A stretch of DNA of 64,000 bases. It comes from Lentzea fradiae (GTDB lineage Bacteria > Actinomycetota > Actinomycetes > Mycobacteriales > Pseudonocardiaceae). Made by a program: the position numbers and the translations under genes. Below, in pieces: positions 1-64,000 of this stretch. The notes beneath the pieces were generated by a model. The model had not been told where the DNA came from, did no database searches, and worked only from the letters and a program-made list of their open reading frames with translations. Location: positions 310,001-374,000 of the forward strand of contig NZ_FNCC01000008.1 in the NCBI RefSeq assembly GCF_900100955.1, written 5' to 3'. The first letter of the stretch is position 1. Every line of letters begins with the position of its first letter.

Positions 1-661
1 GCGTCACGCCGATCACGTGGTGCCTGCCCTGCACGCTGATCGTCTCCACGCTGAACTCCGGGCCGACGAGGTACTCCTCGACCAGCACGGGACCGGTGTA
101 GCCGGTCTCGTCCAGCGCCGCTCCCCAGTCCTCGAACTCGGCCCTGTCGTGGACCAGGACGACGCCGCGGCTGCCGGAGAGCTGGGTCGGCTTCACCACC
201 ACCGGGAGGTCGAAGCCGCCGAGCAGCGCGCGGGCGGACCGCCAGTCCGGCGCGTCCGCGTACCGCACGGGGGACAGGCCGTGCTCGCCGAGCAGGCGGC
301 GCAGCGCCACCTTGTCGTTGAGCCGGTGCACGGCCTCCGCCGAGTTCACCGCGAGGCCCAGGTCCTCCGCCACCCTGGCGGCGAGACCCATGCTCTCCTC
401 CTGGCCGACGTGGTAGACGAGCTCCGCGCCGAACTCCGCCGCCGCCTCGCGCAGGACCCGTTCGTAGCCGGCGGGGTCGGCGAAGTCGGCCTCCCAGAAC
501 GCGTCGGCGAGGCGCCGCACGTCGTCCAGGTACTCCCCGGCGTGCCCGCCGAAGATCTCGGTCGCCACCTTGGGGTCCCAGACGGCGCCGACGCGGAAGC
601 CCTCGGCCTTGGCCTTCGCCAGGTACGCGCGGTAGGGCATGACCATCAGCAGGCCGGTCAT
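1..661 (-). CDS. ATP-grasp ligase, C-terminus cut by window edge
   Basis: N-terminal 220 residues of an ATP-grasp enzyme that continues beyond base 1. Visible signatures are the nucleotide-binding strand with VVVKPTQLSGSRGV, then the hinge strand VLVEEYLVGPEFSVET, both typical of the carboxylate-amine ligase group (BacD/PurK-like). Such enzymes activate a carboxylate as acyl phosphate and condense it with an amine. The start ATG (659-661) overlaps the TGA of the upstream ligase in an ATGA arrangement, so the two ligases are translationally coupled and probably act in sequence. The catalytic C-terminal metal-binding residues lie outside the window. Substrates cannot be told from sequence; the Dap genes nearby suggest an amino acid. 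Confidence 0.85.
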   Translation of the reverse strand, partial: MTGLLMVMPYRAYLAKAKAEGFRVGAVWDPKVATEIFGGHAGEYLDDVRRLADAFWEADFADPAGYERVLREAAAEFGAELVYHVGQEESMGLAARVAEDLGLAVNSAEAVHRLNDKVALRRLLGEHGLSPVRYADAPDWRSARALLGGFDLPVVVKPTQLSGSRGVVLVHDRAEFEDWGAALDETGYTGPVLVEEYLVGPEFSVETISVQGRHHVIGVT

Positions 662-1977
662 CTCGCTGCCTCCTCGGCCGGTGCGGGCGTGGTGCGGATG
701 GTGATGGCGCTCCGGACGCGTTCGGTGACCTCGTCGAGCGCGTCCGCGGTGGGGGCGTCGACGAGGAACGTGACCGAGCGGTCCTCGGAACAGGTGATCG
801 GGCCCAGCACGGCACCGCGCTCGGCGTGCACGTGCACGGCGCGCAGCGCGGCGGGGGCGTCGGCGGGCAGCGGTTCCGGCTGCTCCCACACGCCCGCCTC
901 GCCGACCCACTCGACCGGCACGCCCGGCCAGTCGACGACCACGTCCTCCAGCACGCCCTCGGGGTGTTCGAGGTAGACCTGCCGGGTGTGGCGGCGCGGC
1001 GCCGGGTAGTCGGAGTGCTCGCCGAGCGCGATGCGCAGGACCTCGGTCTCCAGCGGCCGGCCCGTGGCGAGCTCGTAGAGGGAGCACAGGCCGTCGCCGG
1101 GCGGCCTGGCCGCGATCTCCATCAGGACCGCACGGCCCTCCGCCGTCACCCGCCACTCGGCGTGGGTGATGCCGTCGCGGACGTCCAGGCGGTCGAGCAC
1201 CCGGTGGTTCGCGTCGAGCAGCAGCTCGGTCACGGCCGGGTGGTCGCTCGGCACGGTGTGCGCGAGCTCCACGAAGTGCTTGCCGTCGCGGTCGTTGGTG
1301 TCCTTGCGGGTGACCGACGCGAAGATGACCTTCCCGTGCTGCACCAGGCTTTCCACCGAGTACTCCGGGCCGGTGACCTTCTCCTCGACGAGCACCGTCT
1401 CCTGCTCCTCGTAGGCCGACAGCGCGACCCGCAGCTCCTCCGCGTCCGCCACGGTGACGACACCGGAGCTCGAGTGCCGCCCCGACGGCTTGACGACGGC
1501 GGGGAACGTCACCTCGCCGAGGTCGTCTCCCGCGAACGCCACCCGCGGGCTGAACTCCGGCAGGTACCAGCGCTGGAGGTACTTGCTGCGGCACACGCGG
1601 CTGGCGCGCAGGCCGGGACCGGGCACGCCGAGCGCGTCGGCGATCAGCCCGGTCGGCTCCACCATCGTCTCGCCGACGGCGTACGCGCCGGTGATCTCGT
1701 ACCGCCGGCGCCAGGCCAGTGCGGCGGCGACCGGTCCGGCGAGCAGCGACCCCTCGCGGCGCACGCCCCCGTCCACGAACGCGATGTCCTCGACGGTGGC
1801 GAGCGGGTGACCGGGGTCGCCGGCCACCCGCTCGGCCTCCGCGCGCCAGTTCTCGGAGGTGATCAGCAGGACGCGGAGTCCGCGTTCACGCAGTTCCGCG
1901 AGATAACGAGGAGCACGGCACACGGCCAGCAACGAGCCGGTGAGGATGAACGCTCTCGGCAGAGATGGATTCGACAT
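658..1977 (-). CDS. ATP-grasp ligase (amino-acid ligase type)
   Basis: 439-aa ATP-grasp enzyme. An N-terminal pre-ATP-grasp domain is followed by VVKPSGRHSSSGVV and the hinge VLVEEKVTGPEYSVES. A C-terminal catalytic strand reads VLMEIAARPPGDG, which supplies the Glu/Asn-type metal ligands of the fold; here Ala-Ala-Arg-Pro follows the Glu, as in L-amino-acid ligases. Start chosen at ATG 1975-1977, which has GGAG about 8 nt upstream; earlier in-frame codons have no ribosome binding site. Its stop overlaps the start of the next ligase. It is a minus-strand gene, downstream of the HTH and ornithine-cyclodeaminase-like genes. Probable role: ATP-dependent peptide or amide bond formation in a small-molecule pathway; substrate unknown. 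Confidence 0.88.
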   Translation of the reverse strand: MSNPSLPRAFILTGSLLAVCRAPRYLAELRERGLRVLLITSENWRAEAERVAGDPGHPLATVEDIAFVDGGVRREGSLLAGPVAAALAWRRRYEITGAYAVGETMVEPTGLIADALGVPGPGLRASRVCRSKYLQRWYLPEFSPRVAFAGDDLGEVTFPAVVKPSGRHSSSGVVTVADAEELRVALSAYEEQETVLVEEKVTGPEYSVESLVQHGKVIFASVTRKDTNDRDGKHFVELAHTVPSDHPAVTELLLDANHRVLDRLDVRDGITHAEWRVTAEGRAVLMEIAARPPGDGLCSLYELATGRPLETEVLRIALGEHSDYPAPRRHTRQVYLEHPEGVLEDVVVDWPGVPVEWVGEAGVWEQPEPLPADAPAALRAVHVHAERGAVLGPITCSEDRSVTFLVDAPTADALDEVTERVRSAITIRTTPAPAEEAAR

Positions 1978-2177
1978 GGCGGCGGCTCCAAGGAAGGTAA
2001 AACTGAATGCTGTTGCCTCCGTAGCGGTCGGAAAACGCCGGAGGAAGTAATTCGAAGAGGCTGTGGCCCGTGTGGGCAAAGCTGTGCCCCGAGAACAGCG
2101 TGACATCTCGGTGTGTGCTGGTCAACCCCGGTCCCGAGATTTGTTGAGTTGTATTTTCAGGCGCTTTTTCCGGACAT

Positions 2178-2216
2178 GCGAACAGGGGTCCTCCCAAGGG
2201 GAAGGACCCTGTTCGC
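2178..2216. terminator. Hairpin downstream of HTH gene
   Basis: Inverted repeat with about 14-bp arms (GCGAACAGGG plus GTCCT, one bulged G) around an 11-nt loop, ending 9 nt from the stop of the BldC-like gene. On the plus strand it is followed by GTTTTT, but no plus-strand gene precedes it. On the minus strand, where the genes are, there is no U-tract. It may attenuate transcription between the HTH gene and the two ligases. Confidence 0.5.
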
Positions 2217-2225
2217 GGGCGTTTT

Positions 2226-2420
2226 TCACTTGATTGTTCTCGCCGAGTTCTCGCGGAGGATATCCCGCAGCTCGTCGAGGCTGTACTCGGCTTTTCCGCG
2301 GCTGCCGTACCGGGTGAGCTTTCCGCGGCTGGCCCATTTCCGGATGGTGGCGGCCGAGACGCCGGCGGCGAGGGCCGCGAGGTCCGTGGGCACGGTCCGG
2401 CCGCGGGTGTGCTGCTTCAT
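2226..2420 (-). CDS. Small MerR/BldC-type helix-turn-helix protein
   Basis: 64-aa protein that is essentially one DNA-binding domain: VPTDLAALAAGVSAATIRKW is a MerR/excisionase-like winged helix, followed by a basic wing (RGKLTRYGSRGK) and SLDELRDIL. Size and layout resemble BldC-like or phage excisionase-like regulators of actinomycetes, but it is not BldC itself as far as I can tell. Start ATG 2418-2420 overlaps the stop of the upstream 217-aa gene (ATGA), so the pair is coupled. Likely a transcription factor acting with its partner or on this cluster. Confidence 0.75.
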   Translation of the reverse strand: MKQHTRGRTVPTDLAALAAGVSAATIRKWASRGKLTRYGSRGKAEYSLDELRDILRENSARTIK

Positions 2421-3070
2421 GCCGGTGTTCCGTGTGCCGAGCGCTGGACGGCGTCGTCGGACTCCTCCAGCAGCAGCCACTGGCTGGCCGACAGGTGGTG
2501 GCCCGCGCCGCAGGACGCGCTGTGCGCACCGGTCTCGCCCGCCACGCCGATCGCCGCGTACACGGTCATGCCGCAGCCGGCCTCGCCGCACGGGCCGAGG
2601 TCCAGGCGCTCGCTCATCGACGGGTCCAGCACCGCCCGCGCCGCGTCGGCCAGGTCGGTGATCTCCTCGGCGAAGTCCTGCGCGACCTCCTGGCGCAGGA
2701 TCCAGTCGAGGTTGCGGTACAGGAACGTCGACAGGACGTGCACGCGCCGCGACGGCGGCCTGGCCGTGCCGGTCTCCTCGATGACGAGCGACGACCACGA
2801 GGCCAGCACACCGAGGATGCTGCTGCGCACCGACACGGCGGTGAGGTTCAGGCTCATGGCACCGGGCACGCGCGTGTTCTTGATCTGCACGACCTCCGGC
2901 CGGCGACCGGGTGTGAGGGACTGCGCGCACTGTTCGTGGAGTCCGGGCAGGGCCCGCAGCTCGTCGCGCAGGGCCTGCCGGCACTGGTCGCAGCTACGGG
3001 AGTCCGCAACCGCGCTCGCGGTGCAGGAGGGGACGACGCGCAACTCGCAGTGGCTCTGGGACACGGACAT
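2417..3070 (-). CDS. Hypothetical protein coupled to HTH partner
   Basis: 217 aa, not assigned to a family I can name. The N-terminal third has a CDQC pair near residue 28 and further cysteines upstream (HCEL, PSCTA), suggesting a small zinc or redox site. The middle is helical (SILGVLASWSSLVIEE; SRRVHVLSTFLYRNLDWIL), and the C-terminus has CGEAGCG and SCGAGHHLS, a second possible Cys/His metal site. Strong AGGAG ribosome binding site 5 nt before ATG 3070. Pairing of such a protein with a tiny MerR-like HTH recurs in actinomycetes, so I infer that it senses something and works with the coupled HTH protein. Function unknown. Confidence 0.7.
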   Translation of the reverse strand: MSVSQSHCELRVVPSCTASAVADSRSCDQCRQALRDELRALPGLHEQCAQSLTPGRRPEVVQIKNTRVPGAMSLNLTAVSVRSSILGVLASWSSLVIEETGTARPPSRRVHVLSTFLYRNLDWILRQEVAQDFAEEITDLADAARAVLDPSMSERLDLGPCGEAGCGMTVYAAIGVAGETGAHSASCGAGHHLSASQWLLLEESDDAVQRSAHGTPA

Positions 3071-3120
3071 TGTCGCTCCTAAGGTGTGTGGCCGGGTGCC
3101 GTACGTGCCAGGTGGTGGGT

Positions 3121-3999
3121 TCAGTGCGGTGCCACGGTGCCGAGCCCGGCCGCCGCGGCGGCGTGGTGGATGCGGCCCGCGAGAACGGGATCGAGCTCCG
3201 CCCCTCCGCCGACGAGCTCGACGAGCAGGACGTGGTTGTGGTCGGTGCGGCCGGGGTGGTCGCCCGCCAGCACCCGTCCCAGGTCGGCGACGACCTCGGG
3301 CGACCTGTGCCCGCGACCGCGCTGCCTGCCGGGACGGATCGCGGAGAACGTCCTGTCGCTGCCGGCGAGACCTTCCCGGTCGTCGACGTAGACCGCGTGC
3401 ACGTTCTCGAGCAGGGCGGCCGGCAGGTCGACACCGGTGGTGTTGACGAGCACCGCGCCCTTGGCCAGCCGCGGCGTCCCGAGCGGGGCGGGCCCGGCGA
3501 GGACGACGAGGTTGGCGCCGAACACCGCGTCGGCGGGGGAGTCCACGAGGGACAGCCCGATGCCGTCGCGGTCGAGCTGGTCGAGCACCGCCTGGCTCGG
3601 CGGCAGGTTCCCCACGACGGCCACCGCCACGTGGCTGATGTTGGGAACGTGGGTGCGCAGGATCGCGAGCTGCAGCTCCAGCGCGAGCCCGGAGCCGATG
3701 ACCGAGGCGGTCACGACGCCGGGGGACAGCAGGTGCCTGCTCGCCAGTGCGGTGAGCACCGCGAGCCGGTAGTCCCGCAGGCCGGCCGCGGACATGCAGC
3801 AGCGCTGCCCGTCCTCGGCCGACTCGAACACGGCCGTGTCGTCACCGGGGGTGCCGACCCTGCCCGTCGCGTGGTCCAGCCAGTCCTCACGACCGGAGGA
3901 GCGTGCGATCAACGCCGTCGCCACCGCCTGCACCACGTCGGCGTCGTCGACCACGCGTCGAAGATCGCCGTTGCTGAGCCGGAGCGTGGGAACGTTCAT
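3121..3999 (-). CDS. Ornithine cyclodeaminase/SbnB-like dehydrogenase
   Basis: 292 aa, mu-crystallin/ornithine cyclodeaminase fold. A Rossmann segment starts at ASVIGSGLALELQLAIL (about residue 107), with VAVVGNL and VVLAGPAP typical of the NAD-binding half; C-terminal VVADLGRVLAGDHPGR resembles the conserved tail of the family. In siderophore and peptide clusters (SbnB, VioK, ZmaV) this family oxidises N-(1-amino-1-carboxyl-2-ethyl)glutamate to 2,3-diaminopropionate and 2-oxoglutarate. The CysK/SbnA-like gene at 9806 would supply its substrate. Start ATG 3997-3999; upstream alternatives lack support. It is slightly short for the family and the usual Gly-x-Gly-x-Gln-Ala is Gly-Ser-Gly-Leu-Ala, so plain ornithine cyclodeaminase activity is doubtful. 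SbnB-type role is inferred from context. Confidence 0.72.
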   Translation of the reverse strand: MNVPTLRLSNGDLRRVVDDADVVQAVATALIARSSGREDWLDHATGRVGTPGDDTAVFESAEDGQRCCMSAAGLRDYRLAVLTALASRHLLSPGVVTASVIGSGLALELQLAILRTHVPNISHVAVAVVGNLPPSQAVLDQLDRDGIGLSLVDSPADAVFGANLVVLAGPAPLGTPRLAKGAVLVNTTGVDLPAALLENVHAVYVDDREGLAGSDRTFSAIRPGRQRGRGHRSPEVVADLGRVLAGDHPGRTDHNHVLLVELVGGGAELDPVLAGRIHHAAAAAGLGTVAPH

Positions 4000-4193
4000 C
4001 GCCGGTCCCTCCAAGGTGCGTTCGTTCCAGGTGAACGGGACGAACACTGACCGGCCGGACTGTCGATGTCCTTTCGACGCGCTATCGGACGGCCCAGCAC
4101 GGGCCCATGGTGAACGGATCGAGAACGGATGGAGCCGGCCGCTGAACTGGTGTCAGCCAGGGGGAACACCCCCGACAGACCGGGAGGTACACC

Positions 4194-4397
4194 ATGTTCA
4201 CCAGCCGCAAGCCCGCCGCCGCCACGCTGGTCTCGCTCGCCTTCGCCGCCCTCGCGTTCCTCGGGCTCTCCGCCGGCACCGCCTCGGCGGACACGGCTTC
4301 CCCGGCGCCGGTCGTGGCGCTGGGCCCCGGCGACTGCCCGCAGGACACCCACTGGAGCGCCGACCTGCTGACGTGCGTCGAGGACACCCACTGGTGA
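4194..4397 (+). CDS. Secreted 67-aa peptide with duplicated CxxDTHW motif
   Basis: Residues 1-32 are a clear Sec signal peptide: basic FTSRK, a hydrophobic core, and cleavage after TASA. The mature part is about 34 aa, rich in Pro/Ala at first, then CPQDTHW, seven residues later CVEDTHW, and stop. The two copies share the 13-nt string GGACACCCACTGG, so this is a recent internal duplication. GGGAGGTACACC gives a good ribosome binding site before ATG 4194. It stands alone between the divergent OCD-like gene and the convergent SARP gene. Two Cys could form one disulfide, and the His/Trp/Asp repeats suggest metal or ligand binding. A secreted peptide precursor is possible, but no maturation enzyme is evident. 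Function unknown. Confidence 0.75.
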   Translation: MFTSRKPAAATLVSLAFAALAFLGLSAGTASADTASPAPVVALGPGDCPQDTHWSADLLTCVEDTHW

Positions 4398-4502
4398 GCA
4401 GGCGGACCCGGCTCGACGACGACATCACCGGCGCGCCACGGGAAGGTGCAGCAGATGGGGGAGCGCGTCGGTGCGGAACGGCCGGGACACCCGGCCGTGC
4501 GG

Positions 4503-7500
4503 TCAGGACCCGGTTTCCAGGTACCCGCCCACCTGCACGGTGGACTCCAGTGCGGAGCGGGCGATCTCGATCTCCGCGAGCAGCTGCGCGGACTCCTTCG
4601 ACTCCAGCGGGGCGAGCAGCTCCGCGGCCCGTCCGACGGCCGTGAGCGCCTGCTGCCCGTCCTCGGCGGCCTCCGACAGCGCGAGCAGCGTCTTCGCCTG
4701 CCACAGCGCGGAGCCCAGCTCCTCGAACAGCAGCCGCGCGCGTTCGAGGTGCGTGGTGCCCGCCCCTCCGCCGCCGCTGCGGGCCAGGTCGATCTGGCCC
4801 AGCGCGTAGAGGGCCTTCGCCTCGATCAGCCGCTCACCCACCTTGCGGGCCAGGTCCAGCGCGTGCACCAGGGTCGTCTCGGCGTTGTCGAGGCGGCCTT
4901 CCTTGTGCCGCACCACTCCCAGGCTGTAGAGCGCGTACGTCTCGCCGATGCGGTCGCCGGTGTCGCGCACGATCTGCAGGACGCGGTGCAGCGACCTGCG
5001 CGCCTGGTCGATCTGGCCGGTGGCGACGTACAGCTCGGCCACGCGGTGCTCCACCTGCGCCTCGACCCGCAGGCACTTGGTCTCGCGCGAGATGCGCACG
5101 GCCTCGTCGAGCAGCTCGCGGGCGGTGGCCGTGCTGCCCTCCTCCAGGTGGTGCTTGGCGAGGCTGCGCAGGATGTGGGCCTCGCCGATGCGGTCGCCGG
5201 CCTTGCGCATGGTCACGAGCGCTTCCGCGTACTTGTCGAGCATCAGCTGCACGTTGCCGCGCAGGCCGTCCACGTGGGCGTCGTTGCGCAGCACAAGCGC
5301 CTGACCGTGCTCGTCGCCCTCCTCGCGGAACCCGTCGAGCGCCTCGCGGAAGTACCGCGCCGCCTCACCGAGACGGGTCTGGAACATGTGCAGCGTGCCG
5401 AGCGAGTACCGCATCGCCGCGATGCCGGTCCGGTTGTCCGCGCGTTCGGCGGCGGTCATCGCGATCTGCGCGCACTCCATCCAGTCGTCGAAGTAGCCCT
5501 TGGACTCGAAGAGCGTGACCGAGGTGAGCGCGAGGTCCCAGCACAGCTCGTCGAGGCCCGCCTGCGCCGCCTGGCGGACGGCGGCCACGAGCGACCGCCG
5601 CTCGCTGTCCAGCCAGTCGATCGGGTTCGACGTGATGCCGACCTTCGCCCAGGTCGCGTCCGGCCAGCGCGGCGCGTCCCCGTGCAGGATCGTGAAGTCG
5701 CCGCCGTACTCGCGGCGGTGCGCCTCCTCGGCGAGCGCGAGCCACGCGCCCAGCAGCCGGGCCAGCGCCTCCGTGCGTTCCTCCGCCGTCGTCGACTCGG
5801 CGAGCTTCTCGCTGGCGTAGATCTGGATCAGGTCGTGGAAGCGGTAGCGGGTCGTCGTCGTGTCGGCGTACTCGACCGTGTCGACGAGCTGCGCGTCCAC
5901 GAGGCTTTCGAGGATGTCCTCGGCGTCGAAGATGTCGATGTCGAGCAGCGCCGCGGCCGTCCACGACGGGAACTCCGGGGCGCGGATCAGCGAGAACAGC
6001 TGGAACAGCCGCTGCGCGTCCTGGTCGAGCGCCTTGTAGGTCAGGCCGATGTTGGTGCGCAGCCCCAGCCCGTGGTGCTCGAACTCGTCGAGCCGGCGCG
6101 CCTCGTCGCGCAGCCGCCGGACGAGCCCGTCGATGCGCAGGTGCGGGCGCGACGCGAGCCGCGCGCCCGCGATGCGCAGCGCGAGCGGCAGACCGCCGCA
6201 GAACCGGATCAGCTCGACGGACGCCTCCGGCTCGGTGGCCACGCGTTCGTGGCCGATGATCCGCGCGAGCAGCTCCGTGGACTGGTCCACGTCGAAGACG
6301 TCCACGTCGAACCACTGCGCGCCCGGCAGCCCGGACAGCCGCACGCGGCTCGTCGTGATCACGGCGCACGACGCGCTGCCCGGCAGCAGCGGGAGCACCT
6401 GGGCCTCGCTCGTCACGTCGTCGAGCACCAGCAGCAGCCGCTTGCCCGACACCCGGCTGCGGTAGAGCTCCACCCGTTCCTCGAGGTCGCTCGGCACCGC
6501 CGTGCCGGGAACGCCCAGCGACCGCAGGAACCGGGCGAGCAGCCGCGCGGTCGTCTCGTCGCCGCTGTGGGTCCGCAGGTCCGCGTAGAGATGGCCGTCG
6601 GGGAACCGGTCGGCGACCTCGTGCGCCACCCGCACGGCGACGCTCGACTTGCCGACGCCGCCCTTGCCGGAGATGGCCATGATCGGCACCGCGTACCGGG
6701 TCTGCGAGGGGTCGGACTCGAGTCCCGCGCGCAGCACCGAGATCAGCTCGTCACGGCCGGTGAAGTCGGTGATGCTCGCCGGCAGCTGGCGGGGGATCGT
6801 CATCGGAGCCTCGGCGGCGGGCGCGTGCTGCGCCGCCGGGCCGGAGGCCGTCTTCTTCTTCGGCGCGGCCGGTGCGTTCAGCGACGGGTCGCGGTTCAGG
6901 ATGGCGCGTTCGAGGTCCTGCAGCTCCTGGCCGGGCTCGATGCCGATCTCCTCGATCAGCACGGCGCGGGCGGCGCGGCCGACCTCCAGGGCGTCGGCCT
7001 GTCTGCCCGCCCGGTAGAGGGCGAGCATGAGGAAGCCGTGCAGGCGCTCGCGCAACGGGTTGTCGTCGAGCAGGGTCCGCAGCTCCCCGCAGAGCTCCTC
7101 GTGCTTGCCGAGCGCGAGGTCGAGCCGGATGCGCTCCTCGACGGCGGCCAGGCGCTGGTCGTCGAGCGGCAGGGCGGCGCGCTGGACGACCTCGCTGGAG
7201 ATACCGGACAAAGCGGAACCGCGCCACAGCCCGAGCGCCTCGGACAGCGTGGCGGCCGCCTCTTCGAGCCTGCCGGAATCGCTTTCCTGGCGTGCCCGCG
7301 AGACGAGTGCGCCGAACTGCAGGATGTCCAGCTCGCTTTCGGCGATCTCGAGGATGTAACCGGGTGGCCGGGTGCGGATCGCGTCCGGGGCACCCGCGTC
7401 GCCGAACACCTTGCGCAGTGCCGAGATGCAGATCTGAATCTGGCCTCGCGCGGTCGACGGGGGAGAGCTGTTCCACACGGCGTCGATGAGCTGGTCCACC

Positions 7501-7619
7501 GGCACCACCCGGTTGGCTCTCAGCGCGAGCATGGTCAGCACGACACGTTGTCGAGGACCTCCCAGGTCAAGCGATCGCTGGTCGCTGATCAGCTCGACCG
7601 GCCCCAGAAGTCTCAGCAT
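4503..7619 (-). CDS. AfsR/SARP-type transcriptional activator (SARP-NB-ARC-TPR)
   Basis: 1038-aa regulator. Residues about 1-90 form an OmpR-like winged helix (LRLLGPVEL at the start, IQICISALRKVFGD), followed by the bacterial transcriptional activation domain to about 245. A linker leads to NB-ARC with Walker A GKGGVGKSS (about 315), Walker B LLLVLDDV, and GLPLALRIAG. C-terminal TPR repeats run from about 650 to 1000 (FREALDGF, YALGQIDLA and similar). This is the layout of AfsR, a cluster-situated or global activator of secondary metabolism. ATG 7617-7619 begins right at LRLLGPVEL. It is divergent from the MFS gene at 7775 with a 155-bp shared control region, suggesting it activates this cluster. 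Confidence 0.9.
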   Translation of the reverse strand: MLRLLGPVELISDQRSLDLGGPRQRVVLTMLALRANRVVPVDQLIDAVWNSSPPSTARGQIQICISALRKVFGDAGAPDAIRTRPPGYILEIAESELDILQFGALVSRARQESDSGRLEEAAATLSEALGLWRGSALSGISSEVVQRAALPLDDQRLAAVEERIRLDLALGKHEELCGELRTLLDDNPLRERLHGFLMLALYRAGRQADALEVGRAARAVLIEEIGIEPGQELQDLERAILNRDPSLNAPAAPKKKTASGPAAQHAPAAEAPMTIPRQLPASITDFTGRDELISVLRAGLESDPSQTRYAVPIMAISGKGGVGKSSVAVRVAHEVADRFPDGHLYADLRTHSGDETTARLLARFLRSLGVPGTAVPSDLEERVELYRSRVSGKRLLLVLDDVTSEAQVLPLLPGSASCAVITTSRVRLSGLPGAQWFDVDVFDVDQSTELLARIIGHERVATEPEASVELIRFCGGLPLALRIAGARLASRPHLRIDGLVRRLRDEARRLDEFEHHGLGLRTNIGLTYKALDQDAQRLFQLFSLIRAPEFPSWTAAALLDIDIFDAEDILESLVDAQLVDTVEYADTTTTRYRFHDLIQIYASEKLAESTTAEERTEALARLLGAWLALAEEAHRREYGGDFTILHGDAPRWPDATWAKVGITSNPIDWLDSERRSLVAAVRQAAQAGLDELCWDLALTSVTLFESKGYFDDWMECAQIAMTAAERADNRTGIAAMRYSLGTLHMFQTRLGEAARYFREALDGFREEGDEHGQALVLRNDAHVDGLRGNVQLMLDKYAEALVTMRKAGDRIGEAHILRSLAKHHLEEGSTATARELLDEAVRISRETKCLRVEAQVEHRVAELYVATGQIDQARRSLHRVLQIVRDTGDRIGETYALYSLGVVRHKEGRLDNAETTLVHALDLARKVGERLIEAKALYALGQIDLARSGGGGAGTTHLERARLLFEELGSALWQAKTLLALSEAAEDGQQALTAVGRAAELLAPLESKESAQLLAEIEIARSALESTVQVGGYLETGS

Positions 7620-7747
7620 CGCCGATCCGCCCCTCAGTCCCACGGCTCGCTTGTTCGCGCTGTCGATGGACCGGCTTCGTGTTCGCTCAGTAATCTTCTG
7701 ATCACCATTCGCTACTGGTGCTGACCGGTCGTATCAAGACAGATGAT

Positions 7748-7757
7748 GTCACGTGAC
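7748..7757. promoter_or_regulatory. 10-bp palindrome in divergent promoter region
   Basis: GTCACGTGAC is a perfect palindrome 17 nt before the GTG start of the MFS gene and 128 nt before the SARP gene. Its place in the divergent control region makes it a candidate operator, but E-box-like palindromes occur by chance in GC-rich DNA. Confidence 0.3.
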
Positions 7758-7774
7758 GAGGAAAAAGGTGCGCG

Positions 7775-8998
7775 GTGCTGAAAAAAATGTTCCCATCTGC
7801 CGGTCCGTCCCAAGGGCTGGCGATTGCGCAGTTAACCAATGCGATCGGTGATGGTGCCTATTACGTTTGCTCGGTACTGTTTTTCACTCGGATAGTCGGC
7901 TTGACGCCGACGCAGGTCGGCCTCGGGTTGACCGCGGGCTGGGCGCTGGGCACCTTCGCCAGCGTTCCGCTGGGACATCTGGCTGACCGGCGCGGACCCC
8001 GGGGTGTGGCCGTGCTGCTCGCGGTGGCCACTGCCGTCGCCGTCGCCGCCTTCGCCCTGATCAGGTCTTTTCCCGCGTTTCTCGTCGTGGCCTGCGTCTA
8101 TACGATTTGTCAATGCGGGTTGGTCGCCGCCAGGCAGGCATTGCTCGCGGGAGTAGTGGACGCGGCCGGGCGGACCAAAGCACGTGCGTACATGCAGTCG
8201 ACCGCGAACGCGGGAATCGCGATCGGGGCGGCGGTCGGGGGTATCGCGCTGCAGATCGACACCGAGGCCGCGTACATGGCGGCGTTCGGTCTGGACGCCC
8301 TCACGTTCCTCGCGGCGGCCCTCGTGCTGCGGCGGCTGCCGCACGTGCCCGGCGTTCCCCGCGCCGAGAAGGGCGAGCCCGCGCTGGTCGTGCTGCGCGA
8401 CCGCCCGTACGCCGTGCTGACCGCGCTCAACTCCCTGCTGATGCTCTACATGCCGCTGCTGAGCGTCGTGCTGCCGCTGTGGGTGGTCGGGCACACCGGC
8501 GCGCCGCGCTGGATGGTGTCCGCGCTGATGGTGATCAACACCGTGTCGGTCGTGCTGTTCCAGGTGTCGATCGCCGGCAAGGTCCGCGACCTGACCAGCG
8601 CCGTCCGCATCGTCCGCCTCGCGGGGCTGCTGCTGCTCGTGTCCTGCGTGGTGTTCGCGTTCTCCTCCGGTGACAAGGCCGCGTGGGTCGCCGCCGCCGT
8701 GCTGGTCGCCGGGGCCGTGCTGCAGGTCGCGGGCGAGATGATGCTCGCGTCGGGCTACTGGGAGATCAGCTTCGGGCTCGCGGTGGAGGGCAAGCAGGGG
8801 CAGTACCAGGGGTTCTTCGGCAGCGGCATCGCCGTCGCGAGGATGCTCGGCCCGCTCGCGCTCACCGCGCTGGTGATCGACGGCGGCGTCACGGGCTGGC
8901 TGGTGCTCGGCGCGGTGTTCATGGCGGCCTCCCTCGCCACCGGTCCCGCTGTCGCGTGGGCGAGGCGCACCCGCCCCGTACCCGACCCCGTCGCCTGA
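7775..8998 (+). CDS. MFS transporter
   Basis: 407-aa major facilitator with about 12 membrane segments. The loop 2-3 motif GHLADRRGPRG (about residue 68) is the classic MFS signature. The N-terminal half includes segments around YYVCSVLFFT and LGTFASVPL, and a second half starts near YAVLTALNSLLM. It most resembles drug/metabolite exporters of actinomycete clusters, such as the DHA1/MFS_1 group. GTG 7775 is used, with ATG 7787 as an alternative. It is divergent from the SARP activator and precedes the serine acetyltransferase. Likely exports the cluster product or gives self-resistance. Confidence 0.88.
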   Translation: MLKKMFPSAGPSQGLAIAQLTNAIGDGAYYVCSVLFFTRIVGLTPTQVGLGLTAGWALGTFASVPLGHLADRRGPRGVAVLLAVATAVAVAAFALIRSFPAFLVVACVYTICQCGLVAARQALLAGVVDAAGRTKARAYMQSTANAGIAIGAAVGGIALQIDTEAAYMAAFGLDALTFLAAALVLRRLPHVPGVPRAEKGEPALVVLRDRPYAVLTALNSLLMLYMPLLSVVLPLWVVGHTGAPRWMVSALMVINTVSVVLFQVSIAGKVRDLTSAVRIVRLAGLLLLVSCVVFAFSSGDKAAWVAAAVLVAGAVLQVAGEMMLASGYWEISFGLAVEGKQGQYQGFFGSGIAVARMLGPLALTALVIDGGVTGWLVLGAVFMAASLATGPAVAWARRTRPVPDPVA

Positions 8999-9110
8999 AC
9001 GACCTGGCCGACAGCGCCCCCACCTGCGGTTTTGCCACGCCGCACGGGGGCGTTGCCCGTTCTATCGATCCGCTATCGGTGACGCCCCCGGCGGGGAAAG
9101 CCGACCCAAA

Positions 9111-9160
9111 GGGCCCCCGCCCACCCTGAGGTTCCTGAAACCGACGGACGGAGGGGGCCC
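9111..9160 (+). promoter_or_regulatory. Possible RBS-sequestering hairpin before serine acetyltransferase
   Basis: GGGCCCCC (9111-9118) is perfectly complementary to GGGGGCCC (9153-9160), which overlaps the GGAGGGGG ribosome binding site of ATG 9166. A 34-nt loop separates the arms. Pairing would hide the ribosome binding site, so the leader could control translation, but no known riboswitch class is recognised. Confidence 0.35.
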
Positions 9161-9165
9161 TCATC

Positions 9166-9768
9166 ATGGAGCGGGTCACCACAGCCGCCCCCGCACCGGG
9201 CACCACGCCCCGGTTGCTGAGGTTGTGCGGCGAGGACTGGAACACCGTGGTCGCGCGGGATCCCTCGATCCGCGGTCACGGGGAGGGACTGCTGCACCCG
9301 GCGCTGCCCGCGATGTGGACGCACCGCGTGGCCCACCGGCTGCACCAGCGCGGGCTGCGGCGCAGCGCGCGGACCCTGATGTGGGTCGTGCGGGCCGTCA
9401 CCGGCGTGGAGATACACCCCGGGGCGCGGCTGGGCCGCCGGGTCTTCATCGACCACGGCGCCGCCGTCGTCATCGGGGAGACGGCGGTCGTCGGCGACGA
9501 CGTCACGATCTACCACGAGGTCACGCTCGGCGCGGTCGGGTGGTGGCGCGACAACCTGCGCCCTCCCGGCGAACGGCGGCACCCGCAGATCGGTGACCGC
9601 GTCGTCCTCGGCGTCGGCGCCACCGTCCTCGGCCCCGTCGTGATCGGCGCCGACTCCGTCATCGGGGCGCGGGCGCTCGTGGTCGCCGACGTGCCGGACA
9701 AGTCCCTCGTGCTCGCGCCGACCGCGACCACCTCGGCCAAGCAGGCGCCGCGCAGGAGGGCGTCGTGA
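9166..9768 (+). CDS. cysE: Serine O-acetyltransferase
   Basis: 200 aa, left-handed beta-helix acyltransferase of the short CysE/EpsC type. The N-terminal helical part (MWTHRVAHRLHQRGL) precedes hexapeptide repeats from about residue 80: VEIHPGARLGRRVFIDHG, then AVVIGETAVVGDDVTIYHEV. The conserved IHPGA...IDHG...GE.A..G pattern with catalytic His-Asp is intact. It makes O-acetyl-L-serine from serine and acetyl-CoA. The next gene, a CysK-like synthase, starts 37 nt downstream, so the pair can supply cysteine or, with the SbnB-like enzyme, diaminopropionate. The location inside a biosynthetic cluster favours a dedicated precursor role over housekeeping. Confidence 0.9.
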   Translation: MERVTTAAPAPGTTPRLLRLCGEDWNTVVARDPSIRGHGEGLLHPALPAMWTHRVAHRLHQRGLRRSARTLMWVVRAVTGVEIHPGARLGRRVFIDHGAAVVIGETAVVGDDVTIYHEVTLGAVGWWRDNLRPPGERRHPQIGDRVVLGVGATVLGPVVIGADSVIGARALVVADVPDKSLVLAPTATTSAKQAPRRRAS

Positions 9769-9805
9769 GCGCCGCCCAGCTCCCCACCCACCCGGAGGAC
9801 GAGTC

Positions 9806-10762
9806 ATGACAGCGACCTTCCACGCCCGGCGCGTGGCCGAGTCCATCGACGACCTGGTAGGCAACACCCCGTTGCTGCGGCTGCCGTGCGAGAACGCGCG
9901 GGTGCTCGCCAAGCTGGAGTCCGCGAACCCCGGCTCCAGCGTCAAGGACCGGGCGGCGCTGTGGATGCTGCGCGGCGCCGAACGCGCGGGGCTCCTCGTC
10001 CCCGGCAGGGGCACGGTCATCGAGGCGACGTCGGGCAACACCGGCATCGCGCTCGCCGCCCTCAGCGCCGCCCGCGGCTACCGGTGCGTCATCGTGCTGC
10101 CGGACAACGCCACCCCGGAACGGATCGGCCTGCTGAAGGCACTGGGCGCGGAGGTGGAGCTCACGCCCGCGGCACTGCGCTACCAGGGGTGCATCGACCG
10201 GGCGAAGGAGCTGCACGACGCCACGCCCGGCTCGTGGTTCCCGCAGCAGCACGCGAACCCGGACAACCCGGCCGCGCACTTCGAGTCGACCGGCCCGGAG
10301 ATCTGGGCGGACACCGCGGGCACCGTGGACGTCCTCGTCGCGGGCATCGGCACGGGCGGCACGCTGTGCGGCACCGCCGCGTTCCTCAAGTCCCGCAACC
10401 CGCTGGTGCAGGCGGTCGGCGTGGAGCCGGAGGGCTCGCCGTTGCTGACGCGGGGCTACGCGGGCAGCCACACCATCCCCGGCCTCAACGGCGGGTTCGT
10501 CGCCCAGACCACCGACGTCGCGCTGATCGACGACGTGCTGGCGGTCACCGACGCCGACGCGGCGAACACCGCGCTGTGGCTGGCCCGCCAGGTCGGCGTG
10601 CTGGCCGGGATCTCGTCGGGGGCGGCGGCGTTCGGAGCGCTGCGCGTCGCGGAGAGGCCCGAGAACGAGGGCAAGACGATCGTCACCATCCTGCCCGACA
10701 CCGGCGAGCGCTACCTGAGCCTGCTGGCGTCGGACGACATCGCGAGGGGAACGGACCGATGA
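9806..10762 (+). CDS. Cysteine synthase-like PLP enzyme (CysK/SbnA family)
   Basis: 318 aa, fold type II beta-elimination/replacement enzyme. Visible: VGNTPLLRL, SSVKDRAA (Schiff-base Lys about 49), TSGNTGIALA (carboxylate-binding loop), GIGTGGTLCG (phosphate loop), SSGAA, and PDTGERYLS at the C-terminus. It replaces the 3-substituent of O-acetyl- or O-phosphoserine with a nucleophile. With sulfide this is cysteine synthase. With glutamate it is the SbnA reaction leading to Dap, which fits the OCD-like gene at 3121. The residues that separate the two activities cannot be judged by eye. Its stop overlaps the next ATP-grasp start (ATGA). Confidence 0.88.
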   Translation: MTATFHARRVAESIDDLVGNTPLLRLPCENARVLAKLESANPGSSVKDRAALWMLRGAERAGLLVPGRGTVIEATSGNTGIALAALSAARGYRCVIVLPDNATPERIGLLKALGAEVELTPAALRYQGCIDRAKELHDATPGSWFPQQHANPDNPAAHFESTGPEIWADTAGTVDVLVAGIGTGGTLCGTAAFLKSRNPLVQAVGVEPEGSPLLTRGYAGSHTIPGLNGGFVAQTTDVALIDDVLAVTDADAANTALWLARQVGVLAGISSGAAAFGALRVAERPENEGKTIVTILPDTGERYLSLLASDDIARGTDR

Positions 10763-12042
10763 GCATCCTGCTGCTGGTGGGAGGAACCGACGAGACCGTC
10801 GTCAAGGCGAAGGACCTCGGCATCACCGTGCTGCTGCTGCAACACCCGACCAAGGTCAGCGACGCGCAGCGCGCCGCCGCCGACGAGGTGCGGGTCGTCG
10901 ACTTCACCAGCTGGGCCGAGGTCGAGCCGGTGGCGCGGGAGCTGTGGGAGAGCCGCGGTTTCGACTTCGCGCTCTCGCTCACCGAACCGGGCCTCGACAA
11001 CGCGGGCCGGATCAACGACGCGTTCTCCTTGGGCGGCACCGGTCTCGCCGTGACCCGGCTGTTCCGCGACAAGCTCGCCATGCGGGCCCACCTGGCGCTG
11101 CACGACCCCGGGGCGGTGCCGGCCGCGCCGCTGCGCACCCGTGACGACCTCGACACCTACGCGGCCCGGTACGGCTTCCCGTTCATCGTGAAGCCCACCG
11201 ACGCCACCGCGGGCATCGGCGTGCTGAAGGTCGAGAGTCCCGATGAGCTCGACACGGCCTGGGCGCACGTGTCGCGGCTGCGCGGCACCCGCACCGACCG
11301 CGTCTCGACGCTGTTCGTGCTCGGCGAGTTCCTGATGGAGCGGTACATCGACGGCGCGGAGTACAGCGTCGAGACGTTCGGTTTCGACGGGCGGCACGTC
11401 GTCGTCGCGGTCACGGAGAAGTGGGTCGACCCGCGGTCGTTCGCGGAGATCGGCCACGTCGTGCCCGCGCGCGTCAGCGGCGTGGACGAGGAGCTGATCC
11501 GCGCGGCGGTGCCGAGGTTCCTGACGACGATGGGGCTGCGCGACGGTGTCGCGCACACCGAGGTCCGGGTGGGGTCGCGCGGTGTCGAGGTGATCGAGAG
11601 CCACAACCGGATCGCCGGTGACGCCATCACCGACCTCGTCGAGGGCGCGTACGGGATCGACCTGATCTCCTACTCCGTCGGCTGGCCGTTCGGGCTCGTG
11701 CCCCGGCTGCCGGACCGCCCCGTCGCCCGCGCGGGGGCCAGCACCCGGTTCGTCGTCGGCGCGCCCGGCAGGGTCGTGTCGGTCGCCGGGGCGGAGGAGG
11801 CCGCCGCCGCACCGGAGGCGCTCGTGGTCAGGGTGAGCGCCAAGCCGGGCGACGAGGTGCGGGCGCTGCGCGACAACTGGGACCGCCTCGCGCTCGTCGC
11901 GGTCACCGGCGCCGACGCCGACGCCGCGATCGCCAACGGCGCCAGGCTGATCGACGAGGTGATCGACATCCGGGTCGAGACCGCGGACGGCGAGATCGTG
12001 CGCGCGGGTGCCGCCTCGGCCGCCGAGGCGGTGCCGGCATGA
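10759..12042 (+). CDS. ATP-grasp ligase
   Basis: 427 aa. N-terminal Rossmann-like pre-grasp domain (ILLLVGGTDETVVKAKDLG), then FIVKPTDATAGIGV (about 135) and LMERYIDGAEYSVET, a catalytic strand VEVIESHNRIAGD (E/N metal ligands), and a C-terminal domain of about 90 aa. Related to the carnosine-synthase/BacD-like ATP-grasp ligases that join amino acids through acyl phosphates. ATG 10759 overlaps the CysK-like stop, and its own stop overlaps the following ligase, so the three enzymes are made together. Most likely couples Dap or another amino acid into a peptide; substrate not deducible. Confidence 0.88.
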   Translation: MSILLLVGGTDETVVKAKDLGITVLLLQHPTKVSDAQRAAADEVRVVDFTSWAEVEPVARELWESRGFDFALSLTEPGLDNAGRINDAFSLGGTGLAVTRLFRDKLAMRAHLALHDPGAVPAAPLRTRDDLDTYAARYGFPFIVKPTDATAGIGVLKVESPDELDTAWAHVSRLRGTRTDRVSTLFVLGEFLMERYIDGAEYSVETFGFDGRHVVVAVTEKWVDPRSFAEIGHVVPARVSGVDEELIRAAVPRFLTTMGLRDGVAHTEVRVGSRGVEVIESHNRIAGDAITDLVEGAYGIDLISYSVGWPFGLVPRLPDRPVARAGASTRFVVGAPGRVVSVAGAEEAAAAPEALVVRVSAKPGDEVRALRDNWDRLALVAVTGADADAAIANGARLIDEVIDIRVETADGEIVRAGAASAAEAVPA

Positions 12043-13283
12043 GCGCGCTGATCATCCACCGCAACCCGTTCGAGCCCTTCCCCTACCGCGACTGGCTTTC
12101 CGGCTACGACGAGGACGTCGTCGTGCTGGCCGCCAGGGACCGCATCGTCGGCGCGGGGGAGGAGGTGCCGGCCGACCACCTCGGGCTCACGCACCTGGAG
12201 GTCGTGCCGGACTTCCTCGACGAGGAGCTGCTGTTCGAGCGTGCGCTGGCACTGGCCAAGAAGTTCGAGGTCAGCGACGTCGTCGCGTTGCACGAGGGCG
12301 ACGTCCTGGCGGCCGCACGGGTGCGGGAAGAGCTGGGCCTGCCCGGCCCGTGGGCCGAGGACACCGTGCCGTACCGGGACAAGGTCGTCATGAAGCGGAT
12401 GCTCGCCGCCGCGGGCGTCGAGGTCGCTCCGCACGCCGAGGTCACGACGGCGGACGAGGTGTGGGCGTTCGCCGAGACCCACGGCTTTCCCGTCGTGGTC
12501 AAGGAGATCGCCGGGTTCAACGCGATCGGCCTGCGCATCCTGGCCGGCCGCGAACCGCTGGAGCTCGACGGCAGGGCCCTCGTCGAGAAGTTCGTGCCCG
12601 GCGGGATGTGCCACGTCGACGGGCTCGTCGTCGGCGGGCGGATCGTGCTGTCCTGGGCGTCGCAGTACCAGTACTCGCTGTCGTCCTTCGGTGCCGACCC
12701 CGGTGCCAGGGTCGACCTGACCCTGGACGTGACGGACCCGTTGTCGGCCCGGCTGCTGGAGGTCGCGGAACGGTCCGTCGCCGCGCTGCGCGTCTCGGAC
12801 CGGCACCTCGACCACGCCTTCCACGCCGAGGTGTTCCACACCCCCGACGACCGGCTGGTGGTGTGCGAGATCGCGGCGCGGCCCGGCGGCGCGAAGATCC
12901 GGGACGTCGGCGTGGCGATCTTCGGGATCAACACGGGCGAGTACGCGCTGAGGGCGCAGCTCGGCCTGACCCTGCCGCTGCTGGCGGGGACGATCGCCGG
13001 AGGGCCGCTCCCGGTCCCCGCGCGGATGTCCGGGCAGGTCCTCATGATGAAGCGCCCCGGCCTCGTCGAGGCGCTGCCGCCCGCGCTGCCCGAGCCCTGG
13101 GTGTCGCGGTTCTGGCGCTACGCCGACGTCGGCGACGTCATCCCGCCGGCCGCGGGCTCGGCGGACTTCCTCCTCGCGGCCGTGGCCACCGGCGCGGACC
13201 GGGCGGAGGCGGAGTCCCGGCTGCGCGCGCTCGGCACCCGGTTCGAGGAGCAGACCAGGATCTTCGAGGAGGCGACGCGATGA
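12039..13283 (+). CDS. ATP-grasp ligase
   Basis: 414 aa. ATP-grasp core with FPVVVKEIAGFNAIGLRI (about 150), ALVEKFVPGGMCHVDG, and the metal-binding strand VVCEIAARPGGAKI. Pre-grasp region begins ALIIHRNPFEPFPYRDW, and the FEVSDVVALHEGDVL/AARVREELGLPG block is typical of the D-Ala-ligase/carbamoyl-phosphate-like superfamily used in natural-product amide formation. Start ATG overlaps the upstream ligase stop. Fourth ligase of the cluster and distinct in sequence from its neighbours, so it probably has a different acceptor or donor. Confidence 0.88.
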   Translation: MSALIIHRNPFEPFPYRDWLSGYDEDVVVLAARDRIVGAGEEVPADHLGLTHLEVVPDFLDEELLFERALALAKKFEVSDVVALHEGDVLAAARVREELGLPGPWAEDTVPYRDKVVMKRMLAAAGVEVAPHAEVTTADEVWAFAETHGFPVVVKEIAGFNAIGLRILAGREPLELDGRALVEKFVPGGMCHVDGLVVGGRIVLSWASQYQYSLSSFGADPGARVDLTLDVTDPLSARLLEVAERSVAALRVSDRHLDHAFHAEVFHTPDDRLVVCEIAARPGGAKIRDVGVAIFGINTGEYALRAQLGLTLPLLAGTIAGGPLPVPARMSGQVLMMKRPGLVEALPPALPEPWVSRFWRYADVGDVIPPAAGSADFLLAAVATGADRAEAESRLRALGTRFEEQTRIFEEATR

Positions 13284-13417
13284 GCAAGCGCAGGCGCACG
13301 GAGATGGACGCGCTGAGACAGGTCGACCTGCTGCTGGCCGCGATGGCGCCGAGCGGCGACCGCGTGGTGCGCACGGCCGTCTGGGTTCCCGAGGCACGCA
13401 GGGGAGAGCGCCGATGA
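13280..13417 (+). CDS. Coupled 45-aa ORF of unknown function
   Basis: Tiny ORF whose ATG overlaps the preceding ligase stop and whose TGA overlaps the next start, both by ATGA. This double coupling argues that it is translated. The sequence is strongly basic at both ends (SKRRR; RRGERR) with an amphipathic helix in the middle (MDALRQVDLLLAAM). No signal peptide, no cysteine, no known domain. It might be a small accessory protein, a peptide substrate of the ligases, or simply a coupling spacer. Confidence 0.55.
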   Translation: MSKRRRTEMDALRQVDLLLAAMAPSGDRVVRTAVWVPEARRGERR

Positions 13418-14631
13418 GCGGCTGGCGCACCCGGTACCTCGCCGGGATGGTGGTCGACGCGACGGGTGCGGGCATGTACCTGCCGCTGTCCCTGCTGTAC
13501 TTCCACCACGTCACGGGGATGCCGATCGAACGGGTCGGCGTGCTGATGACCGCGGGCGCGCTGTTCGCCCTGGTGGGCAACCCGATCGCCGGAACCCTCG
13601 TCGACCGGTTCGGGGCGCGGGCCGTGGTGGTCGGCGGCTACCTGGTGCGGGCGGCCGGGTTCGCGCTCTACCCGTTCGTCGACTCGGCCTCCGGCATGTT
13701 CCTCGCCGTGGCGCTGGTGGCGGTCGGCGACGGCTCGTTCCCGCCGTCGATCCAGTCCCTCGTCGCCGAGATCACCCAGGGCGCGGACCGCGACAAGCTC
13801 CTCGCCGCACAACGGAGCCTGCGCAACGCGGGCCTCGGCGCGGGCGGGCTCGTGGCGGCCGGCGCGCTGGCGCTGGGCAGCGACGCGGCCTACCAGCTGA
13901 TCGTGCTCGGCACGAGCGGCATGTTCGTGCTCGCCGCGCTGATCATCGGGTCCATCCCGCACCGGCCGGTGGCACGCCCGCGGTCCGGTGTGAAGGGCGG
14001 CGGCTACCGGGTGGTGCTCGGCAACCGGCCGTTCCTGGTGCTGACCGCGTTGAACGTGCCGGTCGCGTTCTCCTACATGGTGCTGGCCGTGGCGTTGCCC
14101 GTGTACGTGACGACCAAGCTCGGCGCGCCGACCGCGGTGGTCGGCACGTTGTACGCGGTCAACACCATCGGGATCGCGTTGTTGCAGATCCCCGTCACGC
14201 GGTCGCTGGTCCGGTTCCCCAGGACCAGGACGACGGCGGCGGGCGCGGGGGTGATCGGCGTGTCGTTCGTCCTGTACGCGGCGCTGGGCGCGGTGTCCTC
14301 TTCGGACTCGGTGCTGCTGGTCGGCGCGTTCGCGGCCACGGCGTTGTTCACGCTGGGAGAGCTGATGCACGGCGCCACGGCGTCCGCGCTCGTGTCGTCC
14401 GCCGCGCCGGTGGAGACCAGGGGCAGGCACCTGTCGGTGTACCAGTTCTCGTGGGCGATCCCGACGGCCACCGCACCCGCGTTGCTGACGTGGCTGATGT
14501 CGTTCTCCGCCACCGGGATGTGGCTCGTGCTGGCGACGGGCGTCGCCGTCTCGGCACTGGCCCTGCTGCGGCTGGAACCCCGGTTGCCGCGGGAAGCCGT
14601 GCGCACGCAACCGGTACTGCAACCGGCCTGA
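13414..14631 (+). CDS. MFS transporter
   Basis: 405-aa major facilitator with about 12 hydrophobic segments. The loop 2-3 signature appears as GTLVDRFGARAVV (about residue 60), and a second-half segment starts at FLVLTALNVPVAF. It resembles the exporter at 7775 in length and family but is not closely similar in sequence. It is the last gene of the coupled operon starting at the CysK-like gene, and a strong terminator follows. Likely exports the ligase-made product. Confidence 0.87.
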   Translation: MSGWRTRYLAGMVVDATGAGMYLPLSLLYFHHVTGMPIERVGVLMTAGALFALVGNPIAGTLVDRFGARAVVVGGYLVRAAGFALYPFVDSASGMFLAVALVAVGDGSFPPSIQSLVAEITQGADRDKLLAAQRSLRNAGLGAGGLVAAGALALGSDAAYQLIVLGTSGMFVLAALIIGSIPHRPVARPRSGVKGGGYRVVLGNRPFLVLTALNVPVAFSYMVLAVALPVYVTTKLGAPTAVVGTLYAVNTIGIALLQIPVTRSLVRFPRTRTTAAGAGVIGVSFVLYAALGAVSSSDSVLLVGAFAATALFTLGELMHGATASALVSSAAPVETRGRHLSVYQFSWAIPTATAPALLTWLMSFSATGMWLVLATGVAVSALALLRLEPRLPREAVRTQPVLQPA

Positions 14632-14654
14632 CCGTTTCGACCGCTCCTTTGTGG

Positions 14655-14694
14655 ACGACAGCGCCCGGTGGGTTCGCCCGCCGGGCGCTGTCGT
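14655..14694 (+). terminator. Strong hairpin after MFS gene
   Basis: Perfect 14-bp stem (arms ACGACAGCGCCCGG and its complement) with a 12-nt loop, starting 24 nt after the MFS stop. No U-tract follows, as is common in actinomycetes. It separates the ligase operon from the indigoidine-synthase-like gene. Confidence 0.65.
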
Positions 14695-14787
14695 GCGTTG
14701 GTGGACGCATACCCCACCGATAGCACTTCGACAGAGGTTCTTCCCACTCTGAAAGGGAATGCGCCGCTGCTATCGAAGGGGGTCGCC

Positions 14788-17700
14788 GTGGAACGCGCCT
14801 TGTTGGACGCTGATACGCACACACGCGAGTTCAACCGAACCCTGCGGAACCTGCCCGAGTGGACGTTGGTGGACCTGCTCGAGGAACAGGTGCGTGTGCG
14901 CGGCCGTGACATCGCGGTGGTGGACGGCGACGAACGACTGACGTTCGCGGAGCTTTCGGCGCGGGCCAAGGAGCTGGGCGCGTACCTGCGGCAGCGCGGT
15001 GTGCGCAAGGACGACTGCGTGGGCCTGTTCGTGCACTCGTCGGCCGACCTGCTCGTGGGCGCGTGGGGCGTGCTGCACGCGGGCGGCGCCTACCTCCCGC
15101 TGGCGCCCGAGTACCCGGAGGACCGGCTGCGGTACATGGTCGAGGACTTCGGCGGCGGCCTGGTCCTCACGCAGGACGAGCTGGCCCCGAAGCTGCTCGG
15201 CCTGGTGCCGCCGCACACCGCCGTCGTGACCTTCGACGAGGTGACCGCCGCGGCCCCCGCGCCACCGCCCGCGCCGGGAGACCTCGCGTACGTGATCTAC
15301 ACGTCCGGCAGCACCGGGAAGCCCAAGGGCGCGATGATCGAGCACCGGGCCATCGTGAACCAGCTCGGGTGGCTCGCCGAGACGTACGGGATCGACCACC
15401 GCAGGGTCGTGCTGCAGAAGACGCCGATGAGCTTCGACGCGGCGCAGTGGGAGATCCTCGCCGCCGCCTGCGGCAGCACCGTCGTGGTGGGCGCGCCCGG
15501 CGTGTACCGCGACCCTGAGGCGCTCATCGAGACGATCAAGGCCCACGGCGTCACGACGCTGCAATGCGTTCCCACGCTGCTGCAAGCGATCCTGGACACC
15601 GAGCGGATCACCGAGTGCACGTCGCTCGCCCAGGTCTTCTGCGGCGGCGAGGCGCTCTCCCGGTCGCTCGCGCAGCAGTTCTTCGCGGAGATGCCCGACC
15701 GCGAGCTCGTGAACCTGTACGGCCCCACCGAGTGCACCATCAACTCGTCCTCGCACCGGGTCGACCCGGCCACCGTCGCGGACGGGCCGCCGACCGTGCC
15801 GATCGGCTCACCGGTCCACAACACCCAGTACTACGTCCTGAACGGCGACCGTGAGCCCGTCGCGATCGGGGAGATCGGCGAGCTGCACGTCGGCGGCCTC
15901 CAGCTCGCCCGCGGCTACCTCGGCCGGCCGGACCTCACCGTGGACCGGTTCGTCCCGAACCCCTTCGAGGCCGACTTCGGGTCACCGCGCCTGTACCGCA
16001 CCGGCGACCTCGCGTACTGGAACCCCGACGGCACGGCGGTCTTCGTCGGCCGCACCGACAACCAGGTGAAGCTGCGCGGGTTCCGGGTGGAGCTCGACGA
16101 GGTGCGGCTCGCGCTGGAGACCCACGAGTGGATCAAGCACGCGGCCGTGGTCGTGCGCGACGACCCGCGCACGGGCTTCCAGAACCTCGTGGCGTTCGTC
16201 GAGCTGAACCCCAAGGAAGCCGCCCTGATGGACCAGGGCAACCACGGCGCGCACCACCAGTCGAAGGCGGGCAGGGTGCAGCTGCGCGCCCAGCTGTCGA
16301 ACCTCGGCTGCCGGGACGAGGCCGAGCTGGCGGGCAAGGTCGCGGTCGTGCTGCCGGGCGCCGAACCGACGGCGCTGCAACGCCGGGCCGTGTTCGCCCG
16401 CAAGACCTACCGGTTCTACGAGGGCGGTGAGGTCACGAGGGACGACATCGTGACGCTGCTGCGCACCCGTCCCGCCGCGTCGGCGCCCCGCGACCCCCGT
16501 GCGGTGACCCGGGCCGAGTTCGGCGGCATCATGCGGTACTTCGGCCAGTTCCACAGCGTCAAGCGCCTCCTGCCGAAGTACGGGTACGCGTCACCGGGGT
16601 CGTTGTACGCGGCCCAGCTGTACCTGGAGATCGACGACCTGTTCGGCCTCGAACCGGGCTTCTACTACTACCACCCGGTCGAGCACCGGCTGTACCTCGT
16701 GCAGCGGAAGGAACCCGGGGCCGCACCACGTGCCAGGGTGCACTTCGTCGGCAAGCGCCGCGCCATCGAACCGGTGTACCGCAACAACATCCAGGAGGTC
16801 CTGGAGATCGAGGCCGGGCACATGGCCGGTCTCTTCGACCAGATCCTGCCGGCCCACGGCCTGGGCCTGCGCGCCGCGGAACACACCCCGGAGGTCATGG
16901 CGCACCTCGAATGCGCGGAGGACGACTACTACCTGGGGGCGTTCGACCTCGCGCCCGCGAGCCCGGCACCGTCCGGCGAGGAACCGATGGACGTCTACGT
17001 GCAGGCGCACGGCGACCAGGTCACCGGCCTGCCGGGCGGCTTCTACCGGTGGACGGACGGTGACTTCGAGCCGGTCTCCGCCGGAGTGATCGAGCGCAGG
17101 CACGTCATCGCCATCAACCAGCAGGCGTACGAGCGGTCCAGCTTCGGCGTGGCGCTGGTCAGCAGGACCGGCCACGCCTGGCGCTCCTACCTGGAGCTGG
17201 GCCGGGTGCTGCACCGGTTGCAGGCGGTGCGCGGCCTGGGGCTGATGTCGTCGGGCTACAGCTCGAAGACCGACAACGACCTGCCGTCGCACCGCCGCCT
17301 CACGGCGTTGCTCGGAGAACGCGGCCTGCCGGTCGGACCGTCCTACTTCGCCATCGGCGGCAGGGTCAGCGCCGAGCAGATCCGGCACCGCGGCATGAAG
17401 GAGGACGCGGTGCACATGAAGGGCCCCACCGAGCTGATCCGCGACGACCTGCGCTCGTTCCTGCCGGACTACATGATGCCGAACAAGGTCGTCGTGCTGG
17501 ACCGCCTGCCGCACACCGCGAACGGCAAGATCGACACCCGCTCCCTGGCCGAGTCCGAGCTGGCCGCCTCCGACTTCTCCGACCGCCCCGTCGTCGAGCC
17601 CCGCACCGAGACCGAACGCCGCATCGGCGAGATCTGGCGCTCGCTGATGAAGGTCGACGTCGTGTCCGTGCAAAGCGACTTCTTCGAGACAGGAGGCAAC

Positions 17701-18603
17701 TCGTTGCTGGCCGTGGGCATCGTCAACCGCATCAACCGAGACTTCAACAGCTCCCTGCCCCTCCAGGTGCTCTTCGACGCACCGACGGTCGAGGCACTGG
17801 CGAAGGTCGTGGACGGCGAGAGCGCCGACACGGCGTCCAGGCTCGTCCGCCTCAACGCCGCCGGCACCCTCGAACCCGTCTACTGCTGGCCGGGCCTGGG
17901 CGGCTACCCGATGAACCTCCGCCGGCTGGCGGCGCGCGCGGGCCGCCCGTTCTACGGCGTGCAGGCCCACGGCGTGAACCAGGGCGAGACCGCCTTCCCG
18001 TCCATCGCCGAGATGGCCGCCCGCGACCTCGAACTGCTGCGCCGCAGGCAACCCCGCGGCCCCTACACGCTGTGGGGCTACTCCTTCGGCGCCCGCGTCG
18101 CGTTCGAGGCGGCACACCAGCTCGAACGGGCGGGGGAGCGGGTCGAGCAGCTCCACCTCCTCGCCCCCGGCAACCCGATGGCGGGCGGCACCGACCGCAC
18201 ACCGAGCTGGCGCAGCCGCGGCTACGTGACGATCCTCTTCTCGGTCTTCGCCGGTGCCGTCTCCGGCGACCTGCTCGACGAGTGCCTCGCCGTGACCCGG
18301 GACGAGGCGACGTTCACCGAGTTCGTGAGCTCCCGGCTGGGCATCGACCAGGCCCTCGTGACCAGGATCGCCGCGGTCGTGCGCCAGACCTACCGCTTCG
18401 ACTACACGGACCGGGAGCTCGAACAACGCGCCATCGCGGCTCCCGTCACCGTGTTCCGCGCGCAAGGCGACCAGCCGTCGTTCATCGAACGCCCCGCCGT
18501 TCGCGCCCGAGTGTCCTTCGTGGACGTTCCGGCGGACCACTACGGAATGCTCCGCACCCCACTCGTGGACACCCTCGTGGACCACATCCGTTCCGCACGC
18601 TGA
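14788..18603 (+). CDS. Indigoidine synthase-like NRPS (A-Ox-T-TE)
   Basis: 1271 aa, matching the roughly 1280 aa of BpsA/IndC. Adenylation domain: A3 YTSGSTGKPKGA at about 171. The oxidase (nitroreductase-like, FMN) domain is inserted between A8 and A10, about 540-860, starting KTYRFYEGGEVTR. A10 NGKID is near 911, carrier site GGNSL with Ser972, and thioesterase GYSFG with Ser1099. The LMDQGNHG/HHQSK stretch before Ox is also characteristic. Such enzymes cyclise and oxidise L-glutamine to the aminopyridinedione that dimerises to blue indigoidine or feeds minimycin-type products. GTG 14788 is chosen for its GAAGGGGG ribosome binding site. No IndA/IndB partner is next to it, and a 4'-phosphopantetheinyl transferase is not in the window. 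Confidence 0.92.
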   Translation: MERALLDADTHTREFNRTLRNLPEWTLVDLLEEQVRVRGRDIAVVDGDERLTFAELSARAKELGAYLRQRGVRKDDCVGLFVHSSADLLVGAWGVLHAGGAYLPLAPEYPEDRLRYMVEDFGGGLVLTQDELAPKLLGLVPPHTAVVTFDEVTAAAPAPPPAPGDLAYVIYTSGSTGKPKGAMIEHRAIVNQLGWLAETYGIDHRRVVLQKTPMSFDAAQWEILAAACGSTVVVGAPGVYRDPEALIETIKAHGVTTLQCVPTLLQAILDTERITECTSLAQVFCGGEALSRSLAQQFFAEMPDRELVNLYGPTECTINSSSHRVDPATVADGPPTVPIGSPVHNTQYYVLNGDREPVAIGEIGELHVGGLQLARGYLGRPDLTVDRFVPNPFEADFGSPRLYRTGDLAYWNPDGTAVFVGRTDNQVKLRGFRVELDEVRLALETHEWIKHAAVVVRDDPRTGFQNLVAFVELNPKEAALMDQGNHGAHHQSKAGRVQLRAQLSNLGCRDEAELAGKVAVVLPGAEPTALQRRAVFARKTYRFYEGGEVTRDDIVTLLRTRPAASAPRDPRAVTRAEFGGIMRYFGQFHSVKRLLPKYGYASPGSLYAAQLYLEIDDLFGLEPGFYYYHPVEHRLYLVQRKEPGAAPRARVHFVGKRRAIEPVYRNNIQEVLEIEAGHMAGLFDQILPAHGLGLRAAEHTPEVMAHLECAEDDYYLGAFDLAPASPAPSGEEPMDVYVQAHGDQVTGLPGGFYRWTDGDFEPVSAGVIERRHVIAINQQAYERSSFGVALVSRTGHAWRSYLELGRVLHRLQAVRGLGLMSSGYSSKTDNDLPSHRRLTALLGERGLPVGPSYFAIGGRVSAEQIRHRGMKEDAVHMKGPTELIRDDLRSFLPDYMMPNKVVVLDRLPHTANGKIDTRSLAESELAASDFSDRPVVEPRTETERRIGEIWRSLMKVDVVSVQSDFFETGGNSLLAVGIVNRINRDFNSSLPLQVLFDAPTVEALAKVVDGESADTASRLVRLNAAGTLEPVYCWPGLGGYPMNLRRLAARAGRPFYGVQAHGVNQGETAFPSIAEMAARDLELLRRRQPRGPYTLWGYSFGARVAFEAAHQLERAGERVEQLHLLAPGNPMAGGTDRTPSWRSRGYVTILFSVFAGAVSGDLLDECLAVTRDEATFTEFVSSRLGIDQALVTRIAAVVRQTYRFDYTDRELEQRAIAAPVTVFRAQGDQPSFIERPAVRARVSFVDVPADHYGMLRTPLVDTLVDHIRSAR

Positions 18604-18615
18604 GGAGACACCGCC

Positions 18616-18837
18616 ATGCCCCACGTCACGATCAAGCACTTCCCCGCGACGCTCTCCGCCGAGCAGGCCGCCACCCTCTCGGCTGCGCTCACCACCGCCG
18701 TCACCGGCGCTTTCGGCTGCCCGGACACGGTGGTGTCGATCGCCCTGCAACCGGTGCCCGCCGAGGCGTGGGACGAGCAGGTGTACCAGCCGGAGATCGC
18801 CGGTCAGGAGGCACTGCTGAAACGGCCCGCCTACTGA
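18616..18837 (+). CDS. 4-oxalocrotonate tautomerase family protein
   Basis: 73 aa, standard size for the family. Pro2 directly after the initiator Met is the catalytic base (PHVTIKHFP), with the usual beta-alpha-beta pattern and VVSIALQPV strand. It lies 12 nt downstream of the indigoidine-synthase-like gene and is surely co-transcribed. It may tautomerise an unsaturated keto/enol intermediate from the glutamine-derived product. The usual Arg11/Arg39 pair is not obvious, so the substrate may differ from 4-oxalocrotonate. Confidence 0.82.
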   Translation: MPHVTIKHFPATLSAEQAATLSAALTTAVTGAFGCPDTVVSIALQPVPAEAWDEQVYQPEIAGQEALLKRPAY

Positions 18838-18845
18838 CGTCCCGT

Positions 18846-18870
18846 GCGGGGCCGGTGCATCCGGCCCCGC
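18846..18870. terminator. Convergent-gene terminator hairpin
   Basis: Perfect 10-bp stem GCGGGGCCGG with 5-nt loop TGCAT, filling the gap between the convergent tautomerase and SRPBCC genes. Probably serves both strands. Confidence 0.6.
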
Positions 18871-19314
18871 TCACGTCGCGAGGTGCCGGGCGGCGTGCGC
18901 CGCGAGGTCGTCGGCCAGCCCCTGCACGAGGCGTCGCAAGAAGCGCTGTGTGAACCAGCGCGACCACCACGACGTCGTGTACCGGCCTCGCCAGCGGATG
19001 AGGGTTCCGCCATCGGCGGGCTCCAGCTCGACTCGGGCCCGGTAGTCGCGGATGATCGGCAGGAACTCCGCCTCGTAGGCGAACAGGGCCGGCTCCCGCA
19101 GCTCCGTGATCCTTTCCTGGCTGACGTTCTTGCCCTTGCGGAAGGCGCGCACCGCTCCGACCCCGTCCCGGCCCGCCGGGTCGAGGTTGGCCGAGTGCCG
19201 CCGGTCCAGCTCGCCCAGCGAGGACCAGCGAGGCCACGACTCGGAGTCGACGAGCAGTGCCCAGACCGCTTCCCGGGGCGCTGGGGAGAAGGCGGAGATG
19301 TCGTAGTGGAGCAT
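18871..19314 (-). CDS. SRPBCC/polyketide-cyclase-like protein
   Basis: 147 aa with the START/SRPBCC pattern: FSPAPREAVWALLVDSESWPRW at the N-terminus, GVGAVRAF in the middle, and a long C-terminal helix (RFLRRLVQGLADDLAAHA). The fold makes a hydrophobic cavity for lipophilic ligands. ATG 19312-19314 has a strong GGAGG site. It ends a three-gene operon (FAD monooxygenase, membrane protein, this), divergent from a TetR repressor. It may bind or process the monooxygenase substrate or product. Confidence 0.8.
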   Translation of the reverse strand: MLHYDISAFSPAPREAVWALLVDSESWPRWSSLGELDRRHSANLDPAGRDGVGAVRAFRKGKNVSQERITELREPALFAYEAEFLPIIRDYRARVELEPADGGTLIRWRGRYTTSWWSRWFTQRFLRRLVQGLADDLAAHAARHLAT

Positions 19315-19327
19315 CGTGTCCTCCTGT

Positions 19328-19738
19328 TCATCGGATAGGTCGCCGGGCTTCGGGCAGCGGCAGCAGGCGTCGGAAGGTCGGAAGAGCGACGGCGAGCACC
19401 GCGAAGTGCATGAGCCCCAAAGCGATGCCACCGGCCGCGTCCAGACGCAGCGCGATGAGCACGTCGGGGATCAGCGAGACGACCACGACCAGCGGCACCA
19501 GCCAGGACAGGACCGTGGCGGGGTCTTCGGCGAAGCGGCGCACGATCGTCCAGCCCGCGGCACCCAGGACGACGCCGACCAGGGTCAGAGTGAGGTAGGC
19601 GGGCGGCGTCAGGCCCGGAACTGCGGCGGAGTCCGCGCCGAGGGCCTGCGCGGCGAGCGCGATCAGGGCGTTGAGGACGCAGGCGCCCGCGGTGACGGTC
19701 AGCACGGCCAAGCCGAACCCGCGGGCGACGGTCGTCAT
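19328..19738 (-). CDS. Four-helix membrane protein (DUF6069-like)
   Basis: 136 aa with four hydrophobic segments (AVLTVTAGACVLNALIAL, YLTLTLVGVVLGAAGWTIV, VLSWLVPLVVVVSLIPDV, ALGLMHFAVLAVALP). This topology matches small actinobacterial membrane proteins of the DUF6069 type. The start ATG overlaps the stop of the monooxygenase gene (ATGA). No catalytic motif. Role unknown; co-regulation suggests a link to the same substrate. Confidence 0.68.
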   Translation of the reverse strand: MTTVARGFGLAVLTVTAGACVLNALIALAAQALGADSAAVPGLTPPAYLTLTLVGVVLGAAGWTIVRRFAEDPATVLSWLVPLVVVVSLIPDVLIALRLDAAGGIALGLMHFAVLAVALPTFRRLLPLPEARRPIR

Positions 19739-20964
19739 GACCGGTTCCCCGAGGCCGGTCCGGCACCGGTCAGAACAGGAGCCGGACGTTCGGTCGTCTC
19801 GGCGGCGCGTCGGCGGTGGACGATCCTGCGGGCGACGCTGAGAACGAGCCTGCGCAACACCACCACCGGCGTGCTCGACGGGACGAACCTCTGCTGCTTG
19901 ATCTTCGCGATCCGCTGTTCCTCGGTGATGAACGGGCGAAGCCCGGTCTCCCACGCGTCCAGGGCCGCGTCGAGATCGCCGGGGTGCTCCCGCACGGCCT
20001 TGCCGAGAGCGGCGCCACCACGCAGCGCCGCCGAGGCGCCCATGCCCGAGTAGGTGGTCAGGCACCACGCCGCGTCGCCGAGCAGCACCACCCGGCCCGA
20101 GCTCCACCGCGGCATCTTCACCTGGTGGACCGAGTCGAAGAGGACGTCCGGTGCCGTTTCGAGGGAGTCGAGGATGTGACGCACCGCCGGGTCGTTCATT
20201 CCCGCGTAGACCGACCGCAGCTGCTCGGTCCGCGAGCCGCTGAACTGCTTCTGGATGTCATCGGTCCGGTACGTCAGCAACGTCGTGGGTGCGTGGTCAG
20301 CGAACCCGAACACCCACGCGGCGCGCTTGGCCCGCGGGACGACGATGGTGTCGGTCGGGGCGAACGAGGGCACGTGCTCCTTCAGCTGGAAGGCGCAGAC
20401 CATCGCGTTCCAGTCCGTCATGTAGTCCTCGTGCGGGCCGAACACCATCCGGCGCACGGTCGAGCGCAGCCCGTCCGCTCCGACCACGAGGTCGAAGGTC
20501 TCGCTGTACCGCGCCCCGGAACCGGCGTCGTCGAGCAGGACCCGCACTCCATCGGGACCCTGGACGATCTCGGCCGGGGTGGTGGCGAACCGCACCTCGA
20601 CGGGGTCTTCGGCGTCGGTGACGCTCTGCCACAGCGCGGCCTCGATGTCGCCGCGCAGCACCGCCGCCGGACCGGCCTGGTCCTGGTCCAGGAACCCCAG
20701 TTCCGGCTTCGGTTCGCCCCGGCGGTACAGCGCCCAGGTGTTCCCGCCCTCCTTCCACGCCGGGTTGCGGGTGTGCAGGTGACCGGCGACGCCCAGGTCG
20801 GCGGCGGCCTCCCGGCCCTGCGGGAATAGGAAGACGAAGTAACCCCCCGTCCGGCGCTCGGCGGCCCGTTCGACGATCACCGGCGTCCAGCCCGCCCGGC
20901 GCAGCCCGATCGCCGCGGACATCCCCGCGATCCCCAGGCCAACGATCAACGCACGCTTCCCCAT
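19735..20964 (-). CDS. FAD-dependent monooxygenase (PHBH/TetX type)
   Basis: 409 aa. N-terminal FAD dinucleotide fold ALIVGLGIAGMSAAIGLRRAG followed by VIVERA. The DG motif is VVGADGLRSTVR (about 165) and the second FAD motif GRVVLLGDAAWCLTTYSGMGAS (about 285). These define group A aromatic hydroxylases, a family that also includes antibiotic-modifying TetX. It is the first gene of an operon divergent from a TetR repressor, with a 15-bp inverted repeat in between, so it is probably induced by its substrate. Could be detoxification or a resistance determinant; no assignment to a specific compound. Confidence 0.87.
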   Translation of the reverse strand: MGKRALIVGLGIAGMSAAIGLRRAGWTPVIVERAAERRTGGYFVFLFPQGREAAADLGVAGHLHTRNPAWKEGGNTWALYRRGEPKPELGFLDQDQAGPAAVLRGDIEAALWQSVTDAEDPVEVRFATTPAEIVQGPDGVRVLLDDAGSGARYSETFDLVVGADGLRSTVRRMVFGPHEDYMTDWNAMVCAFQLKEHVPSFAPTDTIVVPRAKRAAWVFGFADHAPTTLLTYRTDDIQKQFSGSRTEQLRSVYAGMNDPAVRHILDSLETAPDVLFDSVHQVKMPRWSSGRVVLLGDAAWCLTTYSGMGASAALRGGAALGKAVREHPGDLDAALDAWETGLRPFITEEQRIAKIKQQRFVPSSTPVVVLRRLVLSVARRIVHRRRAAETTERPAPVLTGAGPASGNRS

Positions 20965-21031
20965 GGTGTTCCTCTCCGGATGCTCCGTCGCCCGTCCCGA
21001 TGACGAGACGACGCCGGGCGGTAGGTCCCGC

Positions 21032-21084
21032 CCTTAACTAAGTTCAATTCGCCCCTCCGGCAGCGTGCCTGAACTTTGTTAAGG
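21032..21084. promoter_or_regulatory. TetR operator, double AACnnnGTT sites
   Basis: CCTTAACTAAGTTCA (21032-21046) and TGAACTTTGTTAAGG (21070-21084) form an inverted repeat matching at 14 of 15 positions with a 23-bp spacer. Each arm contains its own AACnnnGTT palindrome, so two dimers could bind. It lies between the FAD monooxygenase and the TetR gene and abuts the TetR ribosome binding site, implying autoregulation and control of the divergent operon. Confidence 0.7.
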
Positions 21085-21092
21085 TGTCAACC

Positions 21093-21761
21093 GTGGCCAA
21101 GGGCATGAGCAAGGAGCGGATCGTCGCGGCGGCGCTGGACCTGCTCAACGACAAGGGGATGGACGCGCTCACCGTCCGTGCGCTCGCCGCGCGGCTCGGG
21201 GTGCAGGCGCCCGCGCTGTACTGGCACGTCCGCAACAAGCAGGAACTGCTCGACGAGATGGGCACGTTCGTCATGCGCCGCGTCAGGGACGCGCTGGCGG
21301 CGATCCCGCCCGACGCCGGCTGGCGCGACAGCCTCGCCGGCTACGGCCGGGCCCTCCGCGCGGAGTACCTGAGCTATCGGGACGGTGCTCGCATCTTCAG
21401 CGGCACGCGCCTGGCCGACGCGGACGTGCTCAGAGCGAAGGAGACCTGGCTGGCGCGCTTCATGGCGGCCGGGTTCACCCTCGCCGACGCCAACGACGCC
21501 TTCGACGTCGTCACCGCGATCGTCGTCGGCTTCGTCATCGAGGAACAGGAGCGGGTGCAGTCGGACGAGGCCGACCCCGCTCGTTACTCGGCCGCCGAAC
21601 GCGATGCCTTGCTCGGCGAGGGCGTCGAGCTGGTCAAAGCCGTGGACCGCCTGCCCGATGACCACGACACGCGGTTCGAGCGGCACCTGGGCCTCGTCCT
21701 CGACGGGCTTGCGACCAGGTTGCTGTCCCCCGGGAGGGCTACAGAGGACTGTCCACCCTGA
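21093..21761 (+). CDS. TetR-family repressor
   Basis: 222 aa. N-terminal HTH: SKERIVAAALDLLNDKGMDAL, LAARLGVQAPALYWHVRNKQ with the ALYWHV recognition helix typical of TetR proper and TetR_C class regulators. The C-terminal half is the ligand-binding dimerisation domain. GTG 21093 has AAGG upstream, GTG 21084 is an alternative. Divergent from and presumably repressing the FAD monooxygenase operon through the inverted repeat between them. Confidence 0.88.
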   Translation: MAKGMSKERIVAAALDLLNDKGMDALTVRALAARLGVQAPALYWHVRNKQELLDEMGTFVMRRVRDALAAIPPDAGWRDSLAGYGRALRAEYLSYRDGARIFSGTRLADADVLRAKETWLARFMAAGFTLADANDAFDVVTAIVVGFVIEEQERVQSDEADPARYSAAERDALLGEGVELVKAVDRLPDDHDTRFERHLGLVLDGLATRLLSPGRATEDCPP

Positions 21762-21860
21762 GGGGATTCGTGAAGTCGTGCTCTCTCAATAGGTTTGTGC
21801 TGCCGACGACGCGAGTGCGTTGCGGTACGCCAAGAGTTGAGGGGCAGGGCGTTGAAGACG

Positions 21861-23444
21861 ATGCAACGGTCGGTGGAAGCGGGCAGTCCTCGGAAGCTCG
21901 CGAGGGTGGTGATCACGGCGGCGCTCACCGTCGCGGCGGTGTCCGCCTGTGATGCCACGGAAGAGGCGCTCAGGGAGGACGCGCCACAGAGCGTCGCCGA
22001 GACGGCCGCCACGCCGCGCATCGCGTGGGGTGCGTGCCCGGAGCCGGCCGAAGGCGCCAGTCGCGATCCCCGGCTCACCTGTGGAACCGTGGAAGTCCCG
22101 CTGGACTACCGGAACCCCGGTGGTGAGAAGATCGTGGTCACCGTCTCGAAGCTGCCGGCGCCGGAGTCCCGCGACCGCCGCGGTGTCCTGCTGCTGAACC
22201 CCGGCGGCCCGGCGTTGTCCGGTTTGGACACTCCGGGTGTCGTGGCGCCGACCCTGCCACAGGCGGTGCTGGCGGCGTACGACCTGATCGGCTTCGACCC
22301 GCGCGGGGTCGGGCACAGCACGCCGCAGAGCTGCGGCCTCGACGACCCGTCCCTCCCCGGTCTCTTCCCGTACCCGGCCGCGGACGGCTCGATCACCGCG
22401 AACGCCGACCACGCCCGTTCCACCGCCGAACGGTGCGGGAAGAACGGCGGTGAGAAGATCCGGCACTTCACCACCGCCAACACGGCCCGCGACATGGATG
22501 TCATCCGCGCGGCGCTCGGCGAGGAGAAGATCTCCTACTGGGGCCAGTCCTACGGCACGTACCTCGGCACCGTCTACGAGTCCCTGTTCCCGGAGCGCGC
22601 CGACCGCGTGGTCCTCGAAGGCAACGTCAACCCCACCAAGGTCTGGGCCCACGCCAAGGACAACTGGGGCAAGGCCATGTCGGACCGCTTCCCCGACGCG
22701 GCACGGGTCGCCGCCGCGCAGCACGCCGCGCTCGGGCTGGGCGAGACCGCCGACGAGGTGACCAAGAGGTACCTGGCACTCGCCGACCGCCTCGACAGCA
22801 CTCCCGCGCCCGTCCCCGGAACTTCACTGGCGCTGACGGGTGCGATGCTGCGCACCGTCACCTACAGCCTCCTGCTGGAGAACGAGACCCTGCCGGTGCT
22901 CGCGCAGTTCTGGAAGGCCGCCGCCGGGCTGGCCGACGGCAAGCTCACCGAGGCCGACGGCCAGGTGCTGCGGCAGGTGTTCGCCGCGCCGCCGCCGACC
23001 CCCGGCGTCCCGGCCGACAACCAGGCCACCATGTTCCTCGCGTTGACCTGTGGCGACGCGCAGTGGCCCGGCGATGTCGGCGAGTACTCCCGCCGCACCG
23101 CGGAGGACCGCGCGGCCTGGCCGCTCAGCGCGGGGATGCCCGCCAACATCTGGCCGTGCGCGTTCTGGCCGAAGCCGGTCGAAGAGCCCGTCCGCGTGAC
23201 CGCCAAGGGACCGCGCAACACGCTGATCCTGCAGAACCGCAGGGACAACGCCACGCCGTGGGAGGACGGTCTCGGGCTGTACGAGGTCCTCGGCAACCGC
23301 GCGGCTTTCGTCGGCGCGGACAACGGCGGCCACTACGTCTACAACCGCGGCTCACAGTGCGTGGACGAGGCAACGGTGAAGTTCCTGACCGCCGGCCTGC
23401 TCCCGGACAAGCAGGTCGACTGCGCCGACATCACCCCGCGGTGA
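21861..23444 (+). CDS. Secreted lipoprotein alpha/beta hydrolase (TAP-like tripeptidyl aminopeptidase family)
   Basis: 527 aa. Signal sequence with lipobox VSAC at about residue 28-31, so it is an anchored lipoprotein. Domain order: CGTVEVPLDYRNP near the start, oxyanion region NPGGPALSG, FDPRGVGHS, nucleophile elbow GQSYGTYLG (about residue 230), then a helical insert, then the TAP C-terminal domain with QNRRDNATPW and catalytic His in NGGHYVY. These proteins resemble SlpD/E-type mycelium-associated aminopeptidases of Streptomyces. ATG 21861 chosen; TTG 21852 is possible. Stands alone downstream of the TetR gene. Likely extracellular peptide hydrolysis. Confidence 0.85.
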   Translation: MQRSVEAGSPRKLARVVITAALTVAAVSACDATEEALREDAPQSVAETAATPRIAWGACPEPAEGASRDPRLTCGTVEVPLDYRNPGGEKIVVTVSKLPAPESRDRRGVLLLNPGGPALSGLDTPGVVAPTLPQAVLAAYDLIGFDPRGVGHSTPQSCGLDDPSLPGLFPYPAADGSITANADHARSTAERCGKNGGEKIRHFTTANTARDMDVIRAALGEEKISYWGQSYGTYLGTVYESLFPERADRVVLEGNVNPTKVWAHAKDNWGKAMSDRFPDAARVAAAQHAALGLGETADEVTKRYLALADRLDSTPAPVPGTSLALTGAMLRTVTYSLLLENETLPVLAQFWKAAAGLADGKLTEADGQVLRQVFAAPPPTPGVPADNQATMFLALTCGDAQWPGDVGEYSRRTAEDRAAWPLSAGMPANIWPCAFWPKPVEEPVRVTAKGPRNTLILQNRRDNATPWEDGLGLYEVLGNRAAFVGADNGGHYVYNRGSQCVDEATVKFLTAGLLPDKQVDCADITPR

Positions 23445-23588
23445 ACCTGAGCCCAGACTCGCAGCGTCGGCCACACCACGTCCCAGGGCGCGTTCCGGTC
23501 GGTGGCGAGCCAGGTCTTCGTGCCCCGGCGCGCCGATCGTCTGCGCTTTGCGGCCACCGCCGTGACAGTCTCTTGTGGACGGTCGTGG

Positions 23589-24371
23589 TCAGGAGTCCAG
23601 GTCCAGCCATTCGCCGACGGCGAGCACGCGGGCCCGTTCTCCCGCCTGCTCGCGGAACTCCTTCGCGGGGTCGGCGACCTCGACGTAGCCGTCGATCTTG
23701 AACGGCTGCTCCACCTCGTAGTGGATGGGCACCGCGTGCCGGGCGCCGAGGATGTTCGCGGCGACGGCGGCCTGCCGCGGGTTCATCGCCGCGGTCAGCG
23801 GACTGGGCGGCTGCAGGTGGGGTGCGTCGACCACCGCGCCGTTGGCGGGCAGGAACACCGCGTCGAACGGGCCGAAGCGCCGCGCGACGAGCCACCACCA
23901 GCCGTGGAACATCGTGTCGCCACCGTGGAAGACGCGCTGTCCGCCCGCTTCCACCACCCAGCTCACCTGCGGGTCTCCCAGGCCGTCCAGGGACGGCACC
24001 GCGGTGACCTCGAACGGTCCGAGCTCCCGGGAGGACCAGGTGTCCACGACCTCGGTCGGCAACCGGTGCTCGATGATCTCGTGCTCGCTCGCCAGCGTTC
24101 CCGCGTTGTCCACGTCGTCACCGTGGCCGGGGGCCGGGCGGAGCAGGGGGACACCGGGAGGCAGGACGTCCACCAGCGCCGCCGGGTCGATGTGGTCGCG
24201 GTGCAGGTGGGTGACGAGCGCGGCGTCGACCTTGCCGCTCGGAGCCGTCAGTCCGATCCCGGGAAGCCAGCCGTGGAACAGCGGGGTCATGTCCCGGACG
24301 TAGTCGATCACCAGGCGCTTGCCGGCGGCCTCTACCTCAAGACCTGCCCAGCCCAGTCGTCGTGTTCGCAT
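23589..24371 (-). CDS. Metallo-beta-lactamase fold hydrolase (UlaG-like)
   Basis: 260 aa. Metal motif THLHRDHIDP (HxHxDH, about residue 54) with later ligands in FHGGDTMFHG and AVPIHYEVEQP. The UlaG/RomA-like subgroup opens with a GWAGLEVEAAGKRLVIDY strand pair, as here. Acts on phosphodiester, lactone or similar bonds in the cytoplasm. ATG 24369-24371 lies inside the end of the upstream MFS gene (40-nt overlap), showing co-transcription with that transporter and the SDR gene. Substrate unknown. Confidence 0.82.
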   Translation of the reverse strand: MRTRRLGWAGLEVEAAGKRLVIDYVRDMTPLFHGWLPGIGLTAPSGKVDAALVTHLHRDHIDPAALVDVLPPGVPLLRPAPGHGDDVDNAGTLASEHEIIEHRLPTEVVDTWSSRELGPFEVTAVPSLDGLGDPQVSWVVEAGGQRVFHGGDTMFHGWWWLVARRFGPFDAVFLPANGAVVDAPHLQPPSPLTAAMNPRQAAVAANILGARHAVPIHYEVEQPFKIDGYVEVADPAKEFREQAGERARVLAVGEWLDLDS

Positions 24372-25579
24372 GTCTCGTTCCTTCGTGGAGTGGTGCCGGC
24401 GCTCGCCGGGCGCCGGGATCGTGTGGGAGGCAGGAGGAAAGCGGCACCGGCGGCCAGGGCGAACCCCGCCATCGCGGCGGCCGTCGGCAGTCCCGGCGCG
24501 GTGCCGCCCAGCCCTGCGAGCAGGGCGCCCAGCCCGCCGCCGAGGAACTGGACGAACCCGAAGCCCGCGGCCGCCGTGCCGACCCGGGACCGCTGGTTCT
24601 CGAGTGCCAGTGCGACCGTGTTCGGCTGGGCGAACCCGATGCTCGCCACGGCGGCGAACTGGACCGCGAGCAGTGCGGGCAGACCGAGGTCTCCCAGCAC
24701 GACGACGAGGAGCGCGACGCTGCCCAGCGCCCCGCTCGCCAGGCTCGCGCCGAGCAGCGTCCGCACCGCGTGACGGCGAGCGAGGAGACCGCTGGCGTAG
24801 ACCGCCACCACCATGCCGATGGCGTTCACGGAGAACACCACGCCGTACTGCTGGGCCGACATGCCGTACAGGTCCTGGAGGACGAACGGCGAGCCCGTGA
24901 GGTAGGCGAACAGCGCACCGAACACGAACCCGTTGACGACGGTGTACCCGACCAGTGCCGGGTCTCGCAGCAGGGCGAGGTACGAGGTGGGGGAGCTGCG
25001 GCCACGCTGTTCGGGCGGCAGCGTCTCCGGCATGACGGCCACGGCCCACGTGAGCACCGCCGCCGACAGCACGGCGAGCGCCGCGAACACCGCCCGCCAG
25101 CCCGCGAGTCCCAGCAGCAGCGCGCCGGTGAGCGGCGCCAGCACCCGGACGACACCGACCTGGAGCATCACCGACGAGAACGTGCGCGCCGCGGCGGCAC
25201 CCGTCTCGCGGTCCCCGATGCAGGCGAACGCGATCACCGTGGTGAACGCACCGGCCACACCGTGCAGTGCGCGGAACGCCACGAGGCTCGTCGCGTCCGT
25301 CGCGACGGCGCACAGGACGCTTGCCAGCACGTACAGCGCGAGTCCCGCGAACAGCGGTCTGCGCCTGCCCAGGACGTCGCTCAACGGCCCGGCGGCGAGC
25401 TGTCCCGCCGTCAGCCCGACCAGGCACGCGGTCACCGTGAGCTGCACCGTCGACGTGCTCACCGAGAGGTCGCCCGCGATGCTCGGCAGTCCCGGCAGGT
25501 AGGCGTCGACCGACAGCGGGCCGAGGGAGGACAGGACCCCGAGGAGCAGGACCGTCGCTCTCGCGCCCTTCGGCGTCAT
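24332..25579 (-). CDS. Bcr/CflA-type MFS drug transporter
   Basis: 415 aa with about 12 membrane spans. DHA1 (12-span) signatures: SVDAYLPGLPSIAGDL in the first span, GPLSDVLGRRRPL in loop 2-3, and an RALHGVAGA segment in span 4 that corresponds to the RxxQG-like Bcr motif. It exports small hydrophobic compounds. Start ATG overlaps the SDR stop (ATGA). A long hydrophilic tail (about 30 aa) overlaps the next gene. It is under the same operator as the SDR gene, so probably induced with it. Confidence 0.86.
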   Translation of the reverse strand: MTPKGARATVLLLGVLSSLGPLSVDAYLPGLPSIAGDLSVSTSTVQLTVTACLVGLTAGQLAAGPLSDVLGRRRPLFAGLALYVLASVLCAVATDATSLVAFRALHGVAGAFTTVIAFACIGDRETGAAAARTFSSVMLQVGVVRVLAPLTGALLLGLAGWRAVFAALAVLSAAVLTWAVAVMPETLPPEQRGRSSPTSYLALLRDPALVGYTVVNGFVFGALFAYLTGSPFVLQDLYGMSAQQYGVVFSVNAIGMVVAVYASGLLARRHAVRTLLGASLASGALGSVALLVVVLGDLGLPALLAVQFAAVASIGFAQPNTVALALENQRSRVGTAAAGFGFVQFLGGGLGALLAGLGGTAPGLPTAAAMAGFALAAGAAFLLPPTRSRRPASAGTTPRRNETCEHDDWAGQVLR

Positions 25580-26436
25580 GACTTCCGGCTGGCGCGCACC
25601 ACGTCTTCGAGAGACCGGGGAGCGCGACCGGTGAGGTCCTGGACCGCCGTGCTGACGGTGGCGAGGTAGCCGTCCCGCGTGGAGGCGCCGAACGTGGTCA
25701 CGAGCTCGGCGAGCGGCAGCGGCAGCCCCACCTGCCGGAGGTGGGCCAGCATCTCGTCGTCACCGACCTGCACGACCTCGACCTCACCGCCGCGGGCCTC
25801 GGTGGCGAGAGCCGCGAGGTCGTGCGCCGTCACCGCGTGCGGGCCGGTGATGTCGTACGCCTGGTCCTCGTGCCCGCCCTCGGCCAGGACGGCGGCAGCG
25901 GCCGCCGCGCAGTCCTCACGGGTGACGTACGCGGTTCCTGCGTCGCCGGTGTTCGTCACGAGCCGCCCTGCCGCCGCGGCTCCCGCGACCGTCCCGATCT
26001 GCGAGTGGGAGTACAGGTTGTTGCGCAGCGCGGTCCACCGCATCCCGCTCTCCCGCAGCGACTGCTCCGTGCCCGCGTGGTCGGGGACCACCACGGCGGG
26101 GTTGGCGGGCACCGGCTCGGGGACCGAGGTGTAGACGACGTGGCCCACCCCGGCGGCGGCCGCGGCCGTGACGGCGGCGCGCTGCGCTTCCAGGCGTGCG
26201 CCGATGGTGTCCACGGAGATCAGCAGCAGCCGCTCGACGCCGTGGAACGCCGAGGTCAGCGTCCCGGGCTCGGTGAAGTCCGCCCGGCGCACCTGAACGC
26301 CCTTCGCCGCGAAGTCCGCGAGCGACTCGGGCGAGCGCGTCGTGAGCACGACCTCGCGCGCGTCGACCCGGTCCAGGAGGAACTCCGCCGCGGCGCGTCC
26401 CAGCGGGCCGGACGCACCGGTGATGGCGATGGTCAT
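25576..26436 (-). CDS. NmrA-like NAD(P)-binding reductase
   Basis: 286 aa. Rossmann start IAITGASGPLGRAAAEFLL, then VVLTTRSPES and the atypical-SDR pattern of NmrA/QOR2 proteins, with YTSVPEP and WTALRNNLYSH. QOR2-like members reduce quinones or sense redox NAD(P). The second ATG (26434-26436) is preferred because GGAG sits 8 nt upstream; the first ATG at 26448 has none. First gene of the SDR-MFS-MBL operon, divergent from an Rrf2 regulator with a perfect operator between. Likely electrophile or quinone response. Confidence 0.84.
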   Translation of the reverse strand: MTIAITGASGPLGRAAAEFLLDRVDAREVVLTTRSPESLADFAAKGVQVRRADFTEPGTLTSAFHGVERLLLISVDTIGARLEAQRAAVTAAAAAGVGHVVYTSVPEPVPANPAVVVPDHAGTEQSLRESGMRWTALRNNLYSHSQIGTVAGAAAAGRLVTNTGDAGTAYVTREDCAAAAAAVLAEGGHEDQAYDITGPHAVTAHDLAALATEARGGEVEVVQVGDDEMLAHLRQVGLPLPLAELVTTFGASTRDGYLATVSTAVQDLTGRAPRSLEDVVRASRKS

Positions 26437-26463
26437 CGACAGCTCCATTTTGTAGTCGCAATG

Positions 26464-26482
26464 ATTACAGTTGAACTGTAAT
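26464..26482. promoter_or_regulatory. Perfect palindromic operator between SDR and Rrf2 genes
   Basis: ATTACAGTTGAACTGTAAT: 9-bp arms around one base. Related half-sites (GATTACAAT, TAGTCGCAAT) flank it. It is AT-rich against a very GC-rich background and lies 28 nt before the SDR start, so it is very likely the Rrf2 binding site. Confidence 0.72.
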
Positions 26483-26560
26483 CACGACGATTACAATTTC
26501 GCAAGGCGGTGTGCGCCGGGAAACGTAGCCATCGCGGTGGCGATAGGTCACGATGGAGGG

Positions 26561-27004
26561 GTGGCCCGCTCGACGAACACCCGGTTCGCTGTCGCCGTGC
26601 ACGTCCTCACGCTGCTCGCGGGCGTGGACGACGACCGCGTGATCAGCTCCGAGGAACTGGCCGACAGCGCGGGCGTCAACCCCGTGCACGTCCGCCGGGT
26701 GCTCGGCCCGCTCCGTGAGGCGGGCCTGGTGACCTCGCGCGCCGGGGCACGGGGTGGCTGGGAGCTCGCCCTCCGCCCGGAAGGCATCTCACTCGGCACG
26801 GTGTGGCGGCTGCTGCAAGGTGACGACCCCGTGCTCGGGCTGCACGGGCCCAATCCCTCCTGCGCCACGGGAAAGGGTGTCCAGCAGGCGCTCACCGCGC
26901 TGGACGTGGCGATCGCCGACGCCCTCGTGGCTCAGCTGGAGAGGTTCAGCGTGCGCGACGTGCTGGACGGCGACATCCCGGCCCAGTTCACGTCCGCGGT
27001 GTGA
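26561..27004 (+). CDS. Rrf2-family transcriptional regulator
   Basis: 147 aa. N-terminal winged helix: TRFAVAVHVLTLLAG, SSEELADSAGVNPVHVRRVLGPLREAGLV, SRAGARGGWELA, the standard Rrf2 pattern. Only one cysteine (PSCATGKG) is present where IscR-type members have three, so a Fe-S cluster is unlikely; this resembles the YwnA/redox group. GTG 26561 is preferred on domain alignment, though its GGAGG is very close. Divergent from the SDR operon, sharing the palindromic operator. Confidence 0.82.
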   Translation: MARSTNTRFAVAVHVLTLLAGVDDDRVISSEELADSAGVNPVHVRRVLGPLREAGLVTSRAGARGGWELALRPEGISLGTVWRLLQGDDPVLGLHGPNPSCATGKGVQQALTALDVAIADALVAQLERFSVRDVLDGDIPAQFTSAV

Positions 27005-27009
27005 TCAGC

Positions 27010-27054
27010 TGTGGCAGCGAGTGCGTTCCGCGGTGGAACGCACTCGCTGCCACA
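27010..27054. terminator. 20-bp perfect hairpin between convergent genes
   Basis: Perfect 20-bp stem, 5-nt loop GCGGT, 6 nt after the Rrf2 stop and 19 nt before the DUF2795-like stop. Among the strongest hairpins in the window. Bidirectional terminator. Confidence 0.75.
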
Positions 27055-27072
27055 TCCACAGTGGACGGAGCG

Positions 27073-27282
27073 TCACGCCTCGCGGCTCTGGTCCACCGCG
27101 ACGACGTCGAGCACCTCGTCGAACGACTCGTACCGGCGCTCCGGAACCGAGTGCAGCGCGTGCACGGTGTCCTCGTCGGCGTTGTTGCGCGAAGCGTGGT
27201 CGACCAGCTGTCCCTTGTCGGCGGGATAGGCCACGTCGGCCAGCACCGTGCGCAGTCGCTCGATCGTGGTCGTGTCACTCAT
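27073..27282 (-). CDS. Small DUF2795-like protein
   Basis: 69 aa, all helical. The pattern LADVAYPADKGQLVDHASRNNAD followed by LHSVPERRYESFDEVL is that of DUF2795, small actinobacterial proteins with two repeats of a helix pair. Start ATG lies 8 nt inside the end of the NB-ARC regulator gene, so the two are coupled. Function of the family is unknown. Confidence 0.75.
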   Translation of the reverse strand: MSDTTTIERLRTVLADVAYPADKGQLVDHASRNNADEDTVHALHSVPERRYESFDEVLDVVAVDQSREA

Positions 27283-28636
27283 CGTCTGCCTCCGTTTCGG
27301 TTGCTGACGTCCTGGCTACCCGGTCCTCGGCACGGCTAACGCGAGGTGAGCGCCGCCTCACCCCGGCCGTCATCAGCTCGTGCGAGTGGAACGAGTCGCG
27401 CAGCCGCTCCCTGGTCCGCTCGGGTTCGTCGGCCAGGAACCGCTCACGGGCGAAGAGCCGGACGAGGTCGTGGAACCGCAGGCGCGTCGGTGACGGCCCC
27501 ACGCTGAGCAGCGACATCTCCACGAGCTCGCACAACGCCCCGGCCACCTCGCCCGGCGGGAGGCCCGCCGCGGCCACCGCCAGGTCGCTGCCGAAGTCCG
27601 CTTCCGGGATGAGCGACAGGCGCCGGAACACGCGCCGGGCCCGTGGCGTCAGCTGCCGGAACGAGACCTCGAACGCCGGCCGCACGGCCAGGTCGCCCAC
27701 CGACAACGTGTCGAGCCTCAGCCGTTCGTCGCGCAGCTGACCCGCCAGGTGCGACACCGGTTCCCGCCAGGAAGCCAGCCGGTTGCCCACGATCCGCAGC
27801 GCGAGCGGCAGCCGCCCGCACAGGGAGACGAGCTCCTCGGTCCCCTCCGGGTCCTGCCGCACCACGTCCTCACCGGCGATGGACGCGACCAGGTCGGCGG
27901 CGGCCTGCTTGGAGAGGACGTCGAGCGGCAGCTGCCGCGCGGACACCTTCGACAGCAGCCGCCTGCTCGTCACGAGCACGAGGCTTCGCCCCGAGTCGCT
28001 CAGGAGGGGCTCGACCTGGCTCTCGTCCCGCGCGTCGTCCAGCACCACCAGCACCCGGCGGTCCCGCAGCATCGTCCGGTAGAGCGCCGCGCGGCCGTCC
28101 TCCGAGCGCGGGACCCGGTCGCCGGGCACCCCCAGCCAGGTCAGCAACCGCTCCAGCGCGGAGTGGGGAGCCGTCGGCCGGTCGTCGGTCCCGTGCAGGT
28201 CGATCGCCAGGCAGCCGTCGGGGAACCACCGCGACAGCTGGTGGGCGGCGGTCACCGCCAGCGCCGTCTTGCCCGTTCCCGGCGCGCCCCACACCGCGAC
28301 CACCCCTCCGTCGCCGGCACCGGAGGCGAGCCACCGCAGCTCGTCCTGCCTGCCGGCCAGCCGGCTGACCGCGGGCAGGGTGTAGAGCAGCGCCCGGTGC
28401 TCGCCGCGGCCGGAGCGGCGGCGCCCGTCCTTCGCCAGCAGCAGGAATGACGTCGTCTCGTGTTCGTCGAGCCCCAGCGCGGTGGCGAGGAGCCCGGCGG
28501 ACCGTTCCTGCGGTGCCGCCGCACGGCCGTTCTCCAGGTCCCTGAGCGCGCGGACGCTCATCCCCGACGCGGCGGCGAGCTTCGCCTGCGACAGCCCGGC
28601 CGCCCGCCGGTACCGGTGCAGGCAGTGGCCGAACAC
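27275..28636 (-). CDS. XRE-NB-ARC regulator lacking TPR domain
   Basis: 453 aa. XRE HTH at the N-terminus (HRYRRAAGLSQAKLAAASGM, then RALRDLENGR), NB-ARC from about 95 with Walker A WGAPGTGKTALA, Walker B VLVVLDDA, GRLPLALRIVGNRL, and the winged-helix part RFHDLVRLFARERF near 410. It ends soon after, where AfsR-like relatives have TPR repeats. GTG 28634-28636 preferred for GGAGGG 6 nt upstream; GTG 28684 and TTG 28771 are alternatives. Divergent from the TPR-bearing paralogue at 28886. Probably a pathway-specific ATP-dependent regulator. Confidence 0.82.
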   Translation of the reverse strand: MFGHCLHRYRRAAGLSQAKLAAASGMSVRALRDLENGRAAAPQERSAGLLATALGLDEHETTSFLLLAKDGRRRSGRGEHRALLYTLPAVSRLAGRQDELRWLASGAGDGGVVAVWGAPGTGKTALAVTAAHQLSRWFPDGCLAIDLHGTDDRPTAPHSALERLLTWLGVPGDRVPRSEDGRAALYRTMLRDRRVLVVLDDARDESQVEPLLSDSGRSLVLVTSRRLLSKVSARQLPLDVLSKQAAADLVASIAGEDVVRQDPEGTEELVSLCGRLPLALRIVGNRLASWREPVSHLAGQLRDERLRLDTLSVGDLAVRPAFEVSFRQLTPRARRVFRRLSLIPEADFGSDLAVAAAGLPPGEVAGALCELVEMSLLSVGPSPTRLRFHDLVRLFARERFLADEPERTRERLRDSFHSHELMTAGVRRRSPRVSRAEDRVARTSATETEADDE

Positions 28637-28885
28637 GGTGGTGCCCTCCGAGCCGGGTGATCCGGTCACAGCCCGCGGTTCCACCTCGTTCCCGCCCGTC
28701 TCCGTCGCACGTGCACATCCGTCCGCCACATCATCCCCAAGTTCCGGGACGATCAGCGGAACCCGTCTCAACCGGTTGCGGGGGCAGCGAGTCCGGCCGT
28801 CCGAGTCGGACTCGGCGGTATGATCGCCGCGAACGGGGGGATGACGCCTCCCCGTGGTTCACGGTCAGGCCGAGGGTGATGCGCG

Positions 28886-31111
28886 ATGACGACCTCACCC
28901 GGCGGTCCGCCCGCCTTCGGCGAGCTGCTGCTCCGTCACCGGCGTGCGGCCGGGTTGAGCCAGAAAGCGCTGGCACAGCGGTCCGGCATGAGCGAACGCG
29001 CGGTGCGCGAGCTGGAACGCGGACGGGCACGCGCGGCCCAGCGCCGCTCGGCCGAGGTGCTGGCCGACGCGCTCGAGCTCACGGGCGCCGCGCGCGCCGA
29101 GTTCCTCGAGGTGGCGCGGGAAAGCCGCCGCCGTGCGCCCGAACCGGTTGCCGCCGCCGGGTTGCCGCCGCTGCCGTCCGACCTCACCGGGCGCGAGGAG
29201 GTCCTCCGGCAGCTGCGCGAGCACGTCTCGACCCGGTCCGCCGTCGCGGTCGTGGGCCAGGCGGGTGTCGGCAAGACGGTGCTGGTCGCGGTGCTGGCGG
29301 AACAGCTGCGCGACGAGTTCCCCGACGGCTGCTTCGCCGTCGACCTCCGCGGTGTCGACGAGCAGCCGCTCTCCGCGCACGCCGTGTTCGAGAGGCTGCT
29401 GCGGGCGATGGGGGTGCCCCAGAACGAGATCCCGCCGGACGAGGTCGAGCGGTCCGGCGCGTACCGGGAGGTGCTGAGCACCCGCCGGGTGCTCGTGCTG
29501 CTGGACAACGCCGCCGACGAGGCCCAGGTCCGCCCGCTGCTGTCGACGCCTCCCGGCTGCCGGACCCTGATCACCTGCCGGCGCATCCTGTCCGGGCTGG
29601 AGGAGGTGCGGTGGCTCCACCTGGAACCGCTGGGGGACGACGAGGCCGTCGCGCTGCTCGGCGCGATCGTCGGCGATCGGGTGCGGGAGGCGCCCGGTGA
29701 CGCGGCGGACATCGCCGCGCTGTGCGGAAACCTGCCGCTCGCGTTGCGGATCGCGGGCAACCGCCTGGCCAGCAAGCCGGACTGGTCGCTGCGGTACCTG
29801 GTCGGGCAGCTGGACGACGAGAGGACGCGTCTCACCTCCTTGTCGGCGGGCGACCTGCACGTGCGGTCCGCGTTCGAGGTGTCCTACCGCCGCCTGTCGC
29901 CGCCGGGCAGGACGCTGTTCCGCCGCCTCGCGGCCGTCCCCGGCGCCGACTTCGGCCTCGAGCTGGTCCGATCGGTCGGCGAGGTGGCGCAGCGAGAGGC
30001 GTTGCTCCACCTCAGGGAGCTCGTCGAGACCAGCATGGTGCTCGTCTCCCCGGTCGCGGGGAGGTTCCGGTTCCACGACCTCATCAGGATCTTCGCGCGC
30101 GAGCAGTGGGAGGCGGAGGAGCCGGAGGCCGAACGGGAACGCGTGCGCGAGGGCATGTTCCGCACCCTGCTGAGCAGGGCGACGGCGGCGGGGGAGGCGT
30201 GTTTCCCCAACAATGCCGCCGAGGACGGCGCTCTCTCGTACAAGGAGGCCGTGGCGTGGCTGGACCAGGAGGTGTCCAACTGGCAGGCGGCGGTCGAGGA
30301 GGCGGCGCGGCGCGGGTGGCACCGCGAGGCGCTGCGGCTGGCCAAGTCGATGCACTGGTACTCCGACGACCACTGGTACTCCGTGCCGTGGGAGGAGATC
30401 TTCCTCATCGGCGTCGACGCCGCCCGTGCTCTGGGCGACCGGTCGTCCGAGGCACAGCAGCTCAGCTTCGTCGGATGGGCCCTGCGCGCGCAGCCCGCCG
30501 CGCTCGGGTACTACGAGCAGGCGCTGGAGGTGGCCGTCGAGGCGGGGGACGAGCTGGAGCAGACCTGGGCGCTCGCCTACATCGGCGCGGTGCACAACCG
30601 GCGCGGTGACCGGGTCCTCGCGCGGAAGTTCGTGGCGGAAGCGGCGGAGCGCAGCGGCCGGTTCGACTTCTGGGACGTCCAGATGGCGATCCGCTTCCGG
30701 TACGGGGACCTGCTGCTGGACCTCGGCGAGGTGGACGAGGCGCTGGCGGTCCTGCGGGACCTGGTCGCCGCGGCCGGCGCGTACCGGACACCGGAGATGC
30801 CCCAGACCCGCCACCGCATGATCGGGGTGGCGACGGAGGCCACCGGGCTGTGCCTGCACGCGATGGGCAGGTGCGGCGAGGCGGCCGAGGTGTTCGCGCG
30901 GGTCGGCGCGACCTACGTCGAGAACGGGTCGCTGATGCTCCAGTCGCGGGTGGCCTACCGGGAAGGCCGGTGCCTGGTCGACGCGGGTGACCACGACCGG
31001 GCCGCGGTCGTGCTGGAACGCGCGCTCGCCGGGTTCGAGCAGCTCTCGATGCCCGAGGACGGCGCCGCGGTGCGCGCGGAGCTCGCCCGCCTGCCCCGGC
31101 GGCAGGGGTGA
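28886..31111 (+). CDS. XRE-NB-ARC-TPR regulator
   Basis: 741 aa. XRE HTH (LLRHRRAAGLSQKALAQRSG, RAVRELERGR), then NB-ARC from about 100 with Walker A VVGQAGVGKTVL (about 122), Walker B VLVLLDNA, GNLPLALRIAGNRL, and RFHDLIRIFAREQW (about 395). C-terminal TPR-like helices run from about 500 to 735 (ALGYYEQALEVAVEAGD, AAEVFARVGATY). ATG 28886. This replaces the SARP domain of AfsR with XRE. Divergent paralogue of the gene at 27275. Likely activator of a nearby biosynthetic cluster, perhaps the run starting at 33038. Confidence 0.87.
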   Translation: MTTSPGGPPAFGELLLRHRRAAGLSQKALAQRSGMSERAVRELERGRARAAQRRSAEVLADALELTGAARAEFLEVARESRRRAPEPVAAAGLPPLPSDLTGREEVLRQLREHVSTRSAVAVVGQAGVGKTVLVAVLAEQLRDEFPDGCFAVDLRGVDEQPLSAHAVFERLLRAMGVPQNEIPPDEVERSGAYREVLSTRRVLVLLDNAADEAQVRPLLSTPPGCRTLITCRRILSGLEEVRWLHLEPLGDDEAVALLGAIVGDRVREAPGDAADIAALCGNLPLALRIAGNRLASKPDWSLRYLVGQLDDERTRLTSLSAGDLHVRSAFEVSYRRLSPPGRTLFRRLAAVPGADFGLELVRSVGEVAQREALLHLRELVETSMVLVSPVAGRFRFHDLIRIFAREQWEAEEPEAERERVREGMFRTLLSRATAAGEACFPNNAAEDGALSYKEAVAWLDQEVSNWQAAVEEAARRGWHREALRLAKSMHWYSDDHWYSVPWEEIFLIGVDAARALGDRSSEAQQLSFVGWALRAQPAALGYYEQALEVAVEAGDELEQTWALAYIGAVHNRRGDRVLARKFVAEAAERSGRFDFWDVQMAIRFRYGDLLLDLGEVDEALAVLRDLVAAAGAYRTPEMPQTRHRMIGVATEATGLCLHAMGRCGEAAEVFARVGATYVENGSLMLQSRVAYREGRCLVDAGDHDRAAVVLERALAGFEQLSMPEDGAAVRAELARLPRRQG

Positions 31112-31286
31112 ACGTGCCACTTCAGGGGTGCTGAAGGGCCGAACAGGGCCGGACGTCTGTCCTGCGGGGCGGTGTCCGGTGCAGTCTGGTCAGGCCGGTG
31201 GGAACCGACCGGCAGCTTTTCGACCGCGGAAGCCTGCCGCCCCCGTGAGCTGGCGCCGCGGTCTCGTCGCGCGGTTGTCTGGACCC

Positions 31287-31946
31287 ATGACTTCGCAGAT
31301 CGCTTGGCCGGGTGGCCGCGGCGCCGACCTCCCGGCGCACGCGCGCCGCGCGGACGTCCGCATCTCCGTGCTCGCGACGGACCCCCTGGTGGCCTCCGGC
31401 CTGCGGGCGCTGCTGCACCTCACGCCGGGGGTCGAGCAGGTGCAGGAGCCGGCCGACGCGGAGGTCACCGTCGCGGTCGCGGACGCGGGACTCCCCGAGC
31501 TGCTCGGCCACGACGTCGGCAAGCTCGTGCTCGTCGCGGACGACCTGCGGCAGAACGACCTGTGGACGGCCATCGAGCGCGGCCTCGTCGTGCTGGTGTC
31601 GCGCAGCGAGGCGACCGACCGGATGCGGCTGCTGCGCGCCATCCGCGACGCGCAGGAGGGCAGGGGAGACCTGCCGGCGGAGCAGCTCGGCGTCCTGCTG
31701 CACGGCCTCAAGCGGTTGCAGGAGAACACGCTCGGTCCCAGGAAGCTGACGCTGGGCGGGTTCTCCGAGCGCGAGGCCGAGGTGATCAGGCTGCTCGCCG
31801 ACGGGCTGGACACCGCGGAGATCGCCGAGAAGCTGATCTACTCGGAGCGCACGGTGAAGAACGTCCTGCACACCCTGCTGAGCAGGCTCGGTCTGCGCAA
31901 CCGCGCCCACGCCGTGGCCTACGCGCTGCGCAACGGCGTGATCTGA
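31287..31946 (+). CDS. LuxR-type regulator with atypical receiver
   Basis: 219 aa. The C-terminal LuxR/NarL HTH is clear: FSEREAEVIRLLADGLDTAE, LIYSERTVKNVLHTLLSRLG. The N-terminal 120 aa look like a receiver (RISVLATDPLVASGLRALL) but lack the double Asp of the acid pocket, and the phospho-acceptor position is uncertain (VAVADAG). This suggests an atypical response regulator that is not controlled by a histidine kinase; none is adjacent. ATG 31287. Confidence 0.82.
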   Translation: MTSQIAWPGGRGADLPAHARRADVRISVLATDPLVASGLRALLHLTPGVEQVQEPADAEVTVAVADAGLPELLGHDVGKLVLVADDLRQNDLWTAIERGLVVLVSRSEATDRMRLLRAIRDAQEGRGDLPAEQLGVLLHGLKRLQENTLGPRKLTLGGFSEREAEVIRLLADGLDTAEIAEKLIYSERTVKNVLHTLLSRLGLRNRAHAVAYALRNGVI

Positions 31947-32070
31947 CCCGGCGTGCCCGCCACGTCGCCGGGGTGAACGCCTCCGGGGCGCGGGTCGGCT
32001 GGGGCGTGTCGGTCGCGACGTGACCGCGAAAGTCTATTGAGGACGGACGTGGCCACGGGCGGCGACAACC

Positions 32071-32117
32071 GGGTGGCCACCGGTCGGCCGGGCGGGGAGA
32101 CCCGGCGGTGGCCACCC
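32071..32117. terminator. Hairpin between convergent genes (first of two)
   Basis: Arms GGGTGGCCACCG and complement, 12 bp, in the gap between the LuxR-type gene and the small secreted gene. Bidirectional termination likely. Confidence 0.6.
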
Positions 32118-32120
32118 GGC

Positions 32121-32153
32121 CCCTCCGCCCGCGCGGGGTGGGCGGGCGGAGGG
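32121..32153. terminator. Hairpin between convergent genes (second of two)
   Basis: Arms CCCTCCGCCCGC and complement, 12 bp with a 9-nt loop, ending 7 nt from the stop of the minus-strand secreted protein gene. Tandem with the previous hairpin. Confidence 0.6.
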
Positions 32154-32160
32154 TGGGGGA

Positions 32161-32502
32161 TCAGCCGTTGCTGGAGATGGTGACGTCCTCGACGCCGAAG
32201 AAGCAGTTCGAGTCGGCCCTGGAGGTCGTCTTGCCGCCGAGGTAGTTGTTCTGCCAGTTGCCGTAGTACGAGAAGCCCCAGCTGCACTCGACGAGGGAGC
32301 GCCAGGTGTTGCCCTGCAGGCCGTTGCACTCCACGGCGCCGTCGCCGTCGGCGTAGGCCAGCGTCTTGCAGCTCAGTGCCCCGTACTGGAAGGCGGTCCC
32401 CGGCGGCATGGCCGAGGCCGCGGGCGCCGTGGCGAGGGAGATCCCGGTCAGCGTCGCGGCGACGGCCGCGGCGGTGGCGAGACGGCGAGTGAGGTGCCGC
32501 AT
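32161..32502 (-). CDS. Small secreted Cys/Trp-rich protein
   Basis: 113 aa. Typical signal peptide: MRHLTRRL, hydrophobic stretch, cleavage after ASA (about residue 31). The mature part is about 82 aa with four cysteines (LSCKT, VECNG, VECSW, SNCFF) and an aromatic-rich middle (GFSYYGNWQNNY). Four cysteines could make two disulfides. It looks like one of the small exported proteins common in actinomycetes; function unknown. Divergent from the P450 run with a 535-bp gap. Confidence 0.75.
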   Translation of the reverse strand: MRHLTRRLATAAAVAATLTGISLATAPAASAMPPGTAFQYGALSCKTLAYADGDGAVECNGLQGNTWRSLVECSWGFSYYGNWQNNYLGGKTTSRADSNCFFGVEDVTISSNG

Positions 32503-32957
32503 GGCTTGCTCCTTCTGCGATCAGCGGTGCGGGGTTTTCCCGCCCTGACCGATCGTCGCGCAGGGGTGCGGCGCGCCCCAGTGCCACTACGCGACTCCTC
32601 GCGGTGCACCACTTCGCCTCTCCGGGCTCCATCGTGGAACGGCCGAAACGCTTTGTGTGGAACTGTGCGTGCGGACTGCATCACAGCGAGCAACGAACTC
32701 GGCGATCAATCGGCGCCGCAACAACTTCGTGAGCCGGCCTCGGCCTTTCGGAGCCCGGCTGGAGCGGACACCTCGCCCCCGCTCGGCAGGGCCGTCACGG
32801 CGAAGTCGTCCACGAGTGCCGCCACAACGCCTGACCTGCGTGGACCTGATCTCCGGCCCCGGTGCGAACAGGGCTGTGCGCGGCCGTCGGCGTCCCTCGC
32901 GAGGACGTGACCTTCGCACGTCTGCGAAACACCTGAACCGGTCCTCCGCCGACTTCC
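32503..32957. other. Gene-poor stretch
   Basis: About 455 bp without a credible gene. Short reading frames here are Arg-rich and lack ribosome binding sites. I see no clear repeat or RNA gene. The right end leads into the promoter of the P450 gene; the left end holds the upstream region of the small secreted gene. Confidence 0.6.
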
Positions 32958-33001
32958 TTGCCTTGTTTTGACGCGCGTGCCTACTATGACGATTAGTCAT
33001 A
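32958..33001 (+). promoter_or_regulatory. Candidate promoter and operator of the P450 run
   Basis: TTGCCT (32958-32963), 18-bp spacer, TACTAT (32982-32987) resemble -35/-10 boxes. TATGAC-GATTA-GTCATA (32985-33001) is a 6-bp inverted repeat overlapping the -10 region, a possible operator. It lies 37 nt before the P450 start. Confidence 0.45.
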
Positions 33002-33037
33002 CACCTTCGGGTGTGTTGCTCGAGATGAGGGGCGAGC

Positions 33038-34267
33038 ATGACGGAGTTGTCCGACGTTTCGGCGCGACAAGAACCACAGGAGAGCGGTACTCCGCGACTG
33101 ACCTTTGGCGACGGTGGGGACGCGGTTCTCACGTGGCTCAAGGGGATGCGCGACGACCGCCCCGCGTGGTTCGACGAGTCGAACGGCACGTGGAGTCTGT
33201 TCCGCTACAACGACATCGTCCGGGCACTGCGCGACACGGACACGTTCTGCTCCGACCCGTCGCGCTCGTTGCCACCGGAGATGACCGAGGAGGCCGAGGG
33301 CAGCATCGTCTCGCTCGACCCGCCGCGGCACGGCCGGTTGCGCGGGCTCGTGTCCCACGCGTTCACGCCGCGGCTCGTGGAGCAGCTCGGCCCGCGGATC
33401 GAGGAGATCGTCGACGAGCTGCTCGACCGGGCGCTGGACGGCGGCAGCGGGCGGTTCGACCTCGTGGGCGACCTCGCCTACGAGCTGCCGGTGGTCGTCA
33501 TCGGTGAGCTGCTGGGACTGCCCGCGTCCGATCGGGACTTCCTGGTGCGGTGCGCCGACGAGTTCTACGCGATCGAGCACGACGACCCGTTCAACGGCGA
33601 GTACCTGCAGTCGATGCAGTCCACTTTGGACGAGCTGAACGAGTACATGCTCGACCACGCACGGCGGCGCAGGAACGAGCCCGCCGACGACCTGATGACG
33701 GCGCTCGCACTGGCCGAGATCGACGGCGAGCGGCTGAACGACAGGGAGATCCGCAACTTCGCCGTGCTGCTGCTGACCGCCGGGCACATCACGACGACCG
33801 CGTTGCTGGGCAACACCGTGCTGGCGCTGGGGGAGCACCCCGACGTGATGGCGTCCTGGCGCGACGGCACCGTGAACTCCGCCGCGGTGATGGAGGAGGT
33901 GGTGCGCCACCGCAGCCCGTTCACCGAGGTCTACCGCTTCACCACCAAGGACGTCGAGATCGGTGGCACGGTCATCCCCGCCGACCAGCTGGTGCGCGTG
34001 TGGCTCGTGTCCGGCAACCGCGACGAACGCCAGTTCGCCGACCCCGACGAGTTCCGGCTCGACCGCGCGACCGGCAGGCACCTCGGGTTCGGCCTGGGAA
34101 TCCACTACTGCCTCGGCGCGGGGCTCGCCAGGGTCGAGACCACCGCCGCGTTGCGGGTGCTCGCCCGGCGCACCGCCGGGATCACCCCGGTGCTCGACGA
34201 GCTGAAGTTCTACGACGCCCCCGGAATCTTCTGCCTCCGCAGCCTTCCGGTCACCTTCCACCGCTGA
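33038..34267 (+). CDS. Cytochrome P450
   Basis: 409 aa, soluble bacterial class. I-helix LLLTAGHITTT (the acidic residue before Thr is replaced by Ile-Thr), K-helix EEVVRHRSP (ExxR), and heme loop GFGLGIHYCLGAG with Cys358 as thiolate ligand. ATG 33038 with GAGGGGCGAG upstream. Oxidises a small molecule with electrons from ferredoxin partners encoded elsewhere. It starts the plus-strand run with the methyltransferase 30 nt downstream. Substrate unknown; tailoring of the run's product is likely. Confidence 0.92.
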   Translation: MTELSDVSARQEPQESGTPRLTFGDGGDAVLTWLKGMRDDRPAWFDESNGTWSLFRYNDIVRALRDTDTFCSDPSRSLPPEMTEEAEGSIVSLDPPRHGRLRGLVSHAFTPRLVEQLGPRIEEIVDELLDRALDGGSGRFDLVGDLAYELPVVVIGELLGLPASDRDFLVRCADEFYAIEHDDPFNGEYLQSMQSTLDELNEYMLDHARRRRNEPADDLMTALALAEIDGERLNDREIRNFAVLLLTAGHITTTALLGNTVLALGEHPDVMASWRDGTVNSAAVMEEVVRHRSPFTEVYRFTTKDVEIGGTVIPADQLVRVWLVSGNRDERQFADPDEFRLDRATGRHLGFGLGIHYCLGAGLARVETTAALRVLARRTAGITPVLDELKFYDAPGIFCLRSLPVTFHR

Positions 34268-34297
34268 CGGATCTCACGAGGAAAGCGAGCAGCGCCG

Positions 34298-35137
34298 ATG
34301 TCGAGCACGGACGACCGGACCACCGAGGCCAAGTACGACTACAAGGCCGATGAGGACATGCGCACGGACGTGTGGGACGAGAACCTCCACGTCGGGTACT
34401 GGTCCGGGCCGGAGGACACCAGCGCGGTCGAGGTGGCGACCGACCAGCTCACCGACTTCGTGCTCGAGCGCACTCGCATCGGGGCGGGACAGCGGCTGCT
34501 CGACGTGGGCTGCGGGCTCGGCAAGCCGGCGCGGCGTGCCGCCGAGCGGACCGGCTGCACGGTCGCCGGAATCTCCGACGACCCCGCGCAGGTCAAGCGC
34601 GCCAACGAGGCCGCGGAGGCGGCGGGCGCCACCGAGCAGGTGAAGTTCCTGCACGCGGACGCGATGGAGCCGCTGCCGTTCGGGGCGGCGGAGTTCGACG
34701 CCGCGTGGGCGATCGAGTCGCTCGTGCACATGCCGGACCGGGAGAAGGCGTTCCGGAACATGGCCGCGGTCCTCAAGCCGGGAGCCACGCTCGTGGCCAC
34801 CGACTTCTTCGAGAACGTGCCGTTGACCGGTGAGCGCAAGGAGGCCGTGGACGCGTTCCTGGGCGTCGCGAGCCTGGGGCCGATCCCGCGCCTGGAGGAC
34901 TACCCCGTGCTGCTGCGGTCGACCGGGTTCGAGCTGGTCGAGTTCCTCGACATCACCGAGAACACCCACCGCACGTACGCGTTGTTGCTGCAGTCCTTGT
35001 ACGACACCGAGAAGGAGCTGCGCGCCGACCACGGCGACGCCGTCTACGAAGGATTCGTGAAGGCGTTCAGGGGCTGCGCCGAGTGGCTCGTGCCCCGCTA
35101 CATGCTCTTCGTCGCCAGGCGCTCCGCCGACAGCTGA
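34298..35137 (+). CDS. SAM-dependent methyltransferase
   Basis: 279 aa, class I. Motif I LLDVGCGLGKPARRAA (about 67), VAGISDDP, AMEPLPFGAAEFDAAWAIE, then KPGATLVATDFF. Closest in pattern to RebM/sterol-type O- or C-methyltransferases (Methyltransf_11) of natural product pathways. Only 30 nt after the P450 stop, so co-transcribed. A hairpin follows the gene, perhaps limiting read-through. Substrate unknown. Confidence 0.87.
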   Translation: MSSTDDRTTEAKYDYKADEDMRTDVWDENLHVGYWSGPEDTSAVEVATDQLTDFVLERTRIGAGQRLLDVGCGLGKPARRAAERTGCTVAGISDDPAQVKRANEAAEAAGATEQVKFLHADAMEPLPFGAAEFDAAWAIESLVHMPDREKAFRNMAAVLKPGATLVATDFFENVPLTGERKEAVDAFLGVASLGPIPRLEDYPVLLRSTGFELVEFLDITENTHRTYALLLQSLYDTEKELRADHGDAVYEGFVKAFRGCAEWLVPRYMLFVARRSADS

Positions 35138-35159
35138 CCCCTGCGGCACGTCCACCACT

Positions 35160-35185
35160 CCCGCGCGGCCGTTCGGCCGCGCGGG
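35160..35185 (+). terminator. Hairpin after methyltransferase
   Basis: Perfect 11-bp stem CCCGCGCGGCC, loop GTTC. A run of six T's follows only 14 nt later, so it is not a textbook terminator. It may partly separate P450/methyltransferase from the genes downstream. Confidence 0.5.
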
Positions 35186-35226
35186 TGATGACGCACGCGT
35201 TTTTTCCTCCCCGACAAGGAGAAGTC

Positions 35227-36000
35227 ATGAAGAAGTCATCGCTCGCCCTTTCGTCCGTCCTACTGGCACTGACGGCGACGCTGGTCCCGGCGTCCGCGTA
35301 CGCCGCCGGCTCCTCGGTCGTCGTGACCTCGGAGGGCGACTGCCTGGAGTTCGGCGAGATCACCCAGATCACCACGGCCCAGGCCCGTGCGCTCGTGCCG
35401 TCGCGGTACAAGGTGCGCGAAGCGGACGGTACACCGGGCAAGGTCAACGTCTACATGGGCGACTACTCGTGCGACGGCATCTCCGTCAACGGTGGCCGAG
35501 CGAAGCCGACCATGATCACGATGGCGACGGTCGAGATCTCCCACCGCGACGGCGTCGAGCAGCCGTGGGGCACGACGCAGCCGCTGTGGTGGGGCACGAA
35601 CCAGCCCGCGCTCACCGACGCCGTCCAGCGGCTCGGCGCGCCCGCGCGACACGTCCAGGCCACAAGAAAGATCACACGCCTGCCCAACGGGATGCTGTTA
35701 GTGCACAACAAGTACAGCGGGTCCAAGGTGGACCACGAGCGCATCGCCGTCGTCGAGGACATCTCGTCCCAGCCCGTGCAGAACTTCGGCACGCCGACCG
35801 GGTACTACACCGGTACGAAGGGTGAGATCGAGTTCGTCTACGACATGCAGTTCCGCGCCAAGGAGAACGCCGCGAGCTCGATCCTGGTGTCGGGTCCCCA
35901 CACCGACCTGGTCCGCAAGTACGGGTTCCCGATCACGCTGACGTCGAAGAACACCTTGATGACCGGCAAGTGGACCATGCGGGCCGAGCTCAAGCGCTGA
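35227..36000 (+). CDS. Secreted protein of unknown function
   Basis: 257 aa. Signal peptide MKKSSLALSSVLLAL, cleavage after AYA at about residue 26. The rest is beta-rich with conserved-looking Trp cluster (QPWGTTQPLWWGTNQP, about 117) and only two cysteines (GDCLEF, YSCDGI) that may pair. Strong AAGGAG before ATG 35227. No family recognised. It lies 25 nt before the ACP gene, so it belongs to the same run. Export implies an extracytoplasmic binding or processing role for the product. Confidence 0.75.
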   Translation: MKKSSLALSSVLLALTATLVPASAYAAGSSVVVTSEGDCLEFGEITQITTAQARALVPSRYKVREADGTPGKVNVYMGDYSCDGISVNGGRAKPTMITMATVEISHRDGVEQPWGTTQPLWWGTNQPALTDAVQRLGAPARHVQATRKITRLPNGMLLVHNKYSGSKVDHERIAVVEDISSQPVQNFGTPTGYYTGTKGEIEFVYDMQFRAKENAASSILVSGPHTDLVRKYGFPITLTSKNTLMTGKWTMRAELKR

Positions 36001-36024
36001 CGCGACGTGGGCCCGGGGACACCG

Positions 36025-36282
36025 ATGAGCAACGAGGCAGTGCGTGAGGCCGTGCACGGGATTCTGCGGCACATGTCGTACGGGGACGCGGAAGAGCTGT
36101 CCGACGAGGCGCGGATCGCCACCGATCTGGGGTTCGACTCGTTGCGGCTGCTGGAGCTCGCCATCGTCATCGAGGAGCGGTTCGAGCTCGCCGCCGTCGA
36201 CGTCGACGAGGCGCTCACCGTCTCGACGGTGCGGGAGCTGGTCGACCTGGTCACCGAACGCGTGGCGGGGACGGCGGCGTGA
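36025..36282 (+). CDS. Acyl carrier protein
   Basis: 85 aa. Carrier signature DLGFDSLRLLELAIVIEERF with Ser39 as phosphopantetheine site. Three-helix pattern, acidic. It carries an acyl or aminoacyl chain as thioester. ATG 36025 is preferred over GTG 36007, with GGGGAC upstream. Its stop overlaps the start of the reductase (GTGA), so the pair are made together; this makes acyl-ACP the likely reductase substrate. No PKS or NRPS accompanies it, so the chain must come from fatty acid synthesis or an unlinked ligase. Confidence 0.9.
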   Translation: MSNEAVREAVHGILRHMSYGDAEELSDEARIATDLGFDSLRLLELAIVIEERFELAAVDVDEALTVSTVRELVDLVTERVAGTAA

Positions 36283-37379
36283 GCGGGCTGCGCGTCCTCG
36301 TGACCGGTGCGGCCGGGTTGGTCGGTGCCGAGGTCGTGGCGAGGCTGGCGGGTGAGGGTCACACGGTCCTCGCCCTGGTGCACAAGAGGCCGGCGATCGT
36401 GCGCAACGACGGTGAGGTCGTGCGCACGGTCCCGGCCGGGCAGTCCGGGCCGGGGCTCGTGTCCTGTGTGGCCGGTGACGTGACGAAGCCGATGCTCGGT
36501 CTCACCGCCGAGCGCTACGAGGAGCTGGCCGCAGGCGTCGACCGCATCGTGCACTCCGCGGCCACCACGGACTTCGGCCGGCGTTGGGAGACCTACGAGT
36601 CGCTCAACGTGGACGGCACGCGCAACGTCGTCCGGCTCGCCTCGGAACGTGCGGTGCCGCTCGTGCACGTGAGCACGGCGTACGTCTGCGGAGAGCGCAC
36701 GGGCCGGGTGCTGGAGGACGACCTCGACGTGGGCCAGCGGTTCGGCACCGGCTACGAGCGCAGCAAGTTCCTCGCCGAACAGGAGGTCAGGGCCGCCGCC
36801 ACACCCGTGGCGGTGGTGCGGCCGAGCATGGTCGTGGGCACCCAGGAGTCCGGGGTGATCCGCGACTTCAAGAACATGTACGTGGTGCTCAAGCTGTTCA
36901 CGCAGGGGCGCGTCAGGTCGGTGCCGGGCTTCTACGACGCCCTGCTCGACCTGGTGCCGGTGGACTACGTCGCCGCGTTGATCTGCCAGGTGGTGAACCG
37001 GTTCGACGAGGCACGCGGGCTCACCTTCCACGCAGTCGGGGCCGCTCCGCACACGTTGCTCGACGTGAGCAACGCACTGGCGGAGTACCCGATGTTCGAG
37101 GTGCCGCACTACGTCTCGCCGTCCGCGTTCGACGTCGACGCGCTGCCACCGGACGAACGCGTCTACTACCGGCGGATCATCGCGATGTACGAGAGCTTCT
37201 TCCGCAGGCGAGCCAGGTTCGACGACACGAACGCGGCGCGGCTGGCACCGTGGCGCCCGGAGGCGACCGGCGTGGACTACCTGCGCACGCTGCTCGACCA
37301 CTGCGTCCGGGTGGGCTACCTCGGTCGTGCCGAGGCGGGCATCGGTGACGTGCTGCGCCTCACCGGCGGGCCGCGGTGA
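36279..37379 (+). CDS. Fatty-acyl-reductase-like / thioester-reductase-like SDR
   Basis: 366 aa extended SDR. NAD(P) motif LVTGAAGLVGAEVVARL at the N-terminus; VHSAATTDFG; VDGTRNVVRLA; VHVSTAYVCGERTG; catalytic Tyr-Lys in YERSKFLAEQ (about 160); VVRPSMVVGTQESG; and DLVPVDYVAALI. The last two are hallmark NAD_binding_4 motifs of fatty acyl-CoA reductases and NRPS reductase domains. It should reduce an acyl thioester to aldehyde or alcohol. Coupled to the ACP (GTGA) and to the next gene (GTGA). Start GTG 36279. Confidence 0.8.
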   Translation: MSGLRVLVTGAAGLVGAEVVARLAGEGHTVLALVHKRPAIVRNDGEVVRTVPAGQSGPGLVSCVAGDVTKPMLGLTAERYEELAAGVDRIVHSAATTDFGRRWETYESLNVDGTRNVVRLASERAVPLVHVSTAYVCGERTGRVLEDDLDVGQRFGTGYERSKFLAEQEVRAAATPVAVVRPSMVVGTQESGVIRDFKNMYVVLKLFTQGRVRSVPGFYDALLDLVPVDYVAALICQVVNRFDEARGLTFHAVGAAPHTLLDVSNALAEYPMFEVPHYVSPSAFDVDALPPDERVYYRRIIAMYESFFRRRARFDDTNAARLAPWRPEATGVDYLRTLLDHCVRVGYLGRAEAGIGDVLRLTGGPR

Positions 37380-38155
37380 TCGCCGCGACGCGGTACGTGC
37401 GGCTGCGGTTCCCGCCGCGGACGCACGGGCTCGCCGCGGTGCTGACCTACGCGAGCGTTGTTGCGCTGAGCGTCCGCACGTGGCCCGGCGTGGTCCCGCT
37501 GCTGCTCGGCGGGATCACGTTCGTGTCGCTGTTCCTCTTCCTGCGCCTGGTCGACGACCTCGACGACGGCGAGGCGGACGCGGCGGGACTGCGGGCGGGC
37601 ATGGTCGCCGTGGCCGCCGCCGTGGTGCTGCTCAACCTCCAAGACCACCTGGCCCTCGCCCTCGCGGGTGGGGCATGCGCCGCCGCCCTCGCGGCACCGT
37701 TCCTGCCGCGCCACGGGATCAAGCAGCCCGTGGTCCTCTTCGTCGCCTACGAGGTGGCACCGCTGCTGGTGCTCGCGTACGGCGGCGTGACGGCGGGAGC
37801 ACCCCCGACGGTGGCCGTGGGGGCGGCGGTGGTGCTCTGGAGTGCTTACGAGCACTGGAAGTTCACGCGGAAGCTCGACGAGCCGGACTACCGGCCGTTC
37901 GGTCTGGGCCAGGGCGCCCGGCTCGTCGCGGCGGGGGCGTTGTCGGCCACCGGGGTGGTCGTGGCGGCGCTCATCGCGGTGCCGTGGGTGGTCCCGGTGG
38001 CCTTGGGGCTGCTCGCCGCCGCCTTCGCGGCCGGGGCGCTCTCGTGGTGGAGGGCCGGTCGCCGCGGAGGGACGTGGTGGTCGGGGCTGACCTACGTGCT
38101 CGCCGTCGACCTGGCGGTCCTGGTCCTGTGTACGACGTGGGGAGTGTGGGAATGA
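37376..38155 (+). CDS. UbiA-like polytopic membrane protein
   Basis: 259 aa with about eight to nine membrane segments. The first Asp-rich motif LRLVDDLDDGEAD sits after span 2, as in UbiA prenyltransferases (NDxxDxxxD), and a second polar cluster KLDEPDYRPFG lies after span 6, where UbiA has its second Asp motif. UbiA enzymes transfer a prenyl or alkyl group from a diphosphate donor at the membrane, using Mg held by these Asp. The motifs are imperfect, so I rate the family call as moderate. GTG start overlaps the reductase; its stop overlaps the next gene (ATGA). Confidence 0.6.
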   Translation: MIAATRYVRLRFPPRTHGLAAVLTYASVVALSVRTWPGVVPLLLGGITFVSLFLFLRLVDDLDDGEADAAGLRAGMVAVAAAVVLLNLQDHLALALAGGACAAALAAPFLPRHGIKQPVVLFVAYEVAPLLVLAYGGVTAGAPPTVAVGAAVVLWSAYEHWKFTRKLDEPDYRPFGLGQGARLVAAGALSATGVVVAALIAVPWVVPVALGLLAAAFAAGALSWWRAGRRGGTWWSGLTYVLAVDLAVLVLCTTWGVWE

Positions 38156-40782
38156 CGGCAGTGACGAGCGAGGTGGACGGCGCCAAGGCGCGCGGGCTGC
38201 GCGAACTGGCCGACGCCGGGTTCGTGGTGCCGCCGTGGCACGTGATCGGCGCGGACGTCCTGCGCCGCCACCTGGACACGACCGGTCTCGCCGGCCTGAT
38301 CGGCGACGAGCTCCGCGACCTCACGGCGGATCGTGCGGAGTCCGCGTCCGCCGCCGTGACCGAGGCGGTCCTGAAGACCCCGCTGGGGCCGGACGTGCTG
38401 GCCGAGATCGCCTCCGCCGTCGACGCGGTCGGCGCGGGGCCGGTCGCGGTGCGGTCGTCCGGGCTCGACGAGGACGGCCCGCGGTTCTCCTTCGCGGGCC
38501 AGTTCGACACTTTCCTGAACGTGGAGGGACTCGACGCGGTCGCCGAGCACGTGCGGCGCTGCTGGGCGGGCGCCTACTCGGCCCGCGCCCTCGCGTACCG
38601 GCTCGCCCACGGCCTGCCGCCGGGCGGCGCGGGCATGGCGGTGATCGTCCAGCGGCTGGTGGTGGCGGAGAAGAGCGGGGTGCTGTTCACCGCGAACCCG
38701 ATGTCGGGCGAACGGGCCGAACGCGTGGTCAGCGCGGTGTTCGGACTGGGCGAGGGACTCGTCGGCGGCGCGGTGGACGCCGACACCGTCGTGCTCGACC
38801 CCGCCGGGAAGGTCCTCCAGGTCACGGTGGGGGAGAAGCGCGAACGGTACGACCCGGACGCCTCCGGGGGCTGCCGGGTGACCGAGACCGCCACCGCGGT
38901 GCGGGACGAGCTCGCGGTGACCGACGCCGAGCTGCGCGAGCTCGTCGAGCTCGCGGGCCGGATCGAGGAGGCGCGCGGCGCCCCGCAGGACGTGGAGTGG
39001 GCGATCGCGGACGGCACCCTGTGGGTGCTGCAGAGCCGGCCGGTCACCGCGGGCCTCGACGAACCCGGCGAGCTGCACGTCTGGGACAACTCCAACATCA
39101 TCGAGAGCTTCCGCGGCATGACCTCGCCGCTGACCTACAGCTTCGCGCGCCGCGTGTACCAACGCGTCTACGAGGAGTACTGCCGCGAGCTGAAGGTGCC
39201 CGACGCGCAGCTGAGCCAGGCGCAGGAGTGGCTGCCCGCGCTGCTGGGCTACTTCCACGGGCGCGTCTACTACAACCTGCTGAACTGGTACCGGCTGGTG
39301 CGCCTCGCCCCGCTGTACCGGCTGGGCCGCCGCAGCCTGGAGCTCACCCTCGGCGTGGAGGAGTCGCTCGATTCCGAGCTGGCCGACGAGCTGCGCCCGT
39401 TCACGTTCGGCTCGCGCGCGGAGGAGATCCGCGTGACCGCGCGGTCACGGCTGCGGTTCGCGAGCAGGTTCGCGATGATCGAACGCACCGGCGAGCGGTT
39501 CATCGAGGACTTCTACCGCACCTACGAGGAGTTCGGCGCCACGGACTACGACGCGCTGACCGCCGACCAGGTCTACCGCCGCTACCAGGCGCTCGAACGC
39601 ACGCTGGTCGCGCGCTGGGGCCGGGTCGCGGTGCTCGACGCGGTCATCGGGCTGTCCTTCGGGACGTTGCAGCAGCTCAACCGGCGCTGGCTGCCCGACG
39701 CCCCGATGTGGTTCACGTGGGCGGTGGCGGGTCCGGCGAACTCGGTCGAGTCGGCGGGTCCCGCGCACCGCATCGCCGAGCTCGCGGCCGTCGTGCGGGC
39801 CGACGAGGAACTGCGCCGCATCGTCATCGAGACCGACCCGGCGCACGCCAGGAAAGCGTTGCTGGACGGCGGGCACACCGCTTTCGTGTCCGATGTGGAC
39901 GACTACGCGGCGCGCTACGGCGACCGCAGCCTCGACGAGCTGAAGCTGGAGGCGCCGAGCCTGCGCGACGACCCGTCGACGTTCTTCCCGATGCTGCGGG
40001 CCGCCGTGGCGTCGGTGGAGAGCATGTCGGGACGGGCCGACGCCGACGCCGTCGTCGCGGGGCTGTCCCCGGCGCGGCGGCAGGTGTACGAGCGGGTCAG
40101 GGGCAAGGTGCGCAGGGCACTGGAGCTGCGCGAGCGCATCCGCTTCTGCCGCACCCGCGCGTTCGGCACGGCGAAGGTGATGATCAGGGCGATCGGCCGC
40201 CGGTTCGCCGAGATGGGGCTGATCGACGCGCCCGAGGACGTCTTCTGGCTCTACCTGGAGGAGATCGGCGGGTGCTTCGACGCGTCCACTGTGGACACCG
40301 ATCTGCGGGCACTGGTCCGTGCGCGCAAGGCCGCCGCCGAGTCGGACCGCCTGCTGACCGCGCCGTCCCGCTTCACCACCCGCGGCGCCGTCGGCACCAG
40401 GGCGAACCGGGCCGCGTGGGCGCGTGCCGTTCCCGGAGGCACCGCCGCGGCGGCGGGGGCGGAGTTCACCGGCGTGCCCGCCGGACCGGGCCGGGTGCAG
40501 GGCCGTGCGCGGGTGGTCGAGCTGCCTTCGGAGGCCCAGGGCGACATCCTCGTCACCTACCGCACCGACCCCGGCTGGGTGGCGTGGCTGCCGTCCGCCT
40601 CCGGCCTGCTCGTCGAGCGCGGCAGCCCGCTGACCCACGTCGCCATCGTCGCCCGCGAGCTGGGCGTGCCCACCGTGGTGCAGGTCCCCGGCCTGACCAC
40701 CCGCGTGCGCGACGGGATGCGCCTCGACGTCGACGGCGGGACGGGGAGCATCCGCGTGCTGGCAGGACCGGAGGAGTCGTGA
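38152..40782 (+). CDS. Rifampin-phosphotransferase-like dikinase (PEP-utilising)
   Basis: 876 aa in three parts: PPDK-type ATP-binding domain (residues about 10-310; AVRSSGLDEDGPRFSFAGQF, LQSRPV at its end), a central helical domain of about 430 aa, and the C-terminal swivelling domain with ERGSPLTHVAIVAREL, where His829 would carry the phosphate. Length and order match rifampin phosphotransferase, which moves the beta-phosphate of ATP onto an alcohol hydroxyl. PEP synthase is shorter in the middle and has a TIM-barrel at the C-terminus, absent here. In this operon the target is probably an alcohol intermediate. Substrate specificity of the middle domain is unknown. Confidence 0.8.
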   Translation: MTAVTSEVDGAKARGLRELADAGFVVPPWHVIGADVLRRHLDTTGLAGLIGDELRDLTADRAESASAAVTEAVLKTPLGPDVLAEIASAVDAVGAGPVAVRSSGLDEDGPRFSFAGQFDTFLNVEGLDAVAEHVRRCWAGAYSARALAYRLAHGLPPGGAGMAVIVQRLVVAEKSGVLFTANPMSGERAERVVSAVFGLGEGLVGGAVDADTVVLDPAGKVLQVTVGEKRERYDPDASGGCRVTETATAVRDELAVTDAELRELVELAGRIEEARGAPQDVEWAIADGTLWVLQSRPVTAGLDEPGELHVWDNSNIIESFRGMTSPLTYSFARRVYQRVYEEYCRELKVPDAQLSQAQEWLPALLGYFHGRVYYNLLNWYRLVRLAPLYRLGRRSLELTLGVEESLDSELADELRPFTFGSRAEEIRVTARSRLRFASRFAMIERTGERFIEDFYRTYEEFGATDYDALTADQVYRRYQALERTLVARWGRVAVLDAVIGLSFGTLQQLNRRWLPDAPMWFTWAVAGPANSVESAGPAHRIAELAAVVRADEELRRIVIETDPAHARKALLDGGHTAFVSDVDDYAARYGDRSLDELKLEAPSLRDDPSTFFPMLRAAVASVESMSGRADADAVVAGLSPARRQVYERVRGKVRRALELRERIRFCRTRAFGTAKVMIRAIGRRFAEMGLIDAPEDVFWLYLEEIGGCFDASTVDTDLRALVRARKAAAESDRLLTAPSRFTTRGAVGTRANRAAWARAVPGGTAAAAGAEFTGVPAGPGRVQGRARVVELPSEAQGDILVTYRTDPGWVAWLPSASGLLVERGSPLTHVAIVARELGVPTVVQVPGLTTRVRDGMRLDVDGGTGSIRVLAGPEES

Positions 40783-42413
40783 TCATCGACCGCGCGGAGC
40801 TCACCGCGCTGCTCGGCGAGACGCTGGACCTGGTCGAGGCGCCGCCGGGGTGCGCGGCTGTGCTGGAGGGCTCGATCGCCGAGGGGTTCGGCAACTCCGC
40901 CTCCGACGTCGACTTCCTGCTGCTGGCCGACGACGACCACGACCATCCGACGATGCCCACGATCGTGTTCGCCCGCGGACGCCGCGTCGAGGTGCGCACC
41001 CGCTCGCTGCGGCAGGTCCGCGAGCAGGCCGACGAGGTGTGCGCGCACGTGGCGGAAGGGTTCGGCGGGCTGCCCGCGGCGTTGCTCGACCGGTGCCAGC
41101 GGTTGCGCGGTGCCGTGGTGCTGCGCGGCGACGACCTCGTGCGACGGGCGCGGAAGTGGCCCCTGTCGCTGTCCGAGGTCGTGTCGGGCTGGTACGCGCA
41201 CCACAGCAGGCAGGCGATGCGCCACGCGGTCGCGTCGTCCGTGCTGGGTGAGGGCCGCGAAGCCCTGGCGTGGGCCGGGATCGCGGCACGGCACGCGGCG
41301 AAGTCGTGGGTGGCGGCGCGGGGAGAGACCTACCTGGAGCCCAAGTGGCTCGACCGGCAGTTCGACCGGCTGGTCGCCGGTGGTGACCAGGAGGCGGCGG
41401 CACTGCGGGACCGTCTCGCCGCCGTGCGGCGAGGAACCGCCGGGATCGAGCAGGCGGTCGCGGCACACGCGGAGCTGGTCGCGGACTTCGGCGTCGACGG
41501 CTGCCCGGCCGACGCCGCCCGCGTGCTGCTCGGTCTGCGCGCGGGCGTCACCACCTGGCCGATCGGCGGACGTCTGCACGTGGTGCGGGACAGGGCCGAC
41601 GTCTTCGTGCTGGGTCCGTCCGCCGGACGCACGTGGCGTTCGATCTCGCCGGGACGCCCGGTGGCCGAGGTGCTCAAGAGCGCGGAGGACCCCGCGGCGG
41701 CCGCGGGCGCGCTGGCCGAGTTCCACCGCGTCGGGCTCGTCGAGCTGCACTGGCGTGACGGCGGGCCGATCTCCTCCGCCCAGCCCTGGGCGCCCTCCGA
41801 GCCGGTCACGCCGCCGCCGTCCGCGCGGATGCCGGTCCTCGGCCTCGCCGGCGGCACCGCCGACGGGCACCTGTCACTGATCCCTTTGCCCGCCAAGCGG
41901 TTCGCGGCGGCGGGGATGGCGCTGGTGTGGTCCAACATCATGGTCGAGAACGCGCGGGAGGACCTGTCGGGAGCGTTCGACGGCGGGCAGCGGGAGGTGG
42001 CGCGGACGAGCGGGACGCGGTTGCTGCACCACGCCTGCCGCGTCGTGCTGAGCGCGTGCGGGACGAGCCCGTTGCCGCCCGACGCCGCGATCGTGGCCGG
42101 GCTGGACGCGTCGGCCGCGGTGCCTGCGGACCTCGCCGCGCTGGCCACCGCCGTCGAACGCGACCTCGGTGGCGACGGGTGGGAGACCTGGCTGGACCGG
42201 CTGGACGAGCTCGTCGGCGGGGTGCGGGACCTCGTGCGCGCCGAGGTGTTCCCGGCGTCGTTCGACTCGGCCGCCGCCTGGGAGGCCACGCTGCGGATCG
42301 GGCACGACTGGATCCGGCTCGGCGCGTACCTCGACGCGGACTTCCCGATCGAGGAGGCCCGCGACCTCCTCACCTCCGGCGGGGCCCAGCCGCACCGGCG
42401 TGGCGGCGGGTGA
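40779..42413 (+). CDS. Pol-beta-type nucleotidyltransferase, large and multidomain
   Basis: 544 aa. N-terminal nucleotidyltransferase motif GSIAEGFGNSASDVDF gives Gly31-Ser32 and catalytic Asp43/Asp45. A helical segment of about 80-220 follows (AHHSRQAMRHAVASSVL), then a winged-helix-like stretch with FHRVGLVELHW, then 180 aa of unassigned helices. The minimal enzymes of this family AMPylate or nucleotidylate proteins and small molecules. GTG 40779 overlaps the dikinase stop (GTGA). In the operon it could transfer a nucleotide to a phosphorylated intermediate or control a partner enzyme. Not assignable further. Confidence 0.72.
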   Translation: MIIDRAELTALLGETLDLVEAPPGCAAVLEGSIAEGFGNSASDVDFLLLADDDHDHPTMPTIVFARGRRVEVRTRSLRQVREQADEVCAHVAEGFGGLPAALLDRCQRLRGAVVLRGDDLVRRARKWPLSLSEVVSGWYAHHSRQAMRHAVASSVLGEGREALAWAGIAARHAAKSWVAARGETYLEPKWLDRQFDRLVAGGDQEAAALRDRLAAVRRGTAGIEQAVAAHAELVADFGVDGCPADAARVLLGLRAGVTTWPIGGRLHVVRDRADVFVLGPSAGRTWRSISPGRPVAEVLKSAEDPAAAAGALAEFHRVGLVELHWRDGGPISSAQPWAPSEPVTPPPSARMPVLGLAGGTADGHLSLIPLPAKRFAAAGMALVWSNIMVENAREDLSGAFDGGQREVARTSGTRLLHHACRVVLSACGTSPLPPDAAIVAGLDASAAVPADLAALATAVERDLGGDGWETWLDRLDELVGGVRDLVRAEVFPASFDSAAAWEATLRIGHDWIRLGAYLDADFPIEEARDLLTSGGAQPHRRGGG

Positions 42414-42417
42414 GGGG

Positions 42418-43101
42418 GTGTTCGTCGCGCTGGAGGGGATAGACGGGGCGGGCAAGACCAGCACCGCCGCCGAGGTGGCCGCCCGGCTCCGCGACAGGGG
42501 ACAGGCGGTGCGGCTGGTCCGCCACAACGCCGCCGAGCCCGACGACCCGTTCGTCGCCGAGTACCTGGAGGGGCTGCGCGCGTTGCAGCAGATGTCGTTG
42601 CGCGGCCCGTACTTCCGGCTCGGCGACCCGCACTGGGTGCTGATCAGGGCGAGCTACTACGCGCTCGTCGACCGGTGCGTGGTCACCCCGGCGCTGGAAC
42701 GGGGACAGGTCGTCGTCGCGGACGGCTGGTTCCACAAGTTCGTCGCCCGCGTCGCGGCGGGCGGGGTGCGGGAGAGCGGGGACTTCGACCGGCCGGAGCA
42801 GATCCTGCCGCTGTTCGCGCCGGTGCGGCGGCCGGACAGGGTGTTCCTGCTCGACACGCCCGTGGCCGTGGCCGCCGCGCGCCGGATGGCCGACGTCAAC
42901 CCCGGTGAGCTGGGACCGCAGAACGCGGAGACCTCCACTCCCGAGACGGCCTTCGTCACCTACCAGAGCGCGGTGCGCGGGCACCTGTTGTCGATGGCGG
43001 TACCCGGCCGCTGGCACGTCGTGCGCACGGAGCTGCGGGACGTGGCCGGCATCGCGGCCGAGGTGTGCGCCGACGTGGAAGTGTTGCGGGAGGCGGGATG
43101 A
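42418..43101 (+). CDS. Thymidylate-kinase-like P-loop kinase
   Basis: 227 aa. P-loop FVALEGIDGAGKTST right at the N-terminus, as in dTMP kinases, followed by a lid-containing core and LLDTPVAVAAARRMAD in the C-terminal half. The DRxxxS region is altered (VVADGWFHKFVARV), so thymidylate may not be the substrate. Such kinases phosphorylate a monophosphate to a diphosphate. GTG 42418 is preferred; GTG 42400 overlaps the upstream gene. Its stop overlaps the acyl-CoA dehydrogenase start (ATGA). Its place after a dikinase suggests it adds the second phosphate to the same intermediate. Confidence 0.75.
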   Translation: MFVALEGIDGAGKTSTAAEVAARLRDRGQAVRLVRHNAAEPDDPFVAEYLEGLRALQQMSLRGPYFRLGDPHWVLIRASYYALVDRCVVTPALERGQVVVADGWFHKFVARVAAGGVRESGDFDRPEQILPLFAPVRRPDRVFLLDTPVAVAAARRMADVNPGELGPQNAETSTPETAFVTYQSAVRGHLLSMAVPGRWHVVRTELRDVAGIAAEVCADVEVLREAG

Positions 43102-44228
43102 ACGACTACCGAGCGAGGATCCGCCGGGTGGTCGCGGGGTTCGTGCCCGACATGCCGTCCTGGGAGCGGGACGGGCACCTGCCGCGCGAGCTGTTCCGCG
43201 CTCTCGGGGAGGCGGGAGCGTTCCGCGAGCGGTGGGCGCTCGGGCCGGTGGGCGGACTGCCGCGGGCACGGGTGCTGGTCGAGGAGCTGGCCGTCCACAA
43301 CGGAGGCGCGGCACTCGCGGTGTCGTTGCACAGCGAGGTCTTCCTGCACGCCCTGCACCGCGCGGGCGGGCACGACGAGGTCGTCGAGGGCGCCCTGGAC
43401 GGGACGGTCATCGGGTGCGCGGCGGTGACGGAGCCCGGTGCCGGGTCCGACGTGCCCGCCGTGACGACGTCCGCCCGGCGCGAGGGAGACGGGTGGCGGC
43501 TGACCGGCACCAAGTGCTTCATCACCAACGCGGGCCGGGCGACCCACGCGCTGGTGCTGGCGAAGACGGGCGAGCCGCGGTCGTTCGGGCTGTTCGTGGT
43601 GCCGCTCGCGGGCGTGACGCCCACCCGGTTCGTGCCGACGCTGGGGGTCAGGTCCGCCGACACCGCCGTGCTCGACCTGGACGTGACCGTGCCCGCCACC
43701 GCCGTGGCCGGCAACCCCCGAGCCGGGCTGGTGCACCTGCTGCGCGTGCTCGACTTCGAACGGCTCGCCGCCGCTGCCGGTCTGGTCGCCACCGCACGGG
43801 CGGCGATGACGCTGGCCGTGGCGCACATGCGCGACCGGACCGCCTTCTCGGCGCGGCTGATCGACCACCAGGCGCCGCGGCACCGCCTCGCGTGGCACTG
43901 GGCGCGCGTGTCGGCGGTCGACGCGCTGCTCGACGCGGCGATGGCGCCGGGGCACGGGGGCGAGGTGTCGCACTCCGCCGCGGCGGCCGTGAAGCTGGTC
44001 GCCGCCAGGGACTGCGCCGACGCGGTCGACGCGGCGCTGCAGGCGTTCGGCGGACGCGGGTACTCGGAGGACTTCCCGCTCGCGCGGATGTACCGCGACG
44101 TGCGGCTCACCCGGATCGGCGGTGGCACCGACGAGGTGCTGTGCGAGGTGATCGCCTCCACCCTCGACGCCGACGACGCGGCCGGAACCGCGCTGCTGCG
44201 CGACATCGCCGGACGGAGCGGGTGGTGA
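43098..44228 (+). CDS. Acyl-CoA/acyl-ACP dehydrogenase
   Basis: 376 aa flavoprotein. AVTEPGAGSDVPAV (family signature 1, about 113), GTKCFITNAG, and C-terminal ALQAFGGRGYSEDFPLARMY with RIGGGTDEVL. The catalytic Glu of MCAD (YEGT) is Gly here, as in the long-chain/isovaleryl group, where the base lies on another helix. It removes two hydrogens to give an alpha,beta-unsaturated acyl thioester. Coupled to the kinase. The only carrier in the run is the ACP, so it may act on acyl-ACP, as in pyrrole and enamine biosynthesis. ATG 43098. Confidence 0.87.
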   Translation: MNDYRARIRRVVAGFVPDMPSWERDGHLPRELFRALGEAGAFRERWALGPVGGLPRARVLVEELAVHNGGAALAVSLHSEVFLHALHRAGGHDEVVEGALDGTVIGCAAVTEPGAGSDVPAVTTSARREGDGWRLTGTKCFITNAGRATHALVLAKTGEPRSFGLFVVPLAGVTPTRFVPTLGVRSADTAVLDLDVTVPATAVAGNPRAGLVHLLRVLDFERLAAAAGLVATARAAMTLAVAHMRDRTAFSARLIDHQAPRHRLAWHWARVSAVDALLDAAMAPGHGGEVSHSAAAAVKLVAARDCADAVDAALQAFGGRGYSEDFPLARMYRDVRLTRIGGGTDEVLCEVIASTLDADDAAGTALLRDIAGRSGW

Positions 44229-44252
44229 CGTGCCCGCCACCCGCTCCGTCCG
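44210..44252. terminator. 16-bp hairpin spanning the end of the operon
   Basis: Perfect 16-bp stem with an 11-nt loop. The left arm covers the last codons of the acyl-CoA dehydrogenase, the loop its stop, and the right arm ends 5 nt before the stop of the convergent VOC gene. Bidirectional terminator. Confidence 0.7.
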
Positions 44253-44256
44253 GGTG

Positions 44257-44661
44257 CTACCGGCCGTCGTCCCCGTCGGGGTAGGGGTTCTGCATGAGCG
44301 CGAGCGTCGCCCCGGCCGGGTCCTTGATCAGCGCGAAGGCGCCCGGCCCCGCGCCCGCGGCGGGACGCACGACCTCACCGCCCCGCGCCGTCACCTTCTC
44401 CAGGCTGGCGGGCAGGTCGTCGACCGCGACGTAGGTGATCCACTGCGGGGGCAGGTCGGCGTTGCCGCCCGCCTTGCGGCAGACGCCCGCGACGGGGTTG
44501 CCGTCCGGCGCCAGCATCATGTAGTCGTCGTACGCGCCCATGCCCAGCGGCTCGGGCTTCCAGCCGACGACCTCGGCGTAGAAGTCCCGGATGCCGGGGG
44601 CGTCGGGGACGGTCAGGTCGAGGCCCACGATCGTGCCCGCCCGGTTGCGCTTGTCAGCCAT
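44257..44661 (-). CDS. VOC/glyoxalase-fold protein
   Basis: 134 aa. VOC pattern: GLDLTVPDAPGIRDFYAEVVGW, ITYVAVDDLPASLEKVTARGGEV, FALIKDPAGATLALMQ. The fold binds divalent metal for lactoylglutathione, dioxygenase or drug-binding (bleomycin-type) roles; the metal ligands cannot be fixed by eye. Third gene of the ArsR-SRPBCC-VOC set, with 12 nt between it and the SRPBCC gene. Such trios are common in actinobacteria and the role is usually unassigned. Confidence 0.8.
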   Translation of the reverse strand: MADKRNRAGTIVGLDLTVPDAPGIRDFYAEVVGWKPEPLGMGAYDDYMMLAPDGNPVAGVCRKAGGNADLPPQWITYVAVDDLPASLEKVTARGGEVVRPAAGAGPGAFALIKDPAGATLALMQNPYPDGDDGR

Positions 44662-44673
44662 CGGAAACCTCGC

Positions 44674-45390
44674 TCACTTGCCCGTGTTCTCGGCCCACCA
44701 CTGGGACCACCGCTTGTCGAGCAGGGAGTACGCGTCGTCGTCCAGGCCGTAGGTGCTCAGCAGCGCCATCGACGTGCCGGACGGGTCGGTCGAGGAGGGG
44801 CCGGTGCCCGCGATGACCAGCAGGCCCTCGCCCCACGAGTCGACCGTGAGACCGAGCTGGTGCTCGGAGCGGAACCACACCTCGCCCTCGACCGCCTCGC
44901 CGGCCAGGGTGGCGGTGTAGCGGCTGCCCGGCTCACCGGCCGAGTCCAGCGCGAGGCGTTCGACGACGGTGCCCGAGTAGGTGTCGCGGTTGCCGAAGAA
45001 CAGCGTGCGCCGCTGCTCGCCGGGCTTGCGCTCCAGGGCGAACCGCAGCTGGTGCAGGAACGAGGTCCAGCCCTCGGTGACGTCGTCGTAGTAGGCGTCC
45101 CACTCGGCGTCGCCGCTCAGCGGGGCGCGGACCAGCGTGATGAGGACGCCGTCGCTCTCCTCGGTGATCTCGAACCGGTCACCGCCGTTGGGGACGAGCG
45201 TGTGGTTCGCCTCGTCCTCGACGACGTCGGTGAAGTAGATCGAGTCGAGCTCGGCCTCCAGCTCACCGGACTGCCACGCGTGCCACTGCCTGATCACGTC
45301 CTTGTCCCGCAGTGCCCGCCAGGCGGCGTCGACCGTCGTCGCCACCCGGACCTGCAGTCGCGGGGTGTCGGTGGCCTGGACGTCACTCAT
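44674..45390 (-). CDS. SRPBCC (AHSA1-like) protein
   Basis: 238 aa. N-terminal VRVATTVDAAWRALRDKDVIRQWHAW is the AHSA1 opening; YDDVTEGWTSFLHQLRFALER is the C-terminal helix of the fold, then about 100 aa more, rather long for the family. Start ATG overlaps the ArsR stop (ATGA), so it is co-expressed with the repressor. Function unknown. Confidence 0.78.
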   Translation of the reverse strand: MSDVQATDTPRLQVRVATTVDAAWRALRDKDVIRQWHAWQSGELEAELDSIYFTDVVEDEANHTLVPNGGDRFEITEESDGVLITLVRAPLSGDAEWDAYYDDVTEGWTSFLHQLRFALERKPGEQRRTLFFGNRDTYSGTVVERLALDSAGEPGSRYTATLAGEAVEGEVWFRSEHQLGLTVDSWGEGLLVIAGTGPSSTDPSGTSMALLSTYGLDDDAYSLLDKRWSQWWAENTGK

Positions 45391-46004
45391 CGGTTCTCTC
45401 CCTGTTCGTTCGGCTTCTCGGTCGGTTTGGGGGTCGGGTGACCGCCGACCACGACCCGGTAGGGGCGACCGCCCCTGGTGTCGTACCGGGCGGCGATGTC
45501 GCGCAGCGCCGAGGTCAGCTCGTCGGTGAAGCCGTGCACGTCCGCGGGGCTCGCGAACCGCACCTCGGCGTCGGCGGTGAAGGTGAGCAGCCGCTTGCCC
45601 GTCTCGTCCGCCTTGACCTGCATCTTGGCGACGTCGCGGACGGTCGCGGCGGCGACCTCCACGAGGTGCTCGGCCGCGTACTGGTCGTGGACCAGGCTGA
45701 GCCGCTCCGGGGCCGCCCGGTCGTGGTCCACCACGGTCGGGTCGACGACGACGGCACCCGGCCTGGCCCGCACGATGCGTTCCACGAACCCGCGGCGCCT
45801 GCGCTCCTCGACCAGCTCGACGAGGCCCGCCGCCTCGAGCGCCCGCAGGTGGTAGTTCACCTTCTGCCGCGGCAGGCCCAGCGCCGCCGCGAGCTGGGTG
45901 GCGGAGGCCGGTTCGCGCAGGCTGGCCAGCAGCTGCCTGCGCAACGGCGCCAGCACGACCGCCACCGCGTCCGGCTCGCCGAGGTAGTTGATGCCACCGC
46001 CCAT
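45387..46004 (-). CDS. ArsR-family HTH regulator
   Basis: 205 aa. HTH region LAPLRRQLLASLREPASATQLAAALGLPRQKVNYHLRALEAAGLVEL is the classic ArsR/MarR-like winged helix without metal-binding cysteines. The C-terminal 120 aa are extra. ATG 46004 is used; TTG 46019 is possible and no good ribosome binding site is seen for either, so the mRNA may be leaderless. Heads the SRPBCC/VOC operon and likely represses it through the palindrome just upstream. Confidence 0.8.
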   Translation of the reverse strand: MGGGINYLGEPDAVAVVLAPLRRQLLASLREPASATQLAAALGLPRQKVNYHLRALEAAGLVELVEERRRRGFVERIVRARPGAVVVDPTVVDHDRAAPERLSLVHDQYAAEHLVEVAAATVRDVAKMQVKADETGKRLLTFTADAEVRFASPADVHGFTDELTSALRDIAARYDTRGGRPYRVVVGGHPTPKPTEKPNEQGENR

Positions 46005-46019
46005 GACGTCATCGTTCAA

Positions 46020-46039
46020 TTGACAATTTCATTTGTCAA
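46020..46039. promoter_or_regulatory. ArsR operator palindrome
   Basis: TTGACAA (46020-46026), 6-bp spacer, TTGTCAA (46033-46039): perfect 7-bp arms, AT-rich, 16 nt upstream of the ArsR start. Candidate autoregulatory site. Confidence 0.6.
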
Positions 46040-46080
46040 ATGAGGTCACACGTTCGGAGGAACCGGCCGAAACGGACAGA

Positions 46081-47085
<1,005 letters not shown>

Positions 47086-47152
47086 GAGCCGACCTTGGCA
47101 AGCCAGGAGAAGCCGGTGTTCCGCTGTCTTGCCGATCCTGGAACGCGCACGG

Positions 47153-47247
47153 GGAGGCGTATCCGGTCTGGTGTCCGGCGCGGTCTTCAACACCGACGGG
47201 CGGCAGGACCTGCCGCCGGCGGGTTCGATTCCCGTCCGCCTCCGCCA
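47153..47247 (+). tRNA. selC: tRNA-Sec (anticodon UCA)
   Basis: 95-nt tRNA. 5' acceptor GGAGGCG pairs with CGCCTCC before discriminator G and encoded CCA (47245-47247). Short D arm CCGG/CCGG. Anticodon loop CTTCAAC has TCA. Very long extra arm: a 7-bp GGCGGCA stem with a 5-nt loop. T arm GCGGG-TTCGATT-CCCGT. An eighth acceptor pair (T47160/C47236) would be a mismatch. The long variable arm and UCA anticodon are diagnostic of selenocysteine tRNA. It lies 20 nt upstream of selA. Confidence 0.93.
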
Positions 47248-47267
47248 CAGACGACGGTGGAGGCTGC

Positions 47268-48542
47268 ATGACGCGGCGGAGCATCCCGGGCACCGGGGCC
47301 CTGCTCTCCTCCTCGCCGTTGCGCGAGGCCGTGGCGGTGCACGGGCGCACGGCGGTCAAGGCGGCGATCCACAAGGCCCAGCAGGAGGCTCGCGAGGGCC
47401 GCCTGAGTTCCGAGGACGTCGCGTCGGCCGCGTTGGCCGCGCTCAGCCGCCTCGTCGCACGGCCGGTGCTCAACGCCACCGGCGTGCTGATCCACACCAA
47501 CCTCGGCCGCGCACCGCTGTCCGAGGCCGCCCGTGCCGCGCTGTCCGCCGCCGCGGGGTGGACGGACGTCGAGTTCGACCTCGCCACCGGACGCCGTGCC
47601 GCACGGGGCAGGGGAGCCCTCGCGGCCCTGGGCGAGGCCGTCCCCGACGCCGGGGCGGTCCACGTCGTGAACAACAACGCCGCCGCCCTCCTGTTGTGCG
47701 CCTTGGCGTTGGCGCCGGGACGCGAGATCGTGATCAGCAGGGGCGAGCTGGTCGAGATCGGCGACGGCTTCCGCATCCCCGAACTGCTGACCGCGGGCGG
47801 AGCGAGGCTGCGCGAGGTCGGCACCACCAACCGGACCACCGCCCGCGACTACGCCGCCGCGATCGGGCCGGACACCGGGTTCGTGCTGAAGGTGCACCCG
47901 TCGAACTTCCGCGTCGAGGGCTTCACCTCGGCCGCGAGCGTGGCGGAGCTGGCGGGCCTCGGCGTGCCGGTCGTCGTCGACATCGGCTCCGGACTGCTCG
48001 CCCCCGACCCGAGGCTGCCCGGCGAGCCGGACGCGGCCTCGGCCCTGCGTGCCGGTGCGGCCCTGGTGACCGCGAGCGCCGACAAGCTGCTCGGCGGACC
48101 CCAGGGCGGGCTCCTGCTGGGCGACCGGGACCTCGTGACCACGCTGCGCCGGCATCCGGCGGCACGGGCGCTGCGGGCAGGGAAGCTGGTGCTGGCCGCC
48201 CTGGAGGCGACGCTGCGCGGACCGCTGCCACCCGTCGCGGAGATGCTGTCGGCGGACGCGGACTCCTTGCGGCGCAGGGCTCACGCGGTCGCCGCGGCGG
48301 TGCGGGGCGCCGAGGTCGTCGAGACGGACTCGGTGGTGGGCGGCGGCGCCGCGCCGGGGGTGCGGCTGCCCAGCTTCGCCGTGGCCCTGCCGGAACGGTT
48401 CGCCGCGGCGCTGCGCGCGGAACGGGTCGTGGGACGGGCCGAAGGCGGCCGGTGCCTGCTCGACCTGCGCACGGTCGACCCGGCCGACGACGAGGCGCTG
48501 GTGCGCGCGGTCCTCGCGGCGGGCGACCCGCGGTGCCGGTGA
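47268..48542 (+). CDS. selA: L-seryl-tRNA(Sec) selenium transferase
   Basis: 424 aa PLP enzyme. N-terminal RSIPGTGALLSSSPLREAV, then PVLNATGVLIHTNLGRAPLS; the PLP lysine is Lys273 in SADKLLGGPQGGLL; TTNRTT upstream. Converts Ser-tRNA(Sec) to Sec-tRNA(Sec) with selenophosphate. GGTGGAGG site before ATG 47268. Its stop overlaps the selB start (GTGA). Confidence 0.95.
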   Translation: MTRRSIPGTGALLSSSPLREAVAVHGRTAVKAAIHKAQQEAREGRLSSEDVASAALAALSRLVARPVLNATGVLIHTNLGRAPLSEAARAALSAAAGWTDVEFDLATGRRAARGRGALAALGEAVPDAGAVHVVNNNAAALLLCALALAPGREIVISRGELVEIGDGFRIPELLTAGGARLREVGTTNRTTARDYAAAIGPDTGFVLKVHPSNFRVEGFTSAASVAELAGLGVPVVVDIGSGLLAPDPRLPGEPDAASALRAGAALVTASADKLLGGPQGGLLLGDRDLVTTLRRHPAARALRAGKLVLAALEATLRGPLPPVAEMLSADADSLRRRAHAVAAAVRGAEVVETDSVVGGGAAPGVRLPSFAVALPERFAAALRAERVVGRAEGGRCLLDLRTVDPADDEALVRAVLAAGDPRCR

Positions 48543-50380
48543 TCGTGACCGCCGGGCACGTCGACCACGGCAAGTCCACCCTGGTGAAGGCTTTGACGGG
48601 CAGGGACCCCGACCGCTGGGCGCAGGAACGGGCCCGCGGCATGAGCATCGGGCTCGGCTTCGTGTGGACCCGGCTGCCCGGCGGCGCCGAAGTGTCCTTC
48701 GTGGACGTTCCCGGCCACCGCAGGCTGGTGTCCACGATGCTCACCGGAGCCGCTCCCGCCCCGGCCGTGCTGTTCGTCGTCGCCGCGGACGAGGGCTGGT
48801 CCGCCCAGTCCGCCGAACACCTCGCGGCCCTCGACGCCCTGGGCATCGCCCGCGGCGCGCTGGTGGTCACCAAGTCCGACCGCGCGGACCCGCGTCCCGC
48901 CGCCGCCGAGGCCCGCCGGGAGCTGGCGGGCACCTCCCTGTCCCACCTCCCGCACTTCGCGGTGAGCGCGGTGACCGGTGCCGGGATGCCGGAGCTGCGC
49001 GCGGGCCTGGACGCCGTGGTGGCGGGTCAGGACGAGGCGGCGGACGACAACGCGGACGTGCGGCTCTGGGTGGACCGCTCGTTCACGGTGGCCGGTGCGG
49101 GCACCGTCGTCACCGCCACCCTCGCGGCCGGGTCGCTGCGCCTCGGCGACCGGCTTCGCTGTGCGCGCACCGGTGCGCTGCTCCGGGTGCGGGGCTTGCA
49201 GGTGTGCGAACGCCCGGTGGCCGTCGCACGCCCGGTCCGCAGGGTGGCGGTGAACCTGGCGGGCGGCCGTGTGGACGTGCGTCGCGGCGACGCGCTGCTC
49301 GCACCGCCGGAGGTCTGGCGTCCGGTGGAGGAGTTCGACGTCGTGTGGTGTGGCGGTGCGCCGCGCGCTTCGTCGCTGACGTTGCACGTCGGCACCGCGG
49401 GCGTGCCCGTGCGGGTGCGCCCGCTGGGACCGGGGGCGGCGAGGCTGCGGACCGCGAGCGAGGTGCCGGTGCGGCCCGGTGACCGCGTGTTGCTCCGCGA
49501 CCCGGGAGGCACCGGGCCGCCGGTGGGGGCGGTGGTCGTCGACGTGCGGCCGCAGGAGCTGACCCGGCGGGGCGCGGGCGCGCGCCGAGGCGCGGAGCTG
49601 GCGGCCCTGGCCGGGCTCGCCACCACCGTGCCGCCGCAGCCGGGCGCCGTGCCGCCGCAACCGGGCGCCGCACCACCACCGGCCCCAGCCCACCGGCACG
49701 CGCCGCGCCTGGACCCGGCCCAACTCGCCGCCGATTTGCTGAGGCGTGAGAAGTTCCTGGCCGCGGAAGCCTTCCGCTCCGCCGGGCTCCCCGTCACCGG
49801 ACGGCCGGTCGCGGGAGGCCGGTACGCGGACCCGGCCACGTGGGAGTCGCTCGCCGGGCAGGTGCCGCGCGAGGTCGCGGACTGGTGCGCCGCACGGCCG
49901 CTGGCGCCGGGTATCCCGTTGCCGGTGCTCGCCGACCGGCTCGCGGTGCCGTCGGCGGAGGTGGCCCGCGAGCTGGTGCGGGCCGCCGGTCTGCCGGTGG
50001 AGGACGGTGTCGTGGTGGGGCGTCTCGCGCTGCCGGAGTCCGTCGAGAGAGGACTCGCGGCGATCGCGAAGTCGTTGCGGCGAAACCCCTTCCGCGCTCC
50101 CGAGTCACATCACCTGGCACGGGCGGGGCTCGGTGCGGCCGAGCTGGCCCGTGCGGTCCGGGCGGGCCGTCTGCTCCTCCTCGCGCCCGGCGTGGTGCTG
50201 CTGCCGGGGGCGGACCGGCTGGCCGCCGAGGTGCTGCGGGGGTTCGCCGGTTCCTTCACCGTCAGCCAGGCGCGCCAGGCGTGGGACACGACGCGCCGCA
50301 CCGCCGTGCCGCTGCTCGAACTGCTGGACCAGGCGGGGGTCACCCGGCGCCGGCCGGACGGCGCGAGAGAGCTCACATAG
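48539..50380 (+). CDS. selB: Selenocysteine-specific elongation factor
   Basis: 613 aa. GTPase domain: P-loop GHVDHGKST (residues 6-14), DVPGHRR, TKSDRAD. Domains 2-3 follow (FTVAGAGTVVTATLAAGSLRLGD), then a Pro-rich linker (VPPQPGA repeated twice) and winged helices at the C-terminus (SVERGLAAIAKSLRR, SQARQAWDTTRRTAVPLLELLD) that bind the SECIS hairpin. Delivers Sec-tRNA(Sec) at UGA. GTG 48539 overlaps the selA TGA; GTG 48533 is an alternative. Confidence 0.95.
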   Translation: MIVTAGHVDHGKSTLVKALTGRDPDRWAQERARGMSIGLGFVWTRLPGGAEVSFVDVPGHRRLVSTMLTGAAPAPAVLFVVAADEGWSAQSAEHLAALDALGIARGALVVTKSDRADPRPAAAEARRELAGTSLSHLPHFAVSAVTGAGMPELRAGLDAVVAGQDEAADDNADVRLWVDRSFTVAGAGTVVTATLAAGSLRLGDRLRCARTGALLRVRGLQVCERPVAVARPVRRVAVNLAGGRVDVRRGDALLAPPEVWRPVEEFDVVWCGGAPRASSLTLHVGTAGVPVRVRPLGPGAARLRTASEVPVRPGDRVLLRDPGGTGPPVGAVVVDVRPQELTRRGAGARRGAELAALAGLATTVPPQPGAVPPQPGAAPPPAPAHRHAPRLDPAQLAADLLRREKFLAAEAFRSAGLPVTGRPVAGGRYADPATWESLAGQVPREVADWCAARPLAPGIPLPVLADRLAVPSAEVARELVRAAGLPVEDGVVVGRLALPESVERGLAAIAKSLRRNPFRAPESHHLARAGLGAAELARAVRAGRLLLLAPGVVLLPGADRLAAEVLRGFAGSFTVSQARQAWDTTRRTAVPLLELLDQAGVTRRRPDGARELT

Positions 50381-50641
50381 GCATTTCCGGGCGTTTTTAC
50401 GCTCGATTGCTCGATTGCCGCACCGCATTGACTGCGGCCGTGAACCCGGCTTTAGTGGAGACAGCGTTGAAGAGCACCCCGGAATCATCCGCTCATCCGG
50501 GATTAATGGCCTCAACGTGGTTCTCCAAAGCGGAAATGGATCGTCGAGTAGCTGGCCGGTGCGCTCTTGTAGCTGGTCAGGGCTAACTGGCGGCCACCGT
50601 TAGAGCCAATGTTGCTGATCGGTTCGGAAAGGATGACCAGC

Positions 50642-51859
50642 ATGGCACTTGAGTCTGTCGATCTGGGACAAGTAAGCGGTGCAGAAGCACAGGCTCCTGT
50701 CTGGGATCACTACCTCCAGGGCGACCCCGCACGTCTCAACAGTGATTTCGGCGAGTTCCTCAAGCGGACCGCGATCCGGCTCGACGTCCGCACGGACGAC
50801 CAGGTCGCACAGGAAGCGCTGAACCACCGGGACCCGATGATCCGGGAGCAGTCGCTGTTCCAGTACGTGGACCGCGGGCTGCCGGGCGCGGTCGACCTGC
50901 TCACCGAGGCGGTGAAGACCGACAGCGTGCGTGAGGTGCGCTGGAACGCGCTGTGGGCGCTGGAGAAGATCGGTGGCCCCAGGGCGCTCAAGGCGCTGCA
51001 GAGCTTCATCAACGACGACGACGCCGACGTCGGCGAGTGGGCGCGGCTGTTCGCGTCGGAGCTCACCACGGGTGTGCCCTCGTTCGACAGCCGCTCCTGG
51101 AAGCAGGACCCGGACCGCACGTTCGACGAGACGATCCTGCTCAACATCGACGTCGACGTCTACGTGCGGCTCGACGACACCGGCCGGCACTGGGGCAAGA
51201 TCTCCCTCGCGCCCCAGGGCCTCGCGCGGAGCTACGGCCAGGCGCACGCCTGCCCGAACTCGGCGACGCGCGACAGCCAGCTGGTGATCAGCAAGAACCT
51301 GGCGGGCCTGCACGACGACGGCACGCCGCACGTGGAGAACTTCCTGTTCCGCGGCGTGACCAACCACGCCAGCGCGGGCCGGGGCAGCTTCTTCTTCGAG
51401 TCGCGGGGCCTGCGCCCGATCTTCCTGTCCGGCCAGGCGGACAACGACTCGCTCGGCCACCGCAACGAGATGGTCTCGGCCAAGCGTTCCGGCGAGTGGA
51501 CCACCGACCCGCTGATGGAGGTCGGGGGCAAGCCCGCGATCCGCTACGTCCGCGGTTCCGTCCAGACGTGGGGCTACATCAACTTCGAGACGATGCGCGG
51601 CAGCTCGCTCGAGGAGATCCTGTTCCCGGGCAACAGCATCCTGGGCACGCTGGACACCCCGACCGGCCCGATGGCCAACGCCTACATCACGGGTACGTTC
51701 AAGGGCAAGCTGGTCGACTGGGACGGCGACGGCAAGATCGACGTCAACTCGCTCGACATCTACTCGACGCACGACGCCGAGGTGGACATGAACCAGGACA
51801 ACATCGCGGACGAGCCGGGTGTGCAGTTCTGCACCCGCACCGGCTGGATGAACTCCTGA
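50642..51859 (+). CDS. HEAT-repeat protein with EF-hand-like C-terminus
   Basis: 405 aa from ATG 50642 (AAGGA upstream; ATG 50633 and 50609 possible). Residues about 40-140 hold PBS-lyase/HEAT-like helices (QEALNHRDPMIREQSLFQYV, REVRWNALWALEKIGGPRAL). The rest is beta-rich with RLDDTGRHWGKISLAP, and the end has two calcium-loop-like strings, DWDGDGKIDVNS and DMNQDNIADE. No signal peptide. It opens the enediyne region, ahead of a terminator and the AraC gene. Not recognised as a core enediyne gene. Scaffold or metal-binding role is only a guess. Confidence 0.7.
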   Translation: MALESVDLGQVSGAEAQAPVWDHYLQGDPARLNSDFGEFLKRTAIRLDVRTDDQVAQEALNHRDPMIREQSLFQYVDRGLPGAVDLLTEAVKTDSVREVRWNALWALEKIGGPRALKALQSFINDDDADVGEWARLFASELTTGVPSFDSRSWKQDPDRTFDETILLNIDVDVYVRLDDTGRHWGKISLAPQGLARSYGQAHACPNSATRDSQLVISKNLAGLHDDGTPHVENFLFRGVTNHASAGRGSFFFESRGLRPIFLSGQADNDSLGHRNEMVSAKRSGEWTTDPLMEVGGKPAIRYVRGSVQTWGYINFETMRGSSLEEILFPGNSILGTLDTPTGPMANAYITGTFKGKLVDWDGDGKIDVNSLDIYSTHDAEVDMNQDNIADEPGVQFCTRTGWMNS

Positions 51860-51873
51860 CCCGGCACCTGTGA

Positions 51874-51911
51874 AGCGGGGTGAGCGGTTTCGACCGCTCA
51901 CCCCGCTTTTT
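51874..51911. terminator. Intrinsic terminator between HEAT and AraC genes
   Basis: Perfect 14-bp stem (AGCGGGGTGAGCGG), 6-nt loop, followed on the plus strand by TTTTTCGG. Strong rho-independent terminator for the HEAT gene; the AraC gene converges and stops 29 nt away. Confidence 0.88.
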
Positions 51912-51939
51912 CGGCTTGCGGGACCGCGTCGGGGTCAGG

Positions 51940-52845
51940 TCACCCGATGGCGGGAGTCGAGTGGGAGATGCGCAGAACGCGCCGGCGTGCGAGCGACAGC
52001 AGCGGCCGGGTGAACTCGACGGGCGGGTCGAAACGGCGCTGCCTGCGCAGTGCGACCTGGAACGGGTGGCGGCACCGGCCGCCTGCGACGGTCACGGGGG
52101 TGTAGCCGAACCCTATCCGGCCGAGCACCCCGATCGGGGCAGCGAGAACGTCGCGCACCGTCGAGTTGGGACCGACCGCGACGGCGATCGGCTCGTAGTC
52201 ACCGTCCGCGACCGGGGGAAGAGCGACCAGCCGGTTCGTCTCGACGGCGTGGAACACCGTGGGCAGCTCCTGCGGGCGGTTCATCCGGAAGAGCCCGAGC
52301 AAGGCGTTGCAGGGCTCGCCGTGGAGGCTCGTGACCGTCCCGATGGGTCCGGCGGCCGCCGACGGCGCGGGGCCCGTCTCGACGAGCTCCTCCACGGGAA
52401 TGTGCCCGATCTGCTCGACCACGCACCGGAACCGCCGCGGCGACAAGCCGGTGAGCTTGCCGAACTGGCTGATGAACGTCCCGAGGCTGGAATAGCCGAT
52501 CGAGGTGCACACGTCGGTCACCGTCTTCTGCGTGACCAGCAGCAGCCGGCGGGCCTCCGCCATTCTGAGCGAGGTCAGGAACCGGGCGGGCGTGGTGGTG
52601 GTGACGTCGCGGAAAACGCGGTGGAAGTGAAACGGGCTCAAAGTACCGGCGCGTGCCACGTCGCTGAGCTGGATCGGCTCCGACAAGTGTTCGATCATGT
52701 AGTCGACCGCCTTGGCTACCGACGTGATCCGGGCGGCTCCGGTGCTCTCGGCCAGACATCGGCCGACAGTGGAGCACAGTCCGATCTTGTCGCACTTGAG
52801 GCAGTTCGCCTCTGTTCGCCATTGGATTGCTGAATGGCCTTTCAA
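51940..52845 (-). CDS. AraC-family regulator with N-terminal Cys cluster
   Basis: 301 aa. N-terminal CLKCDKIGLC plus STVGRC gives four cysteines (15, 18, 24, 30). AraC DNA-binding domain from about 43: VDYMIEHLSEPIQLSDVARAG, HFHRVFRDVTTTTPARFL, then VTDVCTSIGYSSLGTFISQF. C-terminal about 130 aa are an effector-like part. TTG 52843-52845 start is supported by AGGAG 7 nt upstream. The HTH is near the N-terminus rather than the C-terminus, as in some SoxS/Rob-type layouts. Candidate pathway regulator of the enediyne cluster. Confidence 0.82.
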   Translation of the reverse strand: MKGHSAIQWRTEANCLKCDKIGLCSTVGRCLAESTGAARITSVAKAVDYMIEHLSEPIQLSDVARAGTLSPFHFHRVFRDVTTTTPARFLTSLRMAEARRLLLVTQKTVTDVCTSIGYSSLGTFISQFGKLTGLSPRRFRCVVEQIGHIPVEELVETGPAPSAAAGPIGTVTSLHGEPCNALLGLFRMNRPQELPTVFHAVETNRLVALPPVADGDYEPIAVAVGPNSTVRDVLAAPIGVLGRIGFGYTPVTVAGGRCRHPFQVALRRQRRFDPPVEFTRPLLSLARRRVLRISHSTPAIG

Positions 52846-53272
52846 GGTGAGTCTCCTACCCCTTTGTCAGAGCCCCGAACAAAAACCCCCAGCCGCAGAT
52901 GGCTCCACCTGCGGTGAATGTGCGGCACCTGTCCTGCGTGTCGGGCTGCTGGGTCAGGAGTACCGGCAGCGGAGTGAGAGTCTCGGCTATGTGGTCGGGA
53001 CTGAACAGATTCCGGACGACGGTTGGCCCTCTTCTTTGTTGTCATCCTGAGCTAACCCTCTGTGACCGTGCGGAGGTAGTCGCGATCTTGCTATTTGTCA
53101 GATTTGTGGCGATCAGGAAGTAAGGGCTGCTCGCCCGTTCGGTCGGTATGGGGCCGGGGTCGATCAAAGTGATGATCTTCATTCGCCCTCGCATGGAATC
53201 ACGGCTTGCGAACGTTCGTTCTGGTCTTTTCGGGCTATCTCCAAACAGTTCACCTGACCCACCGTAGCAACG
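52846..53272. other. Gene-poor stretch upstream of the AraC gene
   Basis: About 430 bp of lower GC. A short minus-strand frame of 87 codons exists but has no ribosome binding site or recognisable domain. The end near 52846 carries the AGGAG of the AraC gene. Probably the AraC promoter and upstream control region. Confidence 0.55.
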
Positions 53273-53310
53273 AAAAAGCCCAGATGCGCCGTCAGAGTGA
53301 CGCACTGGGC
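53273..53310 (-). terminator. Intrinsic terminator of the UnbV operon
   Basis: Read on the minus strand, GCCCAGTGCGTCA pairs imperfectly with TGACGGCGCATCTGGGC and is followed by TTTTTCG. It lies 40 nt beyond the UnbV stop, so it ends the five-gene minus-strand operon. Confidence 0.85.
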
Positions 53311-53349
53311 AGTCTCGTTGGATCTTTTGGGTGTCATCCCTTGTAATGA

Positions 53350-55236
53350 CTACACTGCGGTGATCTTTCCGTCGTCTCCGAGCAATACGGAATGAGTGCC
53401 GGTGGGGAGTGTGATCTGGCCGGTCCGCGGCCCTGAGGGAGTGAGCCAGCTGATCGTGTATTCAGCCCGTTCGCCCGAACCCGTCGCGAAGAAGAGCTCG
53501 GTCGAGGAGACACCTGTGTGCCCATTCGCCGGAAAAAGCTGAGCGCGTTGTACCGGCTGGTTGTCGGCCTGCGCGACGACCTGCGCGCCAATGGCCGGGG
53601 TGGTCGCGCCGCCGCTCGCCGGCCGCCGCAGGCTCAACACCGTCTGACGAGGTTGCGAGGTCGAGGTGTTGAGCAGCAGCCGGGAGTCCTGCCACTGATT
53701 GGCGACCAGGGCGTCCGGCCTGCCGTCCGCGTTCACGTCGCCGATCGCGAGGCCGCGGGTGTTGTCGGAGGCGTCAAGGTGAAGATGTTTCGCCAAGTCG
53801 GCGTAACGGCCCGTCGACGTTCGGGCCCAAAACGGGTTGTGGTCGTCTCCGGAGAGATTTGATTCGGGTCCGAAACGTGGCCACGCGGCCGGGTACTTGA
53901 GCAGCTGGTCATTTCCGAGCGCCAATTCCTGCAACAGCGCCCAATGCCATTTCTCGCCTTTCAGGAATCCGGTCGCCTGCATGATCTCGTCGGTTCCGTC
54001 GCCGTCGAAGTCGGCGGTCTTGATATCCCATCCCCAGCCGCTGCGGGCCAGTCCGAGCTCTTCGCTGCGGTCGATGAACGGAACGTCCCCGGACAGCAGG
54101 TCCGTGCCCGGACCGGTCGGGGTGAACGCGAAGTTGCTCTCCTGCAGACCCCATTGCGCGGTGATGTTGCTGACCAGCATCGTCGGCATCTCGGCGCCGT
54201 CCGGATAGGTGAACGCGACGCCCATGCCCTTGAACGAGTCGTGCCCGAGCACCGTCGACTTGGGTGACACGAGGTCACGGGTGGCCTTCACGGTGCGTAG
54301 CCGGACCTGGCCCGGCGTGGACAGGTTGACCATCAGGTGGTCGGGGCCGAAGTCCTCGGCCTGGTAGATCTCCGGCAGGTGGTCGCCGGTGAGGTCCTGC
54401 AGGCCGATCGCCAGCGTCCACGCCTGCGACGCCTCCGGTGGCAGGGCCGCGCTCGCGTCGGTCCACTCGGGGGCCTGGTCCGCCCCGCGCGGCCGGGACA
54501 GCAGCAGCCGGTTCGTGCCGCCGTTGAGCGCGCGCGCCATGCTGTCCTGCATCCGCATCCGGTCGTCGGGACCGGCGTCCGGGTCGAGGACCTTGGCGTT
54601 GTCCGGGAAGTAGTTCGCCACCAGCAGGTCGAGGTTGCCGTCACCGTCGACGTCGCCGAAGTTGAGGGTCGTGGAGTTCCACACCTGCCGCGGCTCGATC
54701 AGCTCCACGGCGCGGAAGCCGTCGCCGGTGTTGAGGAACTGGACGGGGGAGCGGCCCCAGTAGTGGACGACGTAGTCGGTGTCCCCGTCCACGTCGAGGT
54801 CGACCGGCACGCACCCCATGGGGGCCATGGTGTCGTCGTAGTCGCTGTCGGGGACGAGGACCCGCGGGGTGAACCGGTCGCCGGTGCCCGGCGCGGGGAA
54901 GAGCCGCACCGAGTCGTCGCGCGGGTCGACCAGGCAGACGTCGTCGGACCGGCCGTTGCCGTCGTGGTCGGTGAGCCCGACCGCGGCGCCGACGGCGGAG
55001 ATCCAGGCCCGGATGTGCTCGACGTCCGGACCGACCTGGCGCATGCTGCGCGCACCGGGAGGGGCCTCGTTCAGGGCCTGGGAGGTGAACCCGTACCGGG
55101 AGGCGAGGTCCGCCGCCTCGGTGTCCGAGAGCTCCGGCCGGGCGGTGGCGAAACCGGTGGCGGTGACCAGCACGGCCGCGACCACCGCGGGCAGCAGCCG
55201 CGCGGTTCGTGACTTGGGGACCGTTGGTGAAGTCAT
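53350..55236 (-). CDS. unbV: Enediyne biosynthesis protein UnbV (FG-GAP/ASPIC repeat, exported)
   Basis: 628 aa. N-terminal anchor or signal: KSRTARLLPAVVAAVLVTATG. Then VCBS/FG-GAP repeats with calcium loops DHDGNGRSDD, DVDGDTD, DVDGDGNLDLLVANYF, DFDGDGTDEIM, DVNADGRPDALVANQW, and a C-terminal ASPIC/UnbV-type beta domain (EYTISWLTPSG). This is the SgcE3/UnbV family, one of the conserved genes found beside enediyne PKSs. Its exact role is unresolved. ATG 55234-55236 with GGAG 8-11 nt upstream. Follows UnbL by 23 nt. Confidence 0.87.
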   Translation of the reverse strand: MTSPTVPKSRTARLLPAVVAAVLVTATGFATARPELSDTEAADLASRYGFTSQALNEAPPGARSMRQVGPDVEHIRAWISAVGAAVGLTDHDGNGRSDDVCLVDPRDDSVRLFPAPGTGDRFTPRVLVPDSDYDDTMAPMGCVPVDLDVDGDTDYVVHYWGRSPVQFLNTGDGFRAVELIEPRQVWNSTTLNFGDVDGDGNLDLLVANYFPDNAKVLDPDAGPDDRMRMQDSMARALNGGTNRLLLSRPRGADQAPEWTDASAALPPEASQAWTLAIGLQDLTGDHLPEIYQAEDFGPDHLMVNLSTPGQVRLRTVKATRDLVSPKSTVLGHDSFKGMGVAFTYPDGAEMPTMLVSNITAQWGLQESNFAFTPTGPGTDLLSGDVPFIDRSEELGLARSGWGWDIKTADFDGDGTDEIMQATGFLKGEKWHWALLQELALGNDQLLKYPAAWPRFGPESNLSGDDHNPFWARTSTGRYADLAKHLHLDASDNTRGLAIGDVNADGRPDALVANQWQDSRLLLNTSTSQPRQTVLSLRRPASGGATTPAIGAQVVAQADNQPVQRAQLFPANGHTGVSSTELFFATGSGERAEYTISWLTPSGPRTGQITLPTGTHSVLLGDDGKITAV

Positions 55237-55259
55237 GGCGTTGTCTCCGAGGTGAGTTG

Positions 55260-56192
55260 TCAGACGTGCCGGGCCGCTCGTTCGCGGATGAGGTGCTGCC
55301 ACTGGCGGTAGCCCGCGATGTCGAGCTCACCGGCGGACACGACGTGCGCCGCGGACACCGTCCACTCGACGGCCTCCTCGACCGGCACGCCGGCCAGCTC
55401 GCGCACCCCGACGGCGGTGTGCTCCGGCACGTGTCCCGCCGCGCCCCTGGCCCCCGCCGCGAACGCCGCCCCCTGCGCGAGGGCTGCGCGGTTGGGGCCG
55501 GTCAGCGAGGTGAGGTCGTCGAACGCGATGTCGTCCGCGCCGCCCGCGTAGCAGACGGCCAGCCCGACACCGGCCCACAGCTCGGCGTGCGCCTGAGGCG
55601 GGAACGTCGCGATGCGCCGCCGGATCGCGGCGGCGTCGGCGCACTCCGCGAACCACAGGGCCCGGCCGACGCCCTGGTGCAGCACGGTGTGCGAGGGCGC
55701 GTCGGACCACGACTTCCTGCGGAACCGCTCGTTCCACCCCTTGCCGCGCAGGAAGGTCCTGGCGAACCCGGCGCCGTCCAGGGTGAGCCAGCGCAGCAAC
55801 GGGTCGAGGTTCGCGTGCCGCAGCACCGCCGAGGGCGGGGCGATCAGGCCGACCCAGCCGGCGCCGACGTGCATCAGGTGCGGGTAGCGCTCACCGGCGA
55901 GGGCGAACAGGTCGTCCAGCGTCGAGTTCTTCCTGCGCCTCAGCAGGAGGTCGTGCGCGGCAGCCGCGAACGCGGCGCCCTCGTAGGCGAACCCCTGGTC
56001 GTCGAGGGGGAGCGGGTCGAGGCGGAACGCGAGCTCGCCCACGCCGTGCCGCCGCAGCATGTTGTAGCCCGTGAGGAAGGCGCCCGCCCGGCGTTCCAGC
56101 AACGCTCTCGCCGTCGCGTTCTCGGTGCGGAAGCCCCGTTTCTCGAAGTCCGCCAGCCAGGACGGCAACGGCGGCAGTACCCGTGTGCTCAT
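55260..56192 (-). CDS. unbL: Enediyne biosynthesis protein UnbL (DUF1702)
   Basis: 310 aa, typical for the SgcE4/UnbL/DUF1702 family. Recognised by LPSWLADFEKRGF at the N-terminus, ARALLERRAGAFLTGYN, HVGAGWVGLIAPPS, ALWFAECADAAAI, and FPPQAHAELWAGVGLAVCYAGG. Soluble, mostly helical, no catalytic motif known. Always near PKSE in enediyne clusters. ATG 56190-56192 overlaps the stop of the small membrane gene (ATGA), with GGGAG upstream. Confidence 0.85.
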   Translation of the reverse strand: MSTRVLPPLPSWLADFEKRGFRTENATARALLERRAGAFLTGYNMLRRHGVGELAFRLDPLPLDDQGFAYEGAAFAAAAHDLLLRRRKNSTLDDLFALAGERYPHLMHVGAGWVGLIAPPSAVLRHANLDPLLRWLTLDGAGFARTFLRGKGWNERFRRKSWSDAPSHTVLHQGVGRALWFAECADAAAIRRRIATFPPQAHAELWAGVGLAVCYAGGADDIAFDDLTSLTGPNRAALAQGAAFAAGARGAAGHVPEHTAVGVRELAGVPVEEAVEWTVSAAHVVSAGELDIAGYRQWQHLIRERAARHV

Positions 56193-56386
56193 GGGATCTC
56201 CCTGAGTTTCGAGATGGGGGTGACCAGCCGGCGGGTCCACAGCCCGAGCGCCGCGGCGAGCACACCCACCAGCGCGGCCGTCTGCTCCGCGGTGAGGTCG
56301 AGGAGCCCGAAGGCGACCGCGAGGTTGACCAGCGCCAGGAACGTCGCCTGCACCAGCACGGGTTCGCGGCGCAGCAACGCGATCAC
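56189..56386 (-). CDS. 65-aa membrane protein coupled in enediyne operon
   Basis: GTG 56384-56386 overlaps the methyltransferase stop (GTGA) and its own TGA overlaps the UnbL start (ATGA). Two hydrophobic segments (ATFLALVNLAVAFGLLDL; AALVGVLAAALGLW) with basic termini (LLRREP; TRRLV). Holin-like topology but no known family. The double coupling argues that it is a real gene of the enediyne operon, possibly a membrane anchor for UnbL or a partner. Confidence 0.68.
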   Translation of the reverse strand: MIALLRREPVLVQATFLALVNLAVAFGLLDLTAEQTAALVGVLAAALGLWTRRLVTPISKLREIP

Positions 56387-57231
56387 GAGTCGCCCTGTGC
56401 GGGACGCCGCGCCGTGAACCGCCCGTAGGACAGCTCCCGGCGGATGAAGCTGTCGAGGTAGAACTCCGTCGACTCGCACCAGTGCTGGTACTCCTCGGGA
56501 GTGCAGACCTCCTGGATCGCCCGCTGCCGCACGGTCAGCGCGCCGGAGATGATCCGGAAGCAGTCGACGGCCGCCGCCGAGATGTCGGTGTACTCGATGT
56601 CGACGAAACCCAGGTGGCTCAACAGCTCCGCGGTGTCGGCGGGCTGCGGGAGCGGGCGGATGCCGTCGTACTCCCAGACCGTGCCGCGCACCCGGTCGCT
56701 CAGGTCGCGACCGGTGAGGGTGTCGGCGAACACCAGGTGCCCGCCGGGCCGCAACGCCGCGTGGGCCACCGCGAGCGCGTCGCCGGGGTCGTTCATCAGC
56801 GCGAGCGAGTCGACCGCGACCACGAGGTCGTAAGCCTTGTCCGGCATCCAGGTGTTGACGTCACCGCGCAGGTAGCGGACCCGCTTCTGCACGCTCGTCG
56901 GCAGCTGCCGGTGCTTGAGCCTGGCGTGGTCGAGCTGGGAGGAATTCAGCTCGATGCCGGTGATGCGGCAGTCGAAGCGGCCGGCCAGGTAACGGCACAC
57001 CTCGCCGGTGCCGGAGCACAGCTCCAGCACGTCGTGCCCCGCGCCGAGGCCGAACTCGGTGCCGATGCTGTCGAGCAGCGCGGCACCGGCCATGTTGGTG
57101 AACTCCCGGCCCTCGTGCACCGGCTCGTACACCGCGAGGTGCCACAGCGCGCCCGCGGCGGTGTCGTAGATCTTGTTCTGGGCGGGCAGGGAGGCCGACA
57201 GCCGGTCGGAGTCGGTGGAGTTGCCGGTCAT
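56383..57231 (-). CDS. SAM-dependent methyltransferase
   Basis: 282 aa, class I. Motif I VLELCSGTGEVCRYLAG (about 68), then ITGIELNSSQ, DKAYDLVVAVDSLALM, LRPGGHLVFADTL. C-terminal part helical with a lid. ATG 57229-57231, AAGAGA upstream. In the enediyne minus-strand operon between the beta-propeller gene and the small membrane gene. Likely methylates a sugar, amine or phenolic unit of the enediyne, or an attached group; substrate unknown. Confidence 0.85.
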   Translation of the reverse strand: MTGNSTDSDRLSASLPAQNKIYDTAAGALWHLAVYEPVHEGREFTNMAGAALLDSIGTEFGLGAGHDVLELCSGTGEVCRYLAGRFDCRITGIELNSSQLDHARLKHRQLPTSVQKRVRYLRGDVNTWMPDKAYDLVVAVDSLALMNDPGDALAVAHAALRPGGHLVFADTLTGRDLSDRVRGTVWEYDGIRPLPQPADTAELLSHLGFVDIEYTDISAAAVDCFRIISGALTVRQRAIQEVCTPEEYQHWCESTEFYLDSFIRRELSYGRFTARRPAQGDS

Positions 57232-57301
57232 GCGAGATCTCTTTTCGGGAAGGTGGGCTGGACAGGGGCGGGGCCACCCGACCGGGTGGGCTTCACATGC
57301 G

Positions 57302-59080
57302 TCATCTGCGCCGGGTGTCGACCGGGCTGCGCACGGGTCCCATGCTCCAGGGAGCGGGGTCCTGTTCTGTCTCATGAGGACGGTCGGCCTCGCCCGCCAG
57401 GTCGGCGATCGGCGAGCCGGGCCCCCAGACGTTCTCCGCGAGCCAGTACTCGACAGTGCGGTACGTGCGGGTGAACACCACCAGCGAGCCGTCGCGCGAC
57501 GGCACCGGGTAGCGGACGGAGGGACCGGCGGCGGAGACCACGCGTCCCAGGCCGTCCGGTTGCTGCTCGTGCAGCTCCTCGGCCCCCGAGGCCACGAGCG
57601 AGCACAGCAGGGTGCCGTCGGGCAGGAGGCGCGGGTTGTTGCGCTCCACGTAGTCGGGACCGGCGAGCGTGGTGATCTCCCCGGTGTCGAGGTCCTTGCG
57701 GTAGAAGCCCCACGTCCAGTCGCCACCCCTGGTCGACATGAACACGACGCCACGTCCGTCGGGGGTCCAGGAGGGAGCCTCGTCCCACCACGGGTCCTCG
57801 GTCAGCTTGTGCACCTCGCCGGTGCGCACGTCCAGCACGCACAGGTCGGCCTCGAACGGTTCGGTGTCCGACTTGAAGACGATCCTCGTGCCGTCCGGCG
57901 ACCAGTCGAGCGGGCCGTGCATCCCCTTCAGCCACTCGATCCCGTGTGTCCACACGCGACGGACGCCCTCGGCGAGGTCGTAGGTCGTGATCTCCCACCG
58001 CGGCCGTGACGGGTGCCGGGACAGGTGGGCGATCATGCGGCCGTCCGGGGACCAGGCGGGGAACGCCGCCTCCCCGAGCGGGAGCACCCTGGCCGGACCG
58101 CCCGCGAGGTCGCGGATCTTCACCACCGAACGCCCGGAGTCCTCCGCCGCGTAGACGAGCTTCGCGCCGTCGGGGCTCAGCGAGCCGTACCGGGGCTGCT
58201 CGTCGGCGCCCACCAGCCGGCGCACGCGGCCGGTGCGGCGGTCGAGCACCCAGATGCCGACACCGCGGTCGATGAGCCGGTGGAAGAACAGGTTCTGACC
58301 GTCCGCCGTCCAGTTCGGCCAGCGGTCGTCCGCCGCCTCCGTGACGAGCGCCCTGCCGGTGCCCGAGCCGTCGAGCCGTTGCACCCAGATCACCGAACGG
58401 CCCTCGAAGCTGCGGGAGAACGCCACGACGGGGTGGGCGCTCGACACCGACGGCTTGTAGTCCCACGCGCTGCCGTCGGTGATCTCGACCGGCGCGGAAC
58501 CGTTGAGGGGCAGCACGGAGATGGCGCCGGCACCGGTGTCGTAGGAGTGGCAGACGAGTGCGCGCCCGTCGGGCAGGTAGGAGCAGGCGCCCGCGCGGCC
58601 GGGGGTCCTGGTGACCGCGCGGGGCCTGCCTCCCTTGGCGGGGACCACGTAGAAGTGCCGGTGCCCCCACGGGCCGCCGGCGTACGCGATCTGCGTGCCG
58701 TCCGGCGACCACTGGGGGTACTCCTCCTCGTGGTCGGCGTGGGTGAGCTGGCTGATCCGGCCGTCGCGGGCCCGGTACAGCCAGATCGCCTTGTGACCGC
58801 CCCGCGACGAGGTGAAGGCGAGGCAGCTGGAGTCCGGGGACCACTGCGCCTCGATGTCCTCGCCGGCACCGCGCGTGCCCTGGTGCCACTGGTCCGTCGC
58901 GAGCTCGTAGAACCACAGGTTCAGCGATCCTGCGCGCCGCGACGAGGCCACGAAACGGGTGCCGTCGGGGGAGATGGCGCCGTCCCCCGCACCTGCCGGG
59001 TCGTGCGTCAAACGGCGCAACCGGAACTCCGATCCGTGGGAACGCATGGGTGGCAGATATCCGCTCACGTGTTCTTCCAT
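57302..59080 (-). CDS. TolB-like/PD40 beta-propeller protein, cytoplasmic
   Basis: 592 aa without a signal peptide. At least nine PD40-type blades, each with WSPDG or equivalent: AISPDGTRF, QWSPDSSCL, QWSPDGTQI, NWTADGQNL, SLSPDGAKL, AWSPDGRMI, DWSPDGTRI, SWTPDGRGV, RLLPDGTLL. TolB, DPP-IV N-terminal and related propellers use this repeat; no catalytic domain is attached. GGGGAGAG site before ATG 59080. First gene of the minus-strand enediyne operon. Could be a scaffold or binding protein, or a self-protection factor. Not a known core enediyne gene. Confidence 0.78.
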   Translation of the reverse strand: MEEHVSGYLPPMRSHGSEFRLRRLTHDPAGAGDGAISPDGTRFVASSRRAGSLNLWFYELATDQWHQGTRGAGEDIEAQWSPDSSCLAFTSSRGGHKAIWLYRARDGRISQLTHADHEEEYPQWSPDGTQIAYAGGPWGHRHFYVVPAKGGRPRAVTRTPGRAGACSYLPDGRALVCHSYDTGAGAISVLPLNGSAPVEITDGSAWDYKPSVSSAHPVVAFSRSFEGRSVIWVQRLDGSGTGRALVTEAADDRWPNWTADGQNLFFHRLIDRGVGIWVLDRRTGRVRRLVGADEQPRYGSLSPDGAKLVYAAEDSGRSVVKIRDLAGGPARVLPLGEAAFPAWSPDGRMIAHLSRHPSRPRWEITTYDLAEGVRRVWTHGIEWLKGMHGPLDWSPDGTRIVFKSDTEPFEADLCVLDVRTGEVHKLTEDPWWDEAPSWTPDGRGVVFMSTRGGDWTWGFYRKDLDTGEITTLAGPDYVERNNPRLLPDGTLLCSLVASGAEELHEQQPDGLGRVVSAAGPSVRYPVPSRDGSLVVFTRTYRTVEYWLAENVWGPGSPIADLAGEADRPHETEQDPAPWSMGPVRSPVDTRRR

Positions 59081-59347
59081 CGTCTCTCCCCGATTGTCGA
59101 AAGCGCGCCGACCGGCTACTGGGACAGTAAGTTTGATCAGCTCAGGCTCCTTCTCATCCCTTGCGGGGAAATCCGGCGAAATCCAGCAAGGCAGAAGATG
59201 GACCTGCGGGCCGGGGGTGCTGGAATGACGTCAGAGCAACAGAGGAGAAGTCATCGCGGCCTGCGGGTGACTACAACGGACACCGGGCAAGAGCAGTCCG
59301 TCGCCACGGTCGGTCGGCTGGCGACTCTATTGATCGGAGAGTTGATT

Positions 59348-59986
59348 GTGACTGAAATCCAGGATTTCGGCAGGCAGCTGAGTGAATTCGCGCGGGGACT
59401 TCTCGGTTCCTCCGGCGGTTCGGGTGAAGGTGAAGTTTTCGAGGCGGACGCGAGCGCCGAGCTCGAGGTTCGCGGATTCCTGGCCGACTTGCAGGTGGCC
59501 TATTCGCGAGGCGACATCGACTACATCATCAACACCATCGCCGACGACTTCACCACCTACGAGCTGGTGGCGGTGAACGGCCGCCCGCTGAAGATCACGG
59601 GCCGCGAGAACATGCGCGAGTACCTGACGACGCTGTTCCCCACGAGCACCGACAGCCAGGTCAAGACGATCTTCGCGACGCAGGCGGTCGCGACGTCGAC
59701 GCTCGGCCTCGTCAACGAGGAGGGCGACGTCATCATCACGCGCGCCGACCACAAGGAGCACCAGCCGCTGTACTCCAGCGCGGTCGCCGTGAAGACGGCC
59801 GACGGCTGGAAGTGGCGCCACTGGCACATGTCGGAGGCCGGCCCGCGCTTCCGCGTGAACCTGGGCGGCCAGCCGATCGACGACAACGGCCGGGTCATCC
59901 CCGGTGCCCGCGTCGTGGTCGAGAACGGTCTGGGCCGCGTCGTCATCGACGGCCAGACCGGCGGCGGCACCGCACCGCGCGACTAG
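59348..59986 (+). CDS. SgcJ/EcaC-family NTF2-like protein
   Basis: 212 aa from GTG 59348, which has GGAGAG 6 nt upstream; ATG 59225 with weaker site is the longer option. The NTF2/SnoaL-like fold covers about residues 40-160: FLADLQVAYSRGDIDYIINT, FTTYELVAVNGRPLKITG, MREYLTTLFP, ALGLVNEEG-like strand, KTADGWKWRHWHMSE. SgcJ/EcaC homologues sit in enediyne clusters, where the family is linked to chain processing. Divergent from the beta-propeller gene. Confidence 0.78.
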   Translation: MTEIQDFGRQLSEFARGLLGSSGGSGEGEVFEADASAELEVRGFLADLQVAYSRGDIDYIINTIADDFTTYELVAVNGRPLKITGRENMREYLTTLFPTSTDSQVKTIFATQAVATSTLGLVNEEGDVIITRADHKEHQPLYSSAVAVKTADGWKWRHWHMSEAGPRFRVNLGGQPIDDNGRVIPGARVVVENGLGRVVIDGQTGGGTAPRD

Positions 59987-60022
59987 GACCGTTCGCCGCG
60001 AACGGCCAGATAGGACGAGAAC

Positions 60023-61519
60023 ATGAGCCCACCTGTCGACCGGACGGCCAAGTCCGACGCGGACCCGCTACCGGTCATGCACGTGAGCAACGGTGACGAG
60101 AACCTCTACCCGGACTACCTCGGCAGCTACAGCAAGGGGTTGTCGCACAACGAGTTCGGCGAGGTCGACCCCGTCGTCTACCGGCAGTACCTGCGGGCGC
60201 TGCTGAGCGAGGACCCGGACGAGATCGAGCGCATCCCCCTCGCGGAGGGACGGCCGCTGACGAACCCGCAGGCAGGGCTCGCGGTCGACGCGGTCGGTCC
60301 GCCGAGCCACGCGATGACGATCCCGCCGGCACCGAGGCTCGACTCGGCCGAGCTGGCGGCGGAGGCGACCGAGCTGTACTGGATGGCACTGTGCAGGGAC
60401 GTTCCGTTCACCAGGTTCGCGGACGACGGCTTGGTCGCGGCGGCGGCCGACGACCTGAGCAGGTTGTCGGACTACCGGGCGGCCAAGCGGGACGGCCGGG
60501 TGGAGCCGGACTTCGTGTTCCGCGGCGACACGCCGGGGGACCACGCGGGTCCGTTCATCTCCCAGTTCTTCTACCGGCCCGTCCAGTTCGGCACCTACCT
60601 GATCGATCAGCGTCAGGACACGGTGCGGCCCAACCAGGACTACGCCACGACGTTCGAGACGTACCTGCGGCTGCAGAACGGCTGGAACCGATCGCTGGCG
60701 GCGTCCGAACGCGACCAGGTCAACCGGCGCTACATCGCCACACCGAGGGACCTGACGCACTGGGTGCACTACGACGCGGGCCCCACGCCGGCGCAGGCGT
60801 TCATCAACGCGGCGCTGATCATGTACTACGCGCACACGCCGACGGACGCGGGCAACCCGTACGTCGACTCGACGACGCAGCTCGGGTTCAGCACCTTCGG
60901 CATTCCGCACCTGCTCGCGCTGGTGACCGAGGTCGCGAACAGGGCGCTGCGCGCGGCGTGGTTCCAGAAGTGGTACGTGCACCGCAGGCTGCGCCCGGAG
61001 AGCTACTGCGCCAAGGTGCACAACCGGATCACCGGCAGGCGTGAGTACGAGTTCCTCCACAACGAGGCGCTCGACTCCGACGCGGTGGACCGGGTGTACA
61101 GCAAGTTCGGCTCCTACCTGTTGCCGCAGGCGTTCCCCGAGGGGTCGCCGACGCACCCGTCCTACGCGGCCGGGCACGCCACCGCGGCGGGAGCCTGCGC
61201 GACGATTCTCAAGGCATGGCACGACGAGACGGCGATCCTGGCCGATCCGGTGCAGGCCAACGACAGCGGCACGGAGCTCGTGCCGTACACCGGCAAGGAC
61301 GCGGACCGGCTGACCGTCGGTGGCGAGCTGAACAAGCTCGCCGCCAACATCGGGGTCGGCCGCAACATGGCGGGGGTTCACTGGCGGTCGGACTTCGTCC
61401 AGTCGGCGAAGCTGGGCGAGAGTCTGGCGATCGAGCTGCTCCGTGAACAGAAGTCGTGGTTCAACGAGAGGCACCGCTTCTCGGTCACCCGTTTCGACGG
61501 CACCACGGTGACCATCTGA
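60023..61519 (+). CDS. Vanadium-dependent haloperoxidase-like protein
   Basis: 498 aa. PAP2/vanadium peroxidase superfamily: QKWYVHRRLRPESY (Lys and Arg-Pro, about 314-327), PTHPSYAAGHATAAG (catalytic His about 385), RNMAGVHWRSDF (axial-ligand His about 452). The Ser of the usual Ser-Gly-His is Ala here. Spacing and the RPESYCAKV context match algal and cyanobacterial V-haloperoxidases better than acid phosphatases. It would oxidise halide with peroxide for halogenation, or act as a halide-independent oxidant. ATG 60023 with AGGACGAG upstream, 36 nt after the SgcJ-like gene. Confidence 0.8.
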   Translation: MSPPVDRTAKSDADPLPVMHVSNGDENLYPDYLGSYSKGLSHNEFGEVDPVVYRQYLRALLSEDPDEIERIPLAEGRPLTNPQAGLAVDAVGPPSHAMTIPPAPRLDSAELAAEATELYWMALCRDVPFTRFADDGLVAAAADDLSRLSDYRAAKRDGRVEPDFVFRGDTPGDHAGPFISQFFYRPVQFGTYLIDQRQDTVRPNQDYATTFETYLRLQNGWNRSLAASERDQVNRRYIATPRDLTHWVHYDAGPTPAQAFINAALIMYYAHTPTDAGNPYVDSTTQLGFSTFGIPHLLALVTEVANRALRAAWFQKWYVHRRLRPESYCAKVHNRITGRREYEFLHNEALDSDAVDRVYSKFGSYLLPQAFPEGSPTHPSYAAGHATAAGACATILKAWHDETAILADPVQANDSGTELVPYTGKDADRLTVGGELNKLAANIGVGRNMAGVHWRSDFVQSAKLGESLAIELLREQKSWFNERHRFSVTRFDGTTVTI

Positions 61520-61536
61520 TCCCGCGACGCCCCACC

Positions 61537-61578
61537 CGGCAGGCGCGGCGCGACTTTCCGTCCGCGCCGCGCCTGCCG
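61537..61578 (+). terminator. 16-bp hairpin before UnbU
   Basis: Perfect 16-bp stem (CGGCAGGCGCGGCGCG arm) with a 10-nt loop, 17 nt after the haloperoxidase stop. No U-tract. Either terminates the SgcJ-haloperoxidase unit or dampens read-through into UnbU-PKSE. Confidence 0.6.
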
Positions 61579-61630
61579 CTGCCCCACCCCCTTCCACCCT
61601 GCAGCCCTCACCCCGGACGGTGACCTCGCG

Positions 61631-62596
61631 ATGACCACGACGCCCGCTGACACCACCCCACCGTCGCCGAGCCACCGGCTCGCGGCCCAGCCGCCGGACA
61701 AGCGGCTCATGGCGTTGCGCCGCTTCGCCATGTCGATCACGGCGTTCAACGTCATCGGTCACCTGTTCCTCGGCTTCGAGCAGTCGCCGATCACCCCGAT
61801 CGCGACCGTGCTGGTGGCCTACGCCGTCGACCTGCTGCTCGAGACCCTGGACGCGCGCGCCCGCGGCCGCACGCCGGGGTACGCGGGCGGCTGGGTCAAG
61901 ATGCTCAACTTCCTGCTGCCGAGCCACATCGGCGGCCTCGCCGTGGCGATGCTGTTGTACGGCAACACGTCGCTGTGGCCCTACGTCTTCGCGGTGACCG
62001 CCGGCATCAGCACCAAGTACGTGCTGCGGCTGCGGGTGCGCGGCCGCAAGCGGCACTTCCTCAACCCCTCCAACGCGGGCATCGCGCTCACGCTGGTGCT
62101 GTTCCCGTGGGTCGGCATCGCACCGCCGTACCACTTCACCAACGAACCCACCGGCGCCATCGACTGGATCCTGCCGCTGGCCATCCTCGGCGCGGGCACG
62201 ATGATCAACGCCAAGCTGACCGGCAAGCTGCCCCTGATCATGGGCTGGGTGCTGGGCTTCGCCGCGCAGGCCGTGCTGCGGTGGGCGTTCTTCGACCACG
62301 CCCTGTTCGCGGCGCTGCTGCCGATGACGGGACTGGCGTTCGTGATCTTCACCAACTACATGATCACCGACCCCGGCAGCACGCCGGTGAGCAAGCGCAA
62401 CCAGGTGCTCTTCGGCCTGGCCACCGCGTTCACCTACGGGCTCCTGGTGCTCGGCGGCGTCGTGTTCGGCTTCTTCTTCGCGCTGGTGATCGTCTGCATC
62501 CTGCGCGGTGCCGTGCTGCTGGTCGTGGAGCAGCGCTCGGTCTCGGCGGACCGTGCGACGGGAAGGGCCTCGCTCGCGGGCGTTGATGGGCGGTGA
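61631..62596 (+). CDS. unbU: Enediyne biosynthesis membrane protein UnbU (RnfD-like)
   Basis: 321 aa with about nine or ten membrane spans. FLNPSNAGIALTLVLFP and TNYMITDPGSTPVS are the conserved loops shared with RnfD/NqrB subunits and typical of SgcE5/UnbU. One of the five conserved genes of enediyne clusters. Likely a membrane transport or redox component; mechanism unknown. ATG 61631. Its stop overlaps the PKSE start (GTGA), so the two are coupled. Confidence 0.88.
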   Translation: MTTTPADTTPPSPSHRLAAQPPDKRLMALRRFAMSITAFNVIGHLFLGFEQSPITPIATVLVAYAVDLLLETLDARARGRTPGYAGGWVKMLNFLLPSHIGGLAVAMLLYGNTSLWPYVFAVTAGISTKYVLRLRVRGRKRHFLNPSNAGIALTLVLFPWVGIAPPYHFTNEPTGAIDWILPLAILGAGTMINAKLTGKLPLIMGWVLGFAAQAVLRWAFFDHALFAALLPMTGLAFVIFTNYMITDPGSTPVSKRNQVLFGLATAFTYGLLVLGGVVFGFFFALVIVCILRGAVLLVVEQRSVSADRATGRASLAGVDGR

Positions 62597-64000
62597 GCAC
62601 ACCCAGGATCGCCATCGTCGGCATGGCCTGCCGCTACCCGGACGCCTCGACCCCCGAGGAGCTGTGGCAGACGGTTCTCGGCCGGCGGCGCGCGTTCCGC
62701 GCGATCCCGCCGGAACGGCTGGACCTGGCCGACTACGGCGGCGGTCCGTCCGATGTGGACAAGACCGTCGCGCGCAGGGCGGCCGTGCTGCGCAACTGGT
62801 CGTTCGACCGGGCGGGGTTCCGCGTTCCCGGAGCGCTGTACCGCGCGGTGGACCCGGCGCACTGGCTCGCCCTCGACACCGCGCACGCCGCTCTCGACGA
62901 CGCCGGTGTCCCCGGCGGTGAGGGCGTCGACCGCGACCGCACCGGCGTGTTCATCGGCAACTCGCTGACCGGTGAGTTCAGCCGCGCGTCGCTGCTGCGG
63001 CTGCGCTGGCCGTCGTTGCGGCACGTGGTCGGCGCGGCGCTGGAGGAGTCCGGGGTGGCGGGCGACACCGCCGCCAGGGTCCTCGCGACCGCCGAGCGCG
63101 TGCTGAAGGAACCGTTCCCGGTGCCCGACGACGAGATGCTCGCGGGCGGGCTCAGCAACACGATCGCCGGCCGGGTGTGCAACCACTTCGACTTCCACGG
63201 CGCGGGCTACACCGTCGACGGCGCCTGCTCGTCGAGCCTGCTCGCGGTGATCACCGCCTGCGAGGCGCTGGCCAGAGGCGAGCTCTCGTTCGCGCTCGCG
63301 GGCGGGGTGGACCTGTCGCTGGACCCGTTCGAACTGGTCGGGTTCGCCAGGGTGGGCGCGCTGTCGAGCGGCGAGATGAGGGTGTACGACGCGAAGCCCA
63401 CCGGGTTCCTGCCGGGTGAGGGCTGCGGGATCGTGGCGCTGATGCGCGCGGAGGACGCCGAGGCACGGGGCCTGCGGGTCTACGCGCACCTCGTCGGCTG
63501 GGGCATGTCGTCGGACGGCGCCGGTGGTGTCACCCGGCCCGCCGTCGGCGGCCAGGCCAGGGCGCTGCGCCGCGCCTACGCGCGGGCGGGCCTCAGCCCG
63601 GCGGCCGCGGGGCTGATCGAGGGCCACGGCACGGGTACCGCGGTCGGGGACCAGGTCGAGCTGGAGGCGCTGCTGGCGGTGCGGGGACAGGACTCCCCCG
63701 TCGCCGCGCTGGGCAGCGTCAAGGCCAACATCGGCCACACCAAGGCGGCGGCCGGTGTCGCGGGGCTGATCAAGGCGGCACTCGCGGTCTCGCACCGCGT
63801 GATCCCGCCGATGACCGGCGTGCGCGACCTCCACCCCCTGCTGGCCCGACCGGCCGCCGGTCTGCGGCTGCCGGACGAGCCGGAGCCGTGGACGCACCGC
63901 AACCCGGTCGCCGGCGTGTCCTCGGCGGGGTTCGGCGGGATCAACACGCACGTGGTGCTCGACGCGGGCGTGCGCACGGCGACGGCGAGGAAGGTGCCCC
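62593..64000 (+). CDS. pksE: Enediyne polyketide synthase PKSE, ketosynthase part (incomplete)
   Basis: First 469 codons; no stop before the window end. Ketosynthase: RIAIVGMACRYPDAST at the start, active-site TVDGACSSSL with Cys212, EGHGTGT with His345, KANIGHTKAAAG with His382, and FGGINTHVVL near the end. The RRRAFRAIPPERL and AVLRNWSFDRAGFRV stretches are typical of iterative enediyne PKSs. It would build the polyene precursor of the enediyne core. GTG 62593 overlaps the UnbU stop. Downstream domains (AT, ACP, KR, DH, PPT) and a TEBC gene should lie beyond 64000. Confidence 0.92.
   Translation, partial: MSTPRIAIVGMACRYPDASTPEELWQTVLGRRRAFRAIPPERLDLADYGGGPSDVDKTVARRAAVLRNWSFDRAGFRVPGALYRAVDPAHWLALDTAHAALDDAGVPGGEGVDRDRTGVFIGNSLTGEFSRASLLRLRWPSLRHVVGAALEESGVAGDTAARVLATAERVLKEPFPVPDDEMLAGGLSNTIAGRVCNHFDFHGAGYTVDGACSSSLLAVITACEALARGELSFALAGGVDLSLDPFELVGFARVGALSSGEMRVYDAKPTGFLPGEGCGIVALMRAEDAEARGLRVYAHLVGWGMSSDGAGGVTRPAVGGQARALRRAYARAGLSPAAAGLIEGHGTGTAVGDQVELEALLAVRGQDSPVAALGSVKANIGHTKAAAGVAGLIKAALAVSHRVIPPMTGVRDLHPLLARPAAGLRLPDEPEPWTHRNPVAGVSSAGFGGINTHVVLDAGVRTATARKVP

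Follow-up and report, generated by a model that had tools for sequence, protein, structure and literature searches.

Salinipostin, the cyclipostins and cyclophostin belong to one chemical class, the phosphotriester butyrolactones. To our knowledge, the alkyl chains of the salinipostin/cyclipostin class are saturated in general, and phosphotriesters are very rare in nature. According to a review (PMC6681047), products of the class inhibit serine hydrolases and are active against malaria parasites and mycobacteria. They bear phosphate esters of C15 or C16 chains, the chain of cyclipostin P being hexadecyl. The salinipostin (spt) genes, RS20900-RS20940, cover 11.1 kb and are tabulated as 'butyrolactone, salinipostin' in PMC7888443. 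Our literature search found no assay of the phosphate chemistry of a salinipostin-type pathway.

The corresponding Salinispora locus carries, in order, genes for a dikinase (DIK), an AMP ligase, a nucleotidyltransferase (NTase, NT), an acyl carrier protein (ACP), a fatty-acyl reductase (FAR), an NDK-like kinase, a UbiA-like protein (UBI), a luciferase-like protein and AfsA, and occupies 11.06 kb in locus L066. All AfsA matches in four Salinispora genomes fall at one place per genome, with coordinates that fit this locus. By their content, size and AfsA, these loci match the salinipostin cluster.

Here we compare with them an operon of Lentzea fradiae, a soil bacterium. A preliminary description knew of no described pathway with this gene set; however, the dikinase, NTase, ACP, NAD_binding_4 reductase and UbiA-like gene all have homologues in the Salinispora loci. 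The window (the whole stretch of 64,000 nucleotides analysed) lacks the remaining spt genes and adds a thymidylate-kinase-fold (TMK-like) kinase, an acyl-CoA dehydrogenase, a P450, a methyltransferase and a secreted protein. Profiles for the NDK-like kinase, the AMP ligase and the luciferase-/nitroreductase-type reductase had no matches in window positions 25001-50000. AfsA (Spt9, the butenolide synthase; PF03756, E up to 0.001) had no match in the window's whole genome, while this profile detected AfsA in five of seven other genomes, four of them Salinispora. Because the window is without the butyrolactone genes of salinipostin, a different molecule is probably esterified; that is, the Lentzea cluster probably joins a fatty alcohol via phosphate to a head molecule other than a butyrolactone. 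In our view the operon is fairly likely to be a relative of the spt cluster that does without AfsA and builds a phosphate di- or triester with a long-chain alcohol.

The Lentzea operon

The operon comprises seven plus-strand reading frames (36025..44228), preceded on the same strand by three further genes with gaps of 24-89 nt:

33038..34267, + strand: cytochrome P450, probable accessory gene (PF00067, 1.9e-26)
34298..35137, + strand: SAM methyltransferase, probable accessory gene (PF08241, 2.2e-20)
35227..36000, + strand: secreted protein without a family assignment (signal peptide called by eye; no Pfam match in a scan of 35215-36000)
36025..36282, + strand: ACP (PP-binding, 7.4e-9; DSL serine at 39)
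36279..37379, + strand: NAD_binding_4 thioester/fatty-acyl reductase, FAR (PF07993, 2.8e-45)
37376..38155, + strand: divergent UbiA-superfamily membrane protein, UBI (UbiA fold; conserved residues)
38152..40782, + strand: PPDK/RPH-type dikinase, DIK, with phospho-His829 (PPDK_N, 4.7e-72; PEP-utilizers, 8.8e-21)
40779..42413, + strand: pol-beta-type NTase (catalytic residues invariant in a 32-sequence alignment)
42400 or 42418..43101, + strand: TMK-like kinase (PF02223, 1.7e-8; Walker A GIDGAGKT)
43098..44228, + strand: acyl-CoA/acyl-ACP dehydrogenase, MbtN-like (PF00441, 1.3e-34)

As described earlier, five of the six neighbouring pairs in the seven-gene set overlap by exactly 4 nt. The exception is the NTase/kinase junction, with either a 14-nt overlap (GTG at 42400) or a 4-nt gap (GTG at 42418). 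The P450, methyltransferase and secreted-protein genes are each retained in five of six Lentzea, and the transcription unit is therefore probably 33038-44228. A neighbour search with SRPBCC gave no cluster boundary.

The families first assigned from the letters were recovered by Pfam (PP-binding, NAD_binding_4, PPDK_N with PEP-utilizers, Thymidylate_kin and Acyl-CoA_dh), and Ser39, His829, the YxxxK motif and Walker A lie at the expected positions; DDLDDGEAD is present too. The reductase carries GAAGLVG at 10 and YERSK at 159. With active-site residues kept, the proposed route from ACP and reductase to a fatty alcohol is plausible. The same holds for the His-dikinase and kinase chemistry, but a kinase making an alkyl diphosphate is unsupported (see below).

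The protein starting at 37376 (UBI, with DDLDDGEAD) had been read as UbiA-like. Homologues and fold comparison establish that it is a UbiA-fold protein. The UbiA superfamily is defined by two Asp-rich motifs. The first is kept, with R57, D60 and D64 invariant in an alignment of 36 sequences; at the place of the second, only R165-K166 are common to all 36 relatives, E159 and K162 being added in a 13-sequence Lentzea-like subset. Pfam gives the protein no match, and its UbiA model finds five proteins in the window's genome, all elsewhere, because UBI is too divergent. Profile-profile comparison with the genome's own UbiA proteins reached 88% for the whole UBI family and a weak 13% for the Lentzea-type subset; the fold comparison is stronger.

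The dikinase, in which His829 is conserved, has the ATP-grasp domain, mobile domain and catalytic histidine of the PPDK/RPH type. It matches NF004881 at 1042 bits (cut-off 883). PEP synthases have a PEP/pyruvate-binding C-terminal barrel, and a Pfam scan at E up to 0.1 found PPDK_N and PEP-utilizers alone; PEP synthase identity was dropped on the absence of that domain. In the NTase, S32, D43, D45 and E71 are invariant in 32 sequences and form the GS...DxD...D/E signature. Its Pfam matches are sub-threshold only, a PDB sequence search gave none, and a PDB profile search gave chance-level matches only. Relatives are naturally fused to AMP ligase or to a TMK-like kinase (P0031). Finally, the kinase has a P-loop. 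dTMP kinases carry a DR(Y/H) motif at the dTMP site; the window kinase has DGW instead (102-104), as do those of six other organisms scoring >300 bits, and thymidylate salvage was dropped. Weaker Methylobacter kinases are without DGW.

Distribution and conservation

The gene set goes beyond a chance grouping: the UbiA-like gene is present in 6 of 24 Lentzea genomes. The conservation that the preliminary description had proposed to look for was found: a genome scan recovered the full gene order at four Lentzea loci besides the window, and the copy in the sixth genome (G498) looks frame-broken. As a single query, the UbiA-like protein reached 3 of 296 genomes class-wide (its own and two marginal ones), and none in a plasmid search.

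A scan with the NTase alignment gave 74 loci with related sets in two phyla, two of them on one Kutzneria chromosome. NTase presence there is by selection; DIK occurs at 73, FAR at 71 and UBI at 70, and AfsA and the NDK-like kinase at exactly the same 50. Pairwise distances of NT, DIK, FAR and UBI correlate (r 0.84-0.96; 68 loci, window included). UBI and DIK lie within 300 nt of each other at 8 of the 70 loci having both. In reverse, a UBI search over 200 genomes from the family matched 14 and turned up seven loci without a close NTase (L134, one of these, has weak matches). 'AfsA-less' is a locus-level term: among such hosts, AfsA was searched genome-wide in the window's genome, L. waywayandensis, Plantactinospora and Actinophytocola, and in the Actinophytocola genome, which holds L073, AfsA genes lie at other places.

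The type of kinase tracks the head group. The NDK-like kinase is found at 50/50 AfsA loci of the scan vs 0/24 others, and in one relative it is fused to AfsA. TMK-fold kinases recur at AfsA-less loci of Lentzea, Plantactinospora, Methylobacter and Rhodococcus/Gordonia/Antrihabitans. No kinase of the modelled types was found at 8 of 21 uncut AfsA-less loci (seven Paraburkholderia/Burkholderia, one Nocardia; a 22-bit TMK match on the opposite strand of L099 was left out of the count), and therefore the kinase step is not universal.

Loci where no fatty-alcohol arm was found

Four AfsA loci keep DIK and UBI and have an ICMT-like methyltransferase; their called genes yielded no ACP, NTase, NDK or close FAR homologue (at L128 there is a weak FAR match of 33 bits). 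One of these methyl-type loci, L130, does carry a kinase (chloramphenicol-phosphotransferase-like). Within the class, PMC6681047 gives cyclophostin as the methyl ester (3-methoxy). Since DIK and UBI persist at these loci, both may act on the head phosphate and not, as first suggested, on the fatty alcohol.

Proposed pathway

Judging from the enzyme families, the dehydrogenase would 2,3-desaturate an acyl-ACP, which the NAD_binding_4 enzyme would reduce to a fatty, perhaps 2-enyl, alcohol. By comparison between loci, the other arm would supply a phosphorylated non-butyrolactone head, its phosphate activated by the TMK-fold kinase and the NTase and then esterified by the fatty alcohol. The dikinase and the UbiA-fold enzyme would be the core pair, common to alkyl-type clusters and those with a methyltransferase instead, and could carry out the step at the phosphate or diphosphate, be it an esterification or the closing of a ring. 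The P450 and methyltransferase would tailor the product.

More tentatively, the AfsA-free clusters of Lentzea, Plantactinospora, Actinomadura, Nocardiaceae, Paraburkholderia and Methylobacter may form an unrecorded alkyl-phosphoester class with non-butyrolactone heads, in which the UbiA-fold enzyme would phosphoesterify a fatty-acid-derived alcohol (in Lentzea perhaps 2-enyl), without prenyl transfer.

Alternative explanations

The pathway first suggested seems unlikely to us. In it, desaturation and reduction of an acyl-ACP would give an allylic alcohol, to which first the dikinase and then the kinase would add a phosphate, and the UbiA-like enzyme would transfer the fatty allyl diphosphate to an acceptor (a prenyl-like alkylation). 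The UbiA fold, the kinase-NTase fusion in P0031 and the recurrence of FAR, DIK and UBI at NTase loci are all consistent with it. So is the dehydrogenase gene, which in Lentzea stands alongside those for FAR and ACP, as it does in Nocardia mexicana (L063) and Actinomadura terrae (L091); a fatty acid desaturase gene in Paraburkholderia locus L098 could do the same job. However, a dehydrogenase like the window's occurs at 6 of the 74 loci and is lacking at 68, and the class products bear C15/C16 alkyl phosphate esters according to PMC6681047, which argues against an allylic substrate as a requirement of the UbiA-like enzyme. The sharing of no more than R165-K166 where UbiA enzymes usually have their second Asp motif, the link of kinase type to AfsA and the retention of DIK and UBI where no close FAR was found also speak against it. 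Phosphorylation of the alkyl chain by the kinase was set aside on the NDK-AfsA link, surviving only within this pathway.

Improbable, in our view, is a UBI acting like decaprenyl-phosphate phosphoribosyltransferase, where a lipid phosphate is the nucleophile and a diphosphate the donor. Alkyl phosphate from the dikinase would attack a head diphosphate made by a head-specific kinase, giving a phosphodiester and pyrophosphate. A butyrolactone head would need displacement at an unactivated carbon, the eight uncut loci have no modelled kinase, and UBI fits other UbiA structures better. Most improbable are chance neighbours, namely ordinary genes for membrane lipids or for inactivating an antibiotic (a salvage kinase together with PEP synthase or rifampin phosphotransferase): the NCBI family name of the dikinase ('phosphoenolpyruvate synthase') and its RPH-like domain order would suit them, but the set co-travels across two phyla and in a quarter of the Lentzea genomes, and the Pfam scan gave no PEP/pyruvate-binding domain. 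Rifampin inactivation was likewise considered and dropped.

Comparison with known systems

If the kinship of the operon with the spt cluster holds, phosphoester machinery at loci without AfsA, in actinomycetes as well as proteobacteria, uncouples phosphate-ester formation from the synthesis of butyrolactones, and searches keyed to AfsA would overlook such clusters. What varies between loci, namely the kinase (NDK, TMK-like or other) and the presence of either a fatty-alcohol arm or an ICMT-like methyltransferase, allows a testable assignment of roles to the enzymes.

Its single enzymes resemble several described systems. The dikinase shares the ATP-grasp and mobile phospho-His domains of RPH, HpeHI and PpsAB (rifampin phosphotransferase/PEP-synthase-type); unlike them, it occurs with UbiA-like genes. 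According to PMC12167813, RPH/PEP-synthase-type dikinases pass the beta-phosphate of ATP via His to a hydroxyl group. UbiA prenyltransferases, among them DGGGP synthase and the membrane PRTase, usually have a second Asp motif, not seen in the window UBI, and no isoprenoid genes are among the operon families found. The dehydrogenase has the MbtN model, for an acyl-ACP dehydrogenase, as its best NCBIfam match, yet far below the cut-off (158 vs 700 bits). As for the cluster as a whole, the fatty alkyl chain and phosphate chemistry of salinipostin are expected for the Lentzea cluster too.

The operon and its active sites

All seven plus-strand genes of the preliminary description (36025–44228) are present at their positions. 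Neighbours overlap by 4 nt at the first four junctions and at the last; the nucleotidyltransferase and kinase genes between them overlap by 14 nt with a start at 42400, or are separated by 4 nt with a start at 42418. Three further genes stand upstream of the acyl carrier protein (ACP) gene, for a P450, a methyltransferase and a secreted protein; intervals of 30, 89 and 24 nt, in that order, separate each from the next gene.

Searches of the operon proteins with Pfam and NCBIfam assigned ACP, NAD_binding_4 (the fatty-acyl reductase, FAR), PPDK_N with PEP-utilizers (the dikinase), Thymidylate_kin and Acyl-CoA_dh, and gave nothing above threshold for the UbiA-like membrane protein (37376) or the nucleotidyltransferase. 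The expected active-site residues were found, namely Ser39 in the ACP, YERSK at 159 in the FAR, His829 in the dikinase and Walker A in the kinase. The nucleotidyltransferase triad D43, D45 and E71 is invariant across 32 aligned sequences. In the thymidylate-kinase-like (TMK-like) protein, DGW occurs in all seven organisms scoring above 300 bits (12 rows, as these conservation lists hold repeat copies of the same genomes). Since dTMP kinases carry DR at this position, thymidylate seems an unlikely substrate.

Other genes in the window are as follows.
9806–18603, a separate candidate cluster: a PALP enzyme, two ATP-grasp-type ligases, an MFS protein and an AMP-binding/PP-binding/thioesterase protein
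44674–45390, an SRPBCC-like gene (by eye): full-length matches only in the same six Lentzea genomes that bear the cluster; in a seventh (G476) just part of the gene matches, at 53%
46081–50380, adjoining selenium genes: an AIR-synthase-related (SelD-like) protein, SelA and SelB
62593–64000, the start of a ketosynthase-bearing gene that continues past the window end

Spread and conservation of the gene set

Scanning the genome collection with the nucleotidyltransferase alignment gave 74 loci, of which 65 are in actinomycetes, seven in Paraburkholderia/Burkholderia and two in Methylobacter. By six-frame profile searches with bit thresholds, the core genes were counted in 74 (nucleotidyltransferase), 73 (dikinase), 71 (FAR) and 70 (UbiA-like) of these loci. 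Other genes were AfsA (50), an NDK-like kinase (50), ACP (38), AMP ligase (37), nitroreductase (33), a luciferase-like protein (8), acyl-CoA dehydrogenase (6) and a TMK-like kinase of the window type (5). These profiles did not find the dikinase in L095, the FAR in L093, L095 and L110, or the UbiA-like gene in L063, L084, L095 and L110; contig ends truncate three of these loci, L084, L095 and L110. Across 68 loci, pairwise distances correlate among the four core proteins.

Within the family, the nucleotidyltransferase probe matched seven of 200 genomes, the window's own among them. Because the 74-locus scan began from the nucleotidyltransferase, a reverse search with the UbiA-like protein was added, which gave 15 matches in 14 of 200 family genomes, seven of them new. 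Called genes in all seven new loci include a dikinase, directly beside the UbiA-like gene in six, and an AfsA-like gene of 39–248 bits (Pfam-checked in L128, L129, L130, L131 and L134). The nucleotidyltransferase and FAR are absent or weak there, except in L134, which has FAR, ACP and weak nucleotidyltransferase matches. Genomic conservation of the set, put forward as a check in the preliminary description, is supported.

The UbiA-like gene is present in six of 24 Lentzea genomes. One Lentzea copy (L119/L120, G498:C1 6255001–6276000) is apparently frame-broken, with the UbiA-like protein and dikinase in one ORF and the nucleotidyltransferase in two pieces; it is without the P450, methyltransferase and secreted protein upstream. 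The Paraburkholderia/Burkholderia loci (L094, L096–L099, L102 and L109) have the same core genes, and the module thus occurs in two phyla; L098 also has a Coq4-like protein, a fatty acid desaturase and, by eye, an RND-type pump.

Kinases, AfsA and the head group

The NDK-like kinase occurs in exactly the 50 loci that carry AfsA. Another kinase is found in 13 of the 24 loci without it: TMK-like in five from Lentzea and Plantactinospora and in two from Methylobacter (Pfam check on L100), two kinases each in three Rhodococcus/Gordonia/Antrihabitans loci (TMK-fold throughout, according to Pfam for L080 and to profiles for the other two), HprK-like in two (named by eye) and another P-loop protein in L091. 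None of these kinases was found in eight of the 24; three more are cut contigs.

Several of these functions are fused. One 656-aa ORF (L134:11354–13324) carries an NDK-like domain together with a two-domain AfsA. A 797-aa metagenome protein (P0031) joins a nucleotidyltransferase to a TMK-like kinase, with 49% and 51% identity to their counterparts in the window. An AMP ligase–nucleotidyltransferase fusion occurs in seven loci (L063 Pfam-checked) besides the cut contig L095.

No AfsA was found in the whole Lentzea genome of the window, nor in the L. waywayandensis or Plantactinospora genomes. AfsA genes do occur in the Actinophytocola genome that holds L073, away from this AfsA-less locus, which counts against a simple picture. 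In a nucleotidyltransferase tree of 72 rows, Lentzea groups with Plantactinospora (support 100/99), outside a mostly AfsA-bearing clade (97/96); four Nocardiaceae-type AfsA-less loci branch within that clade, where L084 is a cut contig. As the tree is midpoint-rooted, it does not show the direction of change, and several AfsA-less rows are long-branched. In L073 and L093 the core genes stand beside PurA-like and HprK-like genes, with a PurB-like gene also in L073 (names by eye), which suggests yet another head group.

On gene content, the simplest account would be a division of labour in which the dikinase and UbiA-like protein perform a phosphate step common to all clusters, and the kinase and nucleotidyltransferase activate the head phosphate for the fatty alcohol. 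Dikinases of this type form a pyrophosphoryl and then a phosphoryl enzyme on His before transfer onto a hydroxyl (PMC12167813). A methyl group from SAM would not need head-phosphate activation by kinase and nucleotidyltransferase. Four loci from genomes of the same bacterial family (L128, L129, L130 and L133) combine AfsA-like, dikinase and UbiA-like genes with an ICMT/PEMT-like membrane methyltransferase; ACP, nucleotidyltransferase and NDK were not found in them. L128 has a weak FAR-like SDR and L130 a chloramphenicol-phosphotransferase-like kinase. ICMT-like methyltransferases were found in none of the 87 stretches collected first. These four are possibly cyclophostin-type (methyl phosphotriester) clusters.

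The proposed fatty-alcohol arm

In Lentzea, Nocardia mexicana and Actinomadura terrae alike, a dehydrogenase gene adjoins those for FAR and ACP, and a 2-enyl alcohol is therefore plausible in these three. The preliminary description went further, holding that UbiA enzymes need an allylic diphosphate; for the UbiA-like family this need does not stand, because 68 of the 74 loci are without the dehydrogenase, a count that covers acyl-CoA dehydrogenases of the window type alone, other desaturating enzymes being possible (L098 has a desaturase).

Comparison with the salinipostin class

We take the salinipostin cluster (spt) to comprise nine genes, with Spt9 the AfsA homologue. Four Salinispora loci carry, by profiles (and Pfam for L066), dikinase, AMP ligase, nucleotidyltransferase, ACP, FAR, NDK-like, UbiA-like, luciferase-like and AfsA genes. 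L066 measures 11.06 kb from the called dikinase start to the AfsA end, and AfsA matches fall at a single place in each of the four genomes, at coordinates that fit the nucleotidyltransferase-scan locus. The table in PMC7888443 gives spt of S. tropica as RS20900–RS20940, 11.1 kb, butyrolactone; the range would hold nine tags if numbering by fives holds. Given the gene content, the agreement in length and the single AfsA place, we take the four loci to be spt.

A literature search on the gene set, with most subscription papers outside its coverage, returned salinipostin and cyclipostin papers and no title on the set itself; joint queries on cluster and product gave no paper. Both salinipostins and cyclipostins belong to the bicyclic enol phosphates and bear long alkyl esters; cyclophostin is the methyl ester of this class (PMC6681047). 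The Lentzea gene set is real, conserved and close to the salinipostin class, yet outside the definition of that class.
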